Shown: positions 1 through 64,000 of the stretch, one piece after another | Layout of the letters: each line of letters starts with the position of its first letter | How positions within the stretch are numbered: the first letter of the stretch is position 1 | Assembly (NCBI GenBank): GCA_900315555.1 | Contig: OMZN01000041.1 | Location: 1 to 64,000 of the forward strand | Direction: 5' to 3' | Source: an uncultured Eubacteriales bacterium | GTDB lineage: Bacteria; Bacillota; Clostridia; Peptostreptococcales; Anaerovoracaceae | Length of the DNA stretch: 64,000 nt | Made by a program: the position numbers and the translations under genes | Notes under the pieces: generated by a model | The model's input: the letters and a program-made list of their open reading frames with translations, nothing else | Database searches by the model: none | What the model was told of the DNA's origin: nothing

Positions 1-1068
1 AATTCCTATGTTATAGCCGATGACAAGCTCGCTGTCATGGATTCGGTGGAAGCACCTTTCAGTGAGACATGGCTGAAGAACATAGAGTCTGCTGCAGAGG
101 GAAGGACGCCGGACTACCTGATTGTACAGCACATGGAGCCGGATCATTCCTCCAGCATTGCCGCATTTATGGATCACTACAAAAATGCGAAAATCGTAGC
201 CAGCGCCAAGGCATTTCGCATGATGGTGCAGTTCTACGGGACAGATTATCCGGAGCGCCAGGTGGTGATCAAAAACGGCGACGTTCTCGATCTGGGCACC
301 CACAAGCTCCAGTTCCTTGCTGCGCCCATGGTGCACTGGCCGGAGGTCATGATGACCTATGATCCTGCCGGCAAGGTGCTGTTCTCGGCCGATGCTTTCG
401 GAAAGTTCGGTGCCCTGGACGTGGATGAGGAATGGGCCTGTGAGGCACGCCGTTATTACTTCGGCATCGTCGGAAAGTTTGGCCAGCAGGTGCAGAACGT
501 GCTGAAAAAAGCTGCTGCACTGGACATCGAAAAGATCTGTGCGCTTCACGGACCGATGCTGGAAGCGCCGCTGGATGAATACCTGTCTTTGTATGATACC
601 TGGTCATCGTACCGTGCCGAGAGCAAAGGTGTTTTCATTGCTTACACCTCGGTGTACGGTCATACGAAAGAGGCTGTAATGATGCTGGCCGAGAAACTGA
701 AGGAAGCCGGCGTACCCCGCATTGAAATCGCTGACCTGGCCAGAGATGATCAGGCAGAAGCCGTCGAAGATGCGTTCCGGCATGATCGGCTGGTTCTGGC
801 CACCACGACATACAACAACGACATCTTTCCGTTCATGCGCACCTTCATTGAGTCGCTGACTGAACGCGGCTACAAAAATAGAAAGATCGGCCTTATTGAG
901 AACGGTACATGGGCACCGAAGGCGGCCAAGATCATGAAGGAACTTCTGGAAGGCTGCCAGGGCCTGACCTTTGCGCCGACGACGGTGAGCATCCGCTCGG
1001 CACTGCAGGAGGAGAGCCGCGCTGCCATCGAGGCACTTGCCCGTGAAATGGCTGCGCCGGCTGAGTGA
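1..1068 (+). CDS. fprA: FprA-family flavodiiron protein (5' partial)
   Basis: An A-type flavoprotein that reduces O2 or NO with electrons from rubredoxin or a similar carrier. The reading frame is open to base 1, so the true start lies upstream. The visible part has the metallo-beta-lactamase-like di-iron half with the H-x-E-x-D-H ligand set (HMEPDH, bases ~130-147) and a later HG ligand region (ALHGP), followed by a flavodoxin half beginning IAYTSVYGHT. The domain order is that of flavodiiron proteins. The gene ends 20 bases before ftsE. Missing N-terminus is estimated at about 40-50 residues by comparison with ~400-residue relatives. It suggests an anaerobe that needs oxygen or NO defence. 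Confidence 0.9.
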   Translation, partial: NSYVIADDKLAVMDSVEAPFSETWLKNIESAAEGRTPDYLIVQHMEPDHSSSIAAFMDHYKNAKIVASAKAFRMMVQFYGTDYPERQVVIKNGDVLDLGTHKLQFLAAPMVHWPEVMMTYDPAGKVLFSADAFGKFGALDVDEEWACEARRYYFGIVGKFGQQVQNVLKKAAALDIEKICALHGPMLEAPLDEYLSLYDTWSSYRAESKGVFIAYTSVYGHTKEAVMMLAEKLKEAGVPRIEIADLARDDQAEAVEDAFRHDRLVLATTTYNNDIFPFMRTFIESLTERGYKNRKIGLIENGTWAPKAAKIMKELLEGCQGLTFAPTTVSIRSALQEESRAAIEALAREMAAPAE

Positions 1069-1087
1069 TGCATGGAGTGCTGTGCCA

Positions 1088-1840
1088 ATGGCGATGATAC
1101 GATTTGACAACGTAACCAAGAACTACAGATCCAAGAAGGGACTCGACGGTGTTTCTCTGGAGATCGAGAAGGGCGAGTTTGTTTTTATCGTGGGCGCAAG
1201 CGGCGCAGGCAAGACCACCTTCATCAAGCTGATCATGAAGGAACTGGATGCAGATGAAGGCAGGATCATCATTGACGGCCGTGACGTTACGAAGCTTTCC
1301 AGCCGGGAGATTCCGCGCCATCGCCGCAGCATCGGCATTGTTTTCCAGGACTTCCGGCTGCTGCCGCAGAAGACAGTATATGAAAATGTCGCGTTTGCGA
1401 TGGAGATTGTCCGTGCGCGGCGCCGGCAGATACGCAAGCGGGTACCGGCGGTTTTGAGCATGGTGGATCTGTCAGACAGCGCCGGCAAATACCCGGCGGA
1501 ACTTTCCGCCGGCGAGCAGCAGCGGGTGGCTATTGCCCGCGCCATCGTCAACCGGCCGGGCATTCTTCTCGCCGACGAGCCGACCGGCAATCTGGACCCT
1601 GACACAGCATGGGAGATTATGAATCTGCTGGATCGGATCAACACGTTCGGCACGACGGTTCTTATGGTGACCCATGCCAAAAACATCGTGGACAAGATGG
1701 GCAAGCGCGTTGTTACCCTGGAGCAGGGAAGGGTAGCCGGCGACGTTCGCGGCGGGCGCTACCATGCGGCACCTCATCCGGAGAACGGAATCTATTTTGA
1801 TCCTGCACCCGCACCGGGAGAAAACAGGGGGAAGAGATGA
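1088..1840 (+). CDS. ftsE: Cell division ATP-binding protein FtsE
   Basis: Cytoplasmic ABC ATPase of the FtsEX complex, which signals across the membrane to activate murein hydrolases at the septum. The 250-residue product has Walker A GASGAGKTT at residues 36-44, the signature LSAGEQQR and Walker B LLADEP. I chose the ATG at 1088 because a GGAG at 1074-1077 lies ten bases upstream; the next ATG (1094) gives a start two residues later, and an ATG at 1037 lies inside the previous gene. The stop overlaps the ftsX start by four bases (ATGA), so translation is probably coupled. Confidence 0.93.
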   Translation: MAMIRFDNVTKNYRSKKGLDGVSLEIEKGEFVFIVGASGAGKTTFIKLIMKELDADEGRIIIDGRDVTKLSSREIPRHRRSIGIVFQDFRLLPQKTVYENVAFAMEIVRARRRQIRKRVPAVLSMVDLSDSAGKYPAELSAGEQQRVAIARAIVNRPGILLADEPTGNLDPDTAWEIMNLLDRINTFGTTVLMVTHAKNIVDKMGKRVVTLEQGRVAGDVRGGRYHAAPHPENGIYFDPAPAPGENRGKR

Positions 1841-2718
1841 TCAGAGCATTCGCGCAGGCCTTTCGCCAAATGCGCAGAAACAAGGCGATGACCGTCGCTT
1901 CGATTTTTGCTATTACGGCGATGCTCTTTATCCTGGGACTGTTCTTTTCGGTCATGGTCAACGTGGAGTCGGCAGCGGAGGCCGTCAAGGATGATTACAA
2001 CACCATCGAAGTCTATCTCGTGGACGGTACGACGAAGGAAACCATCGCCGCAGACCAGGAGGCAGTCAGCGCATGGGACGGTGTGGAGGCCGTGCACTAC
2101 CGCACGCGTGCCGAGGCTATGAAAATCATGAAGGAACGCTGGGGCAAGAGTGGTTACCTTCTGGACGGACTCAAAGACAACCCCCTGCCGGACTCTTTTG
2201 TGATTACGGTAGGCAGTCTGGAAAAGGCGGATGCCATCGCTGCCAAGGCCAGGGCGCTGAAGGGAAGAGAGGATGTACGCTACTACAAGGACACTGTGGG
2301 CAAATTGCTGCGGGTCACCCGCTTCATCCGTATCGCTTCTCTGATCGCGATTGCGGTGCTCTTAGTGATTGCCGTTGTCGTGGTCGCCAACACCATCAAG
2401 CTGACGGTGCTCAACCGCGCGCGGGAGATCGCTGTCATGAAATACATCGGGGCGACCAACTGGTTTATTCGCGGCCCCTTCCTTGTGGAGGGCCTGTGTC
2501 TGGGGGCGCTGTCGGCGGCGATTGCCTCCGGTGTGATCGCCCTGCTCTACAAGCGTCTGCAGGCGCATCTGAACGACCAGATACAGATGATCCTGCAGAT
2601 TCCTATGGTGGATGCGCACACGCTGATCATCAACATGATCTGGATCTTTATGGCACTTGGGATCAGTGTCGGGATCTGGGGCACGATTCTTTCGATGCGG
2701 CGCTTTTTGGATACCTGA
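1837..2718 (+). CDS. ftsX: Cell division protein FtsX (permease-like)
   Basis: Membrane partner of FtsE. The 293-residue protein shows the expected topology: a first membrane span near residues 18-42, an extracellular domain of about 120 residues, then three spans (near 165-190, 215-240 and 260-285). The length is normal for Gram-positive FtsX. It overlaps ftsE by four bases, and a peptidoglycan hydrolase follows, which is the partner that FtsEX usually controls through the extracellular loop. No unusual residues were noticed. Confidence 0.93.
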   Translation: MIRAFAQAFRQMRRNKAMTVASIFAITAMLFILGLFFSVMVNVESAAEAVKDDYNTIEVYLVDGTTKETIAADQEAVSAWDGVEAVHYRTRAEAMKIMKERWGKSGYLLDGLKDNPLPDSFVITVGSLEKADAIAAKARALKGREDVRYYKDTVGKLLRVTRFIRIASLIAIAVLLVIAVVVVANTIKLTVLNRAREIAVMKYIGATNWFIRGPFLVEGLCLGALSAAIASGVIALLYKRLQAHLNDQIQMILQIPMVDAHTLIINMIWIFMALGISVGIWGTILSMRRFLDT

Positions 2719-2724
2719 TGCGCA

Positions 2725-2759
2725 GAACATGTGGGAAGGGTACGGAACATGCGGGAAGG
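2725..2759 (+). repeat. Imperfect direct repeat containing a ribosome binding site
   Basis: GAACATGTGGGAAGG (2725-2739) recurs with one mismatch as GAACATGCGGGAAGG (2745-2759). The second copy supplies the Shine-Dalgarno of the M23 gene. It looks like a short duplication in the ftsX-M23 spacer. Confidence 0.8.
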
Positions 2760-2766
2760 TGAGAGC

Positions 2767-3927
2767 ATGAGAAAACAAAAAGCAAGGGAACTTGCAGTGC
2801 TTATCCTGGCGCTGCTGCTGGGTCTGTCACTGACGATAGGGAGCGCTGCCGCTGCCAGTGTCAGTCAGAAGAAAGCGGATCTCAAGAAGGGCAGAGCCAG
2901 GGAGTCTGCTCTGGTAGATAAGATCCAGGGACTGGAGGACAATATTTCCAGAACCGAAGGTTCCATCGCCGGGCTGCATGCCAGGATCCGGACGACACAG
3001 GCGGTCATCAAACAGAATGAGGCAGCCATCAACAGACAGAAAAAAGCGCTGCAGAGCGCCAATGAAGATCTTGATGACAGACTGTGCGCCATCTACAAGA
3101 TGGGGTCGATCGGGTTCCTCGATGTGATTTTCAGTGCCCGCAGTGCATCAGACCTTCTGGAAAATGTTGAGATGGTGCGCAGCATCTATCAGAACGACCG
3201 GAAGATCGTCCGCCGCGTGCAGACAGGGTATCAGTCGCTGAAAAAGAAGCAGGCGGCGCTGCAGGCGCAGCAAAGCCGGCTGCGCAGTCAGCAGGCCAGC
3301 CTGCAGGAAAAGGAAAAGACGCTTGCTTCACGCAGGAAGGATCTGACGGCACAGCGCAAGGCTGTTTCTGCGGGGAATGCCAGGCTGGCAGTGGAGATTG
3401 ACCAGCTGGAGGAAGAGGCCAGAGCGCTCGACAAGACGGTGGCTGCTTATGGCAGAAACAGAGAGGGGTCTTCCGCCGGCTCTGCCGGTTCCTCCCGCGG
3501 CAGCAGCGGTTCCTCCCGCGGCAGCGGCGGCTCTCAAAACACCGGCGGTGCTATGATGTGGCCGGTTGCGGGCAGCATCACCTGCGGTTACGGCAGCCGG
3601 ATCTGCCCTATTCACGGACCGGAGTTTCATACAGGCATCGACATTGCGGCTTCCTATGGGCAGGCGGTCGTCGCAGCGCGGGCCGGCACGGTGATGCAGG
3701 CCGGTGCCAACGGCGGCTACGGCAATTCTATCATCATCTATCACGGCGGCGGTATCAGCACCTTGTATGGACATAACAGTAGCGTAGCTGTCTCTGTCGG
3801 TGCTCATGTGCGCAAGGGACAGAAAATCGCTGCAGCGGGCAGCACCGGCAACTCCACCGGCGTGCATTGTCACTTCGAAGTCAGAGTAAACGGATCCTGT
3901 GTTAATCCGATGAATTATTTATACTGA
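2767..3927 (+). CDS. Secreted murein hydrolase (EnvC-like coiled coil plus M23 peptidase)
   Basis: Extracellular zinc endopeptidase or amidase activator likely driven by FtsEX. The 386-residue product has a signal peptide (hydrophobic residues ~8-30), a long heptad-rich coiled coil (~33-235), a Ser/Gly linker and a C-terminal LytM/M23 domain. The zinc-site motifs are HTGID and the HxH of VHCHFE, so the peptidase looks catalytically intact, unlike EnvC itself. The ATG at 2767 is chosen because GGAAGG lies seven bases upstream; in-frame ATGs at 2731 and 2749 lack that spacing. Its position directly after ftsX supports a PcsB/EnvC-type role in cell separation. Confidence 0.88.
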   Translation: MRKQKARELAVLILALLLGLSLTIGSAAAASVSQKKADLKKGRARESALVDKIQGLEDNISRTEGSIAGLHARIRTTQAVIKQNEAAINRQKKALQSANEDLDDRLCAIYKMGSIGFLDVIFSARSASDLLENVEMVRSIYQNDRKIVRRVQTGYQSLKKKQAALQAQQSRLRSQQASLQEKEKTLASRRKDLTAQRKAVSAGNARLAVEIDQLEEEARALDKTVAAYGRNREGSSAGSAGSSRGSSGSSRGSGGSQNTGGAMMWPVAGSITCGYGSRICPIHGPEFHTGIDIAASYGQAVVAARAGTVMQAGANGGYGNSIIIYHGGGISTLYGHNSSVAVSVGAHVRKGQKIAAAGSTGNSTGVHCHFEVRVNGSCVNPMNYLY

Positions 3928-3989
3928 TATTTATTGATGCAGACAGATCCGCAGCGCAGTCTGCGGCAGAGAGGAAACAGTCCAAGTTC

Positions 3990-5630
3990 ATGAACAACAT
4001 CCATCCTATCGTAGCGGCTTTATTAAAAAAAAGAGGCATCACACAACCGGAAGCCATGGCGGAATTTCTCTCCGACCGGCCGAAGGCAACCTATGATCCT
4101 TTCCTCTTCCGCGATATGGAAGCCAGCGTGGAGACCATCGCCCGTACTGCGCGGGACGGCGGCCGCATCTGTATCTACGGGGATTACGATGCTGACGGCG
4201 TTACCGCAACAACGATTATGATGACGGTGCTGCGTCAGCTTACCGACAAGGTGGACTATTACATTCCTTCCCGCTTCCGGGAAGGCTACGGCCTCAACAA
4301 AGACGCCATCACGTCCATTCGCGGGGAAGGCGCCGATCTCCTGATTACGGTGGATAACGGCAGCGCTTTTCCTGAGGAGGTGGCGCATGCCAGGGAATGC
4401 GGCCTTGAGGTAGTGGTCACTGATCACCACAGCATCGGCGAAGCACAGGCCGACTGCCTGATGATCAATCCCAAGCAGAAGGACAGCGGCTATCCTTTTC
4501 CCTATCTTGCCGGCTGCGGTGTGGCCTATAAAGTGGCACAGGCTCTCCAGCGGAAAGGGTACTTTGAGCATAGTCTGCTGGCGCGGCTGCTGGATCTGGT
4601 CGCCATCGGCACCATCGGCGATGTGGTGCCGCTCGTGGACGAGAACAGGACACTTGTCAAATACGGGCTGTGTGAAATTAACAGCGGCAACAGGCTTTCG
4701 CTGAAGCTGTTTGAGGAAGTGATTCCGCTTACCCCCGGCAGCATTGACGCAGAGAGTGTTTCCTTTGGCATTGTACCGCGGATCAATGCGGCGGGGAGAA
4801 TGAAGACGGCTGATATCGGCGTGAAGCTGCTGCTTTCCGAGGATATCAACGATATTCGTCTCAATGCGCTGATCATGCAGGGCTATAACGAGAAGCGCCG
4901 GGAAGAGCAGGACAAAACTTACGACGTATGTATGCAGCTTATGGAGGAGCAGTGCCCGGACAGCCTGTTTCCTGTAATTCGTGCTGAGCATGCCCATGAA
5001 GGCATCACCGGCATCGTTGCGGGCAAGATCCGCGAGACGATCAAGAAACCGGTGATCATTGTGACACCTACAGGCAACGGCCTGCTGAAAGGCACGGGAC
5101 GCTGCATTGAAAGTCTCGATTTGTATCAGATCATGAAACAGCATCAGCCGCTATACATCAAATTCGGCGGCCACAAAGGCGCCTGCGGCTTTACGATGGA
5201 AGAGAAAAATCTGGACAAGCTGCGCAAAGCGCTGCATGAAGATCTTGCAGCGATGGATCCCACGGCGCTTCAGGAAACGACTCGCTTTGATCTTCCTATT
5301 GATGCAGAGCAGATATCCCTGGAGACCATTCGCAGTCTTTCTGTGCTGGAGCCCTTCGGCGCCGGCAATCCCAGACCGGTCTTTCTCCTTCGTGCGATGA
5401 CTGTACAATCAGTTCGCCGCATGGGCAGCCGCGGACAGCATGCCCGTCTGCATCTGCTGGATTCGAGCGGTACGCCGGTCGAGGTGATTTTGTTCAGCCG
5501 GGCGGGAGAGTATGAGGAATTGCTGCAGCAGGGCAGGCGGATCCACGTGGCGGGAAGCCTTTCCATCAATAGCTTCCAGGGCAGGGATACACCGCAGATG
5601 GAGGCGGTGGATATGAAAGCTGCGGACTGA
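3990..5630 (+). CDS. recJ: Single-stranded-DNA exonuclease RecJ
   Basis: 5'-3' ssDNA exonuclease of recombination and mismatch repair. The 546-residue protein has the DHH-family motifs GDYDADGVT (residues ~64-72) and VTDHH (~143-147), then the DHHA1 region with GGHKGACGF, and a C-terminal OB-like segment. Its length is close to the short end of bacterial RecJ. It starts 62 bases after the M23 gene and ends 11 bases before ctpA, so it is probably cotranscribed with both. All metal-binding motifs seem present. Confidence 0.93.
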   Translation: MNNIHPIVAALLKKRGITQPEAMAEFLSDRPKATYDPFLFRDMEASVETIARTARDGGRICIYGDYDADGVTATTIMMTVLRQLTDKVDYYIPSRFREGYGLNKDAITSIRGEGADLLITVDNGSAFPEEVAHARECGLEVVVTDHHSIGEAQADCLMINPKQKDSGYPFPYLAGCGVAYKVAQALQRKGYFEHSLLARLLDLVAIGTIGDVVPLVDENRTLVKYGLCEINSGNRLSLKLFEEVIPLTPGSIDAESVSFGIVPRINAAGRMKTADIGVKLLLSEDINDIRLNALIMQGYNEKRREEQDKTYDVCMQLMEEQCPDSLFPVIRAEHAHEGITGIVAGKIRETIKKPVIIVTPTGNGLLKGTGRCIESLDLYQIMKQHQPLYIKFGGHKGACGFTMEEKNLDKLRKALHEDLAAMDPTALQETTRFDLPIDAEQISLETIRSLSVLEPFGAGNPRPVFLLRAMTVQSVRRMGSRGQHARLHLLDSSGTPVEVILFSRAGEYEELLQQGRRIHVAGSLSINSFQGRDTPQMEAVDMKAAD

Positions 5631-5641
5631 GAGGAACGACC

Positions 5642-6751
5642 ATGAAACGTGTGCAAATCAAAAGAAACTTTCTGATTCTCCTGCTGGCGGCTGCTGTTTT
5701 GGCCGGTGGTTTCGGCGGCTGGGCGCTGGGAAGCCATGCGGTAGGCAGCAAATATCACAAGCTGGAACAGCTTCGCAGCATCATCGACAGCAGCTATTAC
5801 GAAAAAACGAACGATGATAAGCTGGTGACGCAGGCCTGCAAGGGTTTGGTGAAGGGACTGGGCGATCCCTATTCGGAGTACATGACGAAGAAGGAGACGG
5901 AGGCATGGAAGACCAGTGTCCTGGGTGAGTATGAGGGCGTCGGGATGATTCTCGCCCAGAACGCCAAGACAAAGGCCATTGTCGTGGTTTCGGTGGTGGA
6001 TGCCAGTCCCGCAGAGAAAGCCGGCATTCGCGCCGGGGATATCGTCAAAAAAGTGGATGACAAGCATTATGAGGATGTGGACGATGTGGCGCAGGCCATC
6101 CGCGGTACAGCAGGATCCCAGGTGGATCTGGGGATGGAGCGTGACGGCAGGACGTATACAAAGCGCCTGACGCGTGAAGCAATTACCATGCAGACTGTCG
6201 AGACCAGGCAGCTTGCGGGAAAAATCGGCTACATCCGGCTTACCTCCTTTGAAAAAAGCAGCGCTGACGACTTCAAGAAAGCGCTGACTGCCTGCGAGAA
6301 AAAGGGCAACAAGGGACTGATCATCGATCTGCGCGATAATGGCGGCGGTCTGGTGGATGTCTGTGCCGACATTGCCGATGAGCTGATGGGCAAGGGCGTG
6401 CTGACCTATATGGAAGGCCAGGACGGCAAGAGAACCTACTACCGGACCAAAGCCGGCAGGACCAAGCTGCCCTATGTATTGCTGGTTAACGGCAATACCG
6501 CCAGCGCGTCAGAGATCCTTACGGCAGCGGTGATGGACAACACCGATAATAAGGTGGTAGGAACCAGGACCTTCGGCAAGGGGGTTGTGCAGGACGTCAT
6601 GAGCTTCAAAGACGGGACATCCCTCAAGCTGACGGTGAAGCAGTATTTTTCTCCCAAGGGAAAGACCATTCACAAGAAGGGCATTACACCGGACTATGTG
6701 GTCAAGAGCCGCAAAGCGCAGCTGGCGAAGGCTGAGGCGCTGCTGCAGTAG
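5642..6751 (+). CDS. ctpA: C-terminal processing peptidase (S41)
   Basis: Serine/lysine-dyad protease that acts outside the membrane on misfolded or regulatory proteins. The 369-residue product has an N-terminal signal anchor (residues ~9-28), a PDZ domain (~97-180) and an S41 catalytic domain. The NTASASEI motif carries the nucleophile Ser at 288 or 290 and FGKG supplies the general-base Lys313. The start follows a purine-rich GAGAGGAACG. In other Firmicutes ctp genes often sit near ftsEX and M23 genes, as here, which supports an envelope role. Confidence 0.93.
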   Translation: MKRVQIKRNFLILLLAAAVLAGGFGGWALGSHAVGSKYHKLEQLRSIIDSSYYEKTNDDKLVTQACKGLVKGLGDPYSEYMTKKETEAWKTSVLGEYEGVGMILAQNAKTKAIVVVSVVDASPAEKAGIRAGDIVKKVDDKHYEDVDDVAQAIRGTAGSQVDLGMERDGRTYTKRLTREAITMQTVETRQLAGKIGYIRLTSFEKSSADDFKKALTACEKKGNKGLIIDLRDNGGGLVDVCADIADELMGKGVLTYMEGQDGKRTYYRTKAGRTKLPYVLLVNGNTASASEILTAAVMDNTDNKVVGTRTFGKGVVQDVMSFKDGTSLKLTVKQYFSPKGKTIHKKGITPDYVVKSRKAQLAKAEALLQ

Positions 6752-6767
6752 GAAGTCTTTTGATAGC

Positions 6768-8165
6768 ATGGATAGTGAAAAAGGACAAGAGAACACAGTG
6801 ACCCGTTTCATCTATATGGGTGACCCGCAGTGTGAGCGCATCCGCCGTTCTGCGGACAGTTACCGTCTGTGGTCGCATCTTTTGGACGTGGCACAGGCCC
6901 GGGCCGGTGAAGATGCGCTGCTGGTGCTGGGAGGCGATCTGGTGAACCGCGGGGGCGGCGATGCGGAATGGGCCGCTTTTTCCCGTGCAGTGGCGGCGCG
7001 GCGAGGCAGCGGCAGCGTGGTATCGGTTGCCGGCAACTGTGATCGGAAACGGCACGGCACGCATAACTTTTTTTCCTTTGATTACGGGCAGATACACTTT
7101 CTGATGCTGGACAGCAACTACATGGGCAGTCCGGATCCGGCGGTCTGGGCACCGATTCGCCGCTGGATCCGGGAGGATACTGCGCATACCGATCGGCCGG
7201 TGCGGATCGCTGTGCTGCATCATCCGCTGTATACGGTGGGCAGCGCACTGGATGATGATGTGCGTGCTGCAGTGATGCGCCGGGGCTGTCTGGATCTGTT
7301 TCGCGGCGGCGGCATCAGCATGGTGCTGTGCGGCCATCAACATCTATACTGCCGCTGCGGGATTGCCGGCGGCATTACGCAGCTGATCGGTGTTTCCGGC
7401 ACCAAGTATTTCGACGGACCTGCAATGGATCGCATGGAGGTGGCTGCTGTGAACGTGTCGACAGCATCGATCCTGGAGACGGATGGAAAGCGCCTGTGCC
7501 TGACGACAATTGATCCTGCGGGGTCTGTGCTGGATCACTGCGAAAAGATGATACGGCAGCCGGTTTACCGGCCGCCGCAGGTGACTGCATCCGAAACAGC
7601 CTGTCCAGCGGCAGGGGAGGCTCGTTCCGGGCCGTGGCTGGATCATCGGGATGCCCCAGCGGCTTCCCTTAGAGAAACGGGAAATTTGCCGGTGACTTCT
7701 TTACCGCAGCCTGCACCGGGGATTCTTCGTCTCGGCGGTGTCGGTTTCGATGGCGCACGCTATCTCTCTCATGCAGTGCTTTCCGGCATGCCGGCACGCC
7801 GTCAGCGGTTTTCACTACGGCGGCGCGGCCGCCTCTGCCATGTAGATGTTACCGGGGTTCCGCTTTTTGATGTGCTCGGCAGGGCAGGCTGGAACGGCAC
7901 CGGCGACGGCCTGTTGCTCGGCGGCAGAGCCGGTGCATCGTATGCACTGCCTCTGCAGGCGCTGCTGGATGGGCGCTGTTTTGAGACGGATCGTGCAGAT
8001 GCTCCGGTTGTTCCTGTCATTGCCGGGGAAGCGGAGGGCCTGCGGCTCTATGCCGGGCAGACGGATCCGGGACAGTACAACGGAAAGGCGTGGATGCACG
8101 CTCTGCATACCATGGAAGTGATTGATCTGTCGGATATGCTGAACGAGACAGGCGATGATGGATGA
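6768..8165 (+). CDS. Metallophosphoesterase with C-terminal SUOX-like domain
   Basis: Calcineurin-like phosphoesterase of unknown substrate. The first ~250 of 465 residues have the metal-site blocks GDPQ, GGDLVN, GNCD (usually GNHD/E), LHHP and CGHQH. The remaining C-terminal part (from about residue 320) has GVPLFDVLGRAGW and an end pattern GKAWMHALHTMEVI that I read as the sulfite-oxidase/molybdopterin-binding-like fold, without an obvious cofactor Cys. No signal peptide is evident. The start at 6768 follows AGGAAG by about 12 bases. It overlaps the region just before fdhD. The phosphoesterase call is strong; the C-terminal fold assignment is inference from pattern. Confidence 0.75.
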   Translation: MDSEKGQENTVTRFIYMGDPQCERIRRSADSYRLWSHLLDVAQARAGEDALLVLGGDLVNRGGGDAEWAAFSRAVAARRGSGSVVSVAGNCDRKRHGTHNFFSFDYGQIHFLMLDSNYMGSPDPAVWAPIRRWIREDTAHTDRPVRIAVLHHPLYTVGSALDDDVRAAVMRRGCLDLFRGGGISMVLCGHQHLYCRCGIAGGITQLIGVSGTKYFDGPAMDRMEVAAVNVSTASILETDGKRLCLTTIDPAGSVLDHCEKMIRQPVYRPPQVTASETACPAAGEARSGPWLDHRDAPAASLRETGNLPVTSLPQPAPGILRLGGVGFDGARYLSHAVLSGMPARRQRFSLRRRGRLCHVDVTGVPLFDVLGRAGWNGTGDGLLLGGRAGASYALPLQALLDGRCFETDRADAPVVPVIAGEAEGLRLYAGQTDPGQYNGKAWMHALHTMEVIDLSDMLNETGDDG

Positions 8166-8199
8166 CTCATTGAATCTTGGATTGCAAAAGGATGACAGC

Positions 8200-8958
8200 A
8201 TGAAAATCATTGATGAACTTGCACTGAAAGGGACGCATGCCACAGCGGCCAGCAGGCGGATCCTGCGCGACGGAACGGAGCGGATGGAAACGCGGGAATT
8301 GCTGGGAGAGGTGCTTCTTAAAATCTGTGTCGATGGCGAAAGCGCCGGGGAAATTATGTGCACGCCTGAGCGCCTTCCCGAGCTGGTGACAGGCTGGTTG
8401 CGCTATGCCGGAAAGATCACGGCGGCTGATGAGATCGAGACCATTCGGTTCTTTGAGGAACCCAAAACCGCGCCGCTGCGGCTTGCAGCGGAGGTTGCCC
8501 TGCGGCCTTCGAAGGCAGAGGCGGCGCCGGTTCGCTCGGACGCGAGCTCACTGCAGCCTGCGGATCTCTTTGCGCTGGCGGATCGCTTCGATGAAGGGCT
8601 GCCGCAGCGCGAGAGGACTGGTGCGACGCATAATTGTATGCTGGCGCAGGTTGGTGGGGCAGAACCCGAGATTCTATTCCGCAGCGAGGATGCCGGGCGG
8701 CATAGTGCCATGGATAAAGCCATTGGCTGGGGCCTGCTGCATGATGTGGATTTCTCGGCGTGCCTGCTTTATGCCAGCGGCCGAACGAGCCGCGCCATGG
8801 TGCTGAAGGCTGTCCGTGCCGGTGTGCAGACACTGGCCGGGCGTTCGCATGTCTCCCTGGGAGCAGTGCGGCTGGCTGCTGAAAGCGGCCTGACTTTGGT
8901 GGGATTTTGTGATGGCCGGGGCATGAATGTTTATGCGCCGGAAAGGAGAATGGTGTAA
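8200..8958 (+). CDS. fdhD: FdhD-family protein lacking the usual CxxC
   Basis: FdhD transfers sulfur from a desulfurase to the molybdenum cofactor of formate dehydrogenase. This 252-residue homologue keeps SEDAGRHSAMDK and the long C-terminal block GRTSRAMVLKAVRAG ... GLTLVGFCDGRG typical of FdhD. The loop that normally holds the catalytic CGxCG is replaced by a Ser/Ala/Asp-rich segment (PVRSDASS), so sulfurtransfer by the known mechanism is doubtful. The ATG at 8200 has AAGGAT seven bases upstream; ATGs at 8155 and 8158, overlapping the previous stop, are alternatives. No formate dehydrogenase gene is present in the window. Confidence 0.78.
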   Translation: MKIIDELALKGTHATAASRRILRDGTERMETRELLGEVLLKICVDGESAGEIMCTPERLPELVTGWLRYAGKITAADEIETIRFFEEPKTAPLRLAAEVALRPSKAEAAPVRSDASSLQPADLFALADRFDEGLPQRERTGATHNCMLAQVGGAEPEILFRSEDAGRHSAMDKAIGWGLLHDVDFSACLLYASGRTSRAMVLKAVRAGVQTLAGRSHVSLGAVRLAAESGLTLVGFCDGRGMNVYAPERRMV

Positions 8959-9797
8959 TGGAGCGGATCGACTGGAACCAGAAATGGAAGGAAGAGGGCG
9001 AACGCTGGTGTCACGCCTCGGATAAAGCGTTCTGGGATGCCTTTGCACCGCGCTTTCGCAAGAAGCCGGCACCGGGCGAGGAGGATCCTTATCTCGAACA
9101 GTTTTATGCCTTCTCCGGGTTCCTGCCCGGCGAGATAATCTTTGACATGGGATGCGGCTCGGGTACGCTGGCCATTCCCTTTGCGGAGCGGGGCCATGAG
9201 GTATGGGCTGCCGATTTCAGTGAGAAAATGCTGAAGTATCTGATGATCGGTGCCCGGGAGGCCGGGGTGGCTGAGCGGATTCATCCCATCGTGCTTGATT
9301 GGAATGAAGACTGGAGCCTGCGCCGTGATCTGCCGGTTTGTGACGTGGCAGTGGCTTCCCGCTCACTGGTCTTTCGCGATCTGACCGCTTCCCTCCTGCA
9401 TTTGGAAGCGCGGGCGCGGCGGCGCGTCTGCATCGGCGCCTGGGACAGCCCGGCCAAGAGCTACGATCGGGTGGTCGCCAAGCAGATCGGCTATGAACGA
9501 CCGGGGTATGGATGCTATGTTTTTATTCTCAATGAGCTGATCGATCGGGACCGCATGCCAGAGCTCCGCTTTATTCGCTATCCGATGGGGCGCCATACCC
9601 GTTTTGCCTCAAAAGATGAACTATTTCGAGGCATCCGCGCCTCTTTCCGCTATCCTCTGACGGCAGCGCAGGAAGAGAAGCTTGCCGGCTACCTCGCGGC
9701 ACATGCGACGCACTATGAGGGAAAGAAGGGTGCTTACTGGGCCCTGGATCATGCCGAGGAATCTACGCTGGCGCATATTCGCTGGGATGTGGAATGA
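8958..9797 (+). CDS. Class I SAM-dependent methyltransferase
   Basis: A 279-residue methyltransferase with motif I FDMGCGSGTLAIPF near residues 60-73 and an acidic post-I site AADFS. The C-terminal half contains GAWDSPAKSYDRVV and helical segments similar to methyltransferases found beside molybdenum or tungsten enzyme genes in anaerobes, but I cannot identify the substrate. The stop of fdhD and this start share one base (TAATG), which suggests translational coupling with fdhD. Confidence 0.82.
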   Translation: MERIDWNQKWKEEGERWCHASDKAFWDAFAPRFRKKPAPGEEDPYLEQFYAFSGFLPGEIIFDMGCGSGTLAIPFAERGHEVWAADFSEKMLKYLMIGAREAGVAERIHPIVLDWNEDWSLRRDLPVCDVAVASRSLVFRDLTASLLHLEARARRRVCIGAWDSPAKSYDRVVAKQIGYERPGYGCYVFILNELIDRDRMPELRFIRYPMGRHTRFASKDELFRGIRASFRYPLTAAQEEKLAGYLAAHATHYEGKKGAYWALDHAEESTLAHIRWDVE

Positions 9798-9938
9798 AGC
9801 GCGCTCAGAAGAACAGAAAATTCAGCGTGAAATCGAAAAAACGTTAGCCAGACAACAGAGATCTTTTCCTGACTGCGCTATACTATGCAGGTAGGACGGT
9901 CGACAAGACTGTTCCAAGAGAGAAGGGAGAGATATTTC

Positions 9939-12900
9939 ATGACTAGGAAAGGCGATGTACATTGGATACAGCGGCTGTGGATCATCCTGCTGACGATCGC
10001 CGTCGTTGTTTCTATGTCCGGACTGACGGCATTGACCGCACATGCAGCGGACAGCCAGACCGTCACCGCCGGAGATGAGATCACCGCCGGCGGTACCTAC
10101 CAGGTGGCGCCCGGTGCATCAGGCGGCGTGATTACCGTCAGCACGAGCGAGGCGGTCACGCTGGTTGGCAGCGGTGTCAGCGCAGAGGCGAACACCAACC
10201 TGAGCTTCGATTGTACCGAGGCAGGTACGGATCTGACGGTGCAGGATCTTCACATCAGCAATACGTCGACTACTGTACCGACGTTCAATTTCACCGGTGC
10301 CGGCAATAAGCTGAGGTATGACGGCACAAGCATGATTGATAAGGACACCAATGCAACGGGCTATGCGCTGATTCATGTGCCGTATGGTGCGGAACTGACG
10401 ATCAGCGGCAAGGACGCAGACGATTCGCTGTATATGTACAAGCGTGAACAGGGTGCAGGCATTGGCGGCAACAGCGGCGAAGGCAACGGCACCATCACCT
10501 TTGAGCAGGGCAACCTGTTCATTAAGGGCTCCAAGCAGGGGGCGGTCATCGGCTGCGGTGCGAATGCCTCAAGTGCGACCACTGGGGAGATTACCATCAA
10601 CGGCGGCACGATCAATATCATCGGTGTGGCACGCAGTGCGGGCATCGGCGGCAGCGCCGGCAGCGACGGTGCGGCTTCCGGTACCGTGGTCAATGTCAAT
10701 GGCGGGCTGATCAATGTCAATGCTGACTGGACCGGCGCAGCCATCGGCGGCGGCGGGTATGCCGGCGGCAACGATGCCGACGGCGGTACGCTGGTCTACA
10801 AGGCCGGTTCCATCCGAACGTTCATCGATCAGAATGCGGTCACCAGCTGGGGCGTGGATAACGCCGGAGTACATGACAACAAAGCGATTACAGCGAGCGT
10901 CGTCAACAGCAGCGGTGAAGATCTGGCGCTGCTGGCGTTTGATACATCCAAGATGGATGATGCTGACCGAACCGGCACCTATTCCATTGCCGAAGGGAAC
11001 AGCACGCTTTACAGCGGCAGTCTCCATCAGTACACTTACGTCAACGAAAACACGGAAAAAGACGGTCAGACGGCGGTTTCGGATACGAAGAGCAACTGGA
11101 AGGACAATCTCGATGATGCCCATCTGTATCTGTATCTGACCAAGGACAACCATACCCTGGATGTCAACGGCGAAACATGGAATGTGTCCTGGAACAAAGA
11201 CAGCAGTTCTTTCGAGCTGCAGCATGTTCAGACAACCTATGGAGAAAATGGCTTTAACGCAGCAAACACAAAATATAACCCGGATGCAAGCAACTATATT
11301 GTAACAACCAAGGCGCAGTGGAAGCTGCTGGCAGATGCGGTCAACCATGGTGATACCTTTAAGGGAAAGACGATCAAGCTGGATGCCGATATCGATTTGA
11401 GCGGCACCGACTGGACACCGATCGGCAATGCAGATCACCATTTCGAGGGAACGCTGGACGGACAGGGGCACAGTATCACCAATCTGTCGGTATCAACGGA
11501 CAGCGGATACAGCGGTCTGTTCGGCTACAATGCCGGTACGATCAGGAATATGACTGTTTCCGGTTCTGTTAAGGATACGTCGAGTAAAGACTTTGTCGGC
11601 GGCATCGCCGGCTTCAACTGCGGCACGATCGAAAAGACTGCCAGCAGCGTGACGATTGAGGCGGGCAGCTGCTATAATGTCGGCGGTATCGCCGGCCTGA
11701 GCACATCCGGCTATTGGGTGAGCGGAAGCGGCATACTGCAGCATATTGAAGATGCAGCCGGCCTTATCACGCAGTGTGCGGTCAATGCGGATGTGACCGG
11801 CTATAGCAAAGTCGGCGGCGTCGCTGGAGAAAACGCCGGCACGGTTTCCAAGTGCAGCACCGCCGGCAAGATCGACGGCACCAACGCTGGTTCGAAGAAC
11901 GGTGTCGGCGGCATCGCCGGACGTAACGGAAACAACAAAACGGCAATGGAAACCGGTATCATCGACAGCTGCTACAGCATGGCCTCGGTCGGCCGGACCG
12001 GGCAGAAATGGGTCGCCGGCATGGCCGGATTCAACAACGGTACCTACGGATGCAGCACAAAGACGGACGAAAACGGGAAGACGGTGAAATACTTCACCTA
12101 TAATGGTGAACAGATCGTCAAGGAACCGTCCACCATCAAAAACAGTTACTTCGCCGGCACGCTGACAGGCATGGATAATACCAATCCGATTGCCGGCAGC
12201 CAGGAGGGCACGGCCAGCAACTGTTATTCGCTGGAAGGCCTGAAGGCAACGGGCAATACAGAGGCCGAAACCGGCATCAAGGTATCGGAAAAAACTCTGA
12301 AATCTTTCTCCATGATCACCAAACTGGGCGATGCCTTTGCAGCGGATCTCAATAGTGCGAATAATGGCTACCCGGTGCTGGCCTATACTCTCTCCGAGGG
12401 AGATCAGGCGGCTGCAGAGCAGAAGATCAGCGCGCTGCAGATCGACAATGTCAAGTCGATCCTCAAGGCACTGCCGGACGCAGAGAACGTTACTGCTGCA
12501 GACAGTGAAGCCGTTGCCAAAGCGCGCACGGCATACAGCAAGCTGACAGATGACCAAAAGGATGCCATCAGCTATCGCCTCTACGACAAGCTGATGGATG
12601 ATGAGGCGGCGCTGAAGGCGTTGAAGCCAAATGCGGTTAAGGCGGAGATTAACGCCCTGCCGGCGGCGGATAAGATTGCCGTGAGCGATCAGGCAGCCAT
12701 CAAGAAGGCCAGAGCAGATTTCGATGCGCTGACATCCGATCAGCAGGATGCGGTCGGCTATACAGCGGTCAAGAAGCTGGAAGCAGCTGAAGCAGCGCTG
12801 ACAGCGGCGCAGAATGCAGCTGCGAAGAAAGCCTTCCAGGCCAGGACGCTCATCACCAAGAAGGCCAAGGCCGGGAAGAAGAAGGTGACCATTCGCTGGA

Positions 12901-13127
12901 CAAAACTGAGCGGCGCAAAGGGCTATAAGATTGTCTACGGAACCAACAAGAAGATCACCAAGAGCAGGAAGACCGTAACCGTCAGCAAAGGTACGGCGAG
13001 CAGCAAGCTGATCAAGAAGCTCAAGACGGGCAGGAGATATTACTATAAGGTCAGAGCCTACAAGACCATTGGCGGCAAGACCGTTTACACCAAATACAGC
13101 AAGATCAGATCTGTCAAGGTGAAATAG
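9939..13127 (+). CDS. Giant secreted GLUG/FN3 surface protein 1
   Basis: A 1062-residue exported protein. The start at 9939 gives a signal peptide with cleavage near AHA-A; GGGAGA lies just upstream and an in-frame ATG at 9885 would add an implausible basic extension. The first third is a glycine-rich beta-helix-like region (GGNSGEG, GGTINI, GGYAGG repeats). The middle has an FEGTLDGQGH entry followed by GLUG-type repeats (GGIAGFNCGTI, GGVAGENAGTV). Then come two ~65-residue helical repeats (INALPAADKI.. / LKALPDAENV..) and a Lys/Arg-rich FN3 domain ending SVKVK. No LPXTG, SLH or choline-binding motif is visible, so how it stays on the wall is unknown. A terminator follows it. Confidence 0.8.
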   Translation: MTRKGDVHWIQRLWIILLTIAVVVSMSGLTALTAHAADSQTVTAGDEITAGGTYQVAPGASGGVITVSTSEAVTLVGSGVSAEANTNLSFDCTEAGTDLTVQDLHISNTSTTVPTFNFTGAGNKLRYDGTSMIDKDTNATGYALIHVPYGAELTISGKDADDSLYMYKREQGAGIGGNSGEGNGTITFEQGNLFIKGSKQGAVIGCGANASSATTGEITINGGTINIIGVARSAGIGGSAGSDGAASGTVVNVNGGLINVNADWTGAAIGGGGYAGGNDADGGTLVYKAGSIRTFIDQNAVTSWGVDNAGVHDNKAITASVVNSSGEDLALLAFDTSKMDDADRTGTYSIAEGNSTLYSGSLHQYTYVNENTEKDGQTAVSDTKSNWKDNLDDAHLYLYLTKDNHTLDVNGETWNVSWNKDSSSFELQHVQTTYGENGFNAANTKYNPDASNYIVTTKAQWKLLADAVNHGDTFKGKTIKLDADIDLSGTDWTPIGNADHHFEGTLDGQGHSITNLSVSTDSGYSGLFGYNAGTIRNMTVSGSVKDTSSKDFVGGIAGFNCGTIEKTASSVTIEAGSCYNVGGIAGLSTSGYWVSGSGILQHIEDAAGLITQCAVNADVTGYSKVGGVAGENAGTVSKCSTAGKIDGTNAGSKNGVGGIAGRNGNNKTAMETGIIDSCYSMASVGRTGQKWVAGMAGFNNGTYGCSTKTDENGKTVKYFTYNGEQIVKEPSTIKNSYFAGTLTGMDNTNPIAGSQEGTASNCYSLEGLKATGNTEAETGIKVSEKTLKSFSMITKLGDAFAADLNSANNGYPVLAYTLSEGDQAAAEQKISALQIDNVKSILKALPDAENVTAADSEAVAKARTAYSKLTDDQKDAISYRLYDKLMDDEAALKALKPNAVKAEINALPAADKIAVSDQAAIKKARADFDALTSDQQDAVGYTAVKKLEAAEAALTAAQNAAAKKAFQARTLITKKAKAGKKKVTIRWTKLSGAKGYKIVYGTNKKITKSRKTVTVSKGTASSKLIKKLKTGRRYYYKVRAYKTIGGKTVYTKYSKIRSVKVK

Positions 13128-13154
13128 CATAGCTTCAGTATGAGAAACTGCATT

Positions 13155-13188
13155 AACCCAGACCCGGCGCCGCCGGGTCTGGGTTTTG
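13155..13188 (+). terminator. Rho-independent terminator after GLUG protein 1
   Basis: A 15-bp inverted repeat (AACCCAGACCCGGCG and its complement) around one central base is followed by a short T run (TTTT). It separates the first GLUG gene from the ABC transporter operon. Confidence 0.85.
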
Positions 13189-13312
13189 GCCGATGTTATT
13201 AAAACAACAACATGGGCCGCCGTTTTCGTGTATGATAAAGAGCAGGGCTGCCATGGCGGTCTGCAGTATCGTTTAGGATAAGAGAGTGGGAGAACAGGGA
13301 AAGGTTCGGCGC

Positions 13313-14368
13313 ATGTCCCAAAGGAAATACGACATTCCTATCGCTATATTTTCACTGGCACTGCTGGTGCTTTTTGTTGTTTCCTTCCTTTTAGGGCGCT
13401 ATCCGATTCATCCGATGGAGCTGGGCGGCATGCTGCTCGACAGCTTCCTTCATCTGGTTGAACGTTTTGTGTCGGTCTTTCACCTGCAGGCAGATCTGGG
13501 CATCGAACCGTTCTGGGATCCGCAGACGAGTGCGGTTTTTTTCTCCATTCGGCTGCCGCGCGTGCTCCTGGCCTGCCTTGTCGGCTGCTGCATCTCCACG
13601 GCCGGCGCAGCCTATCAGGGTGTCTTTCAGAATCCGATGGCAGCACCGGATATCCTGGGTGCATCCTCGGGAGCGGCTTTTGGTGCGGCGCTGGCGATTC
13701 TTCTGGGGGCGGCGAGCTGGGGCATCACGGGTATGGCCTTTGTCTTCAGCCTGGTGACGGTGCTGCTGGTCATGCTGGTCAGCCGCTTTGCCAGAGGCAG
13801 CCGCGTGATGACGCTGATCCTCGCCGGTATTATGGTCAGTTCCCTGTTTTCCTCAGGAACATCGTATATTAAGCTGGTGGCCGATCCCAATGACCAGCTA
13901 CCGCAGATCACCTACTGGCTGATGGGAAGCCTGACTGAGGCCAAGCTTCCCGATGTCGGGTTTGCCTGCATTCCGATGCTGATCGGGCTGGTGCCGCTGG
14001 TGCTTCTGCGCTGGCGGATCAATATTCTGACGCTGGGGGACGAAGAAGCAGCCAGCATGGGCGTTGACACTCGCCTGGTACGGACGGTGGTCATCCTCTG
14101 TTCGACGCTGGTGACGGCGGCTTCCGTGTCGGTCAGCGGCATGATCGGATGGGTGGGGCTGGTGATTCCCCATCTTGCGCGGCGCATTGTCGGAAACAAT
14201 TACATGAAGCTGCTGCCGCTGACGATGATCCTCGGTGCCCTCTTCCTTCTGGGAGTCGATGATATTTCCCGCAGCCTGATGGCAAAGGAGATCCCCTTGG
14301 GAATTCTGACCTCCCTGGTGGGCGCACCGTTTTTCCTCTATTTGCTGACGCGGAAGGAGGGATTCTGA
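13313..14368 (+). CDS. FecCD-type ABC transporter permease
   Basis: Membrane component of an iron-siderophore, heme, cobalamin or oxyanion importer. The 351-residue product has eight to ten hydrophobic spans and FecCD hallmarks: RLPRVLLACLVGCCIS near the N-terminus, YQGVFQNPMAAPDILGASSGAAFG, and the cytoplasmic coupling segment GMIGWVGLVIPHLARRIVG. The ATG at 13313 has GGGAAAGG eight bases upstream; an in-frame GTG at 13286 with AGGA is an alternative. The stop shares a base with the ATPase start. Confidence 0.9.
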   Translation: MSQRKYDIPIAIFSLALLVLFVVSFLLGRYPIHPMELGGMLLDSFLHLVERFVSVFHLQADLGIEPFWDPQTSAVFFSIRLPRVLLACLVGCCISTAGAAYQGVFQNPMAAPDILGASSGAAFGAALAILLGAASWGITGMAFVFSLVTVLLVMLVSRFARGSRVMTLILAGIMVSSLFSSGTSYIKLVADPNDQLPQITYWLMGSLTEAKLPDVGFACIPMLIGLVPLVLLRWRINILTLGDEEAASMGVDTRLVRTVVILCSTLVTAASVSVSGMIGWVGLVIPHLARRIVGNNYMKLLPLTMILGALFLLGVDDISRSLMAKEIPLGILTSLVGAPFFLYLLTRKEGF

Positions 14369-15198
14369 TGAGTCTTTCCGTATCGCACCTCAGCTTTTCC
14401 TACGAGGAGGATCACCCGGTGCTTTCTGATCTCAGCTTTACGATCGGAGACGGGCGCATGGTCTGCCTTCTGGGACCCAACGGTGCCGGCAAGAGCACGC
14501 TCTTTAAAACGATTCTGCGGCTGCTGCCGAACTATGAGGGAGAGATTTTCCTGGACGGTGTATCCACACGCGGGCTTTCGATCGCACAGATGGCGCATCG
14601 CATTGCCTATATCCCGCAGTCGGGCGCGCCGACCTTCAATTACACGATGTTCGAGATGGTTCTGATGGGAACGACCGCAGGGCTTAGCCGGCTCTCTTCA
14701 CCGGGCGAGCGCCAGCGGGAGATGGTGAAAGAAGCGATGCAGCGGCTGGGAATCTGGCATCTTGCGGATCGTGGCTTTGCCAGGGTCAGCGGCGGCGAGC
14801 GTCAGCTGGCACTGATCGCGCGGGCGCTGGTGCAGGAGACGAGGGTATTGATCATGGATGAGCCGACGGCCAACCTGGATTATGGCAACGCAATACGGGT
14901 GCTGGAACAGATCCGGCAGCTGGCCGGCAGCGGGTATACCATTCTGCAGGCAACGCATCAGCCGGATCAGGCCTTTCTCTTTGCGGATGAGGTGCTGGCA
15001 CTTAAAGACGGCCGTATCCTTGCGCAGGGATCGCCGCGTGAGGTCATCGACAGCCGCTTGATCGAAACGCTCTATGGCGTGCACGTGGCGGTGGAGCGTT
15101 TGTATGATGACCGGCTGCGTGTCCTGGTGCCGGTTTCGGCGCTGCGTGATCAGGATAAAAGAGGCGGACCAGAGGAAGGCAGGAGCAGGCAACGTTGA
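14368..15198 (+). CDS. FecE-type ABC transporter ATPase
   Basis: ATP-binding subunit of the importer. The 276-residue protein has Walker A GPNGAGKST (residues ~36-44), signature VSGGERQLALIARAL and Walker B VLIMDEPTANLDYG. It belongs to the FepC/BtuD group. The pair is coupled through a TGATG junction. The substrate cannot be told from the ATPase. Confidence 0.92.
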   Translation: MSLSVSHLSFSYEEDHPVLSDLSFTIGDGRMVCLLGPNGAGKSTLFKTILRLLPNYEGEIFLDGVSTRGLSIAQMAHRIAYIPQSGAPTFNYTMFEMVLMGTTAGLSRLSSPGERQREMVKEAMQRLGIWHLADRGFARVSGGERQLALIARALVQETRVLIMDEPTANLDYGNAIRVLEQIRQLAGSGYTILQATHQPDQAFLFADEVLALKDGRILAQGSPREVIDSRLIETLYGVHVAVERLYDDRLRVLVPVSALRDQDKRGGPEEGRSRQR

Positions 15199-15224
15199 AA
15201 GTATGGGAGGAAAGGAAGAAAAGC

Positions 15225-16364
15225 ATGCAGATAAGACGGAAGATGCCTCGCAGGATCATGGCGGTTCTGCTGGTCATCGTACTGGCCGGCGCCATGTTTC
15301 TGTCCGGCTGTGCCGGCACGAAGACTGCGGAGAACCATGGAAGCAGCGGTGCGGCGGCGCAGTCGGAGACGGCCGGCAGTGAAAAGAGCGGTAGGAAGAC
15401 AACGACGTTCACCGATGATTGTGGCCGCAAGGTGAAGGTGCCGGCGAAAATTGATACGGTCATTGCCAGCGGCAGTCTGGCGCAGCTGTTTATCTATGCC
15501 CTGGCGCCGGATACGCTGCAGGCGGTCAATGCCAGATGGTCGGCAGATGCCAAGGCATACATTCCGAAGAAATACCTTTCCCTTGGGCAGGTAGGCAGCT
15601 TCTTCGGCAACCATGATCTCAATTATGAGCAAATTGCCAGGATGAAACCGGATGTCGTGATCGATGTCGGTGAGGCCAAGCCGTCGATGAAGTCGGATCT
15701 TGCGGACATCACCGACAAGACAGGTATCCCGGCCGTTCATATCGATGCCAATTTCGATGATATGGACAAAGCGTTCACCAAGCTGGGCAGGCTGCTGGGG
15801 AAGACAGAGGATGCCAAGGCGCTTGCGGATTATTGCAGCGATGCCTTTGCCATGGTCAAACGCGGCATGAAGAACGTGAAGACAAAGAAGAAGGTCATGT
15901 ACTGCACGCAGGAGGATGGCATGAATGTGCTGGCCAGGCATGCCTATCATTCCCAGGTGATTGACATGCTTTCCGACAATGTGGCAGTGCTTGCTGATCC
16001 CTCCAGCAAGGGCAGCGGCAACGAGGTCAACATGGAGCAGATGATGAACTGGAACCCCGAAGTGATTCTTTTTGCGCCGGACAGCTACTATGATTATGCA
16101 GGCAGCGACAGTGCCTGGAAGACACTGCCGGCCATCAGGAAGGGCAGCTATTACGAGGTGCCCTCCGGTCTCTACAACTGGATGGGATCGCCTCCCTCCT
16201 GCAACCGGATCCTCGGGCTCTTGTGGATGGCCAAGCTGCTTTATCCCTCGCAGATGGACTACAGCCTCAAGGAGCAGGTCAAGACGTATTATGATCTCTT
16301 TTATCACTGCGACCTCAGCGATGGCCGCTACAAAAAGCTTGTGCAGCATTCGATCTTAAAGTAA
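15225..16364 (+). CDS. ABC transporter substrate-binding lipoprotein (FecB/TroA-like class III)
   Basis: Surface lipoprotein feeding the FecCD/FecE pair. The 379-residue product has a lipobox ending SGC with lipidated Cys29, then a class III binding-protein fold: FTDDCGRKVKVP, the MKPDVVIDVG helix, and the interdomain helix after HIDANFDDMDKAFTKLG. The closing block includes YEVPSGLYNWMGSPPSCNR. It starts after AGGAAAGGAAG at 15225; an upstream in-frame TTG at 15195 is less likely. Ligand is uncertain: iron complex is the family default, but FecCD-like molybdate importers (MolBCA) exist and the neighbourhood has molybdenum-enzyme-like folds. Confidence 0.88.
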   Translation: MQIRRKMPRRIMAVLLVIVLAGAMFLSGCAGTKTAENHGSSGAAAQSETAGSEKSGRKTTTFTDDCGRKVKVPAKIDTVIASGSLAQLFIYALAPDTLQAVNARWSADAKAYIPKKYLSLGQVGSFFGNHDLNYEQIARMKPDVVIDVGEAKPSMKSDLADITDKTGIPAVHIDANFDDMDKAFTKLGRLLGKTEDAKALADYCSDAFAMVKRGMKNVKTKKKVMYCTQEDGMNVLARHAYHSQVIDMLSDNVAVLADPSSKGSGNEVNMEQMMNWNPEVILFAPDSYYDYAGSDSAWKTLPAIRKGSYYEVPSGLYNWMGSPPSCNRILGLLWMAKLLYPSQMDYSLKEQVKTYYDLFYHCDLSDGRYKKLVQHSILK

Positions 16365-16389
16365 GGAGAAGCTTAAAATAAGGAGAAGC
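16362..16389 (+). repeat. Duplicated stop/ribosome-binding-site motif
   Basis: TAAGGAGAAGC occurs at 16362-16372, where TAA is the stop of the binding protein, and again at 16379-16389 as the Shine-Dalgarno of the next gene. Confidence 0.85.
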
Positions 16390-16390
16390 G

Positions 16391-17887
16391 ATGCGGCAGA
16401 TGATGCGAAGTAAAAAACTGAATGACGGGATTGTGCGCATTCTCTGCTTGTACCTTGCGGCTGCGGTGCTGCTGGGTGCATGGTATCTCACCGGCGATCG
16501 GGCGGCAGCCTACGATGAGGTGAAGGAGATATCTGTCACAGTTGGTTACTGGGGCGGTAAAGAATACACGAAGCAGACGGTTTCTCTCGATGAATTGGCC
16601 GATGCATGCGGCACCAACCGCGCGGTCTATACCTGGATCAACGGCGGAGAAAGCCCGGGAACAACAGAGGCCGAGGGAATCTACATTGCTGATATCATGG
16701 ATTACTGCGGCGTTGACATGGGATCGGTATATTACTATAACTTTGCAACCCGCGACGCCGCGACCTATGCCAACTCGGATCAGCAGTGGACGGGCGGACA
16801 GCTGTTCGGCACGCGGTACACCTATGTGAACAGCTTTCAGCGGGCGCTGAAGGATTACGAGGAGGCGAAACAGGCGGGGAAAGAAGAGGATTATCTGCGC
16901 AATCCTGAGAAGCACTATACCATCGATGATATCTATGACTATCAGAACAGATGCTATACCAAGGGCGCCTGGAACAAGCGGGAAACAGTTGAGCCGATGC
17001 TGGCGCTTCGTACAAGATCCAGCACCTGGAAAGGCTATGTGCCGGCAGCTTCTCTTGACTTCGATGAAACGAGCATGCTTTCCACCGGCAAGCCGATCCT
17101 CCTCTTCGGCCAGGCCGGCCGCAACGACATAACACGCAATCTGATGGCGCAGATGGTGACAAAGGTGCATATCTGGTTTAACGGATCGCCTTCCATCACC
17201 CTTTCCAAGCAGTCGATCAAAGGCAAGGTGGGCTCCAGCGATGCGGTCAGTGTGAAGGTCTCCACGCCGGATGAATATCTGAGCGGGCAGATTCAAAAGG
17301 AGATTCGCTTCAAGAGCAGCGATGCCGCCAAGGCGACGGTGGATGAGGACGGGAACGTCAAGATTACCGGTAAGGGAGAGGCGACGATCTCGGCGATATA
17401 TCAGGGGAAGACGGTGGGCACTGTCTCGGTCAGCGGCGTAGCTGCAAAAAAGCAGGCGAAGAAAGAAAAGAATGCCGGATCGGGCACAGGCAGCGGCCAT
17501 AGCAGCGGTGCAGGGAACGGCGCGGGCAGCAGCGGTACGAACGGCAGCAGCGGCGCAGGCACGGCAGGCGGCGTCAGTGACAGCAACAGCGGCGGCTTAA
17601 GCGACAGCGGCAGCAGGCGCATCTCGATGGCTGCCTCCAAAAGCGGCAGTGCCTCCAAGAGCGGCAGTGCAGATAAGAGCGGCGGCAGTGCTGAAGGCGG
17701 CAAGGTCTATGAGATCTCAAAAGATGCAGACACTCTTGAGAACCGTGCAAGTGACCGCAAAAGCCTGCGATGGTGCCTCCTTGCGGCCGCGGTGGCGATG
17801 ATCGGCGGCGGCACCTGGCAGACGGCCGTCTATCGCCGGCAGATTCATTGGATAAAGCAAGCAAAGAAAGCGTATGAGGAATTATGA
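16391..17887 (+). CDS. Membrane-anchored surface protein with SUOX-like and Big_2 domains
   Basis: A 498-residue type I surface protein of no known function. It has an N-terminal signal (residues ~14-34), a SUOX-like region (~45-275) with VSLDELADACG, TEAEGIYIADIMDYCGV and the closing block GKPILLFGQAGRND ... VTKVHIWF, then a bacterial Ig-like (Big_2) domain (~280-355; VDEDGNVKITGKGEATISA), a Gly/Ser-rich stalk (~360-435) and a C-terminal membrane span (~457-475) with a basic cytoplasmic tail. It overlaps the ExbB-like gene by four bases. The architecture is a ligand-binding head on a stalk held in the membrane. Confidence 0.72.
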   Translation: MRQMMRSKKLNDGIVRILCLYLAAAVLLGAWYLTGDRAAAYDEVKEISVTVGYWGGKEYTKQTVSLDELADACGTNRAVYTWINGGESPGTTEAEGIYIADIMDYCGVDMGSVYYYNFATRDAATYANSDQQWTGGQLFGTRYTYVNSFQRALKDYEEAKQAGKEEDYLRNPEKHYTIDDIYDYQNRCYTKGAWNKRETVEPMLALRTRSSTWKGYVPAASLDFDETSMLSTGKPILLFGQAGRNDITRNLMAQMVTKVHIWFNGSPSITLSKQSIKGKVGSSDAVSVKVSTPDEYLSGQIQKEIRFKSSDAAKATVDEDGNVKITGKGEATISAIYQGKTVGTVSVSGVAAKKQAKKEKNAGSGTGSGHSSGAGNGAGSSGTNGSSGAGTAGGVSDSNSGGLSDSGSRRISMAASKSGSASKSGSADKSGGSAEGGKVYEISKDADTLENRASDRKSLRWCLLAAAVAMIGGGTWQTAVYRRQIHWIKQAKKAYEEL

Positions 17888-18516
17888 GTCAAACATCACA
17901 ACTTAGCACCACCCTGCGGTCAATCTGTGCGAGCATGGAGAAGCCTGTTATTGTCATTCTGCTGGGGCTGCTGGTCTTTTCGCTGTTCCTTGTGGGATGG
18001 CTGATTACAGAAGGTGTGACCGAGCGGCGTCGCCTGAAGGTATGGATGCCGCAGCTGGTCGATGCTATCAAGGAACAAACCATACCGCTGGCGCTGCGTA
18101 TCAAGCGGAGCGGCCTTCTTCGCCGCCATAAGGTGGCGCTGCTGGAGGTGACCGATCATAGGGAGCTGACAGACAGCATGCGGGAGGCACTGGCAATCCG
18201 TCTCGTTGATGAGGCGCGCGGCCGCGCAGAGACGATTGTCAAAATCTCTGACATGGTGGTGCGGCTGGGACCGGTCTTCGGCCTCCTTGGGACGCTGATC
18301 CCGCTTGGACCGGGGATCATTGCACTGGGGCAGGGAGATACTTACACCTTGTCACAGTCGCTTTTGACGGCTTTCGATACGACGATCGTCGGCCTGATCT
18401 GTGCGGCGATGGCAGCCATCGTTTCGGCTATACGCAAGCGCTGGTATGCCAACGATATTTCAATTCTGGAAACCCTGATGGACTGCATACTGGAGGTGGA
18501 GAAGCAGGATGCGTAA
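17884..18516 (+). CDS. MotA/TolQ/ExbB-family proton channel subunit
   Basis: A 210-residue inner-membrane protein of the family that couples proton flow to mechanical work. Three hydrophobic spans sit near residues 21-42, 128-149 and 163-183, with a cytoplasmic domain between spans 1 and 2, as in ExbB. The motif RLGPVFGLLGTLIPLGPGI and the polar TM3 sequence AFDTTIVGLICAA are the family signature. Such proteins normally energise TonB or Tol at an outer membrane; no outer-membrane gene is seen here. It overlaps the DUF2149 gene by eight bases. Confidence 0.88.
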   Translation: MSQTSQLSTTLRSICASMEKPVIVILLGLLVFSLFLVGWLITEGVTERRRLKVWMPQLVDAIKEQTIPLALRIKRSGLLRRHKVALLEVTDHRELTDSMREALAIRLVDEARGRAETIVKISDMVVRLGPVFGLLGTLIPLGPGIIALGQGDTYTLSQSLLTAFDTTIVGLICAAMAAIVSAIRKRWYANDISILETLMDCILEVEKQDA

Positions 18517-18844
18517 TCGATTCGAGCGAAGAAACCGGCATATGTTTTCCGACAGCGATGCAGATCCCATGGCTGGTGTTTCCAACCTGGCAGACGTCAT
18601 GCTGGTGCTTGCCGTAGGGATCATGCTGGCCTTGATTATGAACTGGCACATCAGTGTCTCCGGCGGTTCTGTCACGCAGATGGATAAAGGGTCGATGAAG
18701 GAAATCGATCAGTCTCAGCTGCAGACGCAGCAGCGTGACAGCAAAAAGGCTTCCAAGGAGAGCAACCTGCAGAAGAAGGGCACGGTCTACGTCGACAAGA
18801 AGACCGGCAAGATGTATCTGATCGAGCCCGGCAACAACGATTGA
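18509..18844 (+). CDS. DUF2149 (ExbD/TolR-like) membrane protein
   Basis: A 111-residue single-span protein. The sequence DPMAGVSNLADVMLVLAVGIML places Asp29 at the start of the only membrane span, exactly where ExbD, TolR and MotB carry their proton-translocating Asp. A Lys/Gln-rich external segment follows. I read it as the ExbD partner of the preceding gene. DUF2149 has been noted mainly in methanogens and Clostridia; its function is unproven. Confidence 0.75.
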   Translation: MRNRFERRNRHMFSDSDADPMAGVSNLADVMLVLAVGIMLALIMNWHISVSGGSVTQMDKGSMKEIDQSQLQTQQRDSKKASKESNLQKKGTVYVDKKTGKMYLIEPGNND

Positions 18845-18845
18845 T

Positions 18846-19685
18846 ATGAATAAACGAGATTATGAACGGCTGCCGTTGAAAAACGGCTGGGATCTGCCTG
18901 CAGGAGAGAAACCGCCGATGACCGGCAGAAAGCGATGGCTGGCTCGTGCGTATGAGCTGCTGGTCCTGAAGGACGATGCCGCTTATGGCGGAGAAACGGC
19001 AGCAGGAAAAGAAGAGCTTTCTGAAAAGAAACAACCGGAGAAGAAAAGCAGCGTACAGCCAAAAGACTGCACAGCAGAGGATGCACGCGTACAGGGTGAG
19101 GAGAAGCCGGCCGGGAGAGAGGATCCGCTTGCACAGTACATGATCAGTCCGGCTGCGGCGGCACAGAAGAAAAAAAAGAGAAGGCGGCGTCTCCTTGTGA
19201 TCGTGCTTGCGGCTGTTATGCTCATAGGCGGCCGTATCGCCTTCGGACCGCCGATCCTCACGGCGGATATTTCCGGCTACAAGGACGTGAAGATCACGGT
19301 TGTCGGCATCAGGAAAAAACCGTTTACGATTACTGCCGGCACGCTGGCGCGGATGAAGAAGGCAAGTCTGCAGGTGGATGTGCCCGAAGAAGAGACGCCC
19401 CAGGGAGAGGAGCCGGAGCGGGGCAAGGCGATCGGGCCGACGCTTAAAACCTTCCTTGCACATTACGACAAGACGACGGACGATTATAAGGCGCTGCGGG
19501 TCTATACCGAAAACGGTGATTCCAACGCCTATGTGCGGAGCATGAAGGAACAGGAGATCATTCTCTCCATTGCCAATGGCAGCAAGCCTCTGCTGGAAAA
19601 GCAGGCGCCGCTGCGGATCGCTGTGGATGATCAGGAGGCAGATGCCTGGACCGGCTGGGTAAGAAAGCTGGAATTCATCAAGTAG
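18846..19685 (+). CDS. N-in membrane protein with external SUOX-like domain
   Basis: A 279-residue protein with a ~110-residue charged cytoplasmic tail ending in a KKKKRRRR stop-transfer, one membrane span (~116-133) and an external domain (~134-279). The external domain has KPFTITAGTLARM, a GPTLKTFLAHY block, YKALRVYTENGDSNAYV and ends PLRIAVDD...WTGWVRKLEFI, which matches the closing pattern of SUOX/molybdopterin-binding-like folds. No cofactor Cys is seen. It begins one base after the DUF2149 stop. Its topology (N-in, single span, external C-terminal domain) is that of TonB, so it could be the moving partner of the ExbBD-like pair; this is inference. Confidence 0.68.
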   Translation: MNKRDYERLPLKNGWDLPAGEKPPMTGRKRWLARAYELLVLKDDAAYGGETAAGKEELSEKKQPEKKSSVQPKDCTAEDARVQGEEKPAGREDPLAQYMISPAAAAQKKKKRRRRLLVIVLAAVMLIGGRIAFGPPILTADISGYKDVKITVVGIRKKPFTITAGTLARMKKASLQVDVPEEETPQGEEPERGKAIGPTLKTFLAHYDKTTDDYKALRVYTENGDSNAYVRSMKEQEIILSIANGSKPLLEKQAPLRIAVDDQEADAWTGWVRKLEFIK

Positions 19686-19766
19686 AGAGGGCATACAGGA
19701 GGCCGTGCAGAAAGCATATCGGAGGAAAGTGCATTGCATAGGCATAGATAGAAAGGCAAGGGGAAC

Positions 19767-22700
19767 ATGAAAAAGCATTTGCAGCGAATCACGATCCTGC
19801 TGCTGGTAATGGCCGTGCTGGCCTGGACGGCGCCTTTCGAGGCGCTGCCTGTTTATCCGGCGGCGGCTTCGGCTGAAACAAAAACTGCCGAAGGGGTGGC
19901 AGCATCGGCAAATGAAACCACGGCGGAGGATGCGGAAGCGGCGGATGCTGCTGTGAAGACGGCACAGCACGGCAAAGGCAGCGTGACCATCGACAAGCCC
20001 GCTGCCGTGCAGGGTGATACGGTGAAGGCATCCCTTGCACCGGCGAAAGGCTATTACCTGGCACAGCTTTGTCTCGTCTATAAAGAGAATGGGAAGTCGA
20101 AGTATGCGGTGCAGAAGATCGCCACCGGCGCAGCAGTGCAGGAAGAGGCGCAGACTGTTTCCTTTGTGATGCCGGCAGAGCAGGTGACGGTGCGGGCAGA
20201 CTTCGTTCCGGTCGTCTGGGACGGGACGATTGATCTCACCTGGTATGATGCAGGGCAGGACAGCTATGCGCTGGCTTATCCGGCCCAGCTTGCCGGTGCG
20301 GCAGCGCTGGTCAACGGACTCTTCAACGATATGCCGGTGCGTGCGGTGCAGGATGGAAGCGCTACGGTGAAGATTCCCGATCTGGTCGATGCCGAGGGCA
20401 GTGCGGTCGGCCTTGCGGATACTGCAGACGGTTACGTGAAGGACGATGATCACAGCGGTTATCAGACCTTTGCAGATGTTGACGGTGACGGACGGGATAC
20501 CAGCATCGTCGGCGATATCGGTCTCCTTAAGATCGGTCATGCCAGCGACGAGGTGGGCGGCAACAATAAGGTGACCACCAATACGTACTGGTATGGCAAT
20601 GTCGATTTCACCGGCAAAACGATCAGGCTGACACGCGACATGGACATGGGGGGAGAACTGGCAGGCGGTGCAAAGAAGACCGTCTGCTCTGCCTGGTCCG
20701 GCCCGAACTACATGCCGATCGGCGGTCAGTACAGTATGGACCGCACCAATGGTTACACACGGTTGACAGCCGGCTTCAATGGAAGCTTCGACGGTCAGGG
20801 ACACATGGTTTACAATCTCTATATTTCACGGCATACCGATACCTTTGGCAACTGCCAGGCAGTCGGCCTGTTTGGCCTTGTCGGGGTCAACCGCGTCGAA
20901 TCCGGTACCGTCGGCACACCGGTCATTGAAAACGTTGCCGTCGACGGCATGGTCTACGGCAATCGTTCGATCGGCGGCATCGTCGGCAAGACAGTGCATG
21001 CCAAGGGTGTGAAAATCAGAAACTGCATGAATTTCGCGACGGTTTACAATACCGATGCCAAGGGATGCGGCGGTATTGTCGGTGCGGCATGGTATGAGCC
21101 TGCGTATGGGGACAAGCAGGTGCAGATCGAAAACTGTGCCAACTTCGGCTTCATATGCACCGGTTACAACAAGAACGCCGGCGGCCTTGTCGGCAGCTCG
21201 GAAGCCTTTGTTGCAGACAGCTATTCTATTGGCTATACGGCAGGGGAGGGCAGCGGCAACAGCAGAGCGGGTCAGGCGCTGGGCACCAACAACGGCGGTG
21301 CGGTCTGGTACAACTGCTATGCCCTGCAGGGCGCCAGCTCCTGTACGCAGAGCAGCAGCGGAAGCTATATGCCTTATGTCTACGGGTCGACCGTCGGCAG
21401 CGCCATCCGCGTGCTGGATGCGCCTTCGGCCTTTGCCAGCGGTAAGGGCATGAAGGCGCTCCTCAATGGCAAAGTGAAGAGCGGAGGTACGGATAAATAC
21501 GGCTACATGGACAGCGACAGCGCCGTCATCAAAAACACGAAGCGCGCCTGGGTTGAAGACGGAAGCAGCGATACACAGGAACGCATCTCCTCTCATTTGG
21601 CTGAAGCGCTGCAGAGCGTCGCAAGCTGGCACGATCCGGCGGTGACGCTTTCGGATGAAGCCATGCGTTCGCAGGAAAGCATAGCAGACAGCTTATCTGC
21701 GGTCGATGCGACCGGCTTTCCCATTCCCCGGACCTTCATCCACGACAAATCGAGCCTTTGCGGGATTACCTATACGGGAACGCCGACGAAACAGTACCTG
21801 TCCGGCGAGACCTTTGACACCGGGGATCAGGAAAATCTTTCAACGAGTCCGAACGACAGCGACAGTGCCGCGGCCTTCTCTGTCTGGGCAACATTTGATG
21901 ATGATGGCGACGGTGAAGTCGACAGCTGGACGGAGCTTACCGACTATGAGGTCTGCTATGAACACGGCAGCGAATTCACTGCCGGTGATACGAAGGTAAC
22001 GGTGCGGGGCACCTGCCTTGGAACGAGCTATGAAAAGGAAATCACCGGGCTGCAAGTGACGGCTTGCCAGCTCTTGTCGCTGGAGATCACCGCCGATCCG
22101 ACGAACACGCTCTATGCGTCAGGGGAGACCTTCTGTCCGGATGGTATGACGATTACCACGGAGTATGGTACGGTGAATGGATCGGATAAAACGACGGCTG
22201 TCACTGTCAAAGCGTCGTACGCCGAAGGCAAGGTGTCCTACACGAAGATACGGGAAAGTGCACCGGATGTGAAGATCGAGCTTGGCGAGGAGGCGGCGAA
22301 GCCCTATGCCTGCAGTTTCTCACCGTCGATAAGCGAGAAGCTGACCAAGGCGACGTCCAAGGTCACCGTCTCGCTGACTTACAATGGGACAACGTTGTCG
22401 GCGAAAATTCCGGTCACGGTGCTTTCCTCTTCTGCGCCGCGTCTCGTCAAGGACGGAGCAAGCGATACGCAGACGGTCTATCTTAAGAGTGCTGATGACT
22501 TCCTCTGGTTTGCGAACCAGGTGAGTACGAATGCGGCGGCGGACATGAATGCCGTGCAGGAAGAAGATATCGATCTGTCGGAGGTTCTCACACAGCCGGT
22601 CGGCCTCAGAAGCAAAGAATCCGCTGCTTACGAGGGGATCTATGACGGGCAGGGACATAGTCTCACGCTTAACATGCGGCGATCTTCGGATACGGCCGGG

Positions 22701-24314
22701 CTCTTCTACAGTGTGGCGGGCATGGTCAAAAACCTGACGCTCAAGGGCAGTGTGCAGGGAGGAAGCCATACCGGCGTGGCTGCAGGACAGCTTGACGGCG
22801 GGACGATCAGCAACTGCACTGCCGAAAACGTGTCGGTTAGCGGCAGCAAGCAGGTCGGCGGCCTGGTCGGTCAGATCCTGGGTGAGGATGCGATCATCTC
22901 CGACTGCACAGTCAGCGGGGATATCACCGGCTCGGCTATGGTCGGCGGCCTGGCGGGTGAAGCTGACGATCTCACCGCAAAGATTACCGGCTGCCAGGTG
23001 GGTGATCATACGACGGTGACGGCTTCGGCATTGGACGGAGGCGGTGTCGGCGGTCTGATCGGCGTTTCCGGCAAGCTCAGGGCAAGCGGCAATGCCGGTG
23101 CGGCAATCAGCAGATGCCGCAGCGAAGCTAAGGTCAGCGGTACGGCAGCGGGAGGAAAGTCAGGCTATGTCGGTGGTCTCATCGGACTTCTTCGCAGCGG
23201 TGAACTCGAGCAGTCGGCCAATAAGGGCGAAGTAGCTTCCAAGGGGGAAAACCTCGTTGGCGGCATTGCCGGGCAGGCGGCGGCCAATGCGGTGATTCGT
23301 GCGGCTTACAGCAATGGCAGCCTGTCCCTTGCAGAGGCGGGTTATTCCGCCATGGCGGGCGGCATAGCCGGTGCAGCTGCCAGTGGTACAGTGGTTAAGA
23401 ACTGTTACGCATCCGGAGCAGTCAGCTCAGATGAGGCGGAATCAGCAGCGGGGAAGCCTGCGGTCGGTGCAGCCTTCGGATCGATACACGACAAAAGTAT
23501 ATTGGAAAATAACGTCGCGCTGCAGGGCAGCGCACCGCAGCTCATAGGGTCTGCGGCTGCGGTCAGCGAGGCGCAGGCGGTCTTGCTGTCCAAGGAGGAT
23601 CTGCAGGGGGATGCGGCTCTGACCAGGCTGAACGCGGAGGATGAGCAGGCGTACCAGACGACATGTGACAGCTGGCCGATCTTCCGGTGGGAAACGCCGA
23701 CGCATACTGCCGGCGCGGAGACAAAGGAAAATGTGACGGCGGCGACGCATGCGAAGGCGGGTGGATATGACCTGGTGGTTCGCTGCAAAAAATGTCACAA
23801 GGTGATCAGCAGCAGGCACATTGTGGAGATTCCTCTCTCCCTCTGCACCATCAGCGGCATAGCGGATAAGATCTACACTGGGAAAGACATCACGCAGGCG
23901 GTGGCCGTGCGGTTTGCGGGCACAAAGGTGACGGTCGGGGTGAGCTATCCTGACGGGCGCAGGACGATCGGCACGCATACCGTCACCATCACCGGCACCG
24001 GCAGCTGCACGGGCACGATCCGAAAGACCTATCGGATTCTGCCGGCGAAGGTGACCTCGCTGACGGCAAAGGCCGGGAAAAGATCCTTTGCCACACGCTG
24101 GAAGAAGGGCGCCGGCGGCGTGCATTACCAGATAGCCTACCGGCGGCAAGGCAGGAAAGCCTGGACGGTGAAAACCGCCACGGCAAATGCAAAAACGGTG
24201 ACGAAGCTGAAGACGAAGCAAAGGTATCAGGTGCGGGTGCGCGCCTATCGCAAAGTTGGCGGCAGAAACTACTGCGGCGCCTGGTCGTCTGCTGTGAAAG
24301 TCAAGGTGAAATGA
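19767..24314 (+). CDS. Giant secreted GLUG/FN3 surface protein 2
   Basis: A 1515-residue exported protein ending the operon. It has a signal peptide (residues 1-36), an SVTIDKPAAVQGDTVKASL bacterial-repeat domain, a first GLUG block (GGIVGKTVHAKGV, GGIVGAAWYEP, GGLVGSSEAF), two bacterial Ig-like segments around residues 630-890, and a second GLUG block (GGLVGQILGED, GGLAGEADDL, GGLIGVSGKL, GGIAGQAAAN). Then a CKKCHKV segment of the kind repeated in clostridial cell-surface proteins and a basic FN3 domain ending VKVKVK. It lacks LPXTG and SLH signals. The C-terminus resembles that of GLUG protein 1, so both probably attach to the envelope in the same way. Confidence 0.8.
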   Translation: MKKHLQRITILLLVMAVLAWTAPFEALPVYPAAASAETKTAEGVAASANETTAEDAEAADAAVKTAQHGKGSVTIDKPAAVQGDTVKASLAPAKGYYLAQLCLVYKENGKSKYAVQKIATGAAVQEEAQTVSFVMPAEQVTVRADFVPVVWDGTIDLTWYDAGQDSYALAYPAQLAGAAALVNGLFNDMPVRAVQDGSATVKIPDLVDAEGSAVGLADTADGYVKDDDHSGYQTFADVDGDGRDTSIVGDIGLLKIGHASDEVGGNNKVTTNTYWYGNVDFTGKTIRLTRDMDMGGELAGGAKKTVCSAWSGPNYMPIGGQYSMDRTNGYTRLTAGFNGSFDGQGHMVYNLYISRHTDTFGNCQAVGLFGLVGVNRVESGTVGTPVIENVAVDGMVYGNRSIGGIVGKTVHAKGVKIRNCMNFATVYNTDAKGCGGIVGAAWYEPAYGDKQVQIENCANFGFICTGYNKNAGGLVGSSEAFVADSYSIGYTAGEGSGNSRAGQALGTNNGGAVWYNCYALQGASSCTQSSSGSYMPYVYGSTVGSAIRVLDAPSAFASGKGMKALLNGKVKSGGTDKYGYMDSDSAVIKNTKRAWVEDGSSDTQERISSHLAEALQSVASWHDPAVTLSDEAMRSQESIADSLSAVDATGFPIPRTFIHDKSSLCGITYTGTPTKQYLSGETFDTGDQENLSTSPNDSDSAAAFSVWATFDDDGDGEVDSWTELTDYEVCYEHGSEFTAGDTKVTVRGTCLGTSYEKEITGLQVTACQLLSLEITADPTNTLYASGETFCPDGMTITTEYGTVNGSDKTTAVTVKASYAEGKVSYTKIRESAPDVKIELGEEAAKPYACSFSPSISEKLTKATSKVTVSLTYNGTTLSAKIPVTVLSSSAPRLVKDGASDTQTVYLKSADDFLWFANQVSTNAAADMNAVQEEDIDLSEVLTQPVGLRSKESAAYEGIYDGQGHSLTLNMRRSSDTAGLFYSVAGMVKNLTLKGSVQGGSHTGVAAGQLDGGTISNCTAENVSVSGSKQVGGLVGQILGEDAIISDCTVSGDITGSAMVGGLAGEADDLTAKITGCQVGDHTTVTASALDGGGVGGLIGVSGKLRASGNAGAAISRCRSEAKVSGTAAGGKSGYVGGLIGLLRSGELEQSANKGEVASKGENLVGGIAGQAAANAVIRAAYSNGSLSLAEAGYSAMAGGIAGAAASGTVVKNCYASGAVSSDEAESAAGKPAVGAAFGSIHDKSILENNVALQGSAPQLIGSAAAVSEAQAVLLSKEDLQGDAALTRLNAEDEQAYQTTCDSWPIFRWETPTHTAGAETKENVTAATHAKAGGYDLVVRCKKCHKVISSRHIVEIPLSLCTISGIADKIYTGKDITQAVAVRFAGTKVTVGVSYPDGRRTIGTHTVTITGTGSCTGTIRKTYRILPAKVTSLTAKAGKRSFATRWKKGAGGVHYQIAYRRQGRKAWTVKTATANAKTVTKLKTKQRYQVRVRAYRKVGGRNYCGAWSSAVKVKVK

Positions 24315-24323
24315 TGGCGATAC

Positions 24324-24355
24324 GCGGGCCGGCATGCGATGCCGCCCGCGCTTTT
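24324..24355 (+). terminator. Rho-independent terminator of the ExbBD/GLUG operon
   Basis: GCGGGC pairs with GCCCGC, enclosing an inner GGCAT/ATGCC stem with a GCG loop, followed by TTTT. Confidence 0.85.
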
Positions 24356-24357
24356 CG

Positions 24358-24386
24358 TTGACGATGCGGAAGCGAATTGATATAAT
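24358..24386 (+). promoter_or_regulatory. Sigma-A promoter of the trpR-like gene
   Basis: TTGACG (24358-24363), 17-base spacer, TATAAT (24381-24386). It immediately follows the operon terminator and leads into a ~65-base leader. Confidence 0.85.
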
Positions 24387-24455
24387 TGCACTATAAAGCG
24401 TTAAAGTGAAAAACAAAGTGCTGAAGAGCAAAAATTTTGAACGGGGGATAGTGCA

Positions 24456-24794
24456 TTGGCGTATCAATCCAGATACAAGAGCGAGGAACTGGATGAACTT
24501 TTCAAGGCGATCCTGACGCTGGAGGATGAGGAGGACTGCTATCGGTTCTTTGAGGATCTTTGTACCGTCAAGGAACTGCGGAGCATTGCGCAGCGTCTGC
24601 ACGTGGCACGGCTGCTCTCTTCCAAGATGAAATATACGGAGATCGAGGAAAGAACCAAGGCTTCAACGGCGACGATCAGCCGTATCAACAAATGCCTCAT
24701 GTATGGCTCCGATGGCTATCAAAGGATCATTGCACGGCTGGAGAAACGGGAGGCCGGTGAAGAGGCACCTGCGGAGGACGGCGCCGAGGCATGA
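24456..24794 (+). CDS. yerC: YerC/YecD-type TrpR-like DNA-binding protein
   Basis: A 112-residue TrpR-superfamily regulator. The region AQRLHVARLLSSKMKYTEIEERTKASTATISRI (residues ~46-78) is the helix-turn-helix diagnostic of the YerC family, whose ligand is not established. The start is a TTG at 24456 with GGGGGA seven bases upstream; no in-frame ATG would keep the conserved N-terminus. The stop overlaps the next start by four bases. Confidence 0.88.
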   Translation: MAYQSRYKSEELDELFKAILTLEDEEDCYRFFEDLCTVKELRSIAQRLHVARLLSSKMKYTEIEERTKASTATISRINKCLMYGSDGYQRIIARLEKREAGEEAPAEDGAEA

Positions 24795-25381
24795 CGGAGA
24801 TCCGGATCTATCACTATGGCCGCTTTCGCTGCGGGGGGGGCATCGGCAATACCGACTGCTTGCTTCAGCATGCGCTGGCGGCATGGAATGTGCATGCCGA
24901 CCGGCCGGTCAGGCTGCCGGCTGCGGTTTGCCGTACGCAGAATGGTAAACCTGTTATCGAAGGCGCAGCGGTTTCCGTAGCACATACCGGTACTGACTGG
25001 TACTGCGCCTGCAGTGCCTGCCCGGTGGGCCTGGATGTGGAGCGCATCCGTCCGGTGAACTGGCAGCGCCTGGCGGCACGATTCTATACGGCGCGGGAAC
25101 AGGCTGCTTGTCAGGATCAGGCCATGTTTTTCCGCATCTGGTGCAGGAAGGAAGCCCTGGTTAAGTTCTGGGACAGGACACTTGGATACGGACTTTCCCG
25201 CTTTGAGACTTGCGATGAAGCAGGGCTTCGGACTGTCGTGATGCCCTTGGAGGAAGGCGGTGACCAAGGGGGGAAAACCGCAGCCTATCTGCGGGATCTT
25301 TCACTCGGACCGCAGCTGGCCGGCGCGGCGGCCGTGGCTGACTCCTGCATTGAAGTTGTCAGGGAGGAGATGTCGATATGA
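24791..25381 (+). CDS. Sfp-type 4'-phosphopantetheinyl transferase
   Basis: Transfers phosphopantetheine from CoA to carrier-protein serines. The 196-residue product is short for Sfp but keeps the two magnesium motifs: VGLDVE (residues ~77-82) and WCRKEALVKFWDRTLGYGL (~119-137), where W-x-x-KEA is the family hallmark. No polyketide or peptide synthetase is present in the window, so its carrier protein is unknown. It sits between yerC and recX with overlapping ends. Confidence 0.82.
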   Translation: MTEIRIYHYGRFRCGGGIGNTDCLLQHALAAWNVHADRPVRLPAAVCRTQNGKPVIEGAAVSVAHTGTDWYCACSACPVGLDVERIRPVNWQRLAARFYTAREQAACQDQAMFFRIWCRKEALVKFWDRTLGYGLSRFETCDEAGLRTVVMPLEEGGDQGGKTAAYLRDLSLGPQLAGAAAVADSCIEVVREEMSI

Positions 25382-25851
25382 AGATCCATGATGCTGCCGT
25401 GCGGTATCTTTCTTACCGTGACCGAACAAACAAAGAAATGCAGGAGCACCTTCTCGGCAAGGGATTCAAAGAGGATGCCGTGCATGAGGAAATCAAAGCA
25501 CTGACGGACATCGGCTATTTGGACGATGTCCGATTTGCCAAGCTTTTCATTGTATCCTCGATGGACAAGGGCCGCGGTATGCGGCGGATCCGTCATGAAC
25601 TCAGGCAGAAAGGCGTGGCCGCCTTTGACATCGAGGATGGACTTGCGGCGGCTGAAGAAGAGTATGGCTTTTCACTGCCGGAAAAGGAACGGGCGATCGC
25701 CGGCGCATCGGCGGCGCGCTTCATGGAGGGACAGACGGCGGACCGGAAGATTCTGGCGCGGCTGTCAAGGCGCCTTGCTTCTGCCGGCTTTGGTGCCGGC
25801 CTGATCTATGATATCATAGACCAGTATAAGGATACATGCCGCAGAGATTAG
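25378..25851 (+). CDS. recX: Regulatory protein RecX
   Basis: RecX modulates RecA filaments. The 157-residue product contains the tandem three-helix modules: RYLSYRDRTNKEMQEHLLGKGF, then the central LDDVRFAKLFI...KGRGMRRIRHELRQKGV block and a C-terminal module. Length is typical. It overlaps the phosphopantetheinyl transferase by four bases and is followed by an unknown helical protein and rmuC, making a small DNA-repair neighbourhood. Confidence 0.9.
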   Translation: MKIHDAAVRYLSYRDRTNKEMQEHLLGKGFKEDAVHEEIKALTDIGYLDDVRFAKLFIVSSMDKGRGMRRIRHELRQKGVAAFDIEDGLAAAEEEYGFSLPEKERAIAGASAARFMEGQTADRKILARLSRRLASAGFGAGLIYDIIDQYKDTCRRD

Positions 25852-25879
25852 AGATCGTTAAAAGAAGGAAGTGATGCAT

Positions 25880-26329
25880 ATGGCACAGCATGATAAGCTG
25901 CGCAAGATGGTAGATGAATTCAATTTTGAGATCCTGGATGACTATAAGATTGTCACGCAGAAGATTAAAGAAGAGTCCGGCTTTCTGGGCATGTTCAAGA
26001 AAAAACAGTACGACAAGCACATTCGCAAGCTGACGGATCTTCGCAAGCGGGCCGGCCGGATCAATGTGGACAGCATCGAGGCAAATGACGAACTGATGCG
26101 GGACATCTGCTTTCTGCTGAAGCGGGTCATTGCCGACTTTGACAAGCTGGCGGGCGCGCAGCTGAATATGCAGAGCAAGCTGAAAGCAAAGGCAGAGGGC
26201 GATAAGAGCATCAAGATGTCCGATGTCAGTCCCTATATGAAGATCATCAATGAGACGACGGACAAGATGAACAAAGACCTGCGAAAACTGGATATTCGCT
26301 GGGCAGACTTCCTGGAGGTCTATGCATGA
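25880..26329 (+). CDS. Unknown helical protein between recX and rmuC
   Basis: A 149-residue cytoplasmic protein I do not recognise. It is almost all charged helix with no Cys pairs or membrane span; FKKKQYDKHIRKLTDLRKR is strongly basic, and the later part KLKAKAEGDKSIKMSDVSPY looks like a linker before a final helix pair. The start at 25880 has GAAGGAAG about nine bases upstream; GTG 25871 and ATG 25874 are possible. Its stop overlaps the rmuC start by four bases, so it is likely part of the same translational unit. Confidence 0.65.
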   Translation: MAQHDKLRKMVDEFNFEILDDYKIVTQKIKEESGFLGMFKKKQYDKHIRKLTDLRKRAGRINVDSIEANDELMRDICFLLKRVIADFDKLAGAQLNMQSKLKAKAEGDKSIKMSDVSPYMKIINETTDKMNKDLRKLDIRWADFLEVYA

Positions 26330-27462
26330 ACCTGTTCCTCACCCTGACGATGTTCATCGTGCTCGTGGTCTGTATCGCTGTGGTGATCCTGCTGCTGCGA
26401 AGGAGCAGAGGCGGCGGGGAAAAGGAACTGAAGATGCTGCGGGAGGAGGTCCGCACCATGTCATCGATGCTCTCCGAGGCGGAAAGAACTGCTGCGGAAG
26501 CACAGGACCGGCGGCTTGCGGACATGCAGCGTCAGTTTTCTCATATGCAGCTGCAGAACGAACAGAAGCTTGAGCAGGTGCGTGTTACGGTGGACAAGCG
26601 GATCGCCGGCATGCAGATGGAGAACAACCGCCGTCTGGAAGAGGTGGATCGCGGTCTGGGAGAAATGAAGAAACTTGCAGGCGGCGTGGAGGATCTTTCC
26701 AAGATTCTTTCCAATGTAAAGACCCGGGGCATTCTGGGAGAGGTGCAGCTGGGTGCGATTCTCTCGCAGATTCTGGCACCGGAGCAGTATGAGGAAAACG
26801 TGGCTACCCGTCCCGGCGATACTCACCGGGTGGAGTATGCGGTGAAGCTGCCGGGAAACGGCGAGCAGCCGGTCTGGCTGCCCATCGATGCCAAGTTCCC
26901 TGCAGATGCTTACGGCAGGCTGGTCGATGCCTATGAGACAAGAGATGAGGCAGAGATTCAAAAGCAGGGCAGAGAGCTGGAGAGGAGAATCTGCCGGTTT
27001 GCCAAAGATATCCGCGACAAGTATGTGGAGCCCCCCTCGACTACGGATTTTGCGATCATGTTTCTTCCGATCGAGGGCCTTTATGCCGAAGTGGTGCGCC
27101 GCGGTCTTGTGGAGCGGCTGCAGAATGACTACAAGGTGAATATCGCCGGACCGACTACGATGGCGGCGCTTCTCAACAGCCTGCAGATGGGATTTCGGAC
27201 GCTGGCCGTGCAGAGGCAGTCCGGGCACGTCTGGGAGGTGCTTGCACAGGTCAAGACCGAGTTTGGCAGGTTTGAGGATGCACTGCGCGCTGCGCAGAAC
27301 CGGATTGATCAGACCGGCCGGGAATTGGACAGACTGGTTGGGGTGCGCACGAGAGCCATCAATCGCAGTCTCAGGGAAGTCTCCCGCGTGATGGAAGAGG
27401 ACAGGCAGGAGAATGAAGTGGATGAGCATAAGAATGACATACAAGGAGATAAGGCGTTATGA
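26326..27462 (+). CDS. rmuC: DNA recombination protein RmuC
   Basis: Membrane-tethered protein thought to limit inversions and damage at repeated DNA. The 378-residue product has an N-terminal anchor (residues ~4-24), a coiled coil (~30-115), and the RmuC nuclease-like core with TRGILGEVQLGAIL, YAVKLPG, LPIDAKFP and FAIMFLPIEGLYAEV. This domain order and length match the family. It overlaps neighbours on both sides by four bases. Confidence 0.92.
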   Translation: MNLFLTLTMFIVLVVCIAVVILLLRRSRGGGEKELKMLREEVRTMSSMLSEAERTAAEAQDRRLADMQRQFSHMQLQNEQKLEQVRVTVDKRIAGMQMENNRRLEEVDRGLGEMKKLAGGVEDLSKILSNVKTRGILGEVQLGAILSQILAPEQYEENVATRPGDTHRVEYAVKLPGNGEQPVWLPIDAKFPADAYGRLVDAYETRDEAEIQKQGRELERRICRFAKDIRDKYVEPPSTTDFAIMFLPIEGLYAEVVRRGLVERLQNDYKVNIAGPTTMAALLNSLQMGFRTLAVQRQSGHVWEVLAQVKTEFGRFEDALRAAQNRIDQTGRELDRLVGVRTRAINRSLREVSRVMEEDRQENEVDEHKNDIQGDKAL

Positions 27463-28154
27463 GCATCTATGCAGTGGGTGATCTTCACCTTTCCTTTGAT
27501 CCGCGTATTGAAAAGCCGATGGAGGTCTTCGGACCTGAATGGAAGGACCATGCGCAGCGCCTGGAGGCGGCATGGCGGGAGGAAGTGAAGGCAGAGGATA
27601 CAGTCATTGTGGCCGGCGATATCAGCTGGGGTCTCAAGCTGGAGGAGGCGATGGCTGATCTTCAGTTTATTGCGGGACTGCCGGGGCAGAAGGTCCTGAT
27701 CAAGGGCAACCACGATCTGTGGTGGACCGGCATTACACGGCTCAATGCGCTGTTTCCGAATGTGACCTTTCTGCAGAACAGCACCTATGAGGCGGAAGGC
27801 TGGTTTATCTGCGGCAGCCGCGGGTGGCTCTGCCCGGGAAGCGATGACTTCGACCCGCATGACCGGGTGCTCTATGAGAGGGAGGAAGGACGGCTGCGCG
27901 CCAGCCTGCAGGCGGCTGCACAGCGCGGTGCCAGGCAGATCATCGGTGTGACGCATTATCCTCCCACGAACGACAAGATGCAGCCTTCGGCCTTCACGAA
28001 ATTGTTCAGTGAAGCGGGTGTGCAGATGGCGGTGTATGGTCATCTGCACGGCAGGGAGAATTACCGGCGCGGTATCCGCGGGGACTTCTGTGGGGTCAGC
28101 TATGATCTCGTGTCTTTGGATTACCTGGGATGCCGGATGAAGAAGCTGGTATAG
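27459..28154 (+). CDS. Metallophosphoesterase (small, cytoplasmic)
   Basis: A 231-residue calcineurin-like phosphoesterase with every metal-ligand block intact: GDLHLS (residues 7-12), VAGDISWG, KGNHDLWW, VTHYPP and YGHLHGRE. The compact size and the GDISWG/NHDLWW signature place it with a Firmicutes family of unknown substrate. It overlaps rmuC and is followed by deoB. Confidence 0.9.
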   Translation: MSIYAVGDLHLSFDPRIEKPMEVFGPEWKDHAQRLEAAWREEVKAEDTVIVAGDISWGLKLEEAMADLQFIAGLPGQKVLIKGNHDLWWTGITRLNALFPNVTFLQNSTYEAEGWFICGSRGWLCPGSDDFDPHDRVLYEREEGRLRASLQAAAQRGARQIIGVTHYPPTNDKMQPSAFTKLFSEAGVQMAVYGHLHGRENYRRGIRGDFCGVSYDLVSLDYLGCRMKKLV

Positions 28155-28183
28155 GTGAAGTAAGTGATAAGGAGGAGATGAAA

Positions 28184-29353
28184 ATGCAGAGGGCAATACT
28201 GATCGTCATGGATTCACTGGGTGTCGGTGCGATGCCGGATGCTGCCGATTACGGTGATGCGGGCGCTGATACCTTCGGCCATATTGCTGCGCAGGTACCG
28301 GATCTGGCCATCCCTCATCTGCAGGCACTGGGATTTGGCAATATTCCTCATGCGGCCGGCGGCAGATTTTCTGTAGCTGATCCCAAGGGGGCATGCTGCC
28401 GTCTGGCTGAGCAGTCCAAGGGCAAGGATACGACAACAGGCCATTGGGAAATCGCAGGACTGGAGACCATGGTGCCGTTCAAGACGTACCCCGAAGGCTT
28501 TCCGGCCGCATTCATTGAAAAGTTCCAGGAGGCTATCGGCCGGCAGGTGCTGGGCAATTATCCGGCCAGCGGAACAGTGATCATCGAGGAACTGGGCGAT
28601 GAACATGAGGCAACGGGAAAGCCCATCGTATATACATCGGCGGACAGCGTCTTTCAAATCGCTGCCAATACGGCGGTGATCCCGCTGGAGGAGCTGTATC
28701 ATATGTGCGAGGTGGCTAGAAAGATGCTGGTCGGCGAGTGGGCATGCGGCCGTGTGATCGCCCGGCCCTATATCAAGGTCGACGGAAAGCGGGTGCGTAC
28801 TTCAGACCGGCGGGATTATTCGGTGGCGCCGCCGGATGAGACTATGCTGGACATCATCAAAGCGGCAGGACAGCCGGTGGATGCGGTTGGCAAGATCCAC
28901 GATATCTTCGATGGGCGCGGCATGACGAAGACGGTGCATACGACGGATAATATGGACGGTGTAGACAAGACCATCGCCTATATGAAGGAAGACGATACAG
29001 GGCTGCTCTTTACCAATCTGGTGGACTTCGATGCCAAATACGGACATCGGCGGGATCCGGCAGGTTACGGGCAGGCTATCATGGATTTCGACCGGAGGAT
29101 ACCGGAAATCCTCGATGCCATGAAACCAGGCGATGTCCTCATGCTGACGGCGGATCACGGCAATGATCCCATCCATGCCGGGACGGACCACACGCGGGAA
29201 TATATCCCGTTTGTCGCCTATGGAAAGGACATCCGGCCAGTGGTGCTGGAGGACAGAAAAACCTTTGCCGATATCGGCGCCACCATCTGCCAGGGGCTTG
29301 GTGTGCCTGCGCCGAGACACGGCACGAGTTTTCTCGATCTGATCGTGGGGTGA
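28184..29353 (+). CDS. deoB: Phosphopentomutase DeoB
   Basis: Interconverts (deoxy)ribose 1- and 5-phosphate in nucleoside salvage. The 389-residue product shows the alkaline-phosphatase-superfamily metal sites: IVMDSLGVGAMPDAADYGD at the N-terminus, KDTTTGHWE with the phospho-accepting Thr, and LTADHGNDP...DHTREYIP near the C-terminus. GGAGG at 28171-28175 is eight bases before the ATG at 28184; the ATG at 28178 is too close. Paired with the nucleoside phosphorylase downstream. Confidence 0.95.
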   Translation: MQRAILIVMDSLGVGAMPDAADYGDAGADTFGHIAAQVPDLAIPHLQALGFGNIPHAAGGRFSVADPKGACCRLAEQSKGKDTTTGHWEIAGLETMVPFKTYPEGFPAAFIEKFQEAIGRQVLGNYPASGTVIIEELGDEHEATGKPIVYTSADSVFQIAANTAVIPLEELYHMCEVARKMLVGEWACGRVIARPYIKVDGKRVRTSDRRDYSVAPPDETMLDIIKAAGQPVDAVGKIHDIFDGRGMTKTVHTTDNMDGVDKTIAYMKEDDTGLLFTNLVDFDAKYGHRRDPAGYGQAIMDFDRRIPEILDAMKPGDVLMLTADHGNDPIHAGTDHTREYIPFVAYGKDIRPVVLEDRKTFADIGATICQGLGVPAPRHGTSFLDLIVG

Positions 29354-29359
29354 CAGACA

Positions 29360-30664
29360 ATGGATATGTATGGGATCATTGAAAAGAAGCGGGACGGCGG
29401 CAAGCTCAGCCGGGAGGAAATCAATTTCTTTATCGAGGGATTTACGACGGGAAGGATTCCGGACTACCAGGCCAGTGCACTGCTGATGGCGATCTTCCTG
29501 CGCCGAATGGACAAGGAGGAAACCTATTTTCTGACGGATGCTATGATGAAGAGCGGTGACATCGTGGATCTGTCTGCCGTTCACGGCTGCAAGGTCGATA
29601 AGCACAGCACGGGCGGCGTAGGGGACAAGACCACGCTGATCTGTGCACCTCTGGCCAGCGCCTGCGGGGTGCCGGTGGCCAAGATGAGCGGCCGCGGTCT
29701 AGGTTTTACCGGTGGCACCATCGACAAACTGGAGGCGATTCCCGGCTTTTCCACCCAGCTTTCACCGGAGGCGTTCATTGCACAGATTAACCGTATCGGC
29801 ATCGCCATCACCGGCCAGACCGCCCAGGTGGCAAAGGCGGACAAACTGCTGTATGCTCTGCGGGACGTGACGGCGACGGTGGAGAATCTGTCGCTGATCA
29901 CCTCCAGCGTGATGAGCAAGAAACTGGCCTCCGGCAGCGATGCCATCGTCCTGGATGTCAAATGCGGCGATGGCGCCTTTATGCATGATCTGGCAGGCGC
30001 CGAGGAAATGGCGGATTGGATGGTTGAGATGGGGAAAAAGGCCGGCAAGAAGACGCTGGCGCTCATCACCTCGATGGAGCAGCCGCTCGGCTTTGCCGTC
30101 GGCAATGCGCTGGAAGTGGAAGAAGCGATCCGAACCCTGCGGGGCGAGGGGCCTGCCGATATCACCGAACTCTCGCTGGCCATCGCCGGTGCTATGATCT
30201 ATGCCGCCGGTCTGACGGATTCCCTGGAAGAAGGGCAGAAGCGCGCCGATCATGCTCTGCAGGCGGGGGAAGGCCTGGCCAGGCTGCGGGCACTGATCGA
30301 AGCACAGGGCGGCGACAGCAGAGTCGTTGATGCACCGGACCGCCTGCCGCAGGCGCGTTACCGCGAGGAAATCCGGGCTGCGCGTGATGGGTGGATTCAA
30401 GCTGTTCATGCCAAGCGGATCGGTGCGGCCAGCGTGCACACGGGTGCCGGAAGGCAGGAAAAGACAGATGTCCCCGATCCTGCCGCGGGCATTCTCCTGG
30501 CTAAGAAGATCGGTGATCCGGCTGCTGCAGGCGATCTCCTGGCCACGGTGATGGGCGGCAGCAGGGAGAGGCTTCAGCTTGCAGCCGAAGAGGTGCGCCG
30601 CGCCTATGTGATCGGCGATGCACCGGTACAGCCGCCGGCTTTGATGCTCAAAAAAGTGGAGTAA
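29360..30664 (+). CDS. pdp: Pyrimidine-nucleoside phosphorylase
   Basis: Cleaves thymidine or uridine with phosphate, giving the pentose 1-phosphate used by DeoB. The 434-residue product carries the family motif KHSTGGVGDK and the phosphate/pyrimidine loop SGRGLGFTGGT, with the SSVMSKKLASG motif further on. The length is that of the homodimeric family. It starts six bases after deoB ends and its 3' end faces the THEP1 gene. Confidence 0.94.
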   Translation: MDMYGIIEKKRDGGKLSREEINFFIEGFTTGRIPDYQASALLMAIFLRRMDKEETYFLTDAMMKSGDIVDLSAVHGCKVDKHSTGGVGDKTTLICAPLASACGVPVAKMSGRGLGFTGGTIDKLEAIPGFSTQLSPEAFIAQINRIGIAITGQTAQVAKADKLLYALRDVTATVENLSLITSSVMSKKLASGSDAIVLDVKCGDGAFMHDLAGAEEMADWMVEMGKKAGKKTLALITSMEQPLGFAVGNALEVEEAIRTLRGEGPADITELSLAIAGAMIYAAGLTDSLEEGQKRADHALQAGEGLARLRALIEAQGGDSRVVDAPDRLPQARYREEIRAARDGWIQAVHAKRIGAASVHTGAGRQEKTDVPDPAAGILLAKKIGDPAAAGDLLATVMGGSRERLQLAAEEVRRAYVIGDAPVQPPALMLKKVE

Positions 30665-30721
30665 GCCTGCGTCAAGGTGCGAAAATTCGCCGGCAGGTCT
30701 GGAGCAGAGAGCTGCAGAAGA

Positions 30722-31318
30722 TCAATCCCTGGCAAAGTGTGCGGACAGAAAGGCTGTAATTTCTCTTTCGGCTGCATCCGCAGAAGAGGCGGTATAGGAA
30801 ATGATACCGGCGCCGTATTGTTCGGTGACAGCGTTTCTCAGATCCTCTCCCGCCCGGATCAGCTGTGCGGGATAACCGGCGCCGCGTACCATGGAAACGG
30901 TGTTTTCCGGCGCTTTGAGAACCCCCAGGCAGGGAATGCCGGAAGCGAGGAGCGACTGCAGCGCCTCACGAAAGGAAGGCACGAGCAGCTCGGCTCCGCC
31001 GATTTCATCCAGCAGGATGATCGGCGATTGCAGGCTCTCGCGAAGCAGGCGGACACCTAGGCCGGCAAAGACCTCCAGACGCTTTTCCACGTTCCCGTTT
31101 CGATGCAGCATGAAGATGCCCGGCAGACCGGGTGTATAGGGCCTGGTCAAGGCGAAATCCCGGGCGGACGTGATGCGAAACCCCATCAGGTCACCCTCCC
31201 GGTTCAGCAGGCGCTGGGAGGAAAAGCCCCCCAGAAGGTGCCTGTAAGGCAGAAGGCAGCGCCGCAGCAGGGTGGATTTGCCGGTTTGTATAGGACCTTG
31301 CAAAAAAATCTGTTTCAT
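30722..31318 (-). CDS. THEP1-like nucleoside-triphosphatase
   Basis: A 198-residue P-loop NTPase. Walker A GPIQTGKST (residues 8-16) and the Walker B-like ILLDEIGGAEL identify the THEP1/NTPase_1 family; the DExGxxE element is characteristic. Substrate role is unclear; in anaerobes such genes often sit near molybdenum or formate genes. There is no Shine-Dalgarno before the ATG: an extended -10 (TGGTATACT) ends six bases upstream, so the mRNA is probably leaderless. Confidence 0.78.
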   Translation of the reverse strand: MKQIFLQGPIQTGKSTLLRRCLLPYRHLLGGFSSQRLLNREGDLMGFRITSARDFALTRPYTPGLPGIFMLHRNGNVEKRLEVFAGLGVRLLRESLQSPIILLDEIGGAELLVPSFREALQSLLASGIPCLGVLKAPENTVSMVRGAGYPAQLIRAGEDLRNAVTEQYGAGIISYTASSADAAEREITAFLSAHFARD

Positions 31319-31324
31319 GAAAAC

Positions 31325-31333
31325 AGTATACCA
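31325..31333 (-). promoter_or_regulatory. Extended -10 promoter giving a leaderless THEP1 transcript
   Basis: On the minus strand TGGTATACT ends at 31325 and the ATG begins at 31318, so a start seven bases after the -10 would be the A of the ATG. No good -35 is visible. Confidence 0.55.
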
Positions 31334-31364
31334 CATATGTCACGGAAGCTTTAGGAGAAGGAGC

Positions 31365-32030
31365 ATGCACAGCAGTGTCGGAAAATTTGATGCCTTACTG
31401 AAGAGGTCGGGACTCTTTCGCGGTCTTTCGGAGCCAGCCTTTGAAAAGGTGATGCAGGAGGTGCATCCCGCTGTGCAGACGTACCGAAAGAACGATATCA
31501 TCGTCGAGGAAGGTCAGAAGGAAGTGGCTCTTGGCATCGTGGCCGGAGGCAGAATACGCGGCGTCAAGTTCCATCGGGACGGAGACAGCCATCTGATGAT
31601 GGTCTATGAGGAAGGCGATGTCTTCAGCCTCAGCTCGGCTTCCAGCCGCACGAGAATTGCGCCGCTCAGCATGATTGCCATGGGCGACGTGACGGTGATC
31701 AGTATCCATATTTCAGATTTGATGAACTGTACGGCCAATTGGCGGATCGCCCGCAATATCATTGCTATGCTGGCGGATGAATCCATCAAGAGCATGTACA
31801 AGATCGATATTCTTTCTCATACGGGACTGCGCAGCCGGATTATGACCTACCTCAGGATCATGGATGCCAAGCACGAGGGAAAAGCGTTCCATACAGGCAT
31901 GAACCAGGAGCAGTTTGCGCAGTATCTTTCGGTCAATCGTTCCGCTCTGTCTAATCAGCTGAATATCATGCGCCGTGAGGGCATCATCGATTTCCGGGGC
32001 GATCTCTACCAGCTGTTAAAAAAGGAATAG
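31365..32030 (+). CDS. Crp/Fnr-family transcriptional regulator
   Basis: A 221-residue regulator with an N-terminal cyclic-nucleotide-like beta-barrel (residues ~10-130) and a C-terminal winged helix (NQEQFAQYLSVNRSALSNQLNIM). It lacks the N-terminal Cys cluster of FNR, so it does not look like a [4Fe-4S] sensor; the effector is unknown. The start at 31365 follows GGAGAAGGAG. It diverges from the THEP1 gene and converges on larB. In Lactiplantibacillus the lar genes are controlled by a Crp/Fnr protein, LarR, so a link with larBE is possible. Confidence 0.85.
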   Translation: MHSSVGKFDALLKRSGLFRGLSEPAFEKVMQEVHPAVQTYRKNDIIVEEGQKEVALGIVAGGRIRGVKFHRDGDSHLMMVYEEGDVFSLSSASSRTRIAPLSMIAMGDVTVISIHISDLMNCTANWRIARNIIAMLADESIKSMYKIDILSHTGLRSRIMTYLRIMDAKHEGKAFHTGMNQEQFAQYLSVNRSALSNQLNIMRREGIIDFRGDLYQLLKKE

Positions 32031-32037
32031 CATGTAA

Positions 32038-32817
32038 TTATGCTTCCGCCTCTTCTTCTCCTGCGGCGAGGCGGTTGATCTGTGTAGCAAGATAGCCGGC
32101 GCCGTAGCCATTATCGATGTTGACGACGGCGATGCCGTTGGCGCAGGAATTCAGCATGGTCAGCAGGGCGGAGAGTCCCTGCATGGCGGCACCGTAGCCG
32201 ATGGAGGTGGGTACGGCGATGACAGGGTTCTTGACCAGGCCGCCGATGACGCTGGCAAGGGCACCTTCCATGCCGGCCACAGCTACGATGCAGTTGGCCT
32301 TTTGGATGTGCTCCAAGTGAGCAAGGAGGCGATGGATCCCGCTGACGCCCACATCAAAGAAACGCTCCACACGGGTGCCGAAGTATTCTGCCGTCTGGGC
32401 AGCTTCTTCAGCGACGGGGACATCGGCGGTGCCTGCACAGCAGACAGCCACGAGGCCGCGGCGGGGTTTTTCTTCTTCTTCATATTTTAGAATGCGCGAG
32501 ACGGGATCGTACTGGATGGCGTGGATGACGCTTCGGATGAATGCATACTGCTGAGGCGTGGCGCGTGTGCCGAAGGCGGCACCGTTTTCCTGCACCATGT
32601 GCTGGTAGATGGACAGAAGAAAATCATCCGGCTTGCCGCTGCAGAAGATTACCTCGGGGAAGCCGCTGCGTATGCCGCGCTGCATATCCAGCTGGGCATA
32701 GCCCAGGTCTTCGATGGGTTTACGTTGAAACCAATGCTCCGCTTCTTCGATGGAAACAGAGCCTGCCTTGACGGCATGCAGGATTTCGGCGGTTGTCATG
32801 CGTTCGAATTGCGTCAT
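32038..32817 (-). CDS. larB: LarB, pyridinium-3,5-biscarboxylate synthase
   Basis: First enzyme of the nickel-pincer nucleotide pathway; it carboxylates and hydrolyses nicotinate adenine dinucleotide. The 259-residue product has the N-terminal LarB-specific region and a C-terminal PurE-like domain (TADVPVAEEA, GMEGALASVIGGL, VAVPTSIGYG). Its start overlaps the stop of larE by four bases. The nickel-inserting LarC and the racemase LarA are not in the window. Confidence 0.9.
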   Translation of the reverse strand: MTQFERMTTAEILHAVKAGSVSIEEAEHWFQRKPIEDLGYAQLDMQRGIRSGFPEVIFCSGKPDDFLLSIYQHMVQENGAAFGTRATPQQYAFIRSVIHAIQYDPVSRILKYEEEEKPRRGLVAVCCAGTADVPVAEEAAQTAEYFGTRVERFFDVGVSGIHRLLAHLEHIQKANCIVAVAGMEGALASVIGGLVKNPVIAVPTSIGYGAAMQGLSALLTMLNSCANGIAVVNIDNGYGAGYLATQINRLAAGEEEAEA

Positions 32818-33659
32818 TTCTTTTCTTCCTCTGTCAGTGTCTCGTTCATGCTGCCGCTGCGGTAGCCCTGCAGGTCCATGGTCACATAATCAAAACCGAC
32901 AGCATGCAGACGCTCACTTACCTCTATCCGATGCGTGAGCAGCGAAGGCAGTTCTTCTGCCGGCACTTCGATCCGGGCGAGACCTTCACCGTGCATGCGG
33001 ACGCGCAGCTGGCGGAAACCCAGATCCAAAAGGTACTGCTCCGCCTGTTCCACCATGGACAGCTTCTTTAGCGTAATACGCTCTCCATAGACGAAGCGGG
33101 AAGCAAGGCAGGCAAAGGAGGGCTTGTCCCAGGTGGGCAGAGCCATTGCCTTTGAAAGGGTTCGGATTTCCTCTTTGGTGAGATGCGCATCGCGCAGGGG
33201 ACTTCGAATGCCGAGCTCATCGATGGCCAGAAGCCCCGGACGGTAGTCGCCGTTGTCATCCAGATTGGAACCTTCCGCTACAGCCTTGATGCCTTCTATC
33301 TCTGCCAGGGTCAGAATCTCGCTGAACAGCGCCTTCTTGCAGAGATAGCAGCGGTTTGCCGGATTGTCGGCAAAGCCTTCGATGGAAAGTTCATCGACAT
33401 CGACAAAGCGATGAGAGATGCCCTGTGCTTTGCAGAAGGCGTCGGCTTCCTGACACTCCCGTGCAGGAATAGAGGCCGAACGCACCGTAACGGCCAGGAG
33501 ACGACCGCCCAGTGCTTCTTTAGCTGCTGCAAGAAGGAAGGTTGAATCCACGCCGCCGGAGAAGGCGACTGCGAGGCTGCCCATGGCGCGCAGATCGGCC
33601 AGCAGGCGCTGGTATTTCTGCTGCAGCACAGGATCGATAGCAGATAGAGTATGTTCCAT
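32814..33659 (-). CDS. larE: LarE, ATP-dependent sulfur transferase
   Basis: Sulfurates the pincer nucleotide precursor. The 281-residue product has the PP-loop SGGVDST (residues 34-40) and three conserved cysteines, Cys104 and Cys107 in RCYLCKK and Cys184 in SFACLASR. Three cysteines at these positions fit the [4Fe-4S]-cluster class of LarE rather than the sacrificial single-Cys class. The ATG at 33659 has AGGAG upstream; an in-frame extension to 33830 is not credible. Translationally coupled to larB. Confidence 0.9.
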   Translation of the reverse strand: MEHTLSAIDPVLQQKYQRLLADLRAMGSLAVAFSGGVDSTFLLAAAKEALGGRLLAVTVRSASIPARECQEADAFCKAQGISHRFVDVDELSIEGFADNPANRCYLCKKALFSEILTLAEIEGIKAVAEGSNLDDNGDYRPGLLAIDELGIRSPLRDAHLTKEEIRTLSKAMALPTWDKPSFACLASRFVYGERITLKKLSMVEQAEQYLLDLGFRQLRVRMHGEGLARIEVPAEELPSLLTHRIEVSERLHAVGFDYVTMDLQGYRSGSMNETLTEEEKK

Positions 33660-33753
33660 GACAGATGCTCCTTGACCGCAGGGGAGGGGGCTGCGTATGC
33701 TTCTTAAGACACTGCGCATATTTCCCCCGCCTGTAATATGTGGTTCGTTCCGG

Positions 33754-34227
33754 TTATTTGGAAAGATCTTTGCGCAGATAGTAGGTCTTGGCCTCTGCTT
33801 TGGAGTCTGCCTGAATTTTTTTGGCTTCATCGTAGAGCTGCTGTTCCAGATCGTTTTCAGGCTCGATCACGATGCCGTGTGCCTTGGGACGTCCGTTTTC
33901 ATCGGTGTAGACATAGGTGAAGAAGCCGTCGACGATGAAGTCTCCGGTCTTGCTGTTGCTGACCTTGACGTAGGCAGTCAGACTTGTGCGGCCGGCATAG
34001 CAGATGCAGCTGTCAAAGATGACCATCTGCCCTTTGGGAACCGGCTTGGAGAACAGCAGACTGTTGATGCGCATGCATACGATGTCTTCGCTTTCCGTGG
34101 CTGCCGAGGCGGTCATGAAGCCTGCTTCCACCATCCATTCAACGCCGCGCCCCGCATAGAGGGTGCCGTGGTGGTTCAGATCCTCGCCTTTGACAAGATG
34201 ACGGGTCGAAATCATTTTTGTTCCCAT
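33754..34227 (-). CDS. Hotdog-fold acyl-CoA thioesterase
   Basis: A 157-residue hotdog thioesterase of the YciA/BACH type. The motif NHHGTLYAGRGVEWMVEAG holds the hotdog helix and the usual Asn-His-His-Gly; FFTYVYTDENGRPK follows in the central strand. The C-terminal helix is Lys/Glu rich. GGAGG lies just upstream of the start (34231-34237 on the minus strand). Single-domain, so it probably forms a hexamer. Confidence 0.85.
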   Translation of the reverse strand: MGTKMISTRHLVKGEDLNHHGTLYAGRGVEWMVEAGFMTASAATESEDIVCMRINSLLFSKPVPKGQMVIFDSCICYAGRTSLTAYVKVSNSKTGDFIVDGFFTYVYTDENGRPKAHGIVIEPENDLEQQLYDEAKKIQADSKAEAKTYYLRKDLSK

Positions 34228-34370
34228 GAAGTTACCTCCGTGTTTTTTGATGGCCGGCCCTGCACCGGCCGGCCTGCCTTGTGATGCTCGGAAGTCAATT
34301 GTAAACGTGCTCTGCCGTGCTTGTCAACCCTTCTCCTGCAGCCGCTGTACACGCAGGGTGTGCGTGTGCA

Positions 34371-35966
34371 TCATGGCTTGGCACAGGCCTTGGCCGGCAT
34401 GGCGGTGTAGACCGGGATGTAGAAGGCCATCGCATAGCTGCTGCTTTTTCTGTAGGCGCATTTGAGAAGTTTCGCTTCACTGTCGGCTCCCATGATGTTG
34501 GACATGTACTGGTGCTCGCCTACCTGGCTGGAGCCGTTTAAAACGTTGAATTTCTTGGTATAGTAGGTATACTGCCTGTTGTTCAGGTAGACTGTTTTGT
34601 AGAACAGCGCGCCGCCCTTGATGGAGAGGTAGCGTTTGTTCCAGGGCCGGCCGTAGGACGTATCGCCGATGCCCGACCCTTTGGCATACCAGAGCCCGCG
34701 CTGCACGGCATTCATGAAGCCACTGTGGTAGGCACCGATGTTGAAGTAGTTGTAATAGCCGAGATAGCCTTTGTATCTGCCTGAGATCAGACTGCTGGTG
34801 CCGCGCCAGCCCTGCTCCTGAATGATCATGGCCGTGATGACGTTGGGGTTGACTTTGGCAGTCCTGCCCGCCTTCATCAGCCAGTTCGCATAGGTGGTAT
34901 TGTCCATGAAACAGCTGCTGTTCATGGAGGTGATGCTGCGAATGGTGGCGGTGTTCTGTCCGGCGCGCTGGTAGGTGTGGGTCAGGAACTGGTAGATGCT
35001 GCTTTCGTTAAGGAAGTTCCTCGGATCCAGATAATACTTGATCAGACCATCAGATGCCTGCACCCAGTCGGCGCCGTCAAAGCCTTTGTATTTTCCTGTG
35101 ATGGGATTGTAGGTAATAAAGGATATCTTTTTTTTGTATTTGTCCGGATAGCTGGTATGAACCAGGTTGGTGCCGATGCTGGTCTCCTTTTTGACAGCAG
35201 TGGACCACTTGAGGCCGGTTTTCTGCGCTTTGAAGACCCACTGGGGATGTGCCTTGTGCAGCTTGCGCAGGTAGGCATGGTAGCTTGCAGGAAATCCCTG
35301 CGCCTTCAGGTAGTTTTCAAAAGAAGCACTGTCGGACTGGGTGGAAGCGCTGTTGTCTGAAGCGCTGCCGTTCGAAGAGGACGAAGCGTCGTTTGAAGAA
35401 GAATGATCGCCCGATGAGGAGGCGGAGGAAGCCAGCGTGACATAGGCGGCTGCCAGATAGCGTATCTTGCCGCCGTAGCTGATCCTGTACCATTTTTGGG
35501 AGCCGCTCTTTTGATACCATCCCCGGATGGTGATCTTTGTCCCTTTGGCCAGGGTGGTGATCCGTGTGGAACTGGTGGAAGCCTTGCTGCGCACCGAAAG
35601 AGCATCTTTGGTTGTGCCCTTTTTGAAGTACTTGGCCGCATAGTTCACATCCGCTTTTTTCAGGGATAGATACTTTCCGCACAGATAGCCCGTCTGGTCA
35701 TTGTTCCTGACCTTGTACCAATAGATGCCGCCGGCTTTCGTACGGCTTGCAGCAGTCAGTGTCTTTTCTTTGGCGACGCTGCCAAGATTTTTGGAGGATG
35801 AGGAAGCGGCAGACCGCAGAATCAGCGGTCCTTCCTTCACCTGGATGGTGTAGGCACTGGCGGCAGCCTGCCCATGCCGGCCTGTCAAGAGCAGCAGGAA
35901 AACAAGCGCCGCAGTCAGTGCGGCACAAAGCAGTGTCGATTGGATCAATCTTTCTCTTTTAGACAT
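34371..35966 (-). CDS. Secreted glucosaminidase with two SH3b domains
   Basis: Wall hydrolase cleaving glycan strands. The 531-residue product has a signal peptide (residues ~9-36), two bacterial SH3 modules (~40-105 and ~108-180; PLILRSAAS, DALSVRSKAS), a Ser/Asn-rich linker (~183-215) and a C-terminal glucosaminidase domain (~230-525) with IIQEQGWRG, GYYNYFNIGAYH and YMSNIMGADSEAKLL. The SH3 modules probably bind the wall. It has its own promoter (36004-36032) and a GGGAG before the ATG. Confidence 0.88.
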   Translation of the reverse strand: MSKRERLIQSTLLCAALTAALVFLLLLTGRHGQAAASAYTIQVKEGPLILRSAASSSSKNLGSVAKEKTLTAASRTKAGGIYWYKVRNNDQTGYLCGKYLSLKKADVNYAAKYFKKGTTKDALSVRSKASTSSTRITTLAKGTKITIRGWYQKSGSQKWYRISYGGKIRYLAAAYVTLASSASSSGDHSSSNDASSSSNGSASDNSASTQSDSASFENYLKAQGFPASYHAYLRKLHKAHPQWVFKAQKTGLKWSTAVKKETSIGTNLVHTSYPDKYKKKISFITYNPITGKYKGFDGADWVQASDGLIKYYLDPRNFLNESSIYQFLTHTYQRAGQNTATIRSITSMNSSCFMDNTTYANWLMKAGRTAKVNPNVITAMIIQEQGWRGTSSLISGRYKGYLGYYNYFNIGAYHSGFMNAVQRGLWYAKGSGIGDTSYGRPWNKRYLSIKGGALFYKTVYLNNRQYTYYTKKFNVLNGSSQVGEHQYMSNIMGADSEAKLLKCAYRKSSSYAMAFYIPVYTAMPAKACAKP

Positions 35967-36003
35967 ACAAAATCTCCCATGGAATCATGGACCAGATAAG
36001 TCA

Positions 36004-36032
36004 AGAATAAGGGAGAAGGCGGAACTTGTCAA
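36004..36032 (-). promoter_or_regulatory. Promoter of the glucosaminidase gene
   Basis: On the minus strand TTGACA (36032-36027), 17-base spacer, TATTCT (36009-36004), giving a leader of about 31 bases before the ATG at 35966. Confidence 0.8.
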
Positions 36033-36057
36033 GAACAACACATCAGGAACAACAACA

Positions 36058-36095
36058 CACCTTTCCAGGCAGGTCAGCGCCTGTCTGGAAAGGTG
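36058..36095 (-). terminator. Hairpin downstream of the M29 aminopeptidase
   Basis: CACCTTTCCAG with CAGG pairs with CCTG and CTGGAAAGGTG around a short loop. On the minus strand the stem is followed by TGTTGTTGTT rather than a clean T run, so terminator activity is plausible but not certain. Confidence 0.5.
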
Positions 36096-36201
36096 CGGGA
36101 AGCTTTGAACAGCTGATGGAAAGCATGCGGGAGCGTGCCCGCAATACGGCGGGGACTCTTATGGCAGGCTGTTCCTGCTGGCATCCTTTCGTGCCGGCTT
36201 T

Positions 36202-37311
36202 CTATTTCAGGTTCTCGGGGTTGAGTCCTGCAAGTTCAGGCACGACGAAGCGGCCGTCCTTGCGGATCAGGCGGTCATCAAAGTAGATCTCGCCGCCGCC
36301 GTAGTCTTCTCTTTGAATCAGTACCAGATCCCAGTGAATCGCGGACGCATTGCCGTTAGGCGCATCTTCATAGGCTTCGCCCGGGGTGAGATGCAGACTG
36401 CCGCAGATTTTTTCGTCGAAAAGAGTGTCCTTCATGGGATGCAGCACGTAGGGGTTGACCCCCAGAGAAAATTCACCGAAGAAGCGAGCTCCTTCATCGG
36501 TATTCAAAAGCGCATTGATTCGGTCTTCGTCGTTGGCCTCAGCGTGCACGATTCTGCCGTTGCGAATCTCAAAGCGGATATTTTCGTAGGTGAAGCCCTG
36601 CTCTTCAGAAGGGGTGTTGTAGCTGATCATACCATTCATGGAATCCTTTACCGGCGCGGTGTAGACTTCGCCGTCAGGGATGTTGCACTCGCCGCTGCAC
36701 TTGACAGCGGGTATGCCTTTGATGGAGAAGGTCAGATCGGTGCCCGGCCCCTTGATCTGCACTTTGTCGGTGCGTTCCATCAATTCCTTGAGCGGATCCA
36801 TGGCCCGCGACATCCTGGCGTAGTCCAGTGTACAGACATCGTAGTAAAAGTCGGCAAAAGCTTCCTGGCTTGTGCCGGCAAGCTGTGCCATGGAAGCGTT
36901 GGGATAGCGCAGAATGACCCATTTGGTATTGTCTACGCGTTCATCGAGAACCGGTTTGAGTGCGCGGCTGTAAAGACCCAGCTGTTCGGCAGGCACGTCA
37001 GCCAGCTCTGCGGTGTTGCTGCTGCCCCGCACGGCGATGTAGGCGTCCATTTCCTTCATTTGATGCATGCGGTAGCGGTTCAGGGTTGTCAGCTGTTCTT
37101 CGGAGGCATGCAGCAGGATCTCTCGTGTGATGGGTGAACTGCTGCAGTTGACAAAAGGTTTTGCGCCGGCCGCGTACGCATTCTTGATCAGCTGCCGAAC
37201 CAGATTTTCGCATTCACTGCCCTCATACTCGATCAGGAGATTGTCTCCTGCCTGAAGATGTACGGAATAGCCCGTCAGGAGGGCTGCAAGTTTTTCATCT
37301 CTATAATCCAT
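36202..37311 (-). CDS. Aminopeptidase (peptidase M29 family)
   Basis: A 369-residue cytosolic metallo-aminopeptidase of the AmpS/AmpT group. Family ligands are visible: CSGECNIPDGEVYTAP (Glu residues), EFSLGVNP, HLTPGEAYED and SAIHWDLV near the C-terminus. Length is slightly below the usual ~410. The gene is alone on the minus strand, with a near-consensus promoter and AAGGAGG before the ATG. Confidence 0.9.
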   Translation of the reverse strand: MDYRDEKLAALLTGYSVHLQAGDNLLIEYEGSECENLVRQLIKNAYAAGAKPFVNCSSSPITREILLHASEEQLTTLNRYRMHQMKEMDAYIAVRGSSNTAELADVPAEQLGLYSRALKPVLDERVDNTKWVILRYPNASMAQLAGTSQEAFADFYYDVCTLDYARMSRAMDPLKELMERTDKVQIKGPGTDLTFSIKGIPAVKCSGECNIPDGEVYTAPVKDSMNGMISYNTPSEEQGFTYENIRFEIRNGRIVHAEANDEDRINALLNTDEGARFFGEFSLGVNPYVLHPMKDTLFDEKICGSLHLTPGEAYEDAPNGNASAIHWDLVLIQREDYGGGEIYFDDRLIRKDGRFVVPELAGLNPENLK

Positions 37312-37337
37312 CGTAGGGTACCTCCTTGTTCTGCCAT

Positions 37338-37366
37338 ATTATATATTGAAATGTAAAGCGGTTCAA
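37338..37366 (-). promoter_or_regulatory. Promoter of the M29 aminopeptidase
   Basis: Minus strand TTGAAC (37366-37361), 17-base spacer, TATAAT (37343-37338), followed by AAGGAGG and the ATG at 37311. From here to 37590 I see no further gene. Confidence 0.85.
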
Positions 37367-37590
37367 CGGGGGCAGTCCAACAGGGAATGCCGGCTGGTTT
37401 TATCAGGCGGCGATCCGGCCCTGCCAAGAGAGGAAAAAGGGTGAAAATCCTGCAGATGACATTTGACGATGCAGGCAGATGAAATTTTCTGCCGCTGTAC
37501 AGAATCTATGACTGGAAATGGCAGCGAAGATGGTGTATACTGGCAAAGTCAGCTTGTCCCTGCCATGCCGCAGGCAAAGCATCGACATGA

Positions 37591-37680
37591 GGAAGCGTAT
37601 CGAAGTGGTCATAACGAGCCGCACTCGAAATGCGGTTGTCCTTTCTGGGCACGTGGGTTCGAATCCCACCGCTTCCGCCA
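37591..37680 (+). tRNA. tRNA-Ser(CGA)
   Basis: Complete cloverleaf: acceptor GGAAGCG/CGCTTCC with discriminator G and encoded CCA, D stem TCG/CGA, anticodon stem CCGCA/TGCGG with loop CTCGAAA (anticodon CGA at 37626-37628), a long variable arm typical of serine tRNA, and T arm GTGGG/CCCAC with TTCGAAT. It reads UCG codons. Confidence 0.96.
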
Positions 37681-37693
37681 AAGTATACTGCAA

Positions 37694-37758
37694 AAGCCGC
37701 TGGAAATGCATGCGGCGCGGGTGCGATTGCCGCGCTGCATGATGCCCGGCGGCTTTTT
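37694..37758 (+). terminator. Terminator after tRNA-Ser
   Basis: AAGCCGC (37694-37700) pairs with GCGGCTT (37749-37755) and an inner ATGCA/TGCAT plus GCGGC-rich stem fills the loop; TTTTT follows. The rest of the tRNA-feoA gap holds the feoA promoter and operator. Confidence 0.8.
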
Positions 37759-37853
37759 GGTTTCGTTTTTTCATCTGCCTCAAGGTGCGCATTTTACGAA
37801 CTGCAGACAGAATGGTTTTCAACTTACTGGTAAGGCAGTGCTAACATTTTTGA

Positions 37854-37882
37854 TTGACTTTCTTCATGCCAAGAGGTATGCT
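37854..37882 (+). promoter_or_regulatory. feoA operon promoter
   Basis: TTGACT (37854-37859), 17-base spacer, TATGCT (37877-37882). The predicted start near 37889 coincides with a palindrome. Confidence 0.8.
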
Positions 37883-37888
37883 TAAAAC

Positions 37889-37904
37889 GTTAGATATAGC
37901 TAAC
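37889..37904 (+). promoter_or_regulatory. Candidate metalloregulator operator
   Basis: GTTAG-ATATAG-CTAAC, a 5+6+5 inverted repeat covering the predicted transcription start of feoA. Its TTAG/CTAA arms recall DtxR/MntR-type operators. A further GCTAAC half-site lies at ~37839-37845. Regulator identity is inference. Confidence 0.5.
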
Positions 37905-37991
37905 AGCATATTGGCATATACAGATTAAGATATTAACCGTAATCAATGCTGGTGTTAACCAACAGATCCCGCACAGGGAGAAAGGAAAAGA

Positions 37992-38222
37992 ATGATGCCT
38001 TTGACATTAGCAAATGCAGGCGACGAGATGCTGGTCAGGAAGGTGAACGGCACCAAAGAAGTGAAAAAGCATCTGGAAGACATGGGCTTTGTGGATGGTG
38101 CTGTCGTCAAAGTGGTATCCAAGGTAGGGAAAGGCAATCTTGTCATCTCCGTAAAGGGTGCTCGCTTTGCCTTGGGAAGCCAGCTTGCCATGAAGATCAT
38201 GGCTGACAAAAAAGAAAATTAA
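37992..38222 (+). CDS. feoA: FeoA-family ferrous iron protein
   Basis: A 76-residue SH3-like FeoA protein (MPLTLANAGDEMLVRKVNG, HLEDMGFVDGAVVKVVSK, ARFALGSQLAMKI). FeoA normally helps the FeoB Fe(II) transporter, but no feoB is in the window. Here it heads an operon with DUF6110 and a P1B-type ATPase. AAAGGA precedes the ATG. Confidence 0.9.
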   Translation: MMPLTLANAGDEMLVRKVNGTKEVKKHLEDMGFVDGAVVKVVSKVGKGNLVISVKGARFALGSQLAMKIMADKKEN

Positions 38223-38255
38223 TAACATCACGTAAACGAAAGGAAGGCAGAAACA

Positions 38256-38552
38256 ATGGCATGGAATTGGAACAAGACAGCAATGTTCGTGGGCGGTCTG
38301 CTGACAGGAACAGCAGGCATATCGATACTTTCCAGTGAGGATGCGAAGAAAGTATATACGCACTGTGCAGCTGCCGTGATGCGCGGCAGGGATAAGGTGA
38401 TGGAAGTCTGTTCGACGCTGCAGGCAAGCGGCGGTGATATTGCGGCAGATGCAGCGGATATCAATGAAAAGCGGAAGGCTGAAAAGAAAGAGCGGGAGAT
38501 CGAACAGGCAAAAGCAGTCCTGGCAGCCTATGAGGAAGAACAGAAAGCATAA
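38256..38552 (+). CDS. DUF6110-like small membrane protein
   Basis: A 98-residue protein with one N-terminal hydrophobic segment (FVGGLLTGTAGISIL, residues ~11-25) and a charged C-terminal helix. It resembles the short proteins found next to P1B ATPases in Clostridia (DUF6110 from memory). Its stop and the ATPase start share one base (TAATG), so it is probably an accessory of the pump. Function unknown. Confidence 0.7.
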   Translation: MAWNWNKTAMFVGGLLTGTAGISILSSEDAKKVYTHCAAAVMRGRDKVMEVCSTLQASGGDIAADAADINEKRKAEKKEREIEQAKAVLAAYEEEQKA

Positions 38553-40654
38553 TGAAGTTTTTTGTACTGCATGAATCAACATGGCGTATCCGCCTTCGTA
38601 TCGCCCAGCTGGGGATGACCCTGCGGCAGGCTGATCTCCTCGAATACTACCTGCAGGAGCAGGACAGCGTTGATAAAGCCAAGGTCCTTGACCGAACCGG
38701 CGAGGTGGTTATCTTCAGGACGCGGAAGACAGAGGACTGGAGCGGCATCCGTTCGGCGCTGGAGAATTTTTCTTATCAGGATGAGCGCCTCTGTGAACTG
38801 GTGCCGCAGGAGACCGGCCGGGATGTCGATCGGAAATACGCCGAAAAGCTTACTATGATGATCCTTGGGAGAATTTTCCGAAGGATCTTTTTTCCTGCTC
38901 CTCTCAGAATGATCTGGACTGTGGCCAAGAGCATCCGCTTCCTGATCAAGGGCCTGAGGGCACTCTTTACGCGGGGACTTGATGTATCTGTGCTGGATGC
39001 AGCGGCCATTACGGCCTCGCTGTGGCAGAAGGATTATGCAACAGCGGGTTCCGTGATGTTCCTGCTCAATATCGGGGAACTGCTTGAGGCCTGGACCCAC
39101 AAGAAATCCGTCAATGATCTTGCCAGAACCATGTCTCTGAAGGTAGAGAAGGTCTGGAGGAAGAAGGAGGACGGAGAAGAAGAGCTCGTTGGGATCGGCA
39201 GCATTGAAAAGCATGACCGCGTGGTGATCCGAACCTCGGACATCGTGCCTTTGGACGGCAAGGTGATAGAGGGAACGGTGATGGTCAACCAGGCTTCCAT
39301 GACGGGAGAATCCGTTCCTGTCGCGAGGAAAGCAGGCGGCTATGTCTATGCCGGTACGGTGGTTGAAGAGGGAGAATGCACCATCGAGGTCACGAAAACG
39401 GCAGGAAGCGGCAAATACGATCAGATCGTCAGGATGATTGAGGAATCGGAAAAGCTCAAATCAAACACAGAGGCCAGGGCTTTCCACCTTGCGGATAAAC
39501 TGGTGCCTTATTCACTTGGCGGGACAGCGTTTACCTGGCTGCTGACCCGGAATGTGAACCGGGCGATCTCGTTCCTGATGGTTGATTTTTCCTGTGCTTT
39601 GAAGCTCTCCATGCCGTTGGCGGTGCTGTCTGCCATCAAAGAGGCCGGCAGCCACGATATTTCTGTCAAAGGCGGCAAATTCCTGGAAGCTGTGGCGCAG
39701 GCAGAAACGATCGTGTTTGACAAGACGGGCACGCTGACCCATGAAACGCCAACTGTTGTGGATGTGGTTACCTTCGGCGATATGAAGGAAGAGGATGCGC
39801 TGCGGATGGCGGCCTGCCTGGAAGAGCATTATCCCCACTCCATGGCAAATGCAGTGGTGAAAGCTGCTGCCGAACGGGATCTGGTGCACAAAGAGATGCA
39901 TTCCAAGGTGGAATACGTCGTGGCGCATGGGATCTCCAGCCGGGTGGATGGAAAACGAGCGCTCATCGGCAGCTACCACTTTGTCTTCGAGGATGAGAAG
40001 GTCAGGATGCCGGAAGGTGAGGAGGACGTTCTTCGTGCACTGCCGGATGAATATACCCATTTATATCTTGCCATTGACGGCGTACTGGTGGCCGTTATCT
40101 GCATCTTTGATCCACTGCGGGAAGAAGCGCCGGAAGTGATCCGTGCGCTGCATCAGGCCGGCTTTGACCGCGTATGCATGATGACGGGGGACAATGAGCG
40201 AACTGCATCCGCTGTGGCACGGGAACTGAAGCTGGATGAATACCATGCTGAAGTGCTGCCTGAAGAAAAAGCTGCCTTCATCAAGCAGGAACACGCTGCC
40301 GGCCGCAAGGTGATCATGGTGGGCGACGGTGTCAATGATACGCCTTCCTTATCGGAAGCAGATGCCGGTATCGCTATCCGCGGAGGTGCTGCCATCGCCA
40401 GCGAAGTAGCTGACATCATCGTCTCTGCCGAAGACCTGCACCGGCTGGTTCTGCTGAAGCAGCTGAGCAATGCTCTGATGAAGAGGATCCGGTCCAACTA
40501 CCGGTTTATCATGGGATTCAATGCGGGGCTGATTGCACTCAGCGTATCCGGTATTCTGCCGCCGGCTACCTCGGCATTGCTGCACAATGTCAGCACTGTG
40601 GTCACCGGACTGCGCAGCATGACGGAGCTGCTGTCGGAATCCAAAGAGCATTGA
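38552..40654 (+). CDS. P1B-type heavy-metal ATPase with SCA motif
   Basis: A 700-residue ATP-driven metal pump. It has an N-terminal soluble region without a CxxC metal-binding domain, membrane helices, the actuator TGES (residues 251-254), phosphorylation site DKTGT (Asp390) and hinge GDGVNDTPSL. The transmembrane metal motif is SCA (347-349, DFSCALKLSMP) instead of CPC or SPC, and the usual HP locus reads HYPHS (425-429). These differences argue against copper and towards Fe(II) or Mn(II) handling, in keeping with feoA upstream; this is inference. Confidence 0.88.
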   Translation: MKFFVLHESTWRIRLRIAQLGMTLRQADLLEYYLQEQDSVDKAKVLDRTGEVVIFRTRKTEDWSGIRSALENFSYQDERLCELVPQETGRDVDRKYAEKLTMMILGRIFRRIFFPAPLRMIWTVAKSIRFLIKGLRALFTRGLDVSVLDAAAITASLWQKDYATAGSVMFLLNIGELLEAWTHKKSVNDLARTMSLKVEKVWRKKEDGEEELVGIGSIEKHDRVVIRTSDIVPLDGKVIEGTVMVNQASMTGESVPVARKAGGYVYAGTVVEEGECTIEVTKTAGSGKYDQIVRMIEESEKLKSNTEARAFHLADKLVPYSLGGTAFTWLLTRNVNRAISFLMVDFSCALKLSMPLAVLSAIKEAGSHDISVKGGKFLEAVAQAETIVFDKTGTLTHETPTVVDVVTFGDMKEEDALRMAACLEEHYPHSMANAVVKAAAERDLVHKEMHSKVEYVVAHGISSRVDGKRALIGSYHFVFEDEKVRMPEGEEDVLRALPDEYTHLYLAIDGVLVAVICIFDPLREEAPEVIRALHQAGFDRVCMMTGDNERTASAVARELKLDEYHAEVLPEEKAAFIKQEHAAGRKVIMVGDGVNDTPSLSEADAGIAIRGGAAIASEVADIIVSAEDLHRLVLLKQLSNALMKRIRSNYRFIMGFNAGLIALSVSGILPPATSALLHNVSTVVTGLRSMTELLSESKEH

Positions 40655-40672
40655 CAGGCCAAAGAGCATTGA
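40641..40672 (+). repeat. Tandem duplication across the ATPase stop codon
   Basis: CCAAAGAGCATTGA at 40641-40654 (including the stop TGA) is repeated exactly at 40659-40672 with an 18-base period. Confidence 0.9.
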
Positions 40673-40704
40673 AAGAAAGCCTTGACAGGACGGCAGAAAC
40701 CCGG

Positions 40705-40733
40705 TTGACTTGACACCTTTCTTGCAATATATT
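40705..40733 (+). promoter_or_regulatory. Promoter upstream of a small membrane protein
   Basis: TTGACT (40705-40710), 17-base spacer, TATATT (40728-40733). Confidence 0.7.
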
Positions 40734-40827
40734 GATGGTAATGTCTTTGATGCAGTGAAGCCGTGCGCAGGAAAGAGGCAGCCTGTGCGGCATGCCGGCG
40801 TGCGGCGGCAGGAAAGGGGTAGGCGCA

Positions 40828-41019
40828 GTGAATCGGATCCTGCGGATAACAGCGGCCATGGCAGCCGTGTTGACAGGTATGGGCTTGATGGGAAGCAGTT
40901 TTGCCTCTCTTCCGGGCGGGGCGGATACCTTTCGCCACATCACACCGTATATCGTTGTGCTTGCGGCTATGGTTCTCATTATCGTGATTTTCAGCCTGGT
41001 GAACCGAAGCAGAAAATAG
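40828..41019 (+). CDS. Small two-span membrane protein
   Basis: A 63-residue protein starting at a GTG (40828) with AGGAAAGGGG just upstream; an in-frame ATG at 40792 would add 12 residues with a poor ribosome site. Two hydrophobic segments (ITAAMAAVLTGMGLMG and ITPYIVVLAAMVLIIVIFSLV) flank a short loop, and the end is basic (NRSRK). I do not recognise it. It has its own promoter and terminator, which supports it being real. Confidence 0.55.
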   Translation: MNRILRITAAMAAVLTGMGLMGSSFASLPGGADTFRHITPYIVVLAAMVLIIVIFSLVNRSRK

Positions 41020-41062
41020 CGGAGGGAAATCCCATACAAACAAGGCAATAGTGCAGAACAGG

Positions 41063-41111
41063 AAAAGATCTGCTGTCGGGAACGGCTCCTGCCGCCCGCA
41101 GCAGATCTTTT
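41063..41111. terminator. Bidirectional terminator
   Basis: AAAAGATCTGCTG (41063-41075) pairs perfectly with CAGCAGATCTTTT (41099-41111). A-run and T-run on both sides allow it to serve the small protein gene on + and paaK on -. Confidence 0.9.
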
Positions 41112-41156
41112 ATCGCTTGTGTTATTCTTTTCTTCCTTATTCGTATCGTTTCGTCT

Positions 41157-42392
41157 TTATTCGTATCGTTCGTCGATGACCCGCTTCGTCTTCTTTTCAC
41201 TGCGGGGCAGGACACCCAGTTCCACGACCTTGACCAGCGGTGTGAAGCCAATGCGGCTCTTGACCGCAGCAGCGACCTCATCAGCCGTTTCCAGGAAGTC
41301 TTCGTGGCCGTTGGTTTCTACATAGATGCGCATCGTGTCCCTGCCGTCCAGATGGGAAATGCGGATCTGATATTCACTGGAGAGCTGCGGGAAGCCGCCG
41401 AGAATTTCCTCGATCTGCTTGGGGAAGACATTGACACCCTTGATTTTCATCATGTCATCGCTGCGGCCGACAATGGCGTCGATCCTCGGGTAGCGGCTGC
41501 CGCAGGGACATGTTCCGGGAATGATGCGGGAAATGTCGTGTGTGCGGTAACGGATCAGCGGTGCGCCTTCCTTCACCAGGGTTGTGATGACGATTTCGCC
41601 ATACGTACCGTCCGGCACATTGTCTCCGGTCTCGGGATCAATGATCTCAAGATAAAGGTAATCATCCCAGATATGCATGCCGGCATCATAGCGGCAGCTG
41701 ATGCCGATGCCCGGACCGTAGATCTCGGTGAGGCCGTAGATGTCGTAGAGTTCTATGCCCAGCTCCCTGGAGATGCGGTTACGCATCTTCCTGCCCCAGC
41801 GTTCCGAACCGATGACGCCCTTGCGCAGATGGATGTTGTTTCCGATGCCGCGTGCGGCGATTTCTTCGGCAAGCAGAAGGGCATAGGAGGAGGTGGCACA
41901 CAGGACACTCGTCTGCAGATCCATCATCATCTGCAGCTGTTTGTTGGTGTTGCCGGGGCCCATCGGAATGACCATGGCGCCCAGCTTTTCGGCACCGTTC
42001 TGAAAGCCGATGCCGGCGGTCCAAAGGCCGTAGCCGGGGGTGATCTGGATACGGTCCCGGTTCGTTATGCCGGCGAATTCATAGCAGCGTTTGAACATCT
42101 CGCCCCAGTCATCCACATCCTTAGCTGTGTAGGGAATGATGACCGGCGTGCCGGTGGTGCCTGAAGAGGAGTGGATACGGACGATCTCCTCTTCGGGCAC
42201 GGCCATCAGCCCCAGAGGGTAAGCGCTTCGAAGGTCCTGTTTTTCGGAAAAAGGCAGGGCGTGAAAGTCATCGGCGCTGTGAATGCCGGTGATGCCGGCT
42301 TCCTTGAGTCGGTGGCCGTAAAAGTTGTTGCTTTGAATCAGACGCTGGATCTGGTTGTTTACCTGCCCCAGCTGCGTTTCATTGATTTCCAT
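41157..42392 (-). CDS. paaK: Phenylacetate-CoA ligase-type acyl-CoA ligase
   Basis: Adenylate-forming enzyme that activates aryl-acetates with CoA. The 411-residue product has the P-loop-like HSSSGTTGTPVIIPYT (residues ~84-99), YGLTEIYGPG and the C-terminal SDDMMKIKGVNVFPKQIE. It lies directly after iorB, so it probably interconverts the aryl-acetyl-CoA made by the indolepyruvate oxidoreductase with the free acid, yielding ATP. The ATG at 42392 keeps the usual N-terminus; a start nine residues earlier (42419) is possible. Confidence 0.92.
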   Translation of the reverse strand: MEINETQLGQVNNQIQRLIQSNNFYGHRLKEAGITGIHSADDFHALPFSEKQDLRSAYPLGLMAVPEEEIVRIHSSSGTTGTPVIIPYTAKDVDDWGEMFKRCYEFAGITNRDRIQITPGYGLWTAGIGFQNGAEKLGAMVIPMGPGNTNKQLQMMMDLQTSVLCATSSYALLLAEEIAARGIGNNIHLRKGVIGSERWGRKMRNRISRELGIELYDIYGLTEIYGPGIGISCRYDAGMHIWDDYLYLEIIDPETGDNVPDGTYGEIVITTLVKEGAPLIRYRTHDISRIIPGTCPCGSRYPRIDAIVGRSDDMMKIKGVNVFPKQIEEILGGFPQLSSEYQIRISHLDGRDTMRIYVETNGHEDFLETADEVAAAVKSRIGFTPLVKVVELGVLPRSEKKTKRVIDERYE

Positions 42393-42452
42393 GGAATTGG
42401 CTTCTTTCTGCCGGTGCACCGGCGGTTTGACGTTGAGTTGGCAAAGGGTGCT

Positions 42453-43028
42453 TCATCGGCTGGTGTAATTGAGCGCACGATCATTAAGTGCATGGACTTT
42501 TTCCGGCATTTTCTGGTGGACTGCCTGACGCAGATCGTCCACGCCAAGACCCAGCTCACCGCTGCGGGCCGCAGCACCAAGAAGAACCACATTGAGAACT
42601 TTGGCTGAACCCAGGTCACTGGCGGCCTGCTCGGCATCCACCATCGTCAGATGCTGCACATGATGGCGAAGGTAGTCCAGGATTTCCTCGAGCGGATAAC
42701 CGGTATCACCGATGAGCGCGCTGACCGGCATGACCGGTCTGCTGCTGACGACGACGGCGCCATCCGGCTTGAGGAAGGGCAGCTGGCGTACGGTCTCTGC
42801 CGGTTCAAAGCCGATGATCAGATCCGCTTTGCCTCGGCCGATCAGCGGTGCATGCGGACCGCTGCCCATGCGCAGATGGGAAAAGACACTGCCTCCCCGC
42901 TGTGCCATGCCGATCGTCTCGGCAGATTGTATCTTGATATCTTTAGCCATAGCGGCGGCAGCAATCAGCTTGCTGGCCAGAATCGTGCCCTGGCCGCCGA
43001 CGCCACAAAGAATGATATTCTTAGGCAT
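42453..43028 (-). CDS. iorB: Indolepyruvate ferredoxin oxidoreductase beta subunit
   Basis: Gamma-domain subunit of the 2-oxoacid oxidoreductase for aryl pyruvates. The 191-residue product starts MPKNIILCGVGGQGTILASK and contains AQRGGSVFSHLRMG, both family motifs. It overlaps the end of iorA by eight bases, with GGAGGT before its ATG inside iorA. Together they turn indole-, phenyl- or hydroxyphenyl-pyruvate into the acyl-CoA, reducing ferredoxin. Confidence 0.94.
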   Translation of the reverse strand: MPKNIILCGVGGQGTILASKLIAAAAMAKDIKIQSAETIGMAQRGGSVFSHLRMGSGPHAPLIGRGKADLIIGFEPAETVRQLPFLKPDGAVVVSSRPVMPVSALIGDTGYPLEEILDYLRHHVQHLTMVDAEQAASDLGSAKVLNVVLLGAAARSGELGLGVDDLRQAVHQKMPEKVHALNDRALNYTSR

Positions 43029-44847
43029 TGTGGTCACCTCCTTCAATGGCATTGACCGGACAGATTTGTTCGCACAGCGTGCAGCCGGTGCACTGGGAAG
43101 CATCGATAAAAGCTTTCCCTTCCCGCAGAATAAGGGCGGGACAGCCCAGTTCGCGGATGCAGCGCTGGCATCCGGTGCACTGCTCTGCCTTCACGTGCGA
43201 GCATCCCTTGGGGCGGGTCAGGGTGACACAAGGCGAGCGGAAAATGATGGCTTTGACGCCGGGCTCCTCTGCGACGCGGCGCACGGTTTCGACGGAAGCC
43301 GCATGATCCAGGGGATCTGCCGTCTCGACCGTCGTCAGTCCGATACCGCGCAGTATGTTTTCTATGCTGACTTTGTCAACGATCTGTCCCATCATCGTGC
43401 GGCCGGTGCCGGGGTGCGGCTGGTGGCCGGTCATCGCGGTGGTGGCATTGTCAAGCACCACCAGGGTCATGTCCGCCTGGTTATAGTAGGCGTTGATCGT
43501 GCCGGTGATGCCGGAGGCAAAGAACGTGGAATCGCCTACGAAGCCGAAGCATTTCGTATCAGGATCGGTATGGCCGACGCCCTGTGCGATGGTGATGCCT
43601 GCCCCCATGCAGAGACAGGTGTCGCACATATCCAGCGGCATGGCATTGGCCAGCGTGTAGCAGCCAATGTCGCCGCAGAAAATGCTCTTCCGTCCTTTCA
43701 TGGCTTCTTTTACCGCATAGAAAGAGGCGCGGTGTGGACATCCGGCACACAGAACCGGCGGGCGCACCGGCAGCGCGGGGAGAGGTGCGGCCGCTTCTGC
43801 TGCTTCCGCATTTGGTGTACGTCCGAGGAAGCGGTCGATGGCTGCCCCGACGGAAGCCGGGGTATTTTCCCCGGAGGATGCAATATCATCGGTCATTTTG
43901 CCGCGGATCCTCACAGGAAGGTGGTATTTGCCGCAGAGGCTGATCAGTGCCCGTTCAATGACCGGATCCAGTTCCTCGACACAGAGGACTTCATCCAGTC
44001 CCTTCAGAAACTGCAGTCCCAGTTCCTCCGGGAAGGGGAACGGTGTGGTGACTTTCAGAAGGCGGACGTCATCTGCGGACGAGAGATTATCCAGGACATA
44101 TTGATAATTCATGCCGTGGCTGGCGATCCCCCGCCGGCAGTTTTCATCGCCTGCTGACGGTACGATGGCGTTGCGCGGATAGCTGGAAAAGACCTCTGTC
44201 AGATCCCGGTTTCTCTTTTCGATCAAAGCATGATTCTTCACCGAAAGCCGCGGGAAGATCACCCAGCGGGCCGGATCACGCTGCCAGGAGGCTTTGGCGT
44301 GCGGGGTGTATTCTGCTGTGTCTTTAATGTCGATGGACTGGTAGCCGTGATCGATGCGCGTGGTGGCGCGGAAAAAGACAGGCGTGTGATAGCGGTGGGA
44401 AAAAGCGAACGCTTCCTGAATCATGGCGTAAGCCTCTTCCACGGAAGAAGGATCGAAGACAGGAACCTTGGAAAACATGCCGAAGGTCCGGGTGTCCTGT
44501 TCGGTCTGGGAAGAGATGGGACCGGGATCATCGGCGACCATGATGACCAGAGCGCCTTCCACACCGACATACTCCAGGCTCATCAGCGGATCAGCCGCCA
44601 CGTTCAGCCCGACCTGCTTCATGGTGACCATGGCGCGGGCACCGCAGTAGGCAGCACCGGCTGCGACTTCCATGCCGGCCTTCTCATTGATGGACCACTC
44701 TACGTGGATGTCACCGGGATTGTGGGATGCCACGGTCTCCAGCACCTCTGTGGAGGGCGTCCCGGGGTAGCCGGCGATAAGGTCGATGCCGGCCGCTATG
44801 GCGCCCAGGGCGATCGCCTCGTTCCCCATCAGGAATTCTCTATGCAT
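43021..44847 (-). CDS. iorA: Indolepyruvate ferredoxin oxidoreductase alpha subunit
   Basis: A 608-residue thiamine-diphosphate enzyme. The N-terminal pyruvate-ferredoxin-oxidoreductase-like domain (GAIAAGIDLIAGYPGTPSTEV) is followed by a TPP-binding region (GDIGCYTL, GDSTFFASGITG...NA) and two [4Fe-4S] clusters near the C-terminus (CTGCQRCIRELGCP and CTGCTLCEQICP). The ATG at 44847 follows GAGGTAAGATTT; upstream in-frame sequence to 44976 is not protein-like. It heads the iorA-iorB-paaK operon for amino-acid fermentation. Confidence 0.95.
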   Translation of the reverse strand: MHREFLMGNEAIALGAIAAGIDLIAGYPGTPSTEVLETVASHNPGDIHVEWSINEKAGMEVAAGAAYCGARAMVTMKQVGLNVAADPLMSLEYVGVEGALVIMVADDPGPISSQTEQDTRTFGMFSKVPVFDPSSVEEAYAMIQEAFAFSHRYHTPVFFRATTRIDHGYQSIDIKDTAEYTPHAKASWQRDPARWVIFPRLSVKNHALIEKRNRDLTEVFSSYPRNAIVPSAGDENCRRGIASHGMNYQYVLDNLSSADDVRLLKVTTPFPFPEELGLQFLKGLDEVLCVEELDPVIERALISLCGKYHLPVRIRGKMTDDIASSGENTPASVGAAIDRFLGRTPNAEAAEAAAPLPALPVRPPVLCAGCPHRASFYAVKEAMKGRKSIFCGDIGCYTLANAMPLDMCDTCLCMGAGITIAQGVGHTDPDTKCFGFVGDSTFFASGITGTINAYYNQADMTLVVLDNATTAMTGHQPHPGTGRTMMGQIVDKVSIENILRGIGLTTVETADPLDHAASVETVRRVAEEPGVKAIIFRSPCVTLTRPKGCSHVKAEQCTGCQRCIRELGCPALILREGKAFIDASQCTGCTLCEQICPVNAIEGGDHNA

Positions 44848-45131
44848 AAATCTTACCTCACAAGTATGACCCGTCCGCAGCGGGAAGCTGGTCCCCGGTT
44901 TCGCGCACGGGATAAAGTACATCATTTCCCTTACTATACCACAAAATGCGGGGCGTTGGGAAATGATCGGCGGCACTTGCCTGTTTCAGGGCCGCTTGAT
45001 TGTGATATAATTATAATGTTATGAAAAAAGTATTGTGCGCGGTGCATCATGCAGTGCGCCGCTGCAGAAAAAACATGCCAGAATGCAAACCAACATCACA
45101 GGATATCATGGGAAAGAGATGGTAAGACGTT
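44848..45131. other. Divergent intergenic region between iorA and the G3E GTPase
   Basis: On the minus strand TGGTATAGT (near 44943-44935) is a candidate extended -10 for iorA. On the plus strand TGATATAAT (45003-45011), itself followed by a second TATAAT (45012-45017), is a candidate promoter for the GTPase gene. No gene is visible. Confidence 0.5.
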
Positions 45132-46229
45132 ATGACAAAGGTAGATATTTTTTCCGGCTTCCTGGGCGCCGGCAAGACCACGCTGATCAAAAAGCTTATC
45201 GATGAGGCTTACGGGGACGAACAGCTGGTGCTGATTGAAAACGAATTCGGGGAGATCGGCATCGACGGCGGTTTTTTAAAGGATACCGGGGTCAAGATCA
45301 ACGAAATGAATTCCGGCTGCATCTGCTGCACGCTGGTGGGGGATTTCGGAAGAGCTTTGAATCAGGTCATTGCCGATTATGCACCGGACAGAATCCTCAT
45401 TGAACCATCCGGTGTAGGCAAGCTCTCCGATGTGATCATCGCAGTGCAGGATCTGCACAACGACCAGATCCAGCTCAACGGATTTACGACGGTGGTGGAT
45501 GCGACGCTGTGCACCATGTATATGGAAAATTTCGGCGAATTCTACGAAAACCAGGTGGCCAATGCCAGCTCTATCATCCTCAGCCGTACGCAGGATATGA
45601 GCGAGGAAGAGATCGAGGCATGCGTGCGCACGCTTCGTGCCATCAACAAGGAAGCCGCTATCGTCACGACACCGTGGGATCAGATCAGCGGCGCCCGTAT
45701 TCTGGAGACCATGGAGCAGAAGAAGACGCTTTCTGCCGAGCTGGACAAGCTGCGTGAGGAAGCCTATGCGGAGGAAGCGGCGCACGCCCACGAGCATGGC
45801 CATGATCATGAACATCATCACGGCCATGATCACGAACACGGCCATGATCATCACGATCATGAGCATGAGCACGAACATCACCACGATCACGATCACGAAC
45901 ATCACCATCATGAGCACGAACATCACCATCATCATCATGCGGATGAGGTGTTCCAGGATGTGGGTGAGGAAACCGCCAGGAAGTATACCAAGGAGCAGAT
46001 CCAGCAGGCGCTTGAAGGGCTTGAGGATGAAGCGGCCTGCGGCATGGTGCTTCGCGCCAAGGGCATCGTGGAAGGCACTGACGGCAGATGGATTCACTTT
46101 GATTACGTCCCCGGCAAACCCGAGGTGCGCAGCGGCAGCGCCGAGATTACGGGCAGGATCTGTGTGATCGGCACCGACCTCAAGGATGCACACGTCAGAG
46201 CGTTGTTTGGACTGGAACAGGAAGCATGA
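45132..46229 (+). CDS. Very His-rich G3E (CobW/COG0523) metal GTPase
   Basis: A 365-residue GTPase for metal allocation. It has Walker A GFLGAGKTT (residues 9-17), ENEFGEIGID, the metal motif CICC (63-66) and SRTQ (151-154) in place of NKxD, as in some G3E proteins. Residues 218-269 contain 33 histidines mixed with Asp, Glu and Gly, a likely Zn or Ni store. A C-terminal CobW_C-like region (RAKGIVEG...WIHFDYVPG) follows. The second G3E gene starts two bases after its stop. Confidence 0.88.
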   Translation: MTKVDIFSGFLGAGKTTLIKKLIDEAYGDEQLVLIENEFGEIGIDGGFLKDTGVKINEMNSGCICCTLVGDFGRALNQVIADYAPDRILIEPSGVGKLSDVIIAVQDLHNDQIQLNGFTTVVDATLCTMYMENFGEFYENQVANASSIILSRTQDMSEEEIEACVRTLRAINKEAAIVTTPWDQISGARILETMEQKKTLSAELDKLREEAYAEEAAHAHEHGHDHEHHHGHDHEHGHDHHDHEHEHEHHHDHDHEHHHHEHEHHHHHHADEVFQDVGEETARKYTKEQIQQALEGLEDEAACGMVLRAKGIVEGTDGRWIHFDYVPGKPEVRSGSAEITGRICVIGTDLKDAHVRALFGLEQEA

Positions 46230-46230
46230 C

Positions 46231-47172
46231 ATGGAGATACCAGTATATTTGTTTACAGGATTCCTGGGTGCCGGTAAGACAAGCTTCATCCAGGAAGTGC
46301 TGGAGGGGGAAGATTTCAATGCCGGCGAAAGGACGCTTCTCCTTCTTTGCGAAACGGGAAAAGAAAAATATGATCCGGCGCAGTTCGCCCGCCCCAACGT
46401 ATATATCGAAACCGTCAAGAAGGAAAGCGATCTGACCCGGGAGCGCCTGGAGGAAATGCAGGCAGAACACATGATCGAGCGCGCCGTTGTGGAGTACAAC
46501 GGCATGTGGATGCTGGAGACGCTGTTCCGCGCTATGCCGCAGGAATGGATCATCTATCAGGAAGTCATGTTTGCCGATGCAAAGACCTTCCTGATGTACA
46601 ACCAGAATATGCGGCAGCAGGCCTTTGACAAGATGAAGACGGCAGAACTGGTTGTCTTCAATCGATTCGACCGCAGCTATGACAAGAATGAATTCCATAA
46701 GATTGTCCGTGTGGCCAACCGGAAGTCGCAGATTCTGTATGAATACGGACCTGATGATGTGGAAGCGGATAACATTCCCGATCCGCTGCCGTATGACATG
46801 TCGGCTCCGGAGATCGATATCAAGGAAGAGTACTATGCGGAGTGGTATCGGGACATCAACGAAAACCCCCAGAACTATGACGGAAAACGACTGAAGGTCA
46901 AGGGAAGGGTGGCGATGGCCGGCGATCTTCCCAAGGGAAAGTTCGCTTTTGGACGCCACGTTATGACCTGCTGTGTGCAGGATATTCAGTTTGCCGGTCT
47001 GGCCTGCCATTATGAAGAGGACGAGGATCTGAAGACAGGTGACTGGGTGGAAATCAAAGCCAAAGTCAAGGTGGAGCCGGAGGAGGTCTATGAGGGGGAT
47101 ACCGGCCCGGTGCTTTACTGTTACAGTGTTGCGCCCTGTGCACCTGCAGAGCCTGAGGTAGCAACCTTTTAA
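46231..47172 (+). CDS. G3E GTPase fused to a YcgQ/TIGR03943-like domain
   Basis: A 313-residue protein whose first ~180 residues are a CobW-like GTPase (GFLGAGKTSF, NRFD) lacking the CxCC motif. The C-terminal ~110 residues (NPQNYDGKRLKVKGRV, FGRHVMTCCVQDIQFAGLACHYE, LKTGDWVEIKAKV) resemble the C-terminus of YcgQ-like TIGR03943 proteins, which work with YcgR permeases in zinc-linked functions. The CC pair at MTCC could bind metal. The start at 46231 lies just after the upstream stop. Confidence 0.75.
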   Translation: MEIPVYLFTGFLGAGKTSFIQEVLEGEDFNAGERTLLLLCETGKEKYDPAQFARPNVYIETVKKESDLTRERLEEMQAEHMIERAVVEYNGMWMLETLFRAMPQEWIIYQEVMFADAKTFLMYNQNMRQQAFDKMKTAELVVFNRFDRSYDKNEFHKIVRVANRKSQILYEYGPDDVEADNIPDPLPYDMSAPEIDIKEEYYAEWYRDINENPQNYDGKRLKVKGRVAMAGDLPKGKFAFGRHVMTCCVQDIQFAGLACHYEEDEDLKTGDWVEIKAKVKVEPEEVYEGDTGPVLYCYSVAPCAPAEPEVATF

Positions 47173-47240
47173 TGCGTCATGCCGGATAAGATGACGCCGG
47201 CAGGGTGGCATAGCCTTGCTGCAGCATTTTCTCATAGGCG

Positions 47241-47268
47241 TTGAAAAGCGTGCAGAACATGCTATAAT
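47241..47268 (+). promoter_or_regulatory. Promoter of 6S RNA
   Basis: TTGAAA (47241-47246), 16-base spacer, TATAAT (47263-47268); start predicted near 47275. Confidence 0.8.
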
Positions 47269-47274
47269 ACCCAT

Positions 47275-47477
47275 AGAGACAGCGCAAGCTGAAAATAAAT
47301 CCTGGGCTGTACGTCTGGAACTATATAATTCAACCTACATATTGTCGCAGGGAGCATGATCTCCCGGGATATGTCGAGCCTCCATAGAGTGGAAGACAGA
47401 GTCCCGGGACGAACGCACCCACCTAGTAGAATCTAGGGCGTGAATTAGTAGTTCTGACGGCACTTCGGGATTTTTTT
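47275..47477 (+). ncRNA. ssrS: 6S RNA (SsrS)
   Basis: A ~200-base RNA that binds and sequesters the sigma-A RNA polymerase holoenzyme. The 3' half follows the 6S layout: CGCACCCACCTAG, a CTAG-AATCTAG hairpin, GGGCGTGAA, and the closing strand ACGGCACTTCGGGATTT. The 5' closing strand AAATCC (47297-47302) pairs with GGATTT (47468-47473), and GCTGT pairs with ACGGC. An internal GGGAG/CTCCC hairpin lies near 47350-47365. The T run TTTTTTT ends the transcript. It fills the gap between the GTPase and dacF, whose 3' end it overlaps by two bases on the opposite strand. Confidence 0.82.
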
Positions 47478-48768
47478 ATTTCCGTTTTTTCTTCCTCGGT
47501 TTTGCATGCTTCCGCCGGCGTGTGACTGCAAGCAGGGCCGCCAGAATGATGACAGCGCCGGCACTGCACAGGAAAATGCGGAACATGCTGCTGTCCCAGA
47601 TGGTGAGGCGCTCTGCGCTCTTTATTTTCGTGCTGGCAAGCACCTGGCCGTTCTCCATCAGATCAATGGTGCCGATGGTCTCTCCTTTTTCGATGGGAAG
47701 CCGCATGTGTTTGATGCGGACTGCCGTCTTCAGGTTGTCTTTTGACACGGATTTGGGGACAATCACCGATAAGCTGCCACCGGAAAGTGAGGTCTTTACG
47801 TTTTTGATGCCGGCGACAGAGATACCGGAGGCCTGCACCGGCACCGTAACGGCGTGGTAATGATCATAGTAGTAATCCAGCAGCTTTTTGGTGTCTTTGA
47901 CCATATCTTCTGCCGTGCTGCCGTGCATGACGGCAACGATGAGGTGCATGCCCTTCTTCCTGCAGACGGTGACAAGATTGAATCTTGATTTTGTGATGTA
48001 GCCGCTTTTGCCGCCGATGACGCCGGGGTAGTAGTAATATTTCGTCCGGATCATCCGATGATTGTTCCAAAGGACACGCTTCTTTGATTTATTGGTCTTG
48101 GGGATGGTATAGGAGATGGTGCTGAAGATCTTGACGAATGTTTTGTTTTTCAGCGCCGCCTGCATGATGGCTGCCAGGTCCTGCGGCGTAGTATAGTGCG
48201 CCTTGTTGTAGAGTCCGTGCGGATCCACGAAATGAGAGTGCGTAAGACCGAGAGAATGTGCCTTGGCATTCATCTTCTTGGCAAAGCCCTTTTCGCTTCC
48301 TCCCGCATCCTCTGCGATGACCACAGCGGCATCGTTGGCACTGGCCAGAAGCAGGGCGTACAGCGCCTGCTCACGGGTGATTCTCTCTCCGACATCCAGC
48401 GCAATATGACTGGATTCCGGGTCAATGCCATAAACGGCGTTCCTGGAAACGGTCAAAACCTTGGAAAGATCGCCTTTCCAGGTTTCCAGCGCCACCAGCG
48501 CCGTCAGGATTTTTGTGCAGCTGGCAGGGTAATACCGATGCTGCCCTTTTTTGCTGTAAAGCACTTCGCCGGTGTCGGCATTCATGACGACGCCGGCGCT
48601 GGCACGGATTTTGACATCACGGTTTGTCTGCCGCGCTGCTGCCCGGCCAAAGGCGGGGGAGATCACAGGGGAGACCATCAGTGCGGCAATCAGTAGAATG
48701 GCTGCAAGACGAAGCAGCAGAGGCATGACGACACATGCGTTGTTTGAAATGATTTTTTTGTTGCTCAT
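47476..48768 (-). CDS. dacF: D-alanyl-D-alanine carboxypeptidase (DacF/PBP5-type)
   Basis: Penicillin-binding enzyme that trims pentapeptide side chains outside the membrane. The 430-residue product has a signal sequence (residues ~14-40), catalytic SCTK (Ser83-Lys86), SAN (143-145) and KSG (254-256), a C-terminal PBP5-like domain and an unusual C-terminal membrane span (~400-420) with a Lys/Arg tail. The ATG at 48768 has no Shine-Dalgarno; its promoter places the start on the A of ATG. A later in-frame ATG (48726) also lacks one. Confidence 0.9.
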   Translation of the reverse strand: MSNKKIISNNACVVMPLLLRLAAILLIAALMVSPVISPAFGRAAARQTNRDVKIRASAGVVMNADTGEVLYSKKGQHRYYPASCTKILTALVALETWKGDLSKVLTVSRNAVYGIDPESSHIALDVGERITREQALYALLLASANDAAVVIAEDAGGSEKGFAKKMNAKAHSLGLTHSHFVDPHGLYNKAHYTTPQDLAAIMQAALKNKTFVKIFSTISYTIPKTNKSKKRVLWNNHRMIRTKYYYYPGVIGGKSGYITKSRFNLVTVCRKKGMHLIVAVMHGSTAEDMVKDTKKLLDYYYDHYHAVTVPVQASGISVAGIKNVKTSLSGGSLSVIVPKSVSKDNLKTAVRIKHMRLPIEKGETIGTIDLMENGQVLASTKIKSAERLTIWDSSMFRIFLCSAGAVIILAALLAVTRRRKHAKPRKKKRK

Positions 48769-48774
48769 TCTACC

Positions 48775-48803
48775 ATTATCTATTTATTGTAAGCCGCGGT
48801 CAA
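48775..48803 (-). promoter_or_regulatory. dacF promoter, leaderless configuration
   Basis: Minus strand TTGACC (48803-48798), 17-base spacer, GATAAT (48780-48775), then six bases and the ATG. Confidence 0.7.
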
Positions 48804-48913
48804 GTGCTGATGCAGATCCGGTGCAGCACGCACGGGTGGAGACAGTTGTTGAATCCTGCCGCCGGACAGGGTAAAATAAAAGGGGTTTTACTGTGAATTT
48901 GGAGGATGTTTGG

Positions 48914-49423
48914 ATGGATAATATTGTTCTCATCGGCATGCCGGGCTGCGGCAAGAGCACCATCGGCGTGCAGCTGGCAAAATTGACCGGCTATGGATTT
49001 CTCGACTCTGACATCATGATTCAGACACACGAGGGAAAGCTGATCAGCGAGCTGATCGAGTCCGTCGGTTCGTGGGGATTTAACAAGATCGAAGAGGATC
49101 TCAATGCGACGATCGACGTGCATCATACGGTGATTGCCACCGGCGGCAGCATCATCTACGGAGAAAAGGCAATGCACCATCTGGGAAAGATCGGCACAGT
49201 GGTTTACCTGTCGCTGCCGATTCCGCTGCTGGAACAGCGCTTTCGGGAGGATGACAAGGCGGACATCTCGACAGACAGAGACAAGGATATCCGAACCATT
49301 TATGAGAATCGCAGAGAACTCTACGAGAAATACGCTGATCTGCAGGTAGAGGTCGGCGATGTGGATGACCGGCAGGCTGCTAAGCGCATAGCCGGTATTC
49401 TCAAAGAGAGGGGCGTTCTATGA
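48914..49423 (+). CDS. Shikimate-kinase-like protein
   Basis: A 169-residue P-loop kinase with Walker A GMPGCGKST (residues 8-16) and DSD (31-33) like AroK. The shikimate-binding Arg (normally in GFR) is Asn57 in GFNKIEE, and the third Gly of the GGG motif is Ser79 (GGS). True shikimate phosphorylation is therefore uncertain. GGAGG at 48901-48905 fixes the start at 48914. It overlaps the nitroreductase gene by four bases and no other aromatic-pathway gene is near. Confidence 0.75.
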   Translation: MDNIVLIGMPGCGKSTIGVQLAKLTGYGFLDSDIMIQTHEGKLISELIESVGSWGFNKIEEDLNATIDVHHTVIATGGSIIYGEKAMHHLGKIGTVVYLSLPIPLLEQRFREDDKADISTDRDKDIRTIYENRRELYEKYADLQVEVGDVDDRQAAKRIAGILKERGVL

Positions 49424-50142
49424 TAGGAATGAAGCAGGCTTATACCGAGCGGGTTTCGCGGCGCAGCTATACTAATCGTCCGGTCAGCCGCTCTGACCGG
49501 GAAAAGATCATGAAGGCTGCAGCCCAGCGCAGCGATGCCGGCGGTATACGCATCGTGCCGATCTTTGAAGACGGGAGCCCTTTTACGGCCAGCAGCGGCC
49601 ATGTGTTCTTCACGGGTGTACGCAATTACCTTGTCATGGCGGGGCCTGAGGCGGATCCGGATCTTCTGGAAAAAGTCGGTTACTACGGCGAAAGCATGGT
49701 GCTGCTGATTCAGCGCATGGGTATGGGCTCCTGCTGGGTGGCCGGCACCTACAACAGGAAAAAAGTAAAGGCGGCGCTGGCACCCGGAGAAAGGCTGGTC
49801 TGTGTCATTCCTTTCGGGCACGTCAAGCCGGAGCCGACGATCCGGGAAAAGATGCTGGCGAAAACGATCAAGCGCAGAAGGAAAAAAGTGCGGGACATGC
49901 TGGTAGCCGATGGCAGGCCTGAGAACTGGGTCGTTTACAGCGTCCGGGCAGCGACCCATGCGCCTTCTGCCATGAACCGCCAGCCGGTGCGTTTCATCTA
50001 TGAGGATGGTCTGGTGTCGGCGGTCGTAAAGCAGGAGGAGGAGACCGATCTGATCGATCTTGGGATTGCCAAGCTGAATTTCGAGGCCGGTGCAGAGCGC
50101 GGCCATTGGACATTCGGCAATGGCGCGCTCTACGAGTTATAG
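49420..50142 (+). CDS. Nitroreductase-family flavoprotein (TM1586 type)
   Basis: A 240-residue FMN protein of the nitroreductase superfamily formed by two half-domains. The N-terminal RVSRRSYTNRPVS, GYYGESMVLLIQRMGMGSCWVAGTYN and the C-terminal AATHAPSAMNRQPVRFIYE plus IDLGIAKLNFE are typical of the TM1586 group. Electron donor and acceptor are unknown. Translationally coupled to the kinase-like gene. Confidence 0.82.
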   Translation: MIGMKQAYTERVSRRSYTNRPVSRSDREKIMKAAAQRSDAGGIRIVPIFEDGSPFTASSGHVFFTGVRNYLVMAGPEADPDLLEKVGYYGESMVLLIQRMGMGSCWVAGTYNRKKVKAALAPGERLVCVIPFGHVKPEPTIREKMLAKTIKRRRKKVRDMLVADGRPENWVVYSVRAATHAPSAMNRQPVRFIYEDGLVSAVVKQEEETDLIDLGIAKLNFEAGAERGHWTFGNGALYEL

Positions 50143-50170
50143 ATTTTACCAATGGATTTGTGCAGAGAAA

Positions 50171-50197
50171 CAGGCAGCCTGAAAGACAGGCTGCCTG
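50171..50197. terminator. Terminator between convergent genes
   Basis: Perfect 11-bp stem CAGGCAGCCTG/CAGGCTGCCTG with loop AAAGA. It separates the nitroreductase (+) from the PFL gene (-). Flanking T runs are short on both sides. Confidence 0.75.
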
Positions 50198-50202
50198 CTG
50201 CT

Positions 50203-51561
50203 TTAGTTCTTGAGGCTCTGCACCGGAGCGGGAATTCTTCCGCCGCGCTGCATCATCTTGGCAGGAGATTTTGTGTTGACATGGAGGACGGGGCCGGTTC
50301 CCAGCAGACCGCCAAAATCCAGTTCTTCGCCTTCAGCAGCACCGATGGCGGGAATGACGCGCACAGCGGTGGTTTTGGAATTAATCATGCCAATGGCAGC
50401 TTCGTCGGCAATGATACCGGAGATGACATCCGCCGGTGTATCGCCGGGGATGACGATCATATCCAGTCCGACGGAGCAGACGGCCGTCATAGCTTCCAGT
50501 TTTTCGATGGACAAGGCACCGCTGCGGGCGGCAGCAATCATGCCGGCATCTTCGGTCACCGGGATAAAGGCGCCGGACAGACCGCCGACGTTGCTGGATG
50601 CCATCAGGCCGCCTTTTTTGACAGCATCATTGAGCATGGCCAGCGCGGCAGTCGTGCCGCAGGCACCGCACTGCTCCAGTCCGATTTCTTCAAGAATGTA
50701 GGCGACGGAATCGCCGACGGCCGGCGTAGGTGCGAGGGACAGATCCACAATGCCGAAGGGAACGCCGAGTGCTTTGCTTGCTTCAGTGCCGACCAGCTGT
50801 CCCATGCGGGTTACCTTGAAGGCAGTTCGCTTGATCATGTCGGAGACAGCGGAAAGGTCGGCTGTATCATCCATCTTGGCCAGTGCCGCACGGACGACGC
50901 CGGGGCCGCTTACGCCCACATTGATGACGCAGTCCGGTTCGCCGGGGCCGTGGAAGGCGCCCGCCATAAAGGGATTATCCTCCGGTGCATTGCAGAAGAT
51001 AACCAGCTTGGCGGCACCGATGCATTGCCGGTCGCTGGTCAGTTCCGCGGTTCGGCGGACGATGGAGCCCATGGTGCGGACGGCATCCATGTTGATGCCG
51101 GCCTTGGTGCTGCCGATATTGACCGAGGCACAGACGAGCTCTGTTTCGGAAAGAGCCTGCGGGATCGAGGCTATCAGCGCCTCGTCGCCGGCGGAAAAGC
51201 CTTTCTGGGTCAGGGCGGAGTAACCGCCGATGAAGTTGATGCCGATGGTGCGGGCAGCCTTATCCAGCGTCCTGGCATACTTGACCGGATCGCCGCCGGA
51301 GATGCCGGCCAGCATAGCGATCGGCGTAACGGATACCCGTTTGTTGACAATGGGAATGCCGTATTTTTTTTCGATGGATTCTCCTACGGCTACCAGGTTT
51401 CCTGCCTTGCGGACGATCTTTTCATAGACCTTTTCACATGCTTTGTCGATGTCTGCATCGGCACAGTCCAGCAGGGAGATGCCCATGGTGGTGGTGCGGA
51501 CGTCCAGATTTTCGTCCTGGATCATCCGTATGGTTTCTAAGATATCATTGGTGTTGATCAT
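50203..51561 (-). CDS. PFL-family protein (DUF711/UPF0210)
   Basis: A 452-residue protein of the UPF0210 family, related in fold to pyruvate formate-lyase but of unknown activity. Recognised by [15 protein letters not shown] at the start and long conserved segments such as [20 protein letters not shown] and [12 protein letters not shown]. It is almost always paired with a small ACT protein, as here, 14 bases downstream of it. The pair may be regulatory or metabolic; no function is proven. Confidence 0.92.
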
Positions 51562-51575
51562 CTGTGCTGCCCTCC

Positions 51576-51839
51576 CTAGATCCTGTGCATGGAATTGAAG
51601 ATATCCTCATGCATGACATGGATTGTCATGCCCTCAAGACGTTCCTGCAGTCTGGCCTGCAATGTTTCCAGCTGACAATTGATCTGGGCGATGTCGATGA
51701 TCATGACCATGGCGAACAGGTCCTGCATGACAGATTGACTGACTTCGATAACGTTGGTGTTGGCTTCGGCGCAGACGGTGCTGACTTTGGCCAGAATGCC
51801 GACCATATCTCTGCCGATGACGGATACAACTGCTTTCAT
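51576..51839 (-). CDS. ACT-domain protein (UPF0237)
   Basis: An 87-residue stand-alone ACT domain ([20 protein letters not shown]...[16 protein letters not shown]). The ACT fold usually binds an amino acid; the ligand is not known. AAGGAGG precedes the ATG at 51839. It is the standard partner of the downstream PFL-family gene and overlaps the radical SAM gene by four bases. Confidence 0.92.
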
Positions 51840-52882
51840 TGGTGCCTCCTTGCGATGACAGCACGGTACTGGTGATCCGCCAGGGCCGCATCCTGCTTCC
51901 AGGAGAAGATGAGATCCGGGTGGGCCTGTTCCAGTGCTTTTCGGTTGCATGCCTTGTGCCCGACCATCGCATTGAAGGAATGCGGGTTGGCGTACAAGTC
52001 AATGGATGTTTTCTGGGCGCCGCCGTCTTGACTGAGCAGGGCGGCAAGCTGATTCTCAATATCTCTGTGTGCCAGCCGGCCTTCAACCAGCTGGCGGAAG
52101 GCAGGATGGTAATGGTGTGCCAGATCGGCTTCACCGTTGATCAGGTCGGTGCTCTTCAGACCGACACGAAGGATCCTGATGCCGGCATCCTCGAGGATCC
52201 GGTACATGGCGGCAGTAGTGTCGATCAGCACCTCCATGGACATGGGGAGATAACGTCCGTCCTTCAGCCAGCGTGCCATGGGGGTTCCCTCGAGCACGAC
52301 GGCCGGATAGAGCCTGGCCTGCGCCGGATGCAGCGAAGCGGCGCGGCGTGCGCTTTCGACAGCGCGTTCCGGTGTGTCTTTGGGAAGACCGATCATCAGC
52401 TGGATGCCGAGGGTGAAGCCGGCCTCCTGCACGGCGCGGCATGCATGGTAGATATCTTCCACCGTGTGTCCCCGCCGGCTGGCCGCAAGGACGTCCTCAT
52501 CGAAGGACTGGACGCCCAGTTCGATAACATCTACGCTGTGATGCCGCAGATGGCGAAGGACAGCATCATCAATATAGTCGGGCCGCGTCGAGAGACGGAT
52601 TTTGTCAATGCGGCCTTCATTTTTATAAGTCTCTGCCACTTCCAGGAGTGCGCTTTGCTCGTCCATAGGCAGCCCGGTGAAGCTGCCGCCGTAGAATGCC
52701 GCCTCGATGGAGCGGAGCCCGCGGCCGCAGAGCGTATCGAGATGGGACTCGATGATTTCCTGCACCTTGGCAGGATCCGGCGGTGCCGCCTGTGCCGTGA
52801 TCGTGCGCTGGTTGCAGAAGGCACACTGATGCGGACAGCCGGCATGCGGAATGAAGATGGGGATGATCGCGTGCTGCTTCAT
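51836..52882 (-). CDS. Radical SAM protein (Elp3-like)
   Basis: A 348-residue radical SAM enzyme with the cluster motif CPHQCAFC (C-x3-C-x2-C, residues ~16-23) and the elongator-type LSTRPDYID and ELGVQSFDEDVL blocks. It is shorter than Elp3 and lacks the acetyltransferase domain; the family is common in Firmicutes with unknown substrate, perhaps a tRNA or cofactor. Overlaps its neighbours by four bases on each side. Confidence 0.88.
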   Translation of the reverse strand: MKQHAIIPIFIPHAGCPHQCAFCNQRTITAQAAPPDPAKVQEIIESHLDTLCGRGLRSIEAAFYGGSFTGLPMDEQSALLEVAETYKNEGRIDKIRLSTRPDYIDDAVLRHLRHHSVDVIELGVQSFDEDVLAASRRGHTVEDIYHACRAVQEAGFTLGIQLMIGLPKDTPERAVESARRAASLHPAQARLYPAVVLEGTPMARWLKDGRYLPMSMEVLIDTTAAMYRILEDAGIRILRVGLKSTDLINGEADLAHHYHPAFRQLVEGRLAHRDIENQLAALLSQDGGAQKTSIDLYANPHSFNAMVGHKACNRKALEQAHPDLIFSWKQDAALADHQYRAVIARRHQ

Positions 52883-53541
52883 AGCGACTCGATGATCACA
52901 CCGCCGATATCGGTCAGCGGATAGCTTCGGAAATACTTCAGGGAATAGTCGTGGTGCAGGATGAATGATTCCATGGCGCGGAAATCAGGATGTGCGGCAA
53001 CATTGCCGTTGAAGACGATGGTGCCGCTGGTGCCCTCGCGATCCGCAAGCCGGCCGGCGGCGCCGCCGATAAAGCCGTAATCATAGGACGGCAGAAGGAT
53101 ATGGCCGCGGCGGATCAGGAGAACATCCAGTCCGTGCTGCTCTGCTGCTGCGGCGATTCCCCGGTCGGCGGTGATGATCGCATTCGGGTCGACGACCAGC
53201 GTGCTGCATCCTGCATAGCCCTGTTCTACGGCAATGCATTGAAGACCGGCCTTATGTGCTGCTTCCTGCAGTTCAGGTGCGGTGTATTTGGGATTGTGAA
53301 TGAAATATTTGCCTGTGCAGGCAGCGTTGTAGCATACATCTTCTGGATAAACCCCGCCTACCCTGGCGGGATCTCCGCAGAACAGACGTTCTCCCAAAGA
53401 GCAGAAGTAGAGATCTGCATGGGTGCGTATGGCTGCGGGAGCGGTGCTGCTTCCTGCAACGGGGCAGAGCTGATAGCCGTTCTCCTGCAGATAGTCCTGC
53501 AGCGGCCGGCCTGCCAACTTGGAAAGGTGTGCTTTTTTCAT
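52879..53541 (-). CDS. DUF6873-like GME-fold protein
   Basis: A 220-residue protein I match from memory to the DUF6873 family, with a guanidino-modifying-enzyme-like repeat pattern (LRSIEA-free; note VGGVYPEDVCYNAACTGKYFIHN, GYAGCSTLVVDPNAIITADRG). It is adjacent to the radical SAM gene as is common. I chose ATG 53541 (MKKAHLSKL) because the promoter -10 ends seven bases upstream; an ATG at 53550 lies within the -10. There is no Shine-Dalgarno. Confidence 0.68.
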   Translation of the reverse strand: MKKAHLSKLAGRPLQDYLQENGYQLCPVAGSSTAPAAIRTHADLYFCSLGERLFCGDPARVGGVYPEDVCYNAACTGKYFIHNPKYTAPELQEAAHKAGLQCIAVEQGYAGCSTLVVDPNAIITADRGIAAAAEQHGLDVLLIRRGHILLPSYDYGFIGGAAGRLADREGTSGTIVFNGNVAAHPDFRAMESFILHHDYSLKYFRSYPLTDIGGVIIESL

Positions 53542-53548
53542 AATGTTC

Positions 53549-53578
53549 ATCGTATCACAAACAGGCAGCGTCCTGCAA
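53549..53578 (-). promoter_or_regulatory. Promoter of the DUF6873 gene, leaderless configuration
   Basis: Minus strand TTGCAG (53578-53573), 18-base spacer, TACGAT (53554-53549) with an upstream TGA making an extended -10, then seven bases before the ATG. Confidence 0.6.
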
Positions 53579-53597
53579 GAGCGGGAACGGCAGACGG

Positions 53598-53626
53598 TTG
53601 ACAAATGAGAGATGCTGGATTATTCT
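53598..53626 (+). promoter_or_regulatory. Promoter of the Trp T-box/trpB transcript
   Basis: TTGACA (53598-53603), 17-base spacer, TATTCT (53621-53626). It diverges from the DUF6873 promoter 20 bases away. Confidence 0.85.
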
Positions 53627-53644
53627 GAAGACAAAGATAATATG

Positions 53645-53915
53645 CTAAACCTATGATTGAGAGTAGTATCGCTTGCAGAATGCCGATAGAGAGCTGCCGG
53701 TGCTGGAAGGGTGGCGGCTGACTGCAGTGAGAATGGACTCATGAGGGCAGAAGGAAAGGCAGAGGGAGTATCCCGGCCGAGTAATGTCTGACGGGAACTC
53801 CGCCCGTTATCAAGGGAGCAGGTATCACGCTGTACCTGGAGTGGACTGCAGATGATGCAGCTGGGTGGCAATGCAAAGTCATATCTTTGTCCCGATGGCG
53901 AAGGTATGACTTTTT
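53645..53915 (+). ncRNA. T-box riboswitch, Trp specific
   Basis: Leader RNA that reads the charging of tRNA-Trp. Stem I has the AGAGAG motif (53688-53693) followed by CTGCCGGTGCTGGAA, and the specifier loop presents TGG at 53734-53736 (GAATGGACTC), the Trp codon. The T-box CTGGGTGGCAATGC (53861-53874) contains TGGC, which can pair with the GCCA end of a G73 tRNA such as tRNA-Trp. The terminator AAAGTCATA/TATGACTTT with TTTTT ends at 53915. Uncharged tRNA-Trp should favour read-through into trpB. Confidence 0.9.
53875..53915 (+). terminator. T-box-controlled intrinsic terminator
   Basis: AAAGTCATA (53875-53883) pairs with TATGACTTT (53905-53913), then T run. It competes with the antiterminator that includes the T-box sequence. 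Confidence 0.88.
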
Positions 53916-53966
53916 CTCTATTCCGGCGGCTGACTGCGGACGATGCACAGCGAGAAAGGAATCATC

Positions 53967-55352
53967 ATGAAGCTTGATCACAACATCCCGTACAAAATTT
54001 ACCTTGGCGAAGACGAGATTCCAAGGCAATGGTACAACGTCCGTGCAGATATGAAAAACAAGCCGGCGCCGCTGCTGGATCCGGCCACCGGCAAGCCGCT
54101 TACGGCAGAGCAGCTGGAGCCGATCTTCTGCAAAGAACTGGTGCAGCAGGAGCTGGATGACGAGACACCTTATATTGATATTCCGGAGGAAATCCAGGAT
54201 TTTTACAAGATGTACAGGCCTTCCCCGCTGGTGCGGGCTTACTGTCTGGAGAAAAAGCTGGACACGCCGGCCAGAATTTACTACAAATTTGAGGGCAACA
54301 ATACCAGCGGCTCGCACAAGCTGAACTCGGCCATCGCCCAGGCCTACTATGCCAAGAAACAGGGGCTTGCCGGCGTTACCACAGAGACCGGCGCCGGTCA
54401 GTGGGGCACGGCGCTTTCGATGGCCTGCGCCTATCTCGGACTGGACTGCAGGGTCTTTATGGTCAAGGTGTCGTATGAGCAGAAGCCCTTCCGCAGGGAA
54501 GTCATGCGTACGTACGGTGCAAGCGTCACGCCGTCTCCTTCGATGCATACTGAAGTAGGAAGGAAGATCTGCGAGGCGTTCCCCGGAACCACCGGCAGCC
54601 TGGGATGTGCCATCTCCGAGGCGGTGGAGGAAGCCACCACCCATAAGGGATACCGGTATGTGCTGGGCAGCGTGCTTAACCAGGTACTGCTGCACCAGAC
54701 GGTGATCGGTCTGGAGACCAAGACGGCGCTGGATAAATATGACATCCAGCCGGATATGATCATAGGCTGTGCAGGCGGCGGCTCCAATCTTGGCGGCTTG
54801 ATTTCGCCGTTTGTCGGAGAAATGCTGCGCGGGGAAAAGGACTATCAGATCGTTGCTGTGGAGCCGGCCAGCTGTCCCTCCTTCACACGCGGAAAGTTTG
54901 CCTACGACTTCTGCGATACAGGGCATGTATGCCCGCTGGCCAAGATGTATACTTTGGGGAGCGGCTTCATTCCATCGGCCAACCATGCCGGCGGGCTGCG
55001 CTTCCATGGCATGAGCAGTATTCTTTCCCAGCTGTATCATGACGGTTTGATGCAGGCGCGCGCAGTGGAGCAGACATCGGTCTTTAAGGCAGCCACCGAA
55101 TTTGCCAGGGTGGAGGGCATCCTTCCGGCCCCGGAATCCGGTCATGCCATCAAGGTGGCTATGGACGAGGCCATCCGCTGCAGGGAGACCGGCGAGGAGA
55201 AGACGATTGTGTTCGGGCTCACCGGAACAGGATACTTTGATATGGTGGCCTACCAGCAGTTCAACGACGGGGAAATGAGCGATCACATTCCTACGGACGA
55301 GGAACTGCAGAAAGGATTTGACGGCCTGCCGCAGGTTCCCGGACAGGACTGA
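53967..55352 (+). CDS. trpB: TrpB2-type tryptophan synthase beta chain
   Basis: PLP enzyme joining indole and serine to make tryptophan. The 461-residue product is the longer TrpB2 form: PLP lysine Lys118 in SGSHKLNSA, TETGAGQWG (139-147), and phosphate-binding CAGGGSN. No trpA follows, so it probably salvages free indole rather than working in an alpha-beta complex. Start at 53967 follows AAAGGAA; an in-frame ATG at 53943 lies in a weaker context. Controlled by the upstream Trp T-box. Confidence 0.93.
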   Translation: MKLDHNIPYKIYLGEDEIPRQWYNVRADMKNKPAPLLDPATGKPLTAEQLEPIFCKELVQQELDDETPYIDIPEEIQDFYKMYRPSPLVRAYCLEKKLDTPARIYYKFEGNNTSGSHKLNSAIAQAYYAKKQGLAGVTTETGAGQWGTALSMACAYLGLDCRVFMVKVSYEQKPFRREVMRTYGASVTPSPSMHTEVGRKICEAFPGTTGSLGCAISEAVEEATTHKGYRYVLGSVLNQVLLHQTVIGLETKTALDKYDIQPDMIIGCAGGGSNLGGLISPFVGEMLRGEKDYQIVAVEPASCPSFTRGKFAYDFCDTGHVCPLAKMYTLGSGFIPSANHAGGLRFHGMSSILSQLYHDGLMQARAVEQTSVFKAATEFARVEGILPAPESGHAIKVAMDEAIRCRETGEEKTIVFGLTGTGYFDMVAYQQFNDGEMSDHIPTDEELQKGFDGLPQVPGQD

Positions 55353-55388
55353 CACAGATGAAGTAAAAGGAACAAAGGGAGAAACATC

Positions 55389-56045
55389 ATGGTGCACATC
55401 GGCAACAGCTGGGACGAGGTCCTGGCGGAGGAGTTCCAGAAGCAGTATTATAAAGATCTGAGAGAATTCCTCAAATATGAATATTCGCACTATCAGGTTT
55501 ACCCTGACATGTACGATATCTTCAATGCGCTGAAGCTGACAGCCTATGAGGATGTCAAGGCGGTGATTCTGGGACAGGATCCCTATCATGGTCCGGGGCA
55601 GGCGCACGGACTCTGCTTTTCGGTAAAGCGGGGCGTGCCAAAGCCGCCGTCGCTGCAGAATATCTTCAAGGAGCTGGAGAATGATCTGGGGATCCGGCCT
55701 CCTGCCCATGGCTGTCTGGAATCCTGGGCCAGAAACGGGGTGCTGCTGCTCAATACCGTGCTGACGGTGCGGGCCCATGAACCCAATTCACATCGCGGCA
55801 AAGGATGGGAAATCCTGACCGATGAAATTATCCGCAAGCTCGATGCGCGGCCCGGTCCCATGGTGTTCATTCTATGGGGCGCTGCCGCCCGCAGCAAGAA
55901 AGCGCTGCTTGGCAATCCGGAGCACCTGATCATTGAATCGGTTCATCCCAGTCCGCTCTCAGCCAGCCGGGGATTTTTCGGCGGACGATATTTCAGCCGC
56001 ACCAATGAATTTCTCCCTTCGCCCATCGATTGGAGAATCGACTGA
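55389..56045 (+). CDS. ung: Uracil-DNA glycosylase (family 1)
   Basis: Removes uracil from DNA. The 218-residue product has the catalytic GQDPYHGPGQAHGL (residues ~60-73) with the general-base Asp, the Leu-intercalation loop HPSPLSASRGF and the central LLNTVLTVR. Length is normal. GGGAG precedes the ATG. It lies between trpB and a membrane protein gene with no evident functional link. Confidence 0.96.
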   Translation: MVHIGNSWDEVLAEEFQKQYYKDLREFLKYEYSHYQVYPDMYDIFNALKLTAYEDVKAVILGQDPYHGPGQAHGLCFSVKRGVPKPPSLQNIFKELENDLGIRPPAHGCLESWARNGVLLLNTVLTVRAHEPNSHRGKGWEILTDEIIRKLDARPGPMVFILWGAAARSKKALLGNPEHLIIESVHPSPLSASRGFFGGRYFSRTNEFLPSPIDWRID

Positions 56046-56119
56046 CCACAGGATGGAAAAGGCGGCCGGACGCGGCTGAGGATGATGATACGCTGCATGC
56101 AGGAGAGGAAAACGAAGTG

Positions 56120-58045
56120 ATGAAAGACAGGAAATGCATACAAAGGATGCCGCTGCCGATGATGCTGGTGCTGGCGCTTCTGCTGACGATGATCCTGGCG
56201 CCCTGCGGCACGGCCAAAGCCGGAACGGCTGCTTTTAAGACCACCGGTTTCAACGTGCGGATCAATGTGAATACGGACAACACGGCCACGGTCGATGAAG
56301 AGATTACCCTCAGCGGCAGCGCGATCGATACGCTGACCAGACGTATCCCTGCGCGGTCGGTTATCGTCTACCGGGATGATGCCGGCAAGACGATCAAGAC
56401 CGTACGCACACCGGTGCGTGTAGAAAACATTCATGTGGAGAACGACAGCTTCACGGTCAAGAGAAGGCCGGGGAGCAGAATCGTCACGATAAAAAACCAG
56501 GGCGGCAACGCCAAGGGGAAGAAGACATACCATCTTTCCTATGAGCTGGTCTGTTTTGACGATACGGTAAACAGCAGCGACTGCTTCAGCAGCATGGTGC
56601 TTCCGCAGGACTGGGAGACAGCCATCGATAAGGCAGTGATCACCCTCACCATGCCGAAAAAATTTGCCAGGAAAAATGTGAAGATCGAAGCGGTACAAGG
56701 CAATGAGAACCTTGGCAGCGATGGCATCAAGACATCCATTCAGGGCAGGACCATCACGAGCCGCACCACCAGGACGCTTTCAAAGGGAACCGGCATCAAG
56801 GCTGAGATCAATCTGCCTGAGGGCTATTTCCAAGGCGAGCGGAGTGCTTTCCTCTATCGCATCATGATCATCGCAGGCTGTCTGCTTTTGAGTATCATAC
56901 TGGCGCTGCTGTGGTATCGGTTCGGACGGGCCAAAAGATCCTTCAGCACCGTGGAAAAGGAACCGCCTGATGCGATGACGCCGCCGGAGGCGGGCTATAT
57001 TCTCGATGGTGTGGTGGGCGCCAAAGACCTTGTGTCTATGGTTCTTTGGTTCTGCGACCGCGGCTATGCCTCGATCAAGGAAGAAGGAAAAGACTGGCGC
57101 ATCTGCAGAATGCAGGATCTGCCGGCCGAGCAGGTCAAGGACTATCAGAAAACCTTTTTTGACGGTCTCTTTGCGGCCGGCGACGGTGATTCAGTCACCC
57201 TGGAAGCATTGAAAAAGCAGGACTGCCTGTTCAGCAGAGCGGCGGCAAAGCAGCTCATAGAGTATTTCAGCAGGAACCGCAAGCGCAGGATCTTCCCGGG
57301 CAAGGTGACGATGCAGCGGGCAGCGGCTTGTCTGGTCACTGTGGCTGGTTTCCTGATGGTTTTCTTCGGTGTGCATTCCATGAGCGGGGACCTCGTTGCT
57401 GATGTGATTGTCATCGCTGCGGCCGGTCTATGCTTTGCCGGCGGTGTCGCGGGCATTGGCGGCGACGGCAGACGGAATCTCCTCAGCTGGCTTCTGCTGG
57501 CCGTTTCGCTGGCTCTTCTCGGCTGGATGCTGATCGGACGGCTCCATGTTCTGGTGGCGGGCCTCCTTGTTCTGCTGTTTGCGGCCGCTTCCTATCTGGT
57601 CGTCCGCTTCATGGGCGGACGGACACGCTATGGCAATGAAGCACTTCAGAGGCTTCTCGGATTCCGGGAGTACATCAGAATGGCGGACGGGGAAAAGCTG
57701 GTGCAGGAGGCTGAGAACAATCCCTACTACTATTCCAACATGCTTCCTTATGCATACGTACTCGGCACAGCAAAGAAATGGTCTAAAAAATTCGAGCCTA
57801 TTTCTACGCCTCTGCCGGACTGGTATGCATCGCCGCTTCTGACGGAAGAGAACTTTGATACCTGGGCCTTTTTCCGGCGGCTGGCAGGCTTTACCAAGGC
57901 GCTTGCAGCGGCGCTGGCTGAGATAGAGGCAAAGGATACATTGTCTGCCTTTGGCGGTCTGCGCCACAGAAAGGCGGATGATCAGGACGCCGCCGGGCAG
58001 GATGAAGAGACGGGCAAGGCAGAGGAGGAGAACGAAGACGCCTGA
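56120..58045 (+). CDS. DUF2207 membrane protein
   Basis: A 641-residue predicted membrane protein. It has a signal peptide (residues ~14-36), an external DUF2207 domain (~38-255; FNVRINVNTDNTATVDEEI, MPKKFARKNV), a first membrane span (~258-282), a cytoplasmic segment and three or four further spans (~410-515), then a cytoplasmic C-terminal part ending in an acidic tail. The family is broadly spread in Firmicutes without a proven function. The ATG at 56120 follows an AGGAGAGGAAAACGAAG stretch. Confidence 0.85.
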   Translation: MKDRKCIQRMPLPMMLVLALLLTMILAPCGTAKAGTAAFKTTGFNVRINVNTDNTATVDEEITLSGSAIDTLTRRIPARSVIVYRDDAGKTIKTVRTPVRVENIHVENDSFTVKRRPGSRIVTIKNQGGNAKGKKTYHLSYELVCFDDTVNSSDCFSSMVLPQDWETAIDKAVITLTMPKKFARKNVKIEAVQGNENLGSDGIKTSIQGRTITSRTTRTLSKGTGIKAEINLPEGYFQGERSAFLYRIMIIAGCLLLSIILALLWYRFGRAKRSFSTVEKEPPDAMTPPEAGYILDGVVGAKDLVSMVLWFCDRGYASIKEEGKDWRICRMQDLPAEQVKDYQKTFFDGLFAAGDGDSVTLEALKKQDCLFSRAAAKQLIEYFSRNRKRRIFPGKVTMQRAAACLVTVAGFLMVFFGVHSMSGDLVADVIVIAAAGLCFAGGVAGIGGDGRRNLLSWLLLAVSLALLGWMLIGRLHVLVAGLLVLLFAAASYLVVRFMGGRTRYGNEALQRLLGFREYIRMADGEKLVQEAENNPYYYSNMLPYAYVLGTAKKWSKKFEPISTPLPDWYASPLLTEENFDTWAFFRRLAGFTKALAAALAEIEAKDTLSAFGGLRHRKADDQDAAGQDEETGKAEEENEDA

Positions 58046-58061
58046 TCCCCTGAAAAAACGG

Positions 58062-58090
58062 TTGGTTTTCCTGTGTCTGCGTGCTATAAT
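58062..58090 (+). promoter_or_regulatory. Promoter of the pantoate operon
   Basis: TTGGTT (58062-58067), 17-base spacer, TATAAT (58085-58090) with TGC directly before it (extended -10). The start near 58097 leaves a ~177-base leader. Confidence 0.8.
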
Positions 58091-58096
58091 CAATCC

Positions 58097-58260
58097 ATAA
58101 AGCGCCGGAGCCGCATGGGTACGGCAGCGACAATACAACAGCATAACGTGAAAAAGCAATTTGGAAAGCCTATATCCATCGAGGATGGAGTGGGACTCGA
58201 AGGGGCATCATCTTCGGATCCGTACCGCATTGACAGCAAGAGAGCCGTATTGGAAGAGCA
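58097..58260 (+). other. Structured leader of the pantoate operon
   Basis: Three pairings are visible: GGTACGG (58118-58124) with CCGTACC (58220-58226), a TCCATC-GAG-GATGGA hairpin (58175-58189) and TCGAAG (58197-58202) with CTTCGG. It does not match a riboswitch I can name with confidence; the 'pan' motif RNA found upstream of panB genes is a candidate. Confidence 0.4.
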
Positions 58261-58273
58261 AGGAGATGATACT

Positions 58274-59104
58274 ATGAAAATTGGTTTTATTGGCGCAGGG
58301 AAGGCTGGCACTTCTCTGGGCATACATTTTGTGAAGCATGGCATCCCCGTGGCGGGATACTACAGCCGAACCAAGGAGAGTACCTGCAAGGCAGCCGGAT
58401 TGACGAAATCGGCTGCCTTTTCTAGTGCCGAGGCATTGTGCACTGCCTGTGATGTCCTTTTCATTACCACGCCGGATGGTACCATTGCCAAGGTGGCAGA
58501 GGATCTTGCACACCGGGGGATCAGACCGCCGTATGTATGTCACTGCAGCGGATCCCTCTCCTCGCAGATTCTTCAGCCGATGGAAACACAGGCGGGCTCG
58601 GCCCATCCGATGCTGGCCATCGCCGGCCGTGAGACCGATCTGTCCGGAGCCTTCTTTACGCTTGAGGGTACCGATGCGGCGGCAGAACTGCTGCAGGATC
58701 TGCTGGGACGATGCGGCAATCCGACGGCACGGATTGCCAGCGAGAGCAAGCCCCGCTACCATTGTGCGGCCAGTGTGGCCAGCAACCTGATGATCGGTCT
58801 GGGGGCGATCAGTATGGACCTTCTGCAGGACTGCGGGTTTTCGCAGGCGCAGGCGAGAGAGCTGTTGACACCGCTTGTAAAGAACAATGCTGCTGCCCTC
58901 TGCGAGAAGGGACCTGCCGCCGCCCTGACAGGGCCGGTGGAGCGCGGCGATGCGGAGACCGTCAGAATGCATCTGGCGGCGCTGACGGGGGAAGCCCGGG
59001 AGATTTATCGGTTATTGTCCCTGGAGCTCATTAAAGTAGCACAGGAGAAAAATAAAGACAGAAGTTATCATGCACTGAAAACTATGCTGGAGGAAGCAAA
59101 ATGA
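58274..59104 (+). CDS. panG: Rossmann-like DUF2520 protein, probable alternative ketopantoate reductase
   Basis: A 276-residue NAD(P)-dependent dehydrogenase-like protein with GxGxxG GAGKAG (residues 7-12), [19 protein letters not shown] and the DUF2520 C-terminal helical domain. It overlaps panB by four bases in a panG-panB-panC order. PanG proteins of this class replace PanE as ketopantoate reductase in Francisella and some Firmicutes, so that role fits. AGGAG before the ATG at 58274 sets the start. Confidence 0.78.
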
Positions 59105-59928
59105 AAAACACAGTGGTAACGTTCAGGGAAGCAAAAAAGGAGAATAAAAAGCAGACGATGATTACGGCTTACGATTACTCCTTTGCGAAGCTCTTCGATG
59201 AGGCCGGCGTCAATTCCATTCTGGTCGGCGATTCGGTGGGGATGGTTTCTTTGGGGTATGAGGATACGCTGCCGGTCACCATGGAAGATATGATTCATCA
59301 TACAGCCGCCGTGGCGAGAGGAGCGCAGAATGCGCTGGTCATCGCAGATATGCCGTTCATGTCCTATCAGACTTCTGTGTATGATGCTGTGGTCAATGCC
59401 GGCCGTCTCATCAAGGAGGGACATGCGCAGGCGGTTAAGCTGGAGGGCGGTGCCGCTGTGGCGGAGCAGATCCGGGCCATCGTGGCAGCCAGCATCCCTG
59501 TTTGTGCGCATATCGGCATGACACCGCAGTCCAAAAATATCTTTGGCGGTTTCAAAGTCCAGGGCAAGCAGGTGGAAGCGGCGCAGAGGATCATGGATGA
59601 GGCGCGCCTTGTGGAAGAAGCCGGCGCCTTTGCTGTGGTACTGGAGTGTGTGCCTGCCAAGCTGGCGGCCAAAGTTTCGGAGAACATCAGTATTCCGACC
59701 ATCGGTATCGGTGCAGGCAATGGCTGTGACGGGCAGGTGCTGGTGTACCAGGATATGCTGGGACTGTTTTCCGACTTTACGCCCAAATTTGCCAAAAAGT
59801 TTGCAGACTGTGGCAAACTGGTGAAGGAAGGCGTCGGAGAGTACATCAAAGAAGTGGAAAGCGGTGCTTTCCCTGCAGAAGAACACCATTTCAAGATCGA
59901 TCAGCAAGTGGTAGACGCTGTCAAATAA
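59101..59928 (+). CDS. panB: Ketopantoate hydroxymethyltransferase PanB
   Basis: Adds a hydroxymethyl group to 2-oxoisovalerate, the first committed step to pantothenate. The 275-residue product shows [15 protein letters not shown], the metal-site [22 protein letters not shown] and [17 protein letters not shown]. Length is normal. Coupled to the panG-like gene. Confidence 0.95.
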
Positions 59929-59944
59929 ACGGAATCTGGGTGCA

Positions 59945-60790
59945 ATGAAAATACTACATACCAAGCAGGAAATGCGTGCTGCGGTAGCGGCATGGAAAGA
60001 GGCAGGCGAAAGCATCGGGCTGGTGCCCACCATGGGCTTTCTTCACGAGGGACATGCTTCGCTTATCAGGGCGTCTGTTCGCGACAATGACCACACTGTC
60101 GTCAGTGTGTTTGTGAATCCGATGCAGTTTTCACCCGGGGAGGATCTGGCGCGTTATCCCAGGGACATGGCGCATGATACGGCCGTGTGCGAACGTGAGG
60201 GTGCCGATGTGATCTTTCATCCGGCGCCCGAGGAAATGTACGGGCAGCCTTTCTATACCTATACCGATATGAACGTCATTCCTGACGGCCTGTGCGGTGC
60301 CAGCCGGCCTGCCATGTTCCGCGGGGTATGTACCGTCTGCAGCAAACTGTTTCATCTGGCGTCACCTGATCGTGCCTATTTCGGCAAGAAGGATGCGCAG
60401 CAGCTGGCGGTGATCCGCCGGATGGTGCAGGATCTGGACTTTAACCTCACCGTCGTCGGCTGTGAAAGCGTCCGTGAGCCCGACGGTCTGGCAATGAGCT
60501 CAAGAAACACGTATCTCTCTTCGGAGGAACGAAGCAAGGCGCCGGCGATCTACCGGGCGCTGTGCCATGTGAAGCAGCTTGTAGAAAACGGAGAGAAAGA
60601 AAGCGCTGTCCTTCGGCAGGGCTTCGAGGAAGAAATCAGCAGGACGGAGGGGCTTGCGGTGGAATACTGCGCTGTGGTCAATGCCGGTGACATGCAGGAG
60701 ACATCGGCCGTCCAAGGTGACGGAAGCTGCCTGATGGCCGTGGCGCTGCGCCTTGGAAAGACCCGCCTCATTGACAACATCGAGCTGTAA
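59945..60790 (+). CDS. panC: Pantothenate synthetase PanC
   Basis: Condenses pantoate with beta-alanine using ATP. The 281-residue product carries PTMGFLHEGHASLI (HIGH-like), FVNPMQF, FGKKDAQQLAVIRRM and GLAMSSRN. It starts 16 bases after panB. Aspartate decarboxylase panD is not in the window, so the beta-alanine source lies elsewhere. Confidence 0.95.
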   Translation: MKILHTKQEMRAAVAAWKEAGESIGLVPTMGFLHEGHASLIRASVRDNDHTVVSVFVNPMQFSPGEDLARYPRDMAHDTAVCEREGADVIFHPAPEEMYGQPFYTYTDMNVIPDGLCGASRPAMFRGVCTVCSKLFHLASPDRAYFGKKDAQQLAVIRRMVQDLDFNLTVVGCESVREPDGLAMSSRNTYLSSEERSKAPAIYRALCHVKQLVENGEKESAVLRQGFEEEISRTEGLAVEYCAVVNAGDMQETSAVQGDGSCLMAVALRLGKTRLIDNIEL

Positions 60791-60834
60791 ACATTGAGCT
60801 TTTAGTATTTAATCATCCGCATTTAATCATCTGC
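60777..60834. repeat. Two tandem microduplications at the panC/methyltransferase junction
   Basis: ACATCGAGCTGTAA (60777-60790, panC stop) is followed by a diverged copy ACATTGAGCTTTTA (60791-60804). ATTTAATCATCCGC (60807-60820) and ATTTAATCATCTGC (60821-60834) form a second pair, the latter spanning the stop of the minus-strand methyltransferase. Confidence 0.8.
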
Positions 60835-61989
60835 GGGCAGGGCCTCAATGGCGGGCTGCACGTGGAACATCTGACAGAGAGCCTGATAGCGGCTCTCTGC
60901 TTTTTTTGCTTTGACCGGATCACGCTGTGCACCGCGTACAGCTTTGATCATGATGTTCCTTGCAGTGTGCTCCAGGGAAGTGAATTCGATCAGGGAAACA
61001 TCATAGCCGGCGGCTTCCAGCTTTTCTGCACGCAGACCGTCGGTGAGGATCTCGGTAAAACGATCCCGCAGGATGCCGTGGGACAGCATATGGTCCAGGA
61101 TGGGATGGCGGATCTGAGAGAAGAGCTCATGCTGGCAGCAGGGAACGGAAAGGATCACTTTCGAATGCCAGCGCACGGCGTTGCACAGCGCAAAATCTGT
61201 CGCCGTATCACAGGCATGCAGGCTGACCACCATATCAGCATCGGCGCCCTCGTAGGTGGCGATATCGCCGGCACGGAATCGAAGATCTTCATAGCCGAGA
61301 CGTGTGGCTGTTTCGCTGCAGAAGGCGATGACATCTTCCTTGAGATCGAGTCCGGTGACATGGATCGGCATCCCGCATACGTCGTGCAGATAGTGGTAGA
61401 GGGCAAAGGTTAAATAGGCCTTGCCGCAGCCGAAGTCGACGATCTCCGCCGGATGATCCTGGGGCAGCATGTCCTTTACGTCGTTGATGATCTCCAGGTA
61501 GCGGTTGATCTGACGGTATTTGTCGTAGTGTGCCTTCAGCACGTTGCCGCGGGCATCCATGACACCCAGCGCGTGCAGGAAATCGCACGGTTCACCTTCG
61601 GGAATGATGCGCATCTTAATGCGGTTGTGGGCAAGCTGCGGCCGCTGCCGCTTTGCACCGCGCCGCGCGATGCGGGGACGCGCGGGATCGGCGGCCAGAA
61701 CCTGGATATCTTCATTGGTCGTGAAGATATCGACCTGACGGAAGCCGGCATGAAGCTGGCCGTCCACGAAGGGAGGACATTCCTCCGGCGTCAGGTTCTG
61801 GTGAGTGACCTTCTTGAGGAAGTGATACTCGCATTGAAACCGCAGATGGCCCTGCAGTTAGATAGGACGCAGGATCAGCTTGCGCACAGGCTGAGAACGC
61901 TTCTTTGGATTGCTGATCACCATACGGACGAGGCGATCTTCGGTAAATAGTTCTTCCCATAGGGAATGCAGGGATTTTTCAGTATTCAT
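60823..61989 (-). pseudogene. SAM-dependent methyltransferase interrupted by an in-frame stop
   Basis: Reading from an ATG at 61989 with GAGG upstream, 43 residues (MNTEKSLHSLWEELF...RKLILRPI) lead to a TAA at 61860-61858. The same frame then continues without interruption (LQGHLRFQCEYHF...) into the methyltransferase core with VDFGCGKAYLTFAL. Removing the stop gives one 388-residue protein of the usual length for this family, and the position expects Leu, so TTA to TAA is the simplest change. A GTG at 61767 could start a 314-residue remnant. It may be a true pseudogene, a strain variant or a sequencing error. Confidence 0.8.
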
Positions 61990-62017
61990 GGCCTCATTCT
62001 AATACGGGGCGGGTGCC

Positions 62018-62047
62018 TTGACAAGAGAGAACCTGCTATGCTACTAT
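62018..62047 (+). promoter_or_regulatory. Promoter of the amino-acid ABC transporter operon
   Basis: TTGACA (62018-62023), 18-base spacer, TACTAT (62042-62047). The predicted start near 62054 coincides with the palindrome GTGATATCAC (62054-62063), a possible operator. The leader to the ATG is ~187 bases. Confidence 0.75.
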
Positions 62048-62240
62048 TTTGAGGTGATATCACTTCATTGCGGTAAAGTTATGATAAAACCATGCGATAT
62101 GGTGTGGATGAAGCTGTGACAGTACGGCAGTGTGTGCATATCATGGTATGAGAGGAATCTTGTTTGTCCTGCGCGCCGGATCGCAGATCGGCGGTAGGCT
62201 CTGTATGCAGGGCAGAAAGCATGAGAAGAGGTGCAGCAAA

Positions 62241-63077
62241 ATGAAAAAAAGACTACTTACGATCCTGCTGGTAGCAGTGATGGCAGCTGGTTCGATCTTT
62301 GTATTCACAGGATGCGGATCCAAGGAAAGCAGCAGCAGCGATGGCGGCTGGAAGTATATCAAGGATAAAGGCCGGCTCGTGGTGGGACTGGATGATACGT
62401 TTGCCCCCATGGGCTTCCGCGATAAGGATGACAAGCTGGTCGGCTTTGATATCGATCTGGCCAGGGCCGTTGGCAAGGAAATGGATATCAAAATCAAGTT
62501 CCGCCCCATTGACTGGGATGCCAAGGAATCAGAGCTGAAATCGAAAAAGATTGACTGCATCTGGAACGGCATGTCTGCCACGAAGGAACGCCAGAAGAGC
62601 ATGGCGCTGTCCAACAAGTATCTGAACAATAAGATCGTGATCATGTCCTATGACAAGGGTCTCAATGTCACCAAAGCCAGTCAGCTCAAGAACTACAACG
62701 TCGGCACGCAGGCCGGATCGGCGGCGCTGGATACGCTGAAGGCAAACAAGGATTATGACAGCTTCCAGGACAAGGTCAAGGAGTACAAGTCCTATGATGA
62801 TGCCATGCTGGACATGAAGGCAGGGCGGATCGACTGCATCGTTATTGATGAGGTGCTCGGAGAGTACAAGAACAACAAGAGCGATCAGAAAATGTATCTC
62901 AGTGACTATAACTTTGGCGATGACTACTATGCCATCGGCTTCCGCAAGAGTGATACAGAACTGCGTGACAAAGTAAACGATGCCATCAAGGCGGTTATCG
63001 ACAGCGGTGAGGCGGCCAAGATCAGCAAGAAATGGTTCGGCAAGGACATTGTTGTCTTCGAGGGGTATGACAAGTAA
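62241..63077 (+). CDS. Polar amino-acid ABC transporter binding lipoprotein
   Basis: A 278-residue surface lipoprotein with lipobox FTGC (Cys25) and a type II periplasmic-binding fold of the HisJ/GlnH family: LVVGLDDTFAPMGFRD, DIDLARAVGKEM, IWNGMSATKERQKSM, YNVGTQAGSAA and DCIVIDEVL. The ligand is a polar amino acid, not further resolved. Start at 62241 follows AGAGGTG; upstream in-frame sequence is not credible. First gene of a three-gene importer. Confidence 0.93.
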   Translation: MKKRLLTILLVAVMAAGSIFVFTGCGSKESSSSDGGWKYIKDKGRLVVGLDDTFAPMGFRDKDDKLVGFDIDLARAVGKEMDIKIKFRPIDWDAKESELKSKKIDCIWNGMSATKERQKSMALSNKYLNNKIVIMSYDKGLNVTKASQLKNYNVGTQAGSAALDTLKANKDYDSFQDKVKEYKSYDDAMLDMKAGRIDCIVIDEVLGEYKNNKSDQKMYLSDYNFGDDYYAIGFRKSDTELRDKVNDAIKAVIDSGEAAKISKKWFGKDIVVFEGYDK

Positions 63078-63749
63078 ATGAGTTTCTGGGAGATAACACA
63101 GCAGTCACTTCCGATTCTTCTGAAGGGTGGCATCATATCGATCGAGCTCTATGTATTGACCATCGTTTTCGCCCTGCCTTTGGGTCTTCCCATCGCGCTG
63201 GGCGAAAACAGCCGCATCAAGCCGATTGCCTGGCTCTGCCGCGGCTATGTGGCATTGTTCCGCGGCACGCCGCTGATGCTGCAGCTGATGTTCTTTTACT
63301 ATGGCATTCCCATCATCTTTGGACCGGAATATTCTTTCAATCAGATCACGACGGCTGTCATTGCCTTCGTGCTCAACTATGCGGCCTATCTGGCAGAAAT
63401 CTACCGCGGCGGCCTCAACGGCATCGACAAGGGCCAGTACGAGGCTGCGCATTCTCTGGGGCTCACTTCCGGGCAGACGATGGCCGGCATTATTATCCCG
63501 CAGACCATGCGCGTGGTGCTGCCGCCGGTATCCAATGAGATGATCAATCTCGTCAAAGATACGGCGCTGGCATCCGTCATTGCGTTGCCGGAGCTGATGC
63601 ATAAGGCGACAGGTATCGTCAACAGCTCGCAGAATCTGCTGCCGTATTTCTATGCGGCGGTGCTGTACCTGCTCTTTACCATCGTTTTGACATCGCTGCT
63701 GCGCCACCTGGAAGGCCATTTTTCCAAGTTCAGTGACAGGGGGGCATGA
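63078..63749 (+). CDS. Polar amino-acid ABC transporter permease
   Basis: A 223-residue HisM/GlnP-type permease with about five spans and the EAA coupling segment [32 protein letters not shown]. It starts directly after the binding-protein stop. [15 protein letters not shown] is the typical family motif. Confidence 0.95.
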
Positions 63750-63750
63750 G

Positions 63751-64000
63751 ATGGAAAAGATTTTGGATATGGAGAATATCGTCAAAGATTTTTCGGGCTT
63801 TCATGCGCTGGATGGTGTGGATTTTTCTGTTGAAAAAGGAGAGACTGTGGCCATTATCGGCCCTTCCGGATCGGGGAAGAGCACGCTGCTGCGATGCGTC
63901 AACGGGCTGACACGGATTACCAGCGGCCGGATTGCGCTGGGCGGTGTCACATTTGCAGATTCGTCCAAAGGCCAGAGAAAGGGTGACGGCGGCGAAGTTG
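63751..64000 (+). CDS. Polar amino-acid ABC transporter ATPase (3' partial)
   Basis: The first 83 residues of a GlnQ-type ATPase: [14 protein letters not shown], Walker [10 protein letters not shown] (residues ~38-46) and [15 protein letters not shown]. The window ends before the signature and Walker B. It starts one base after the permease stop, with AGGGGGGC upstream. Confidence 0.93.

Follow-up and report, generated by a model that had tools for sequence, protein, structure and literature searches.

The genes described here, on the forward strand of the window (the whole stretch of 64,000 nucleotides that was analysed), are best explained as encoding a proton-powered surface uptake system that belongs to the molybdenum/tungsten (Mo/W) cofactor regulon and works without an outer membrane, its ligand most likely being a pyranopterin; we put the probability of this explanation at about one half. 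The system probably captures molybdenum or tungsten from the surroundings, the captured ligand is quite possibly the finished cofactor, and import of a pyranopterin cofactor is more likely than that of the bare oxyanion. The more specific proposal of an importer dedicated to the finished Mo/W pyranopterin cofactor, in which SUOX-fold receptors at the surface and a proton-driven ExbB-DUF2149 motor work with a transporter of the MolBCA or ECF type, is held tentatively.

Operon structure and conservation

In the open reading frame reading of the window, eight tightly packed genes follow one another on the + strand from the FecCD permease to the GLUG protein (Table 1). The frames from FecCD to SUOXb overlap or nearly so, which argues for one transcript. 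All eight were identified by Pfam, profile or fold assignments in the order given by the original prediction. Its boundary was drawn too narrowly, as the operon extends 5' of FecCD and the FdhD, methyltransferase and 1080-residue surface protein genes belong in front. The gene order, including FdhD and the methyltransferase, recurs in a relative (L063), with surface proteins of about 1,070 residues before and about 1,490 after, and Eubacterium oxidoreducens DSM 3217 (L061) has a version of the operon in which FdhD was not seen. Large surface proteins related to the 1080-residue protein are present in most loci, and methyltransferase homologues share loci with the importer in L061-L064, L090 and L095. 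A search of NCBIfam with the operon proteins returned no specific name.

Table 1. Features of the operon and of the genes in front of it.
Feature	Position	Strand	Basis
Metallophosphoesterase PF00149, probable accessory	6696..8165	+	Pfam 4e-12
FdhD, formate dehydrogenase/Moco sulfurtransferase	8155..8958	+	Pfam FdhD-NarQ 1.5e-45; equal order in L063
Class I SAM methyltransferase	8958..9797	+	Pfam; recurrent neighbour
Secreted surface protein, 1080 aa	9885..13127	+	ORF with signal-like N-terminus
FecCD/MolB-type ABC permease	13286..14368	+	Pfam 3e-86; alternative ATG start 13313
FecE/MolC-type ABC ATPase	14368..15198	+	Pfam ABC_tran
Substrate-binding lipoprotein (SBP), MolA-related	15195..16364	+	Pfam Peripla_BP_2 1e-16
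SUOXa (SUOX/Big_2 protein)	16391..17887	+	Alignment of 35, AF2 model, profile match to SUOXb
ExbB/MotA-type channel, HmuU-like	17884..18516	+	Pfam MotA_ExbB 1e-9
DUF2149 protein, HmuV-like	18509..18844	+	Pfam 2e-11
SUOXb, N-in anchor and external SUOX/PruR-fold domain	18846..19685	+	Alignment, AF2, Foldseek
GLUG/fn3 surface protein, 1515 aa	19767..24314	+	Pfam Glug 5e-15, fn3 2e-6

The operon is real and conserved. Clusters of ExbB, DUF2149, SUOX proteins and FecBCD, for which a genome-wide search had been proposed, were found across many clostridial genera. DUF2149 is present in 39 of the 199 genomes of the window organism's family, and a scan of the genome contigs found at least 544 ExbB relatives. 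Among 101 non-redundant loci, many of which are cut off by contig ends, ExbB (PF01618) lies beside DUF2149 (PF09919) in 95, SUOX proteins occur in 80, the SUOXa gene abuts exbB in 68, 45 carry a FecCD/SBP importer and 5 an ECF S-component. ExbB, DUF2149, SBP, FecCD and ECF-S all lacked a match in 318 kb of control sequence from related genomes, which consists of contig starts, mostly short, and so gives a rough background; the viral contigs scanned with ExbB likewise gave no match. Metallophosphoesterase homologues are found at about 25 related loci versus none in the same control, and in several loci the enzyme is secreted or surface-anchored. By eye, the window metallophosphoesterase seemed to end in a SUOX domain, which a search did not support.

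The motor and the cell envelope

The channel and its partner have the predicted residues of a proton-driven motor. T137, D165 and T167 of ExbB are invariant among 21 aligned sequences, and the channel profile matches MotA structures. The DUF2149 protein has a single membrane helix and a short external tail; the helix carries Asp29, which had been noticed at the position of the ExbD aspartate and is invariant in the 19 sequences aligned. In the haem operon of Bacteroidota DUF2149 is HmuV and ExbB is HmuU (PMC10434189), and the ExbB-DUF2149 pair is homologous to HmuU/HmuV.

The window organism's own genome (1.8 Mb, listed as 100% complete) contains a single MotA_ExbB and a single DUF2149. The original prediction noted no outer-membrane gene here, and a search of the whole genome for Omp85, positive in 7 of 14 control genomes, gave no match; this is consistent with a monoderm, the envelope being read from genes alone. 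CobN (PF02514) was not found in the genome, nor were TonB and ExbD (PF02472) among the operon proteins. The genome has MoaA, MoaC, MoeA-like proteins and ModABC-type genes, and contig 17 carries MoaA, MoaC, MoeA-like and Mod-type genes together; tungsten-pterin aldehyde oxidoreductase (AOR) was not found in it. With its own Moco-synthesis genes and no AOR the window organism need not import the cofactor, and here the system would supplement Moco synthesis or carry oxyanion.

The SUOX proteins

SUOX-like domains had been proposed in both membrane proteins flanking the motor genes, and both are borne out and placed outside the cytoplasm, even though Pfam does not detect the domain in the window's own proteins. 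SUOXa consists of a signal peptide, a SUOX-like domain, a Big_2 domain (Pfam score just below cut-off), a linker, a C-terminal membrane helix and a cytoplasmic tail. SUOXb has an N-in membrane anchor in the window and is a lipoprotein in most relatives. The alignment of the SUOXb family matches sulfite dehydrogenase 2xts (profile E=4e-7), and the SUOXa and SUOXb families match each other at 95.8% in a profile-profile comparison. The external domain of SUOXb was modelled by AlphaFold2 with pLDDT mostly above 90, and a Foldseek search with this model gave matches to sulfite oxidases; the stand-alone protein it matched was PruR (TM on the target 0.62-0.74). Foldseek results for SUOXa are dominated by the Big_2 domain, with a weak SUOX match (1xdy, 3.6e-3); the SUOX fold is supported by profile only in SUOXa and by model, Foldseek and profile in SUOXb. 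The loop with the Mo-ligand cysteine is a gap in SUOXb against 2xts and 6y0k, and no cysteine is invariant in 32 sequences. PruR binds pterins that carry no Mo and is likewise without the Mo cysteine (PMC13259868). The external SUOX domain models as the pterin-binding fold of sulfite oxidase and PruR minus the catalytic cysteine loop.

Linkage to molybdenum and tungsten

Four routes link the system to Mo/W: flanking genes, riboswitches, genome markers and the MolB/MolA matches of the importer. Importer trees fall into two groups, A1 (which includes the window) and A2. The flanks of A1 loci contain 25 Mo/W genes in 577 kb, contributed by 15 of 37 loci (FdhD, MoeA, MobB, MoaC, MocA-like, YqeC, XdhC, AOR, Mop and ModE; representative families were confirmed by Pfam), versus 3 in 708 kb around other DUF2149 loci and 1 in the 318 kb of control; the resulting enrichment of about 14-fold is an upper estimate, because the Mo genes used as seeds were chosen by eye in the very loci under test. 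Using Rfam's own model, the Mo/W riboswitch RF01055 was found to precede the operon or lie within it in L043, L066, L126, L082, L184, L185 and L186. It scores above cut-off in 42 of the 199 family genomes, six of which have SUOX-type DUF2149 (G017, G022, G059, G084, G163 and G191), and in five of these six it lies within 15 kb of DUF2149. No RF01055 was found at the window operon within the window. A different ligand had been considered for A2-type loci, which have few Mo flank genes, and was dropped once Mo/W riboswitches turned up there. Any Mo/W marker is present in 28 of 31 genomes with SUOX-type DUF2149 versus 69 of 168 others (p=2e-7), where the split was made from loci and genomes with an unfetched locus were counted as SUOX-type.

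The permease has MolB HI1471 (2nq2) as its best PDB match (6e-64), with FhuB and HmuU ranking lower; for an A2 permease, too, MolB is the best match. For the SBP the uncharacterised structures 4pag and 4ovk come first, followed by MolA 3psa (3.7e-12); the match to IsdE is weak. MolBC-A imports molybdate, and MolA binds molybdate/tungstate (PMC4031551). Taken together, the Mo-gene flanks, the riboswitches in relatives, the MolB-like permease and the PruR/SUOX fold select Mo/W and make iron and haem unlikely. The iron complex, cofactor or oxyanion left open by the original prediction can be narrowed accordingly, with molybdenum/tungsten favoured and iron unlikely.

AOR genomes without MoaA and MoaC

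Nine genomes encode AOR while neither MoaA nor MoaC was found in them; two are 99% (G163) and 95% (G170) complete, both with AOR no more than about 25 kb away from the system, and the remaining seven are only 76-87% complete. The system is present in seven of the nine, versus 10 of the 41 genomes that encode AOR together with Moa genes (p=0.004). When either the system or PF00174 proteins are counted the figures are 9 of 9 versus 16 of 41 (p=0.002), as the other two, G058 and G121, combine SUOX proteins and an ECF importer, in a cluster that in G058 comes after a match to RF01055. A search for MogA/MoeA domains gave one match each in G007, G017, G058, G084, G121, G140, G163 and G170, which proved to be CinA in all seven of these eight genomes inspected, and no match in G137. 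The AOR locus (L214) of G126, which is of the same genus as G163, contains two MoeA genes, MobB, ThiF and a TupA-like ABC transporter.

Proposed mechanism and alternative readings

We infer the identity of the ligand, the coupling between motor and SUOX proteins and the direction of transport. The SUOX-fold proteins, at the surface or anchored, would capture the ligand, most likely the Mo/W cofactor or a derivative, which a phosphoesterase may trim. ExbB-DUF2149 would then draw on the proton gradient to drive a conformational change in the anchored SUOX proteins; the candidate motor partner is SUOXa, with its membrane helix and a gene directly adjoining that of the motor. This movement would pass the ligand on to the MolA-like lipoprotein, and the MolBC-type ABC importer (or an ECF importer) would complete its entry into the cell. 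In light of the co-occurrence, the lack of Omp85, the conserved motor residues and the extracytoplasmic SUOX domains, it is reasonable to read the system, as predicted, as uptake-linked and TonB-like, rebuilt for a cell that lacks an outer membrane.

It is possible, if rather doubtful, that the ligand is instead molybdate/tungstate or a small chelate carried by a MolBCA-type transporter, with SUOX proteins and motor concentrating or releasing the oxyanion at the surface. MolB and MolA are the close characterised relatives of permease and SBP, A1-type loci adjoin Moco synthesis and ModE/Mop genes, and the window genome makes Moco. It also counts against cofactor import that MolA, which among characterised Mo/W-binding proteins is the nearest to the SBP, binds molybdate/tungstate, and that the uncharacterised 4pag and 4ovk outscore it. 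On the other hand, the system is found in AOR genomes without detected MoaA, MoaC, MogA and MoeA, where no use is known for an oxyanion by itself; the SUOX proteins have the PruR/SUOX fold, the ECF and phosphoesterase variants fit an organic phosphorylated ligand, and the window genome already has ModABC-type genes. Import of a pyranopterin cofactor is preferred to that of oxyanion.

Sensing of pterin or Mo/W rather than uptake, with SUOX-fold proteins binding a pterin in the manner of PruR and ExbB-DUF2149 passing a signal or force to the envelope, is improbable. The PruR of proteobacteria acts in signalling (PMC13259868) and Crp-family regulators recur near the loci, but about half of the loci, many being cut off by contig ends, encode an importer (ABC in 45 of 101, ECF in 5 of 101), and in relatives the operon is preceded by the kind of RNA switch that typically controls supply genes. 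Haem or tetrapyrrole uptake by a monoderm version of Hmu would account for the HmuU-HmuV pair (PMC10434189), the weak match of the SBP to IsdE and the HmuSTUV-like loci with CobN in the same family (L031, L032); this very unlikely reading was rejected because CobN is absent from the window genome and because of the Mo/W riboswitches and genes, and MolB is a closer relative of the permease than HmuU is. Uptake of iron siderophores, in which the surface proteins would be accessory and the motor unrelated, is suggested by the FecBCD family of the importer; it was rejected as equally improbable on the same grounds and does not fit a SUOXa gene that abuts exbB in 68 of 101 loci.

Significance and comparison with known systems

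'Orphan' molybdoproteins occur, unexplained, in several hundred prokaryotes whose Moco pathway is incomplete (PMC6147048), and the operon offers a concrete, testable uptake route. If cofactor import is true, anaerobes without Moco synthesis run W/Mo enzymes on cofactor from other cells. An ExbB-family motor that serves uptake in cells apparently without an outer membrane would also point to a wider role for these motors. No description of this system was found in the open-access literature searched, subscription papers lying outside the search, and the 2008 description of the riboswitch makes no mention of ExbB (PMC2408646).

The closest parallel to the motor is HmuU/HmuV (hmuYRSTUV), where an ExbB-family channel is likewise encoded beside DUF2149 and tied to cofactor uptake. 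The window genome differs in that it is without CobN/HmuS and Omp85, and here the motor is found together with proteins of the SUOX fold and an importer of the ABC or ECF kind, and is Mo/W-regulated in relatives. ExbBD-TonB and TolQR share the uptake context and the predicted motor residues, a Thr of ExbB and an Asp of the partner's helix, whereas the operon proteins are without an ExbD or TonB domain, no Omp85 was detected and the putative receiver of the force is a membrane-anchored SUOX protein. In MolBC-A of Haemophilus influenzae, MolB is closest to the permease and MolA is related to the SBP; the system is however a plain ABC importer, to which ExbB-DUF2149 and SUOX surface proteins are added here. 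PruR resembles SUOXb as a stand-alone SUOX fold without the Mo-ligand cysteine, but it controls c-di-GMP enzymes in proteobacteria, whereas here the SUOX domain is held by an anchor at the surface of a monoderm, next to an importer. The operons of relatives stand behind the Moco/Tuco riboswitch (RF01055), whereas no such riboswitch was found at that of the window. The parts are known, while their combination, and import of the cofactor if confirmed, appear to be new.

Related gene contexts

SUOX systems recurrently have a metallophosphoesterase gene as a neighbour (about 25 loci).

Metallophosphoesterase genes and a further RNA of the window
Feature	Sequence	Position	Remark
Metallophosphoesterase	window	6696-8165	near SUOX system
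Metallophosphoesterase	L066 (related locus)	1084-2880	Mo/W riboswitch directly before gene
6S RNA	window	47296-47475	Rfam match, 72 bits

SUOX surface proteins also occur with an ECF transporter and without DUF2149 in genomes G058 (L206) and G121 (L207); in both AOR is present and Moa genes were not found, and in G058 a Mo/W riboswitch lies upstream of the SUOX-ECF cluster. G126 and G163 are two species of one genus whose AOR loci differ in gene content: that of G126 (L214) encodes MoeA twice, MobB, ThiF and a transporter of TupA-like type, and that of G163 (L185, L187, L212) has MobB and Rnf genes together with the SUOX-ExbB-FecBCD operon.

ExbB-DUF2149 pairs without the FecBCD importer adjoin other surface proteins at seven loci (L036, L047, L048, L053-L056), in which DUF4430/SLH (L048, L056) and SLH/SUOX (L036) were confirmed. 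These constitute a third context for the pair, and their ligand probably differs from that of the others.

At L031 and L032 (about 1-15 kb), DUF2162, ExbB, DUF2149 and a CobN-like secreted protein are found together, downstream of FeoB and a Crp-type regulator. This clostridial set for haem dechelation is HmuSTUV-like.

Follow-up and report, generated by a model that had tools for sequence, protein, structure and literature searches.

Ton-type motors are understood as reaching an outer membrane. In the passages available from PMC12204202, the span of TonB carries a conserved motor-binding His, new force transducers are described for related motors, and Ton systems among Firmicutes are placed only in Negativicutes. 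In E. coli, the D-box of TonB lies immediately outside the span and is bound by ExbD through strand recruitment (PMC10907165, available text). The hmu operons of Bacteroidota carry genes for an ExbB-type protein and DUF2149 (PMC10434189, in part), and in B. thetaiotaomicron, HmuS is equipped with membrane helices at both its N- and its C-terminus (PMC12583661, in part). What the hmu membrane proteins do is still unsettled according to the accessible part of PMC13227078. PruR is presented in the accessible part of PMC13259868 as a signalling pterin receptor without the Moco cysteine. No description of a system combining ExbB, DUF2149 and a SUOX protein was found in the titles and abstract openings of the open-licence literature searched.

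The window, which is the whole stretch of DNA analysed (64,000 nucleotides), contains a series of genes on one strand, closely spaced or overlapping, that begins at 13286 and is closed by P279, the subject of a preliminary description. The genes are ordered as FecCD/BtuC-type permease, BtuD/FepC-type ATPase, Peripla_BP_2 lipoprotein, P498, ExbB-like, DUF2149, and P279. The features of the run and its flanks were as follows.

9885 to 13127, + strand: large secreted surface protein of the upstream flank, with a weak fn3 match below the Pfam cut-off
13286 to 14368, + strand: FecCD/BtuC-type permease
14368 to 15198, + strand: BtuD/FepC-type ABC ATPase
15195 to 16364, + strand: Peripla_BP_2 substrate-binding lipoprotein
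16391 to 17887, + strand: P498, with a signal/N-terminal helix, SUOX-like domain, Big_2, Gly/Ser-rich disordered linker, and C-terminal span
16502 to 17182, + strand: SUOX-like domain of P498, residues 38–264 (SoxC 2xts, Z 10.7, r.m.s.d. 3.3, 133 aligned, by VIA-align; sequence profile built here, E 1e-7)
17192 to 17449, + strand: Big_2 of P498, residues 268–353 (Pfam, profile, and model)
17705 to 17719, + strand: juxtamembrane box VYEIS of P498, residues 439–443, within KVYEIS
17765 to 17821, + strand: C-terminal span of P498, about residues 459–477
17884 to 18516, + strand: ExbB/MotA-type channel (PF01618, E 1.2e-9)
18509 to 18844, + strand: DUF2149, ExbD-like (PF09919, E 1.9e-11, not the ExbD family PF02472), one span with Asp29, followed by GTVYxDxxxGKxYLxE
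18846 to 19685, + strand: P279, 279 aa with an ATG start, predicted N-in single-span protein with an external SUOX/PruR-fold domain
19191 to 19244, + strand: transmembrane span of P279, residues 116–133 (sequence, model helix, and charge count)
19254 to 19682, + strand: external SUOX/PruR-fold domain of P279, residues 137–279 (profile and predicted structure)
19767 to 24314, + strand: large secreted Glug/fn3 surface protein of the downstream flank

P498 and ExbB overlapped by four bases and ExbB and DUF2149 by eight bases, and base 18845 was the sole gap between the end of the DUF2149 stop codon and the start of P279. The position one base after an ExbD-like gene, beside an ExbB/ExbD-like pair, had been given in the preliminary description and was borne out by these assignments, with DUF2149 as the ExbD-like member. 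Both flanking surface proteins belonged to the same broad similarity cluster. The importer genes resembled the BtuCDF/FecBCD-type importers, including HI_1472, in that a FecCD permease, an ATPase, and a Peripla_BP_2 lipoprotein lay upstream on the same strand, whereas in the window they shared one gene run with a likely proton motor. HI_1472, which we take to be MolA, was the third PDB match of the solute-binding protein (3.7e-12), and the first two matches carried no ligand name.

The transmembrane span of P279 was LLVIVLAAVMLIGGRIAF (about residues 116–133), which was preceded by KKKKRRRR. Because the 20 residues ahead of the span contained eight Lys or Arg and no Asp or Glu, P279 was assigned as N-in, and the AlphaFold2 model contained a helix at residues 102–132. 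The previously proposed TonB-like topology, with an external C-terminal domain, was therefore retained. P279 is likened to TonB by this N-in arrangement of a single span, but it differs from TonB by lacking a span His, a proline-rich/helical linker, and a TonB C-terminal domain. No His was present in residues 116–133, no aromatic-E-[IML] sequence was located beside the span on the outside, and in the model the SUOX domain started at about residue 137, about 4–10 residues past the span, without a reaching linker. PF03544 gave no match to P279 at E ≤ 1, and the TonB C-terminal domain was absent from the matches listed by Foldseek and VIA-align for its model, an absence that has no weight by itself.

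P279 is present in one copy in the genome. In an alignment of 36 rows, comprising P279 and its relatives, 26 rows had a Cys at the lipobox column, five were N-in with a long cytoplasmic part (the window, L052, L053, L054, and L055), and five had a short N-terminal span. The P279 clade of the tree contained 30 rows, of which 25 had the lipobox and five were N-in. The five N-in rows formed one group with a support of 98/100 and one change, and the TonB-like topology therefore appears to be a late, single change of anchor. Judged from the alignment and tree, the N-in span of the P279 lineage is a replacement for the lipid anchor of its relatives. The importer genes were found upstream in the same order at four of the five N-in loci (the window, L053, L054, and L055), and at L052 a carboxylase-like gene was located upstream of the P498 homologue in their place. 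The N-terminus of P279 was mostly of low confidence in the AlphaFold2 model.

Within residues 7–40 of P279 (window positions 18864–18965), on the cytoplasmic side, an LKNG motif was kept in all five N-in rows, and a predicted helix follows it. One genome (G017, loci L033 and L034) contained two ExbB–DUF2149 systems, one with an N-in P279 and the other with a lipoprotein SUOX protein.

P279 alone gave no match to PF00174 at E ≤ 1, and the matches of its relatives had E-values of 4.3e-10, 6.5e-10, and 2.6e-5. Seven of the eight scanned SUOX-type proteins without a C-terminal span passed the PF00174 cut-off (L036, L037 at 12275, L035, L048 twice, L112, and L115), the miss being the SLH protein of L037 at 6619. 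The 36-row profile matched the sulfite dehydrogenase SoxC at 7.6e-12 together with other sulfite oxidases, and PruR-type chains ranked lower with the same profile (9.7e-5 and 0.15). Residues 141–279 of the AlphaFold2 model had block-mean pLDDT values of 70 to 98, mostly above 87. When the model was compared with PruR (PDB code 7kp2) by VIA-align, 124 of 138 residues were aligned with a Z score of 13.7 and an r.m.s.d. of 2.8; the TM score by target was 0.72 and nearly the whole target was covered. The best sulfite oxidase gave a Z score of 14.0 and an r.m.s.d. of 4.2 with 136 residues aligned of 365 (Foldseek/VIA-align), and the two Z scores were tied. By profile and predicted structure, the external domain of P279 is a SUOX fold whose closest whole-domain match is the pterin-binding PruR. 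The SUOX-like character given to this domain in the preliminary description was thus upheld.

At the column aligned with the Cys of the SoxC CAANG sequence, which we take to be the Moco ligand, no Cys was present in any of the 36 rows, and the P279 family differs from the sulfite oxidases (PF00174) in this respect. A Cys kept in 21 of the 36 rows was located elsewhere, at a column occupied by Lys172 in P279. The sole Cys of P279 was residue 75 on the cytoplasmic side, in agreement with the earlier remark that the cofactor cysteine is missing. PruR (PDB codes 7kp2, 7kom, and 7kos) shares with P279 a small extracytoplasmic SUOX domain without the Moco cysteine and the fold of the whole domain. 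However, PruR occurs in Proteobacteria, where it is soluble in the periplasm and controls DcpA, while P279 is membrane-anchored, occurs in Bacillota, and adjoins a likely proton motor and an importer.

In the ExbB-like protein, Thr137 and Thr167 did not vary in any of 15 rows and lay at positions of threonines in E. coli ExbB, which fits the conserved Thr in TM2/TM3 of MotA/TolQ/ExbB channels. Asp29 of DUF2149 was invariant in 12 of 12 rows and aligned with the Asp of the ExbD sequence DVMLVL, in an alignment of DUF2149 and ExbD that covers 20 residues only (hhalign probability 14.5%). Since these three residues align with channel residues of E. coli, proton-driven work by the ExbB–DUF2149 pair is likely on sequence grounds. 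Neither TonB_C (PF03544) nor Omp85 was matched in the genome by profile searches that both gave matches in control genomes, which makes an outer membrane of the source bacterium unlikely as judged by these two markers.

When the GTDB genomes were scanned with an ExbB alignment, at least 576 relatives were confirmed, and the best 80 of these were taken as named loci. The choice was blind to SUOX; the titles name Bacillota, mostly Clostridia, and many of the loci are cut by contig ends, with 32 having 5 kb on both sides. Among these best 80 of at least 576, DUF2149 directly followed ExbB at 78 loci, a SUOX-type protein was present at 53, and a P279-type gene at 31. The corresponding numbers for loci with 5 kb on both sides were 23 of 32 for any SUOX-type protein and 14 of 32 for P279-type genes. 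Beside the ExbB–DUF2149 core of the 80 loci, a solute-binding protein was found at 33, a BtuC-type permease at 27, and a BtuD-like ATPase at 35. Surface-type proteins of the one broad similarity cluster were present at 72 of 81 clustered loci, the window included. Of 299 Bacillota genomes sampled, 23 contained DUF2149. An ECF S component lay near an ExbB–DUF2149–SUOX core at five of the 80 loci, as PF09819 by Pfam in L112 and L118 and by similarity in L070, L073, and L115.

The gene located just upstream of ExbB encoded a C-terminal span at 63 of 71 assessable loci, while the controls, 375 proteins taken from these loci, included 20 with such a span; nine of the 80 loci (best 80 of at least 576) were left out as not assessable. 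A recognisable SUOX domain was present in 42 of 72 such upstream proteins. In the window this gene is P498, whose disordered linker (about residues 355–453) contained 23 Gly and 25 Ser per 100 residues by model and composition, and whose model ended with a helix at residues 456–497. The Foldseek top 50 of the P498 model contained no SUOX chain, and when the PDB was searched with a sequence profile of P498-type proteins, chains of the Big_2 type were matched and SUOX chains were not. Because of these two results, the assignment of a SUOX-like domain to P498 relies on the other profile built here (E 1e-7), the relatives, and VIA-align. When three P498-type proteins were scanned against PF00174, two gave weak matches below the cut-off and one gave none. 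As far as gene content and predicted spans indicate, the gene kept with ExbB–DUF2149 is the upstream one with the C-terminal span and not P279, and P498 is a better TonB analogue than P279.

In the phylum sample, 20 further DUF2149 regions contained a CobN-like protein in 12 cases and a SUOX-type protein in eight, and none contained both. The CobN/HmuS-type proteins of those regions and of L045/L046 (L045 with PF02514 and DUF2162 by Pfam) ended with a C-terminal span. The strict box pattern was fixed with the tails already in view, and the following counts are descriptive and no blind test: an aromatic-E-[IL] box was located 15–23 residues before the C-terminal span in 10 of 10 CobN-type proteins with an intact end (shuffle mean 0.13), and an aromatic-E-[IML] box was present in 11 of 40 SUOX-type tails, 10 of these at 18–23 residues (shuffle mean 1.00, maximum 4 in 500), in 6 of 23 other upstream proteins (shuffle mean 0.65), and in 1 of 68 control C-tail proteins (shuffle mean 1.39). 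With a looser definition of the box, 26 of 63 fitted, compared with 2 of 20 controls. A profile of the SUOX-type tails gave no match to the CobN-type tails of L045/L046 at E ≤ 5 or of the later regions at E ≤ 0.5, and the box is described here as a motif of similar place only. Since only 11 of the 40 SUOX tails fit and the profile missed the L045/L046 tails, the shared box may be convergent or due to chance beyond the CobN set.

A third type of client, of about 470 aa with CobN similarity and a C-terminal span, adjoined ExbB–DUF2149 in L165 (5810–7216) and L167 (8920–10332). These shorter proteins, which lie outside the 10 of 10 count, had IFEV or IFEI before the span; one fits the pattern and the other has FEV. 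In L128–L131, ExbB–DUF2149 occurred with an upstream C-tail protein with tails such as KKIFELDRNGD and no SUOX protein nearby, and the upstream protein of L128 had no Pfam match.

When the locus was compared with the Ton system, an ExbB channel with conserved threonines, a putative ExbD-like Asp in a single span, and an adjacent single-span candidate force transducer (P498) with a juxtamembrane box were shared. However, DUF2149 replaces ExbD, P498 has the reverse topology (C-in), and TonB_C and Omp85 are missing from the genome. The Bacteroidota system (hmuYRSTUV) has the same pair of an ExbB (MotA/TolQ/ExbB protein) and DUF2149, and HmuS, with its N- and C-terminal membrane helices, recalls the CobN-type clients of Bacillota that carry a [YF]E[IL] box. 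In contrast, the operon of the window is without CobN/HmuS, DUF2162, HmuY, and a TonB receptor, and its client is a SUOX–Big_2 protein in a genome without Omp85. PF02514 (CobN) and PF09930 (DUF2162) gave no match among the nine operon and flank proteins scanned.

We consider the chances about even that the motor passes its force to P498 and that P279 has an accessory role as a ligand-binding subunit, in an uptake system with the BtuC, BtuD, and solute-binding protein genes. In the energised core, DUF2149 would stand in for ExbD beside the ExbB-type channel, and the third component would be P498, which has a topology reverse to that of TonB and runs from its signal through the SUOX-like domain, Big_2, and the disordered linker to the YE[IML] box and the C-terminal span. 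Proton flow through ExbB–DUF2149 would move DUF2149, which would grip the juxtamembrane box of P498 as ExbD grips the TonB D-box and thereby pull or remodel the SUOX-like domain. The conserved GTVYxDxxTGKxYxxE stretch of DUF2149 may hold the box, as suggested by the strand recruitment of the TonB D-box by E. coli ExbD. A ligand caught at the cell surface would be handed on by P498 and P279 through their SUOX domains, would reach the binding protein (15195–16364), and would then enter the BtuC/BtuD-type importer. In favour of this uptake system are the SUOX/PruR fold, the channel residues that align with those of E. coli, the C-terminal span of the upstream protein, the box counts, the recurring importer genes, and the D-box precedent. 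The inconstant presence of P279-type genes (31 of 80 loci, best 80 of at least 576; 14 of 32 with 5 kb flanks) counts against it, as do the small share of SUOX-type tails with the strict box, the 20-residue extent of the alignment between DUF2149 and ExbD, and the lack of XdhC, DUF364, and AFOR near DUF2149 in the SUOX-type genomes among 33 compared.

A broader proposal, which is possible but doubtful, is that ExbB–DUF2149 represents a second class of Ton-like motor in bacteria without an outer membrane. Such a motor would drive C-tail-anchored transducers of reverse topology through the [YF]E[IML] box and swap its clients. One client would be an HmuS-like chelatase, acting by removal of metal from tetrapyrroles; the other would be a SUOX/PruR-fold–Big_2 protein, with P279 as its relay, by which a cofactor of pterin-like or metal type is captured through the cell wall. 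The ExbB–DUF2149 pair is widespread in Bacillota, which raises the question of what the motor pulls on where there is no outer membrane. Because two unrelated kinds of client have a similar box, this question is testable, and the finding is also relevant to what the ExbB-type and DUF2149 proteins do in the heme system of Bacteroidota, where their role is unsettled.

The preliminary description had proposed P279 itself as a TonB substitute, in which ExbB–DUF2149 would drive the N-in span and the external SUOX domain would pull a surface partner. The N-in single span one base after the ExbD-like gene agrees with this, as does the tight adjacency in relatives, in which 21 of 32 P279-type genes start −150 to +200 from the end of DUF2149. 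However, 25 of the 30 clade rows are lipoproteins and the N-in anchor arose once and late, P279-type genes were missing from the fetched stretch at 49 of 80 loci (best 80 of at least 576), and the span has no His and is followed within about 4–10 residues by the domain instead of a linker. With the upstream gene being the one kept beside ExbB and with no TonB_C or Omp85 in the genome, the proposal was given up as highly improbable. P279 could instead be a transmembrane sensor whose SUOX/PruR domain binds a pterin-like ligand outside and whose gained N-terminus (about 115 aa, with LKNG) signals inside, as PruR does via DcpA. PruR is the closest whole-domain structure and a signalling pterin receptor (PMC13259868, accessible part), and the LKNG motif is kept in all N-in rows, but the lipoprotein relatives have no cytoplasmic part, the P279 N-terminus was modelled mostly with low confidence, and the nine operon and flank proteins scanned gave no match to GGDEF/EAL (a DcpA-type partner) or a kinase. 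A sensor is distinctly unlikely.

A mechanical or adhesive role, in which ExbB–DUF2149 moves Big_2/Glug/SLH surface proteins for gliding or wall remodelling and the SUOX-like domains are structural, is unlikely. The frequency of the surface-type cluster (72 of 81 loci), in which 54 of 178 proteins themselves carry a SUOX domain and one (L037) has SLH domains, is in its favour, and MotA/ExbB-type motors also drive motility according to the passages available from PMC12204202. Nevertheless, a solute-binding protein (33 of 80), permease (27 of 80), ATPase (35 of 80), or ECF transporter (5 of 80) lies beside the core in the best 80 of at least 576 loci, and SUOX-fold proteins of known function bind pterins. 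That the SUOX domain still binds molybdopterin and performs oxidation chemistry is scarcely credible: PF00174 and the sulfite dehydrogenases were matched, but the Cys at the SoxC CAANG column is missing from 36 of 36 rows, and neither a dimerisation domain nor a cytochrome partner was found among the operon proteins scanned.

Sulfite is not the favoured ligand of the uptake system centred on P498; the best guess, weakly suggested, is a cofactor of pterin-like or metal-bearing kind or an oxyanion of Mo/W. The neighbours in the 80 loci (best 80 of at least 576) included XdhC at nine (two being fragments of 83 and 64 aa, and six in one recurring arrangement), AFOR at six (five in the same arrangement as XdhC), DUF364 at seven (one a 68-aa fragment), NTPase_1 at 11, ModA-like at three, FdhD at two, and YqeC at one. 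A set of 33 genomes that have DUF2149 or a relative of P279, many of them fragmented, was compared by eye. None of the SUOX-type genomes among them had XdhC, DUF364, or AFOR within 10 kb of DUF2149; the closest matches were DUF364 in G155, about 21 kb away, and AFOR in the CobN-type G182, at about 10 kb. Molybdenum/pterin salvage, hinted at by neighbours in some lineages that pointed to molybdenum and tungsten enzymes, was not upheld by this independent check, in which these genes lay elsewhere. Cobalamin was rejected, with no riboswitch at the gathering score in the window or seven loci, as was heme, with no CobN or DUF2162 among the operon proteins of the window that were scanned. A MoaA-type gene is present in the genome of the window.

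Upstream of the first surface protein, positions 8155–9797 of the window encode FdhD and a methyltransferase, and similar genes at matching distances were found in L055. At 30722–33830, genes for NTPase_1, a Crp-like regulator, an AIR-carboxylase-like protein, and a QueC/NAD-synthase-like protein lie in a row, the last two of which recall LarB and LarE, which we take to belong to nickel-pincer cofactor synthesis.
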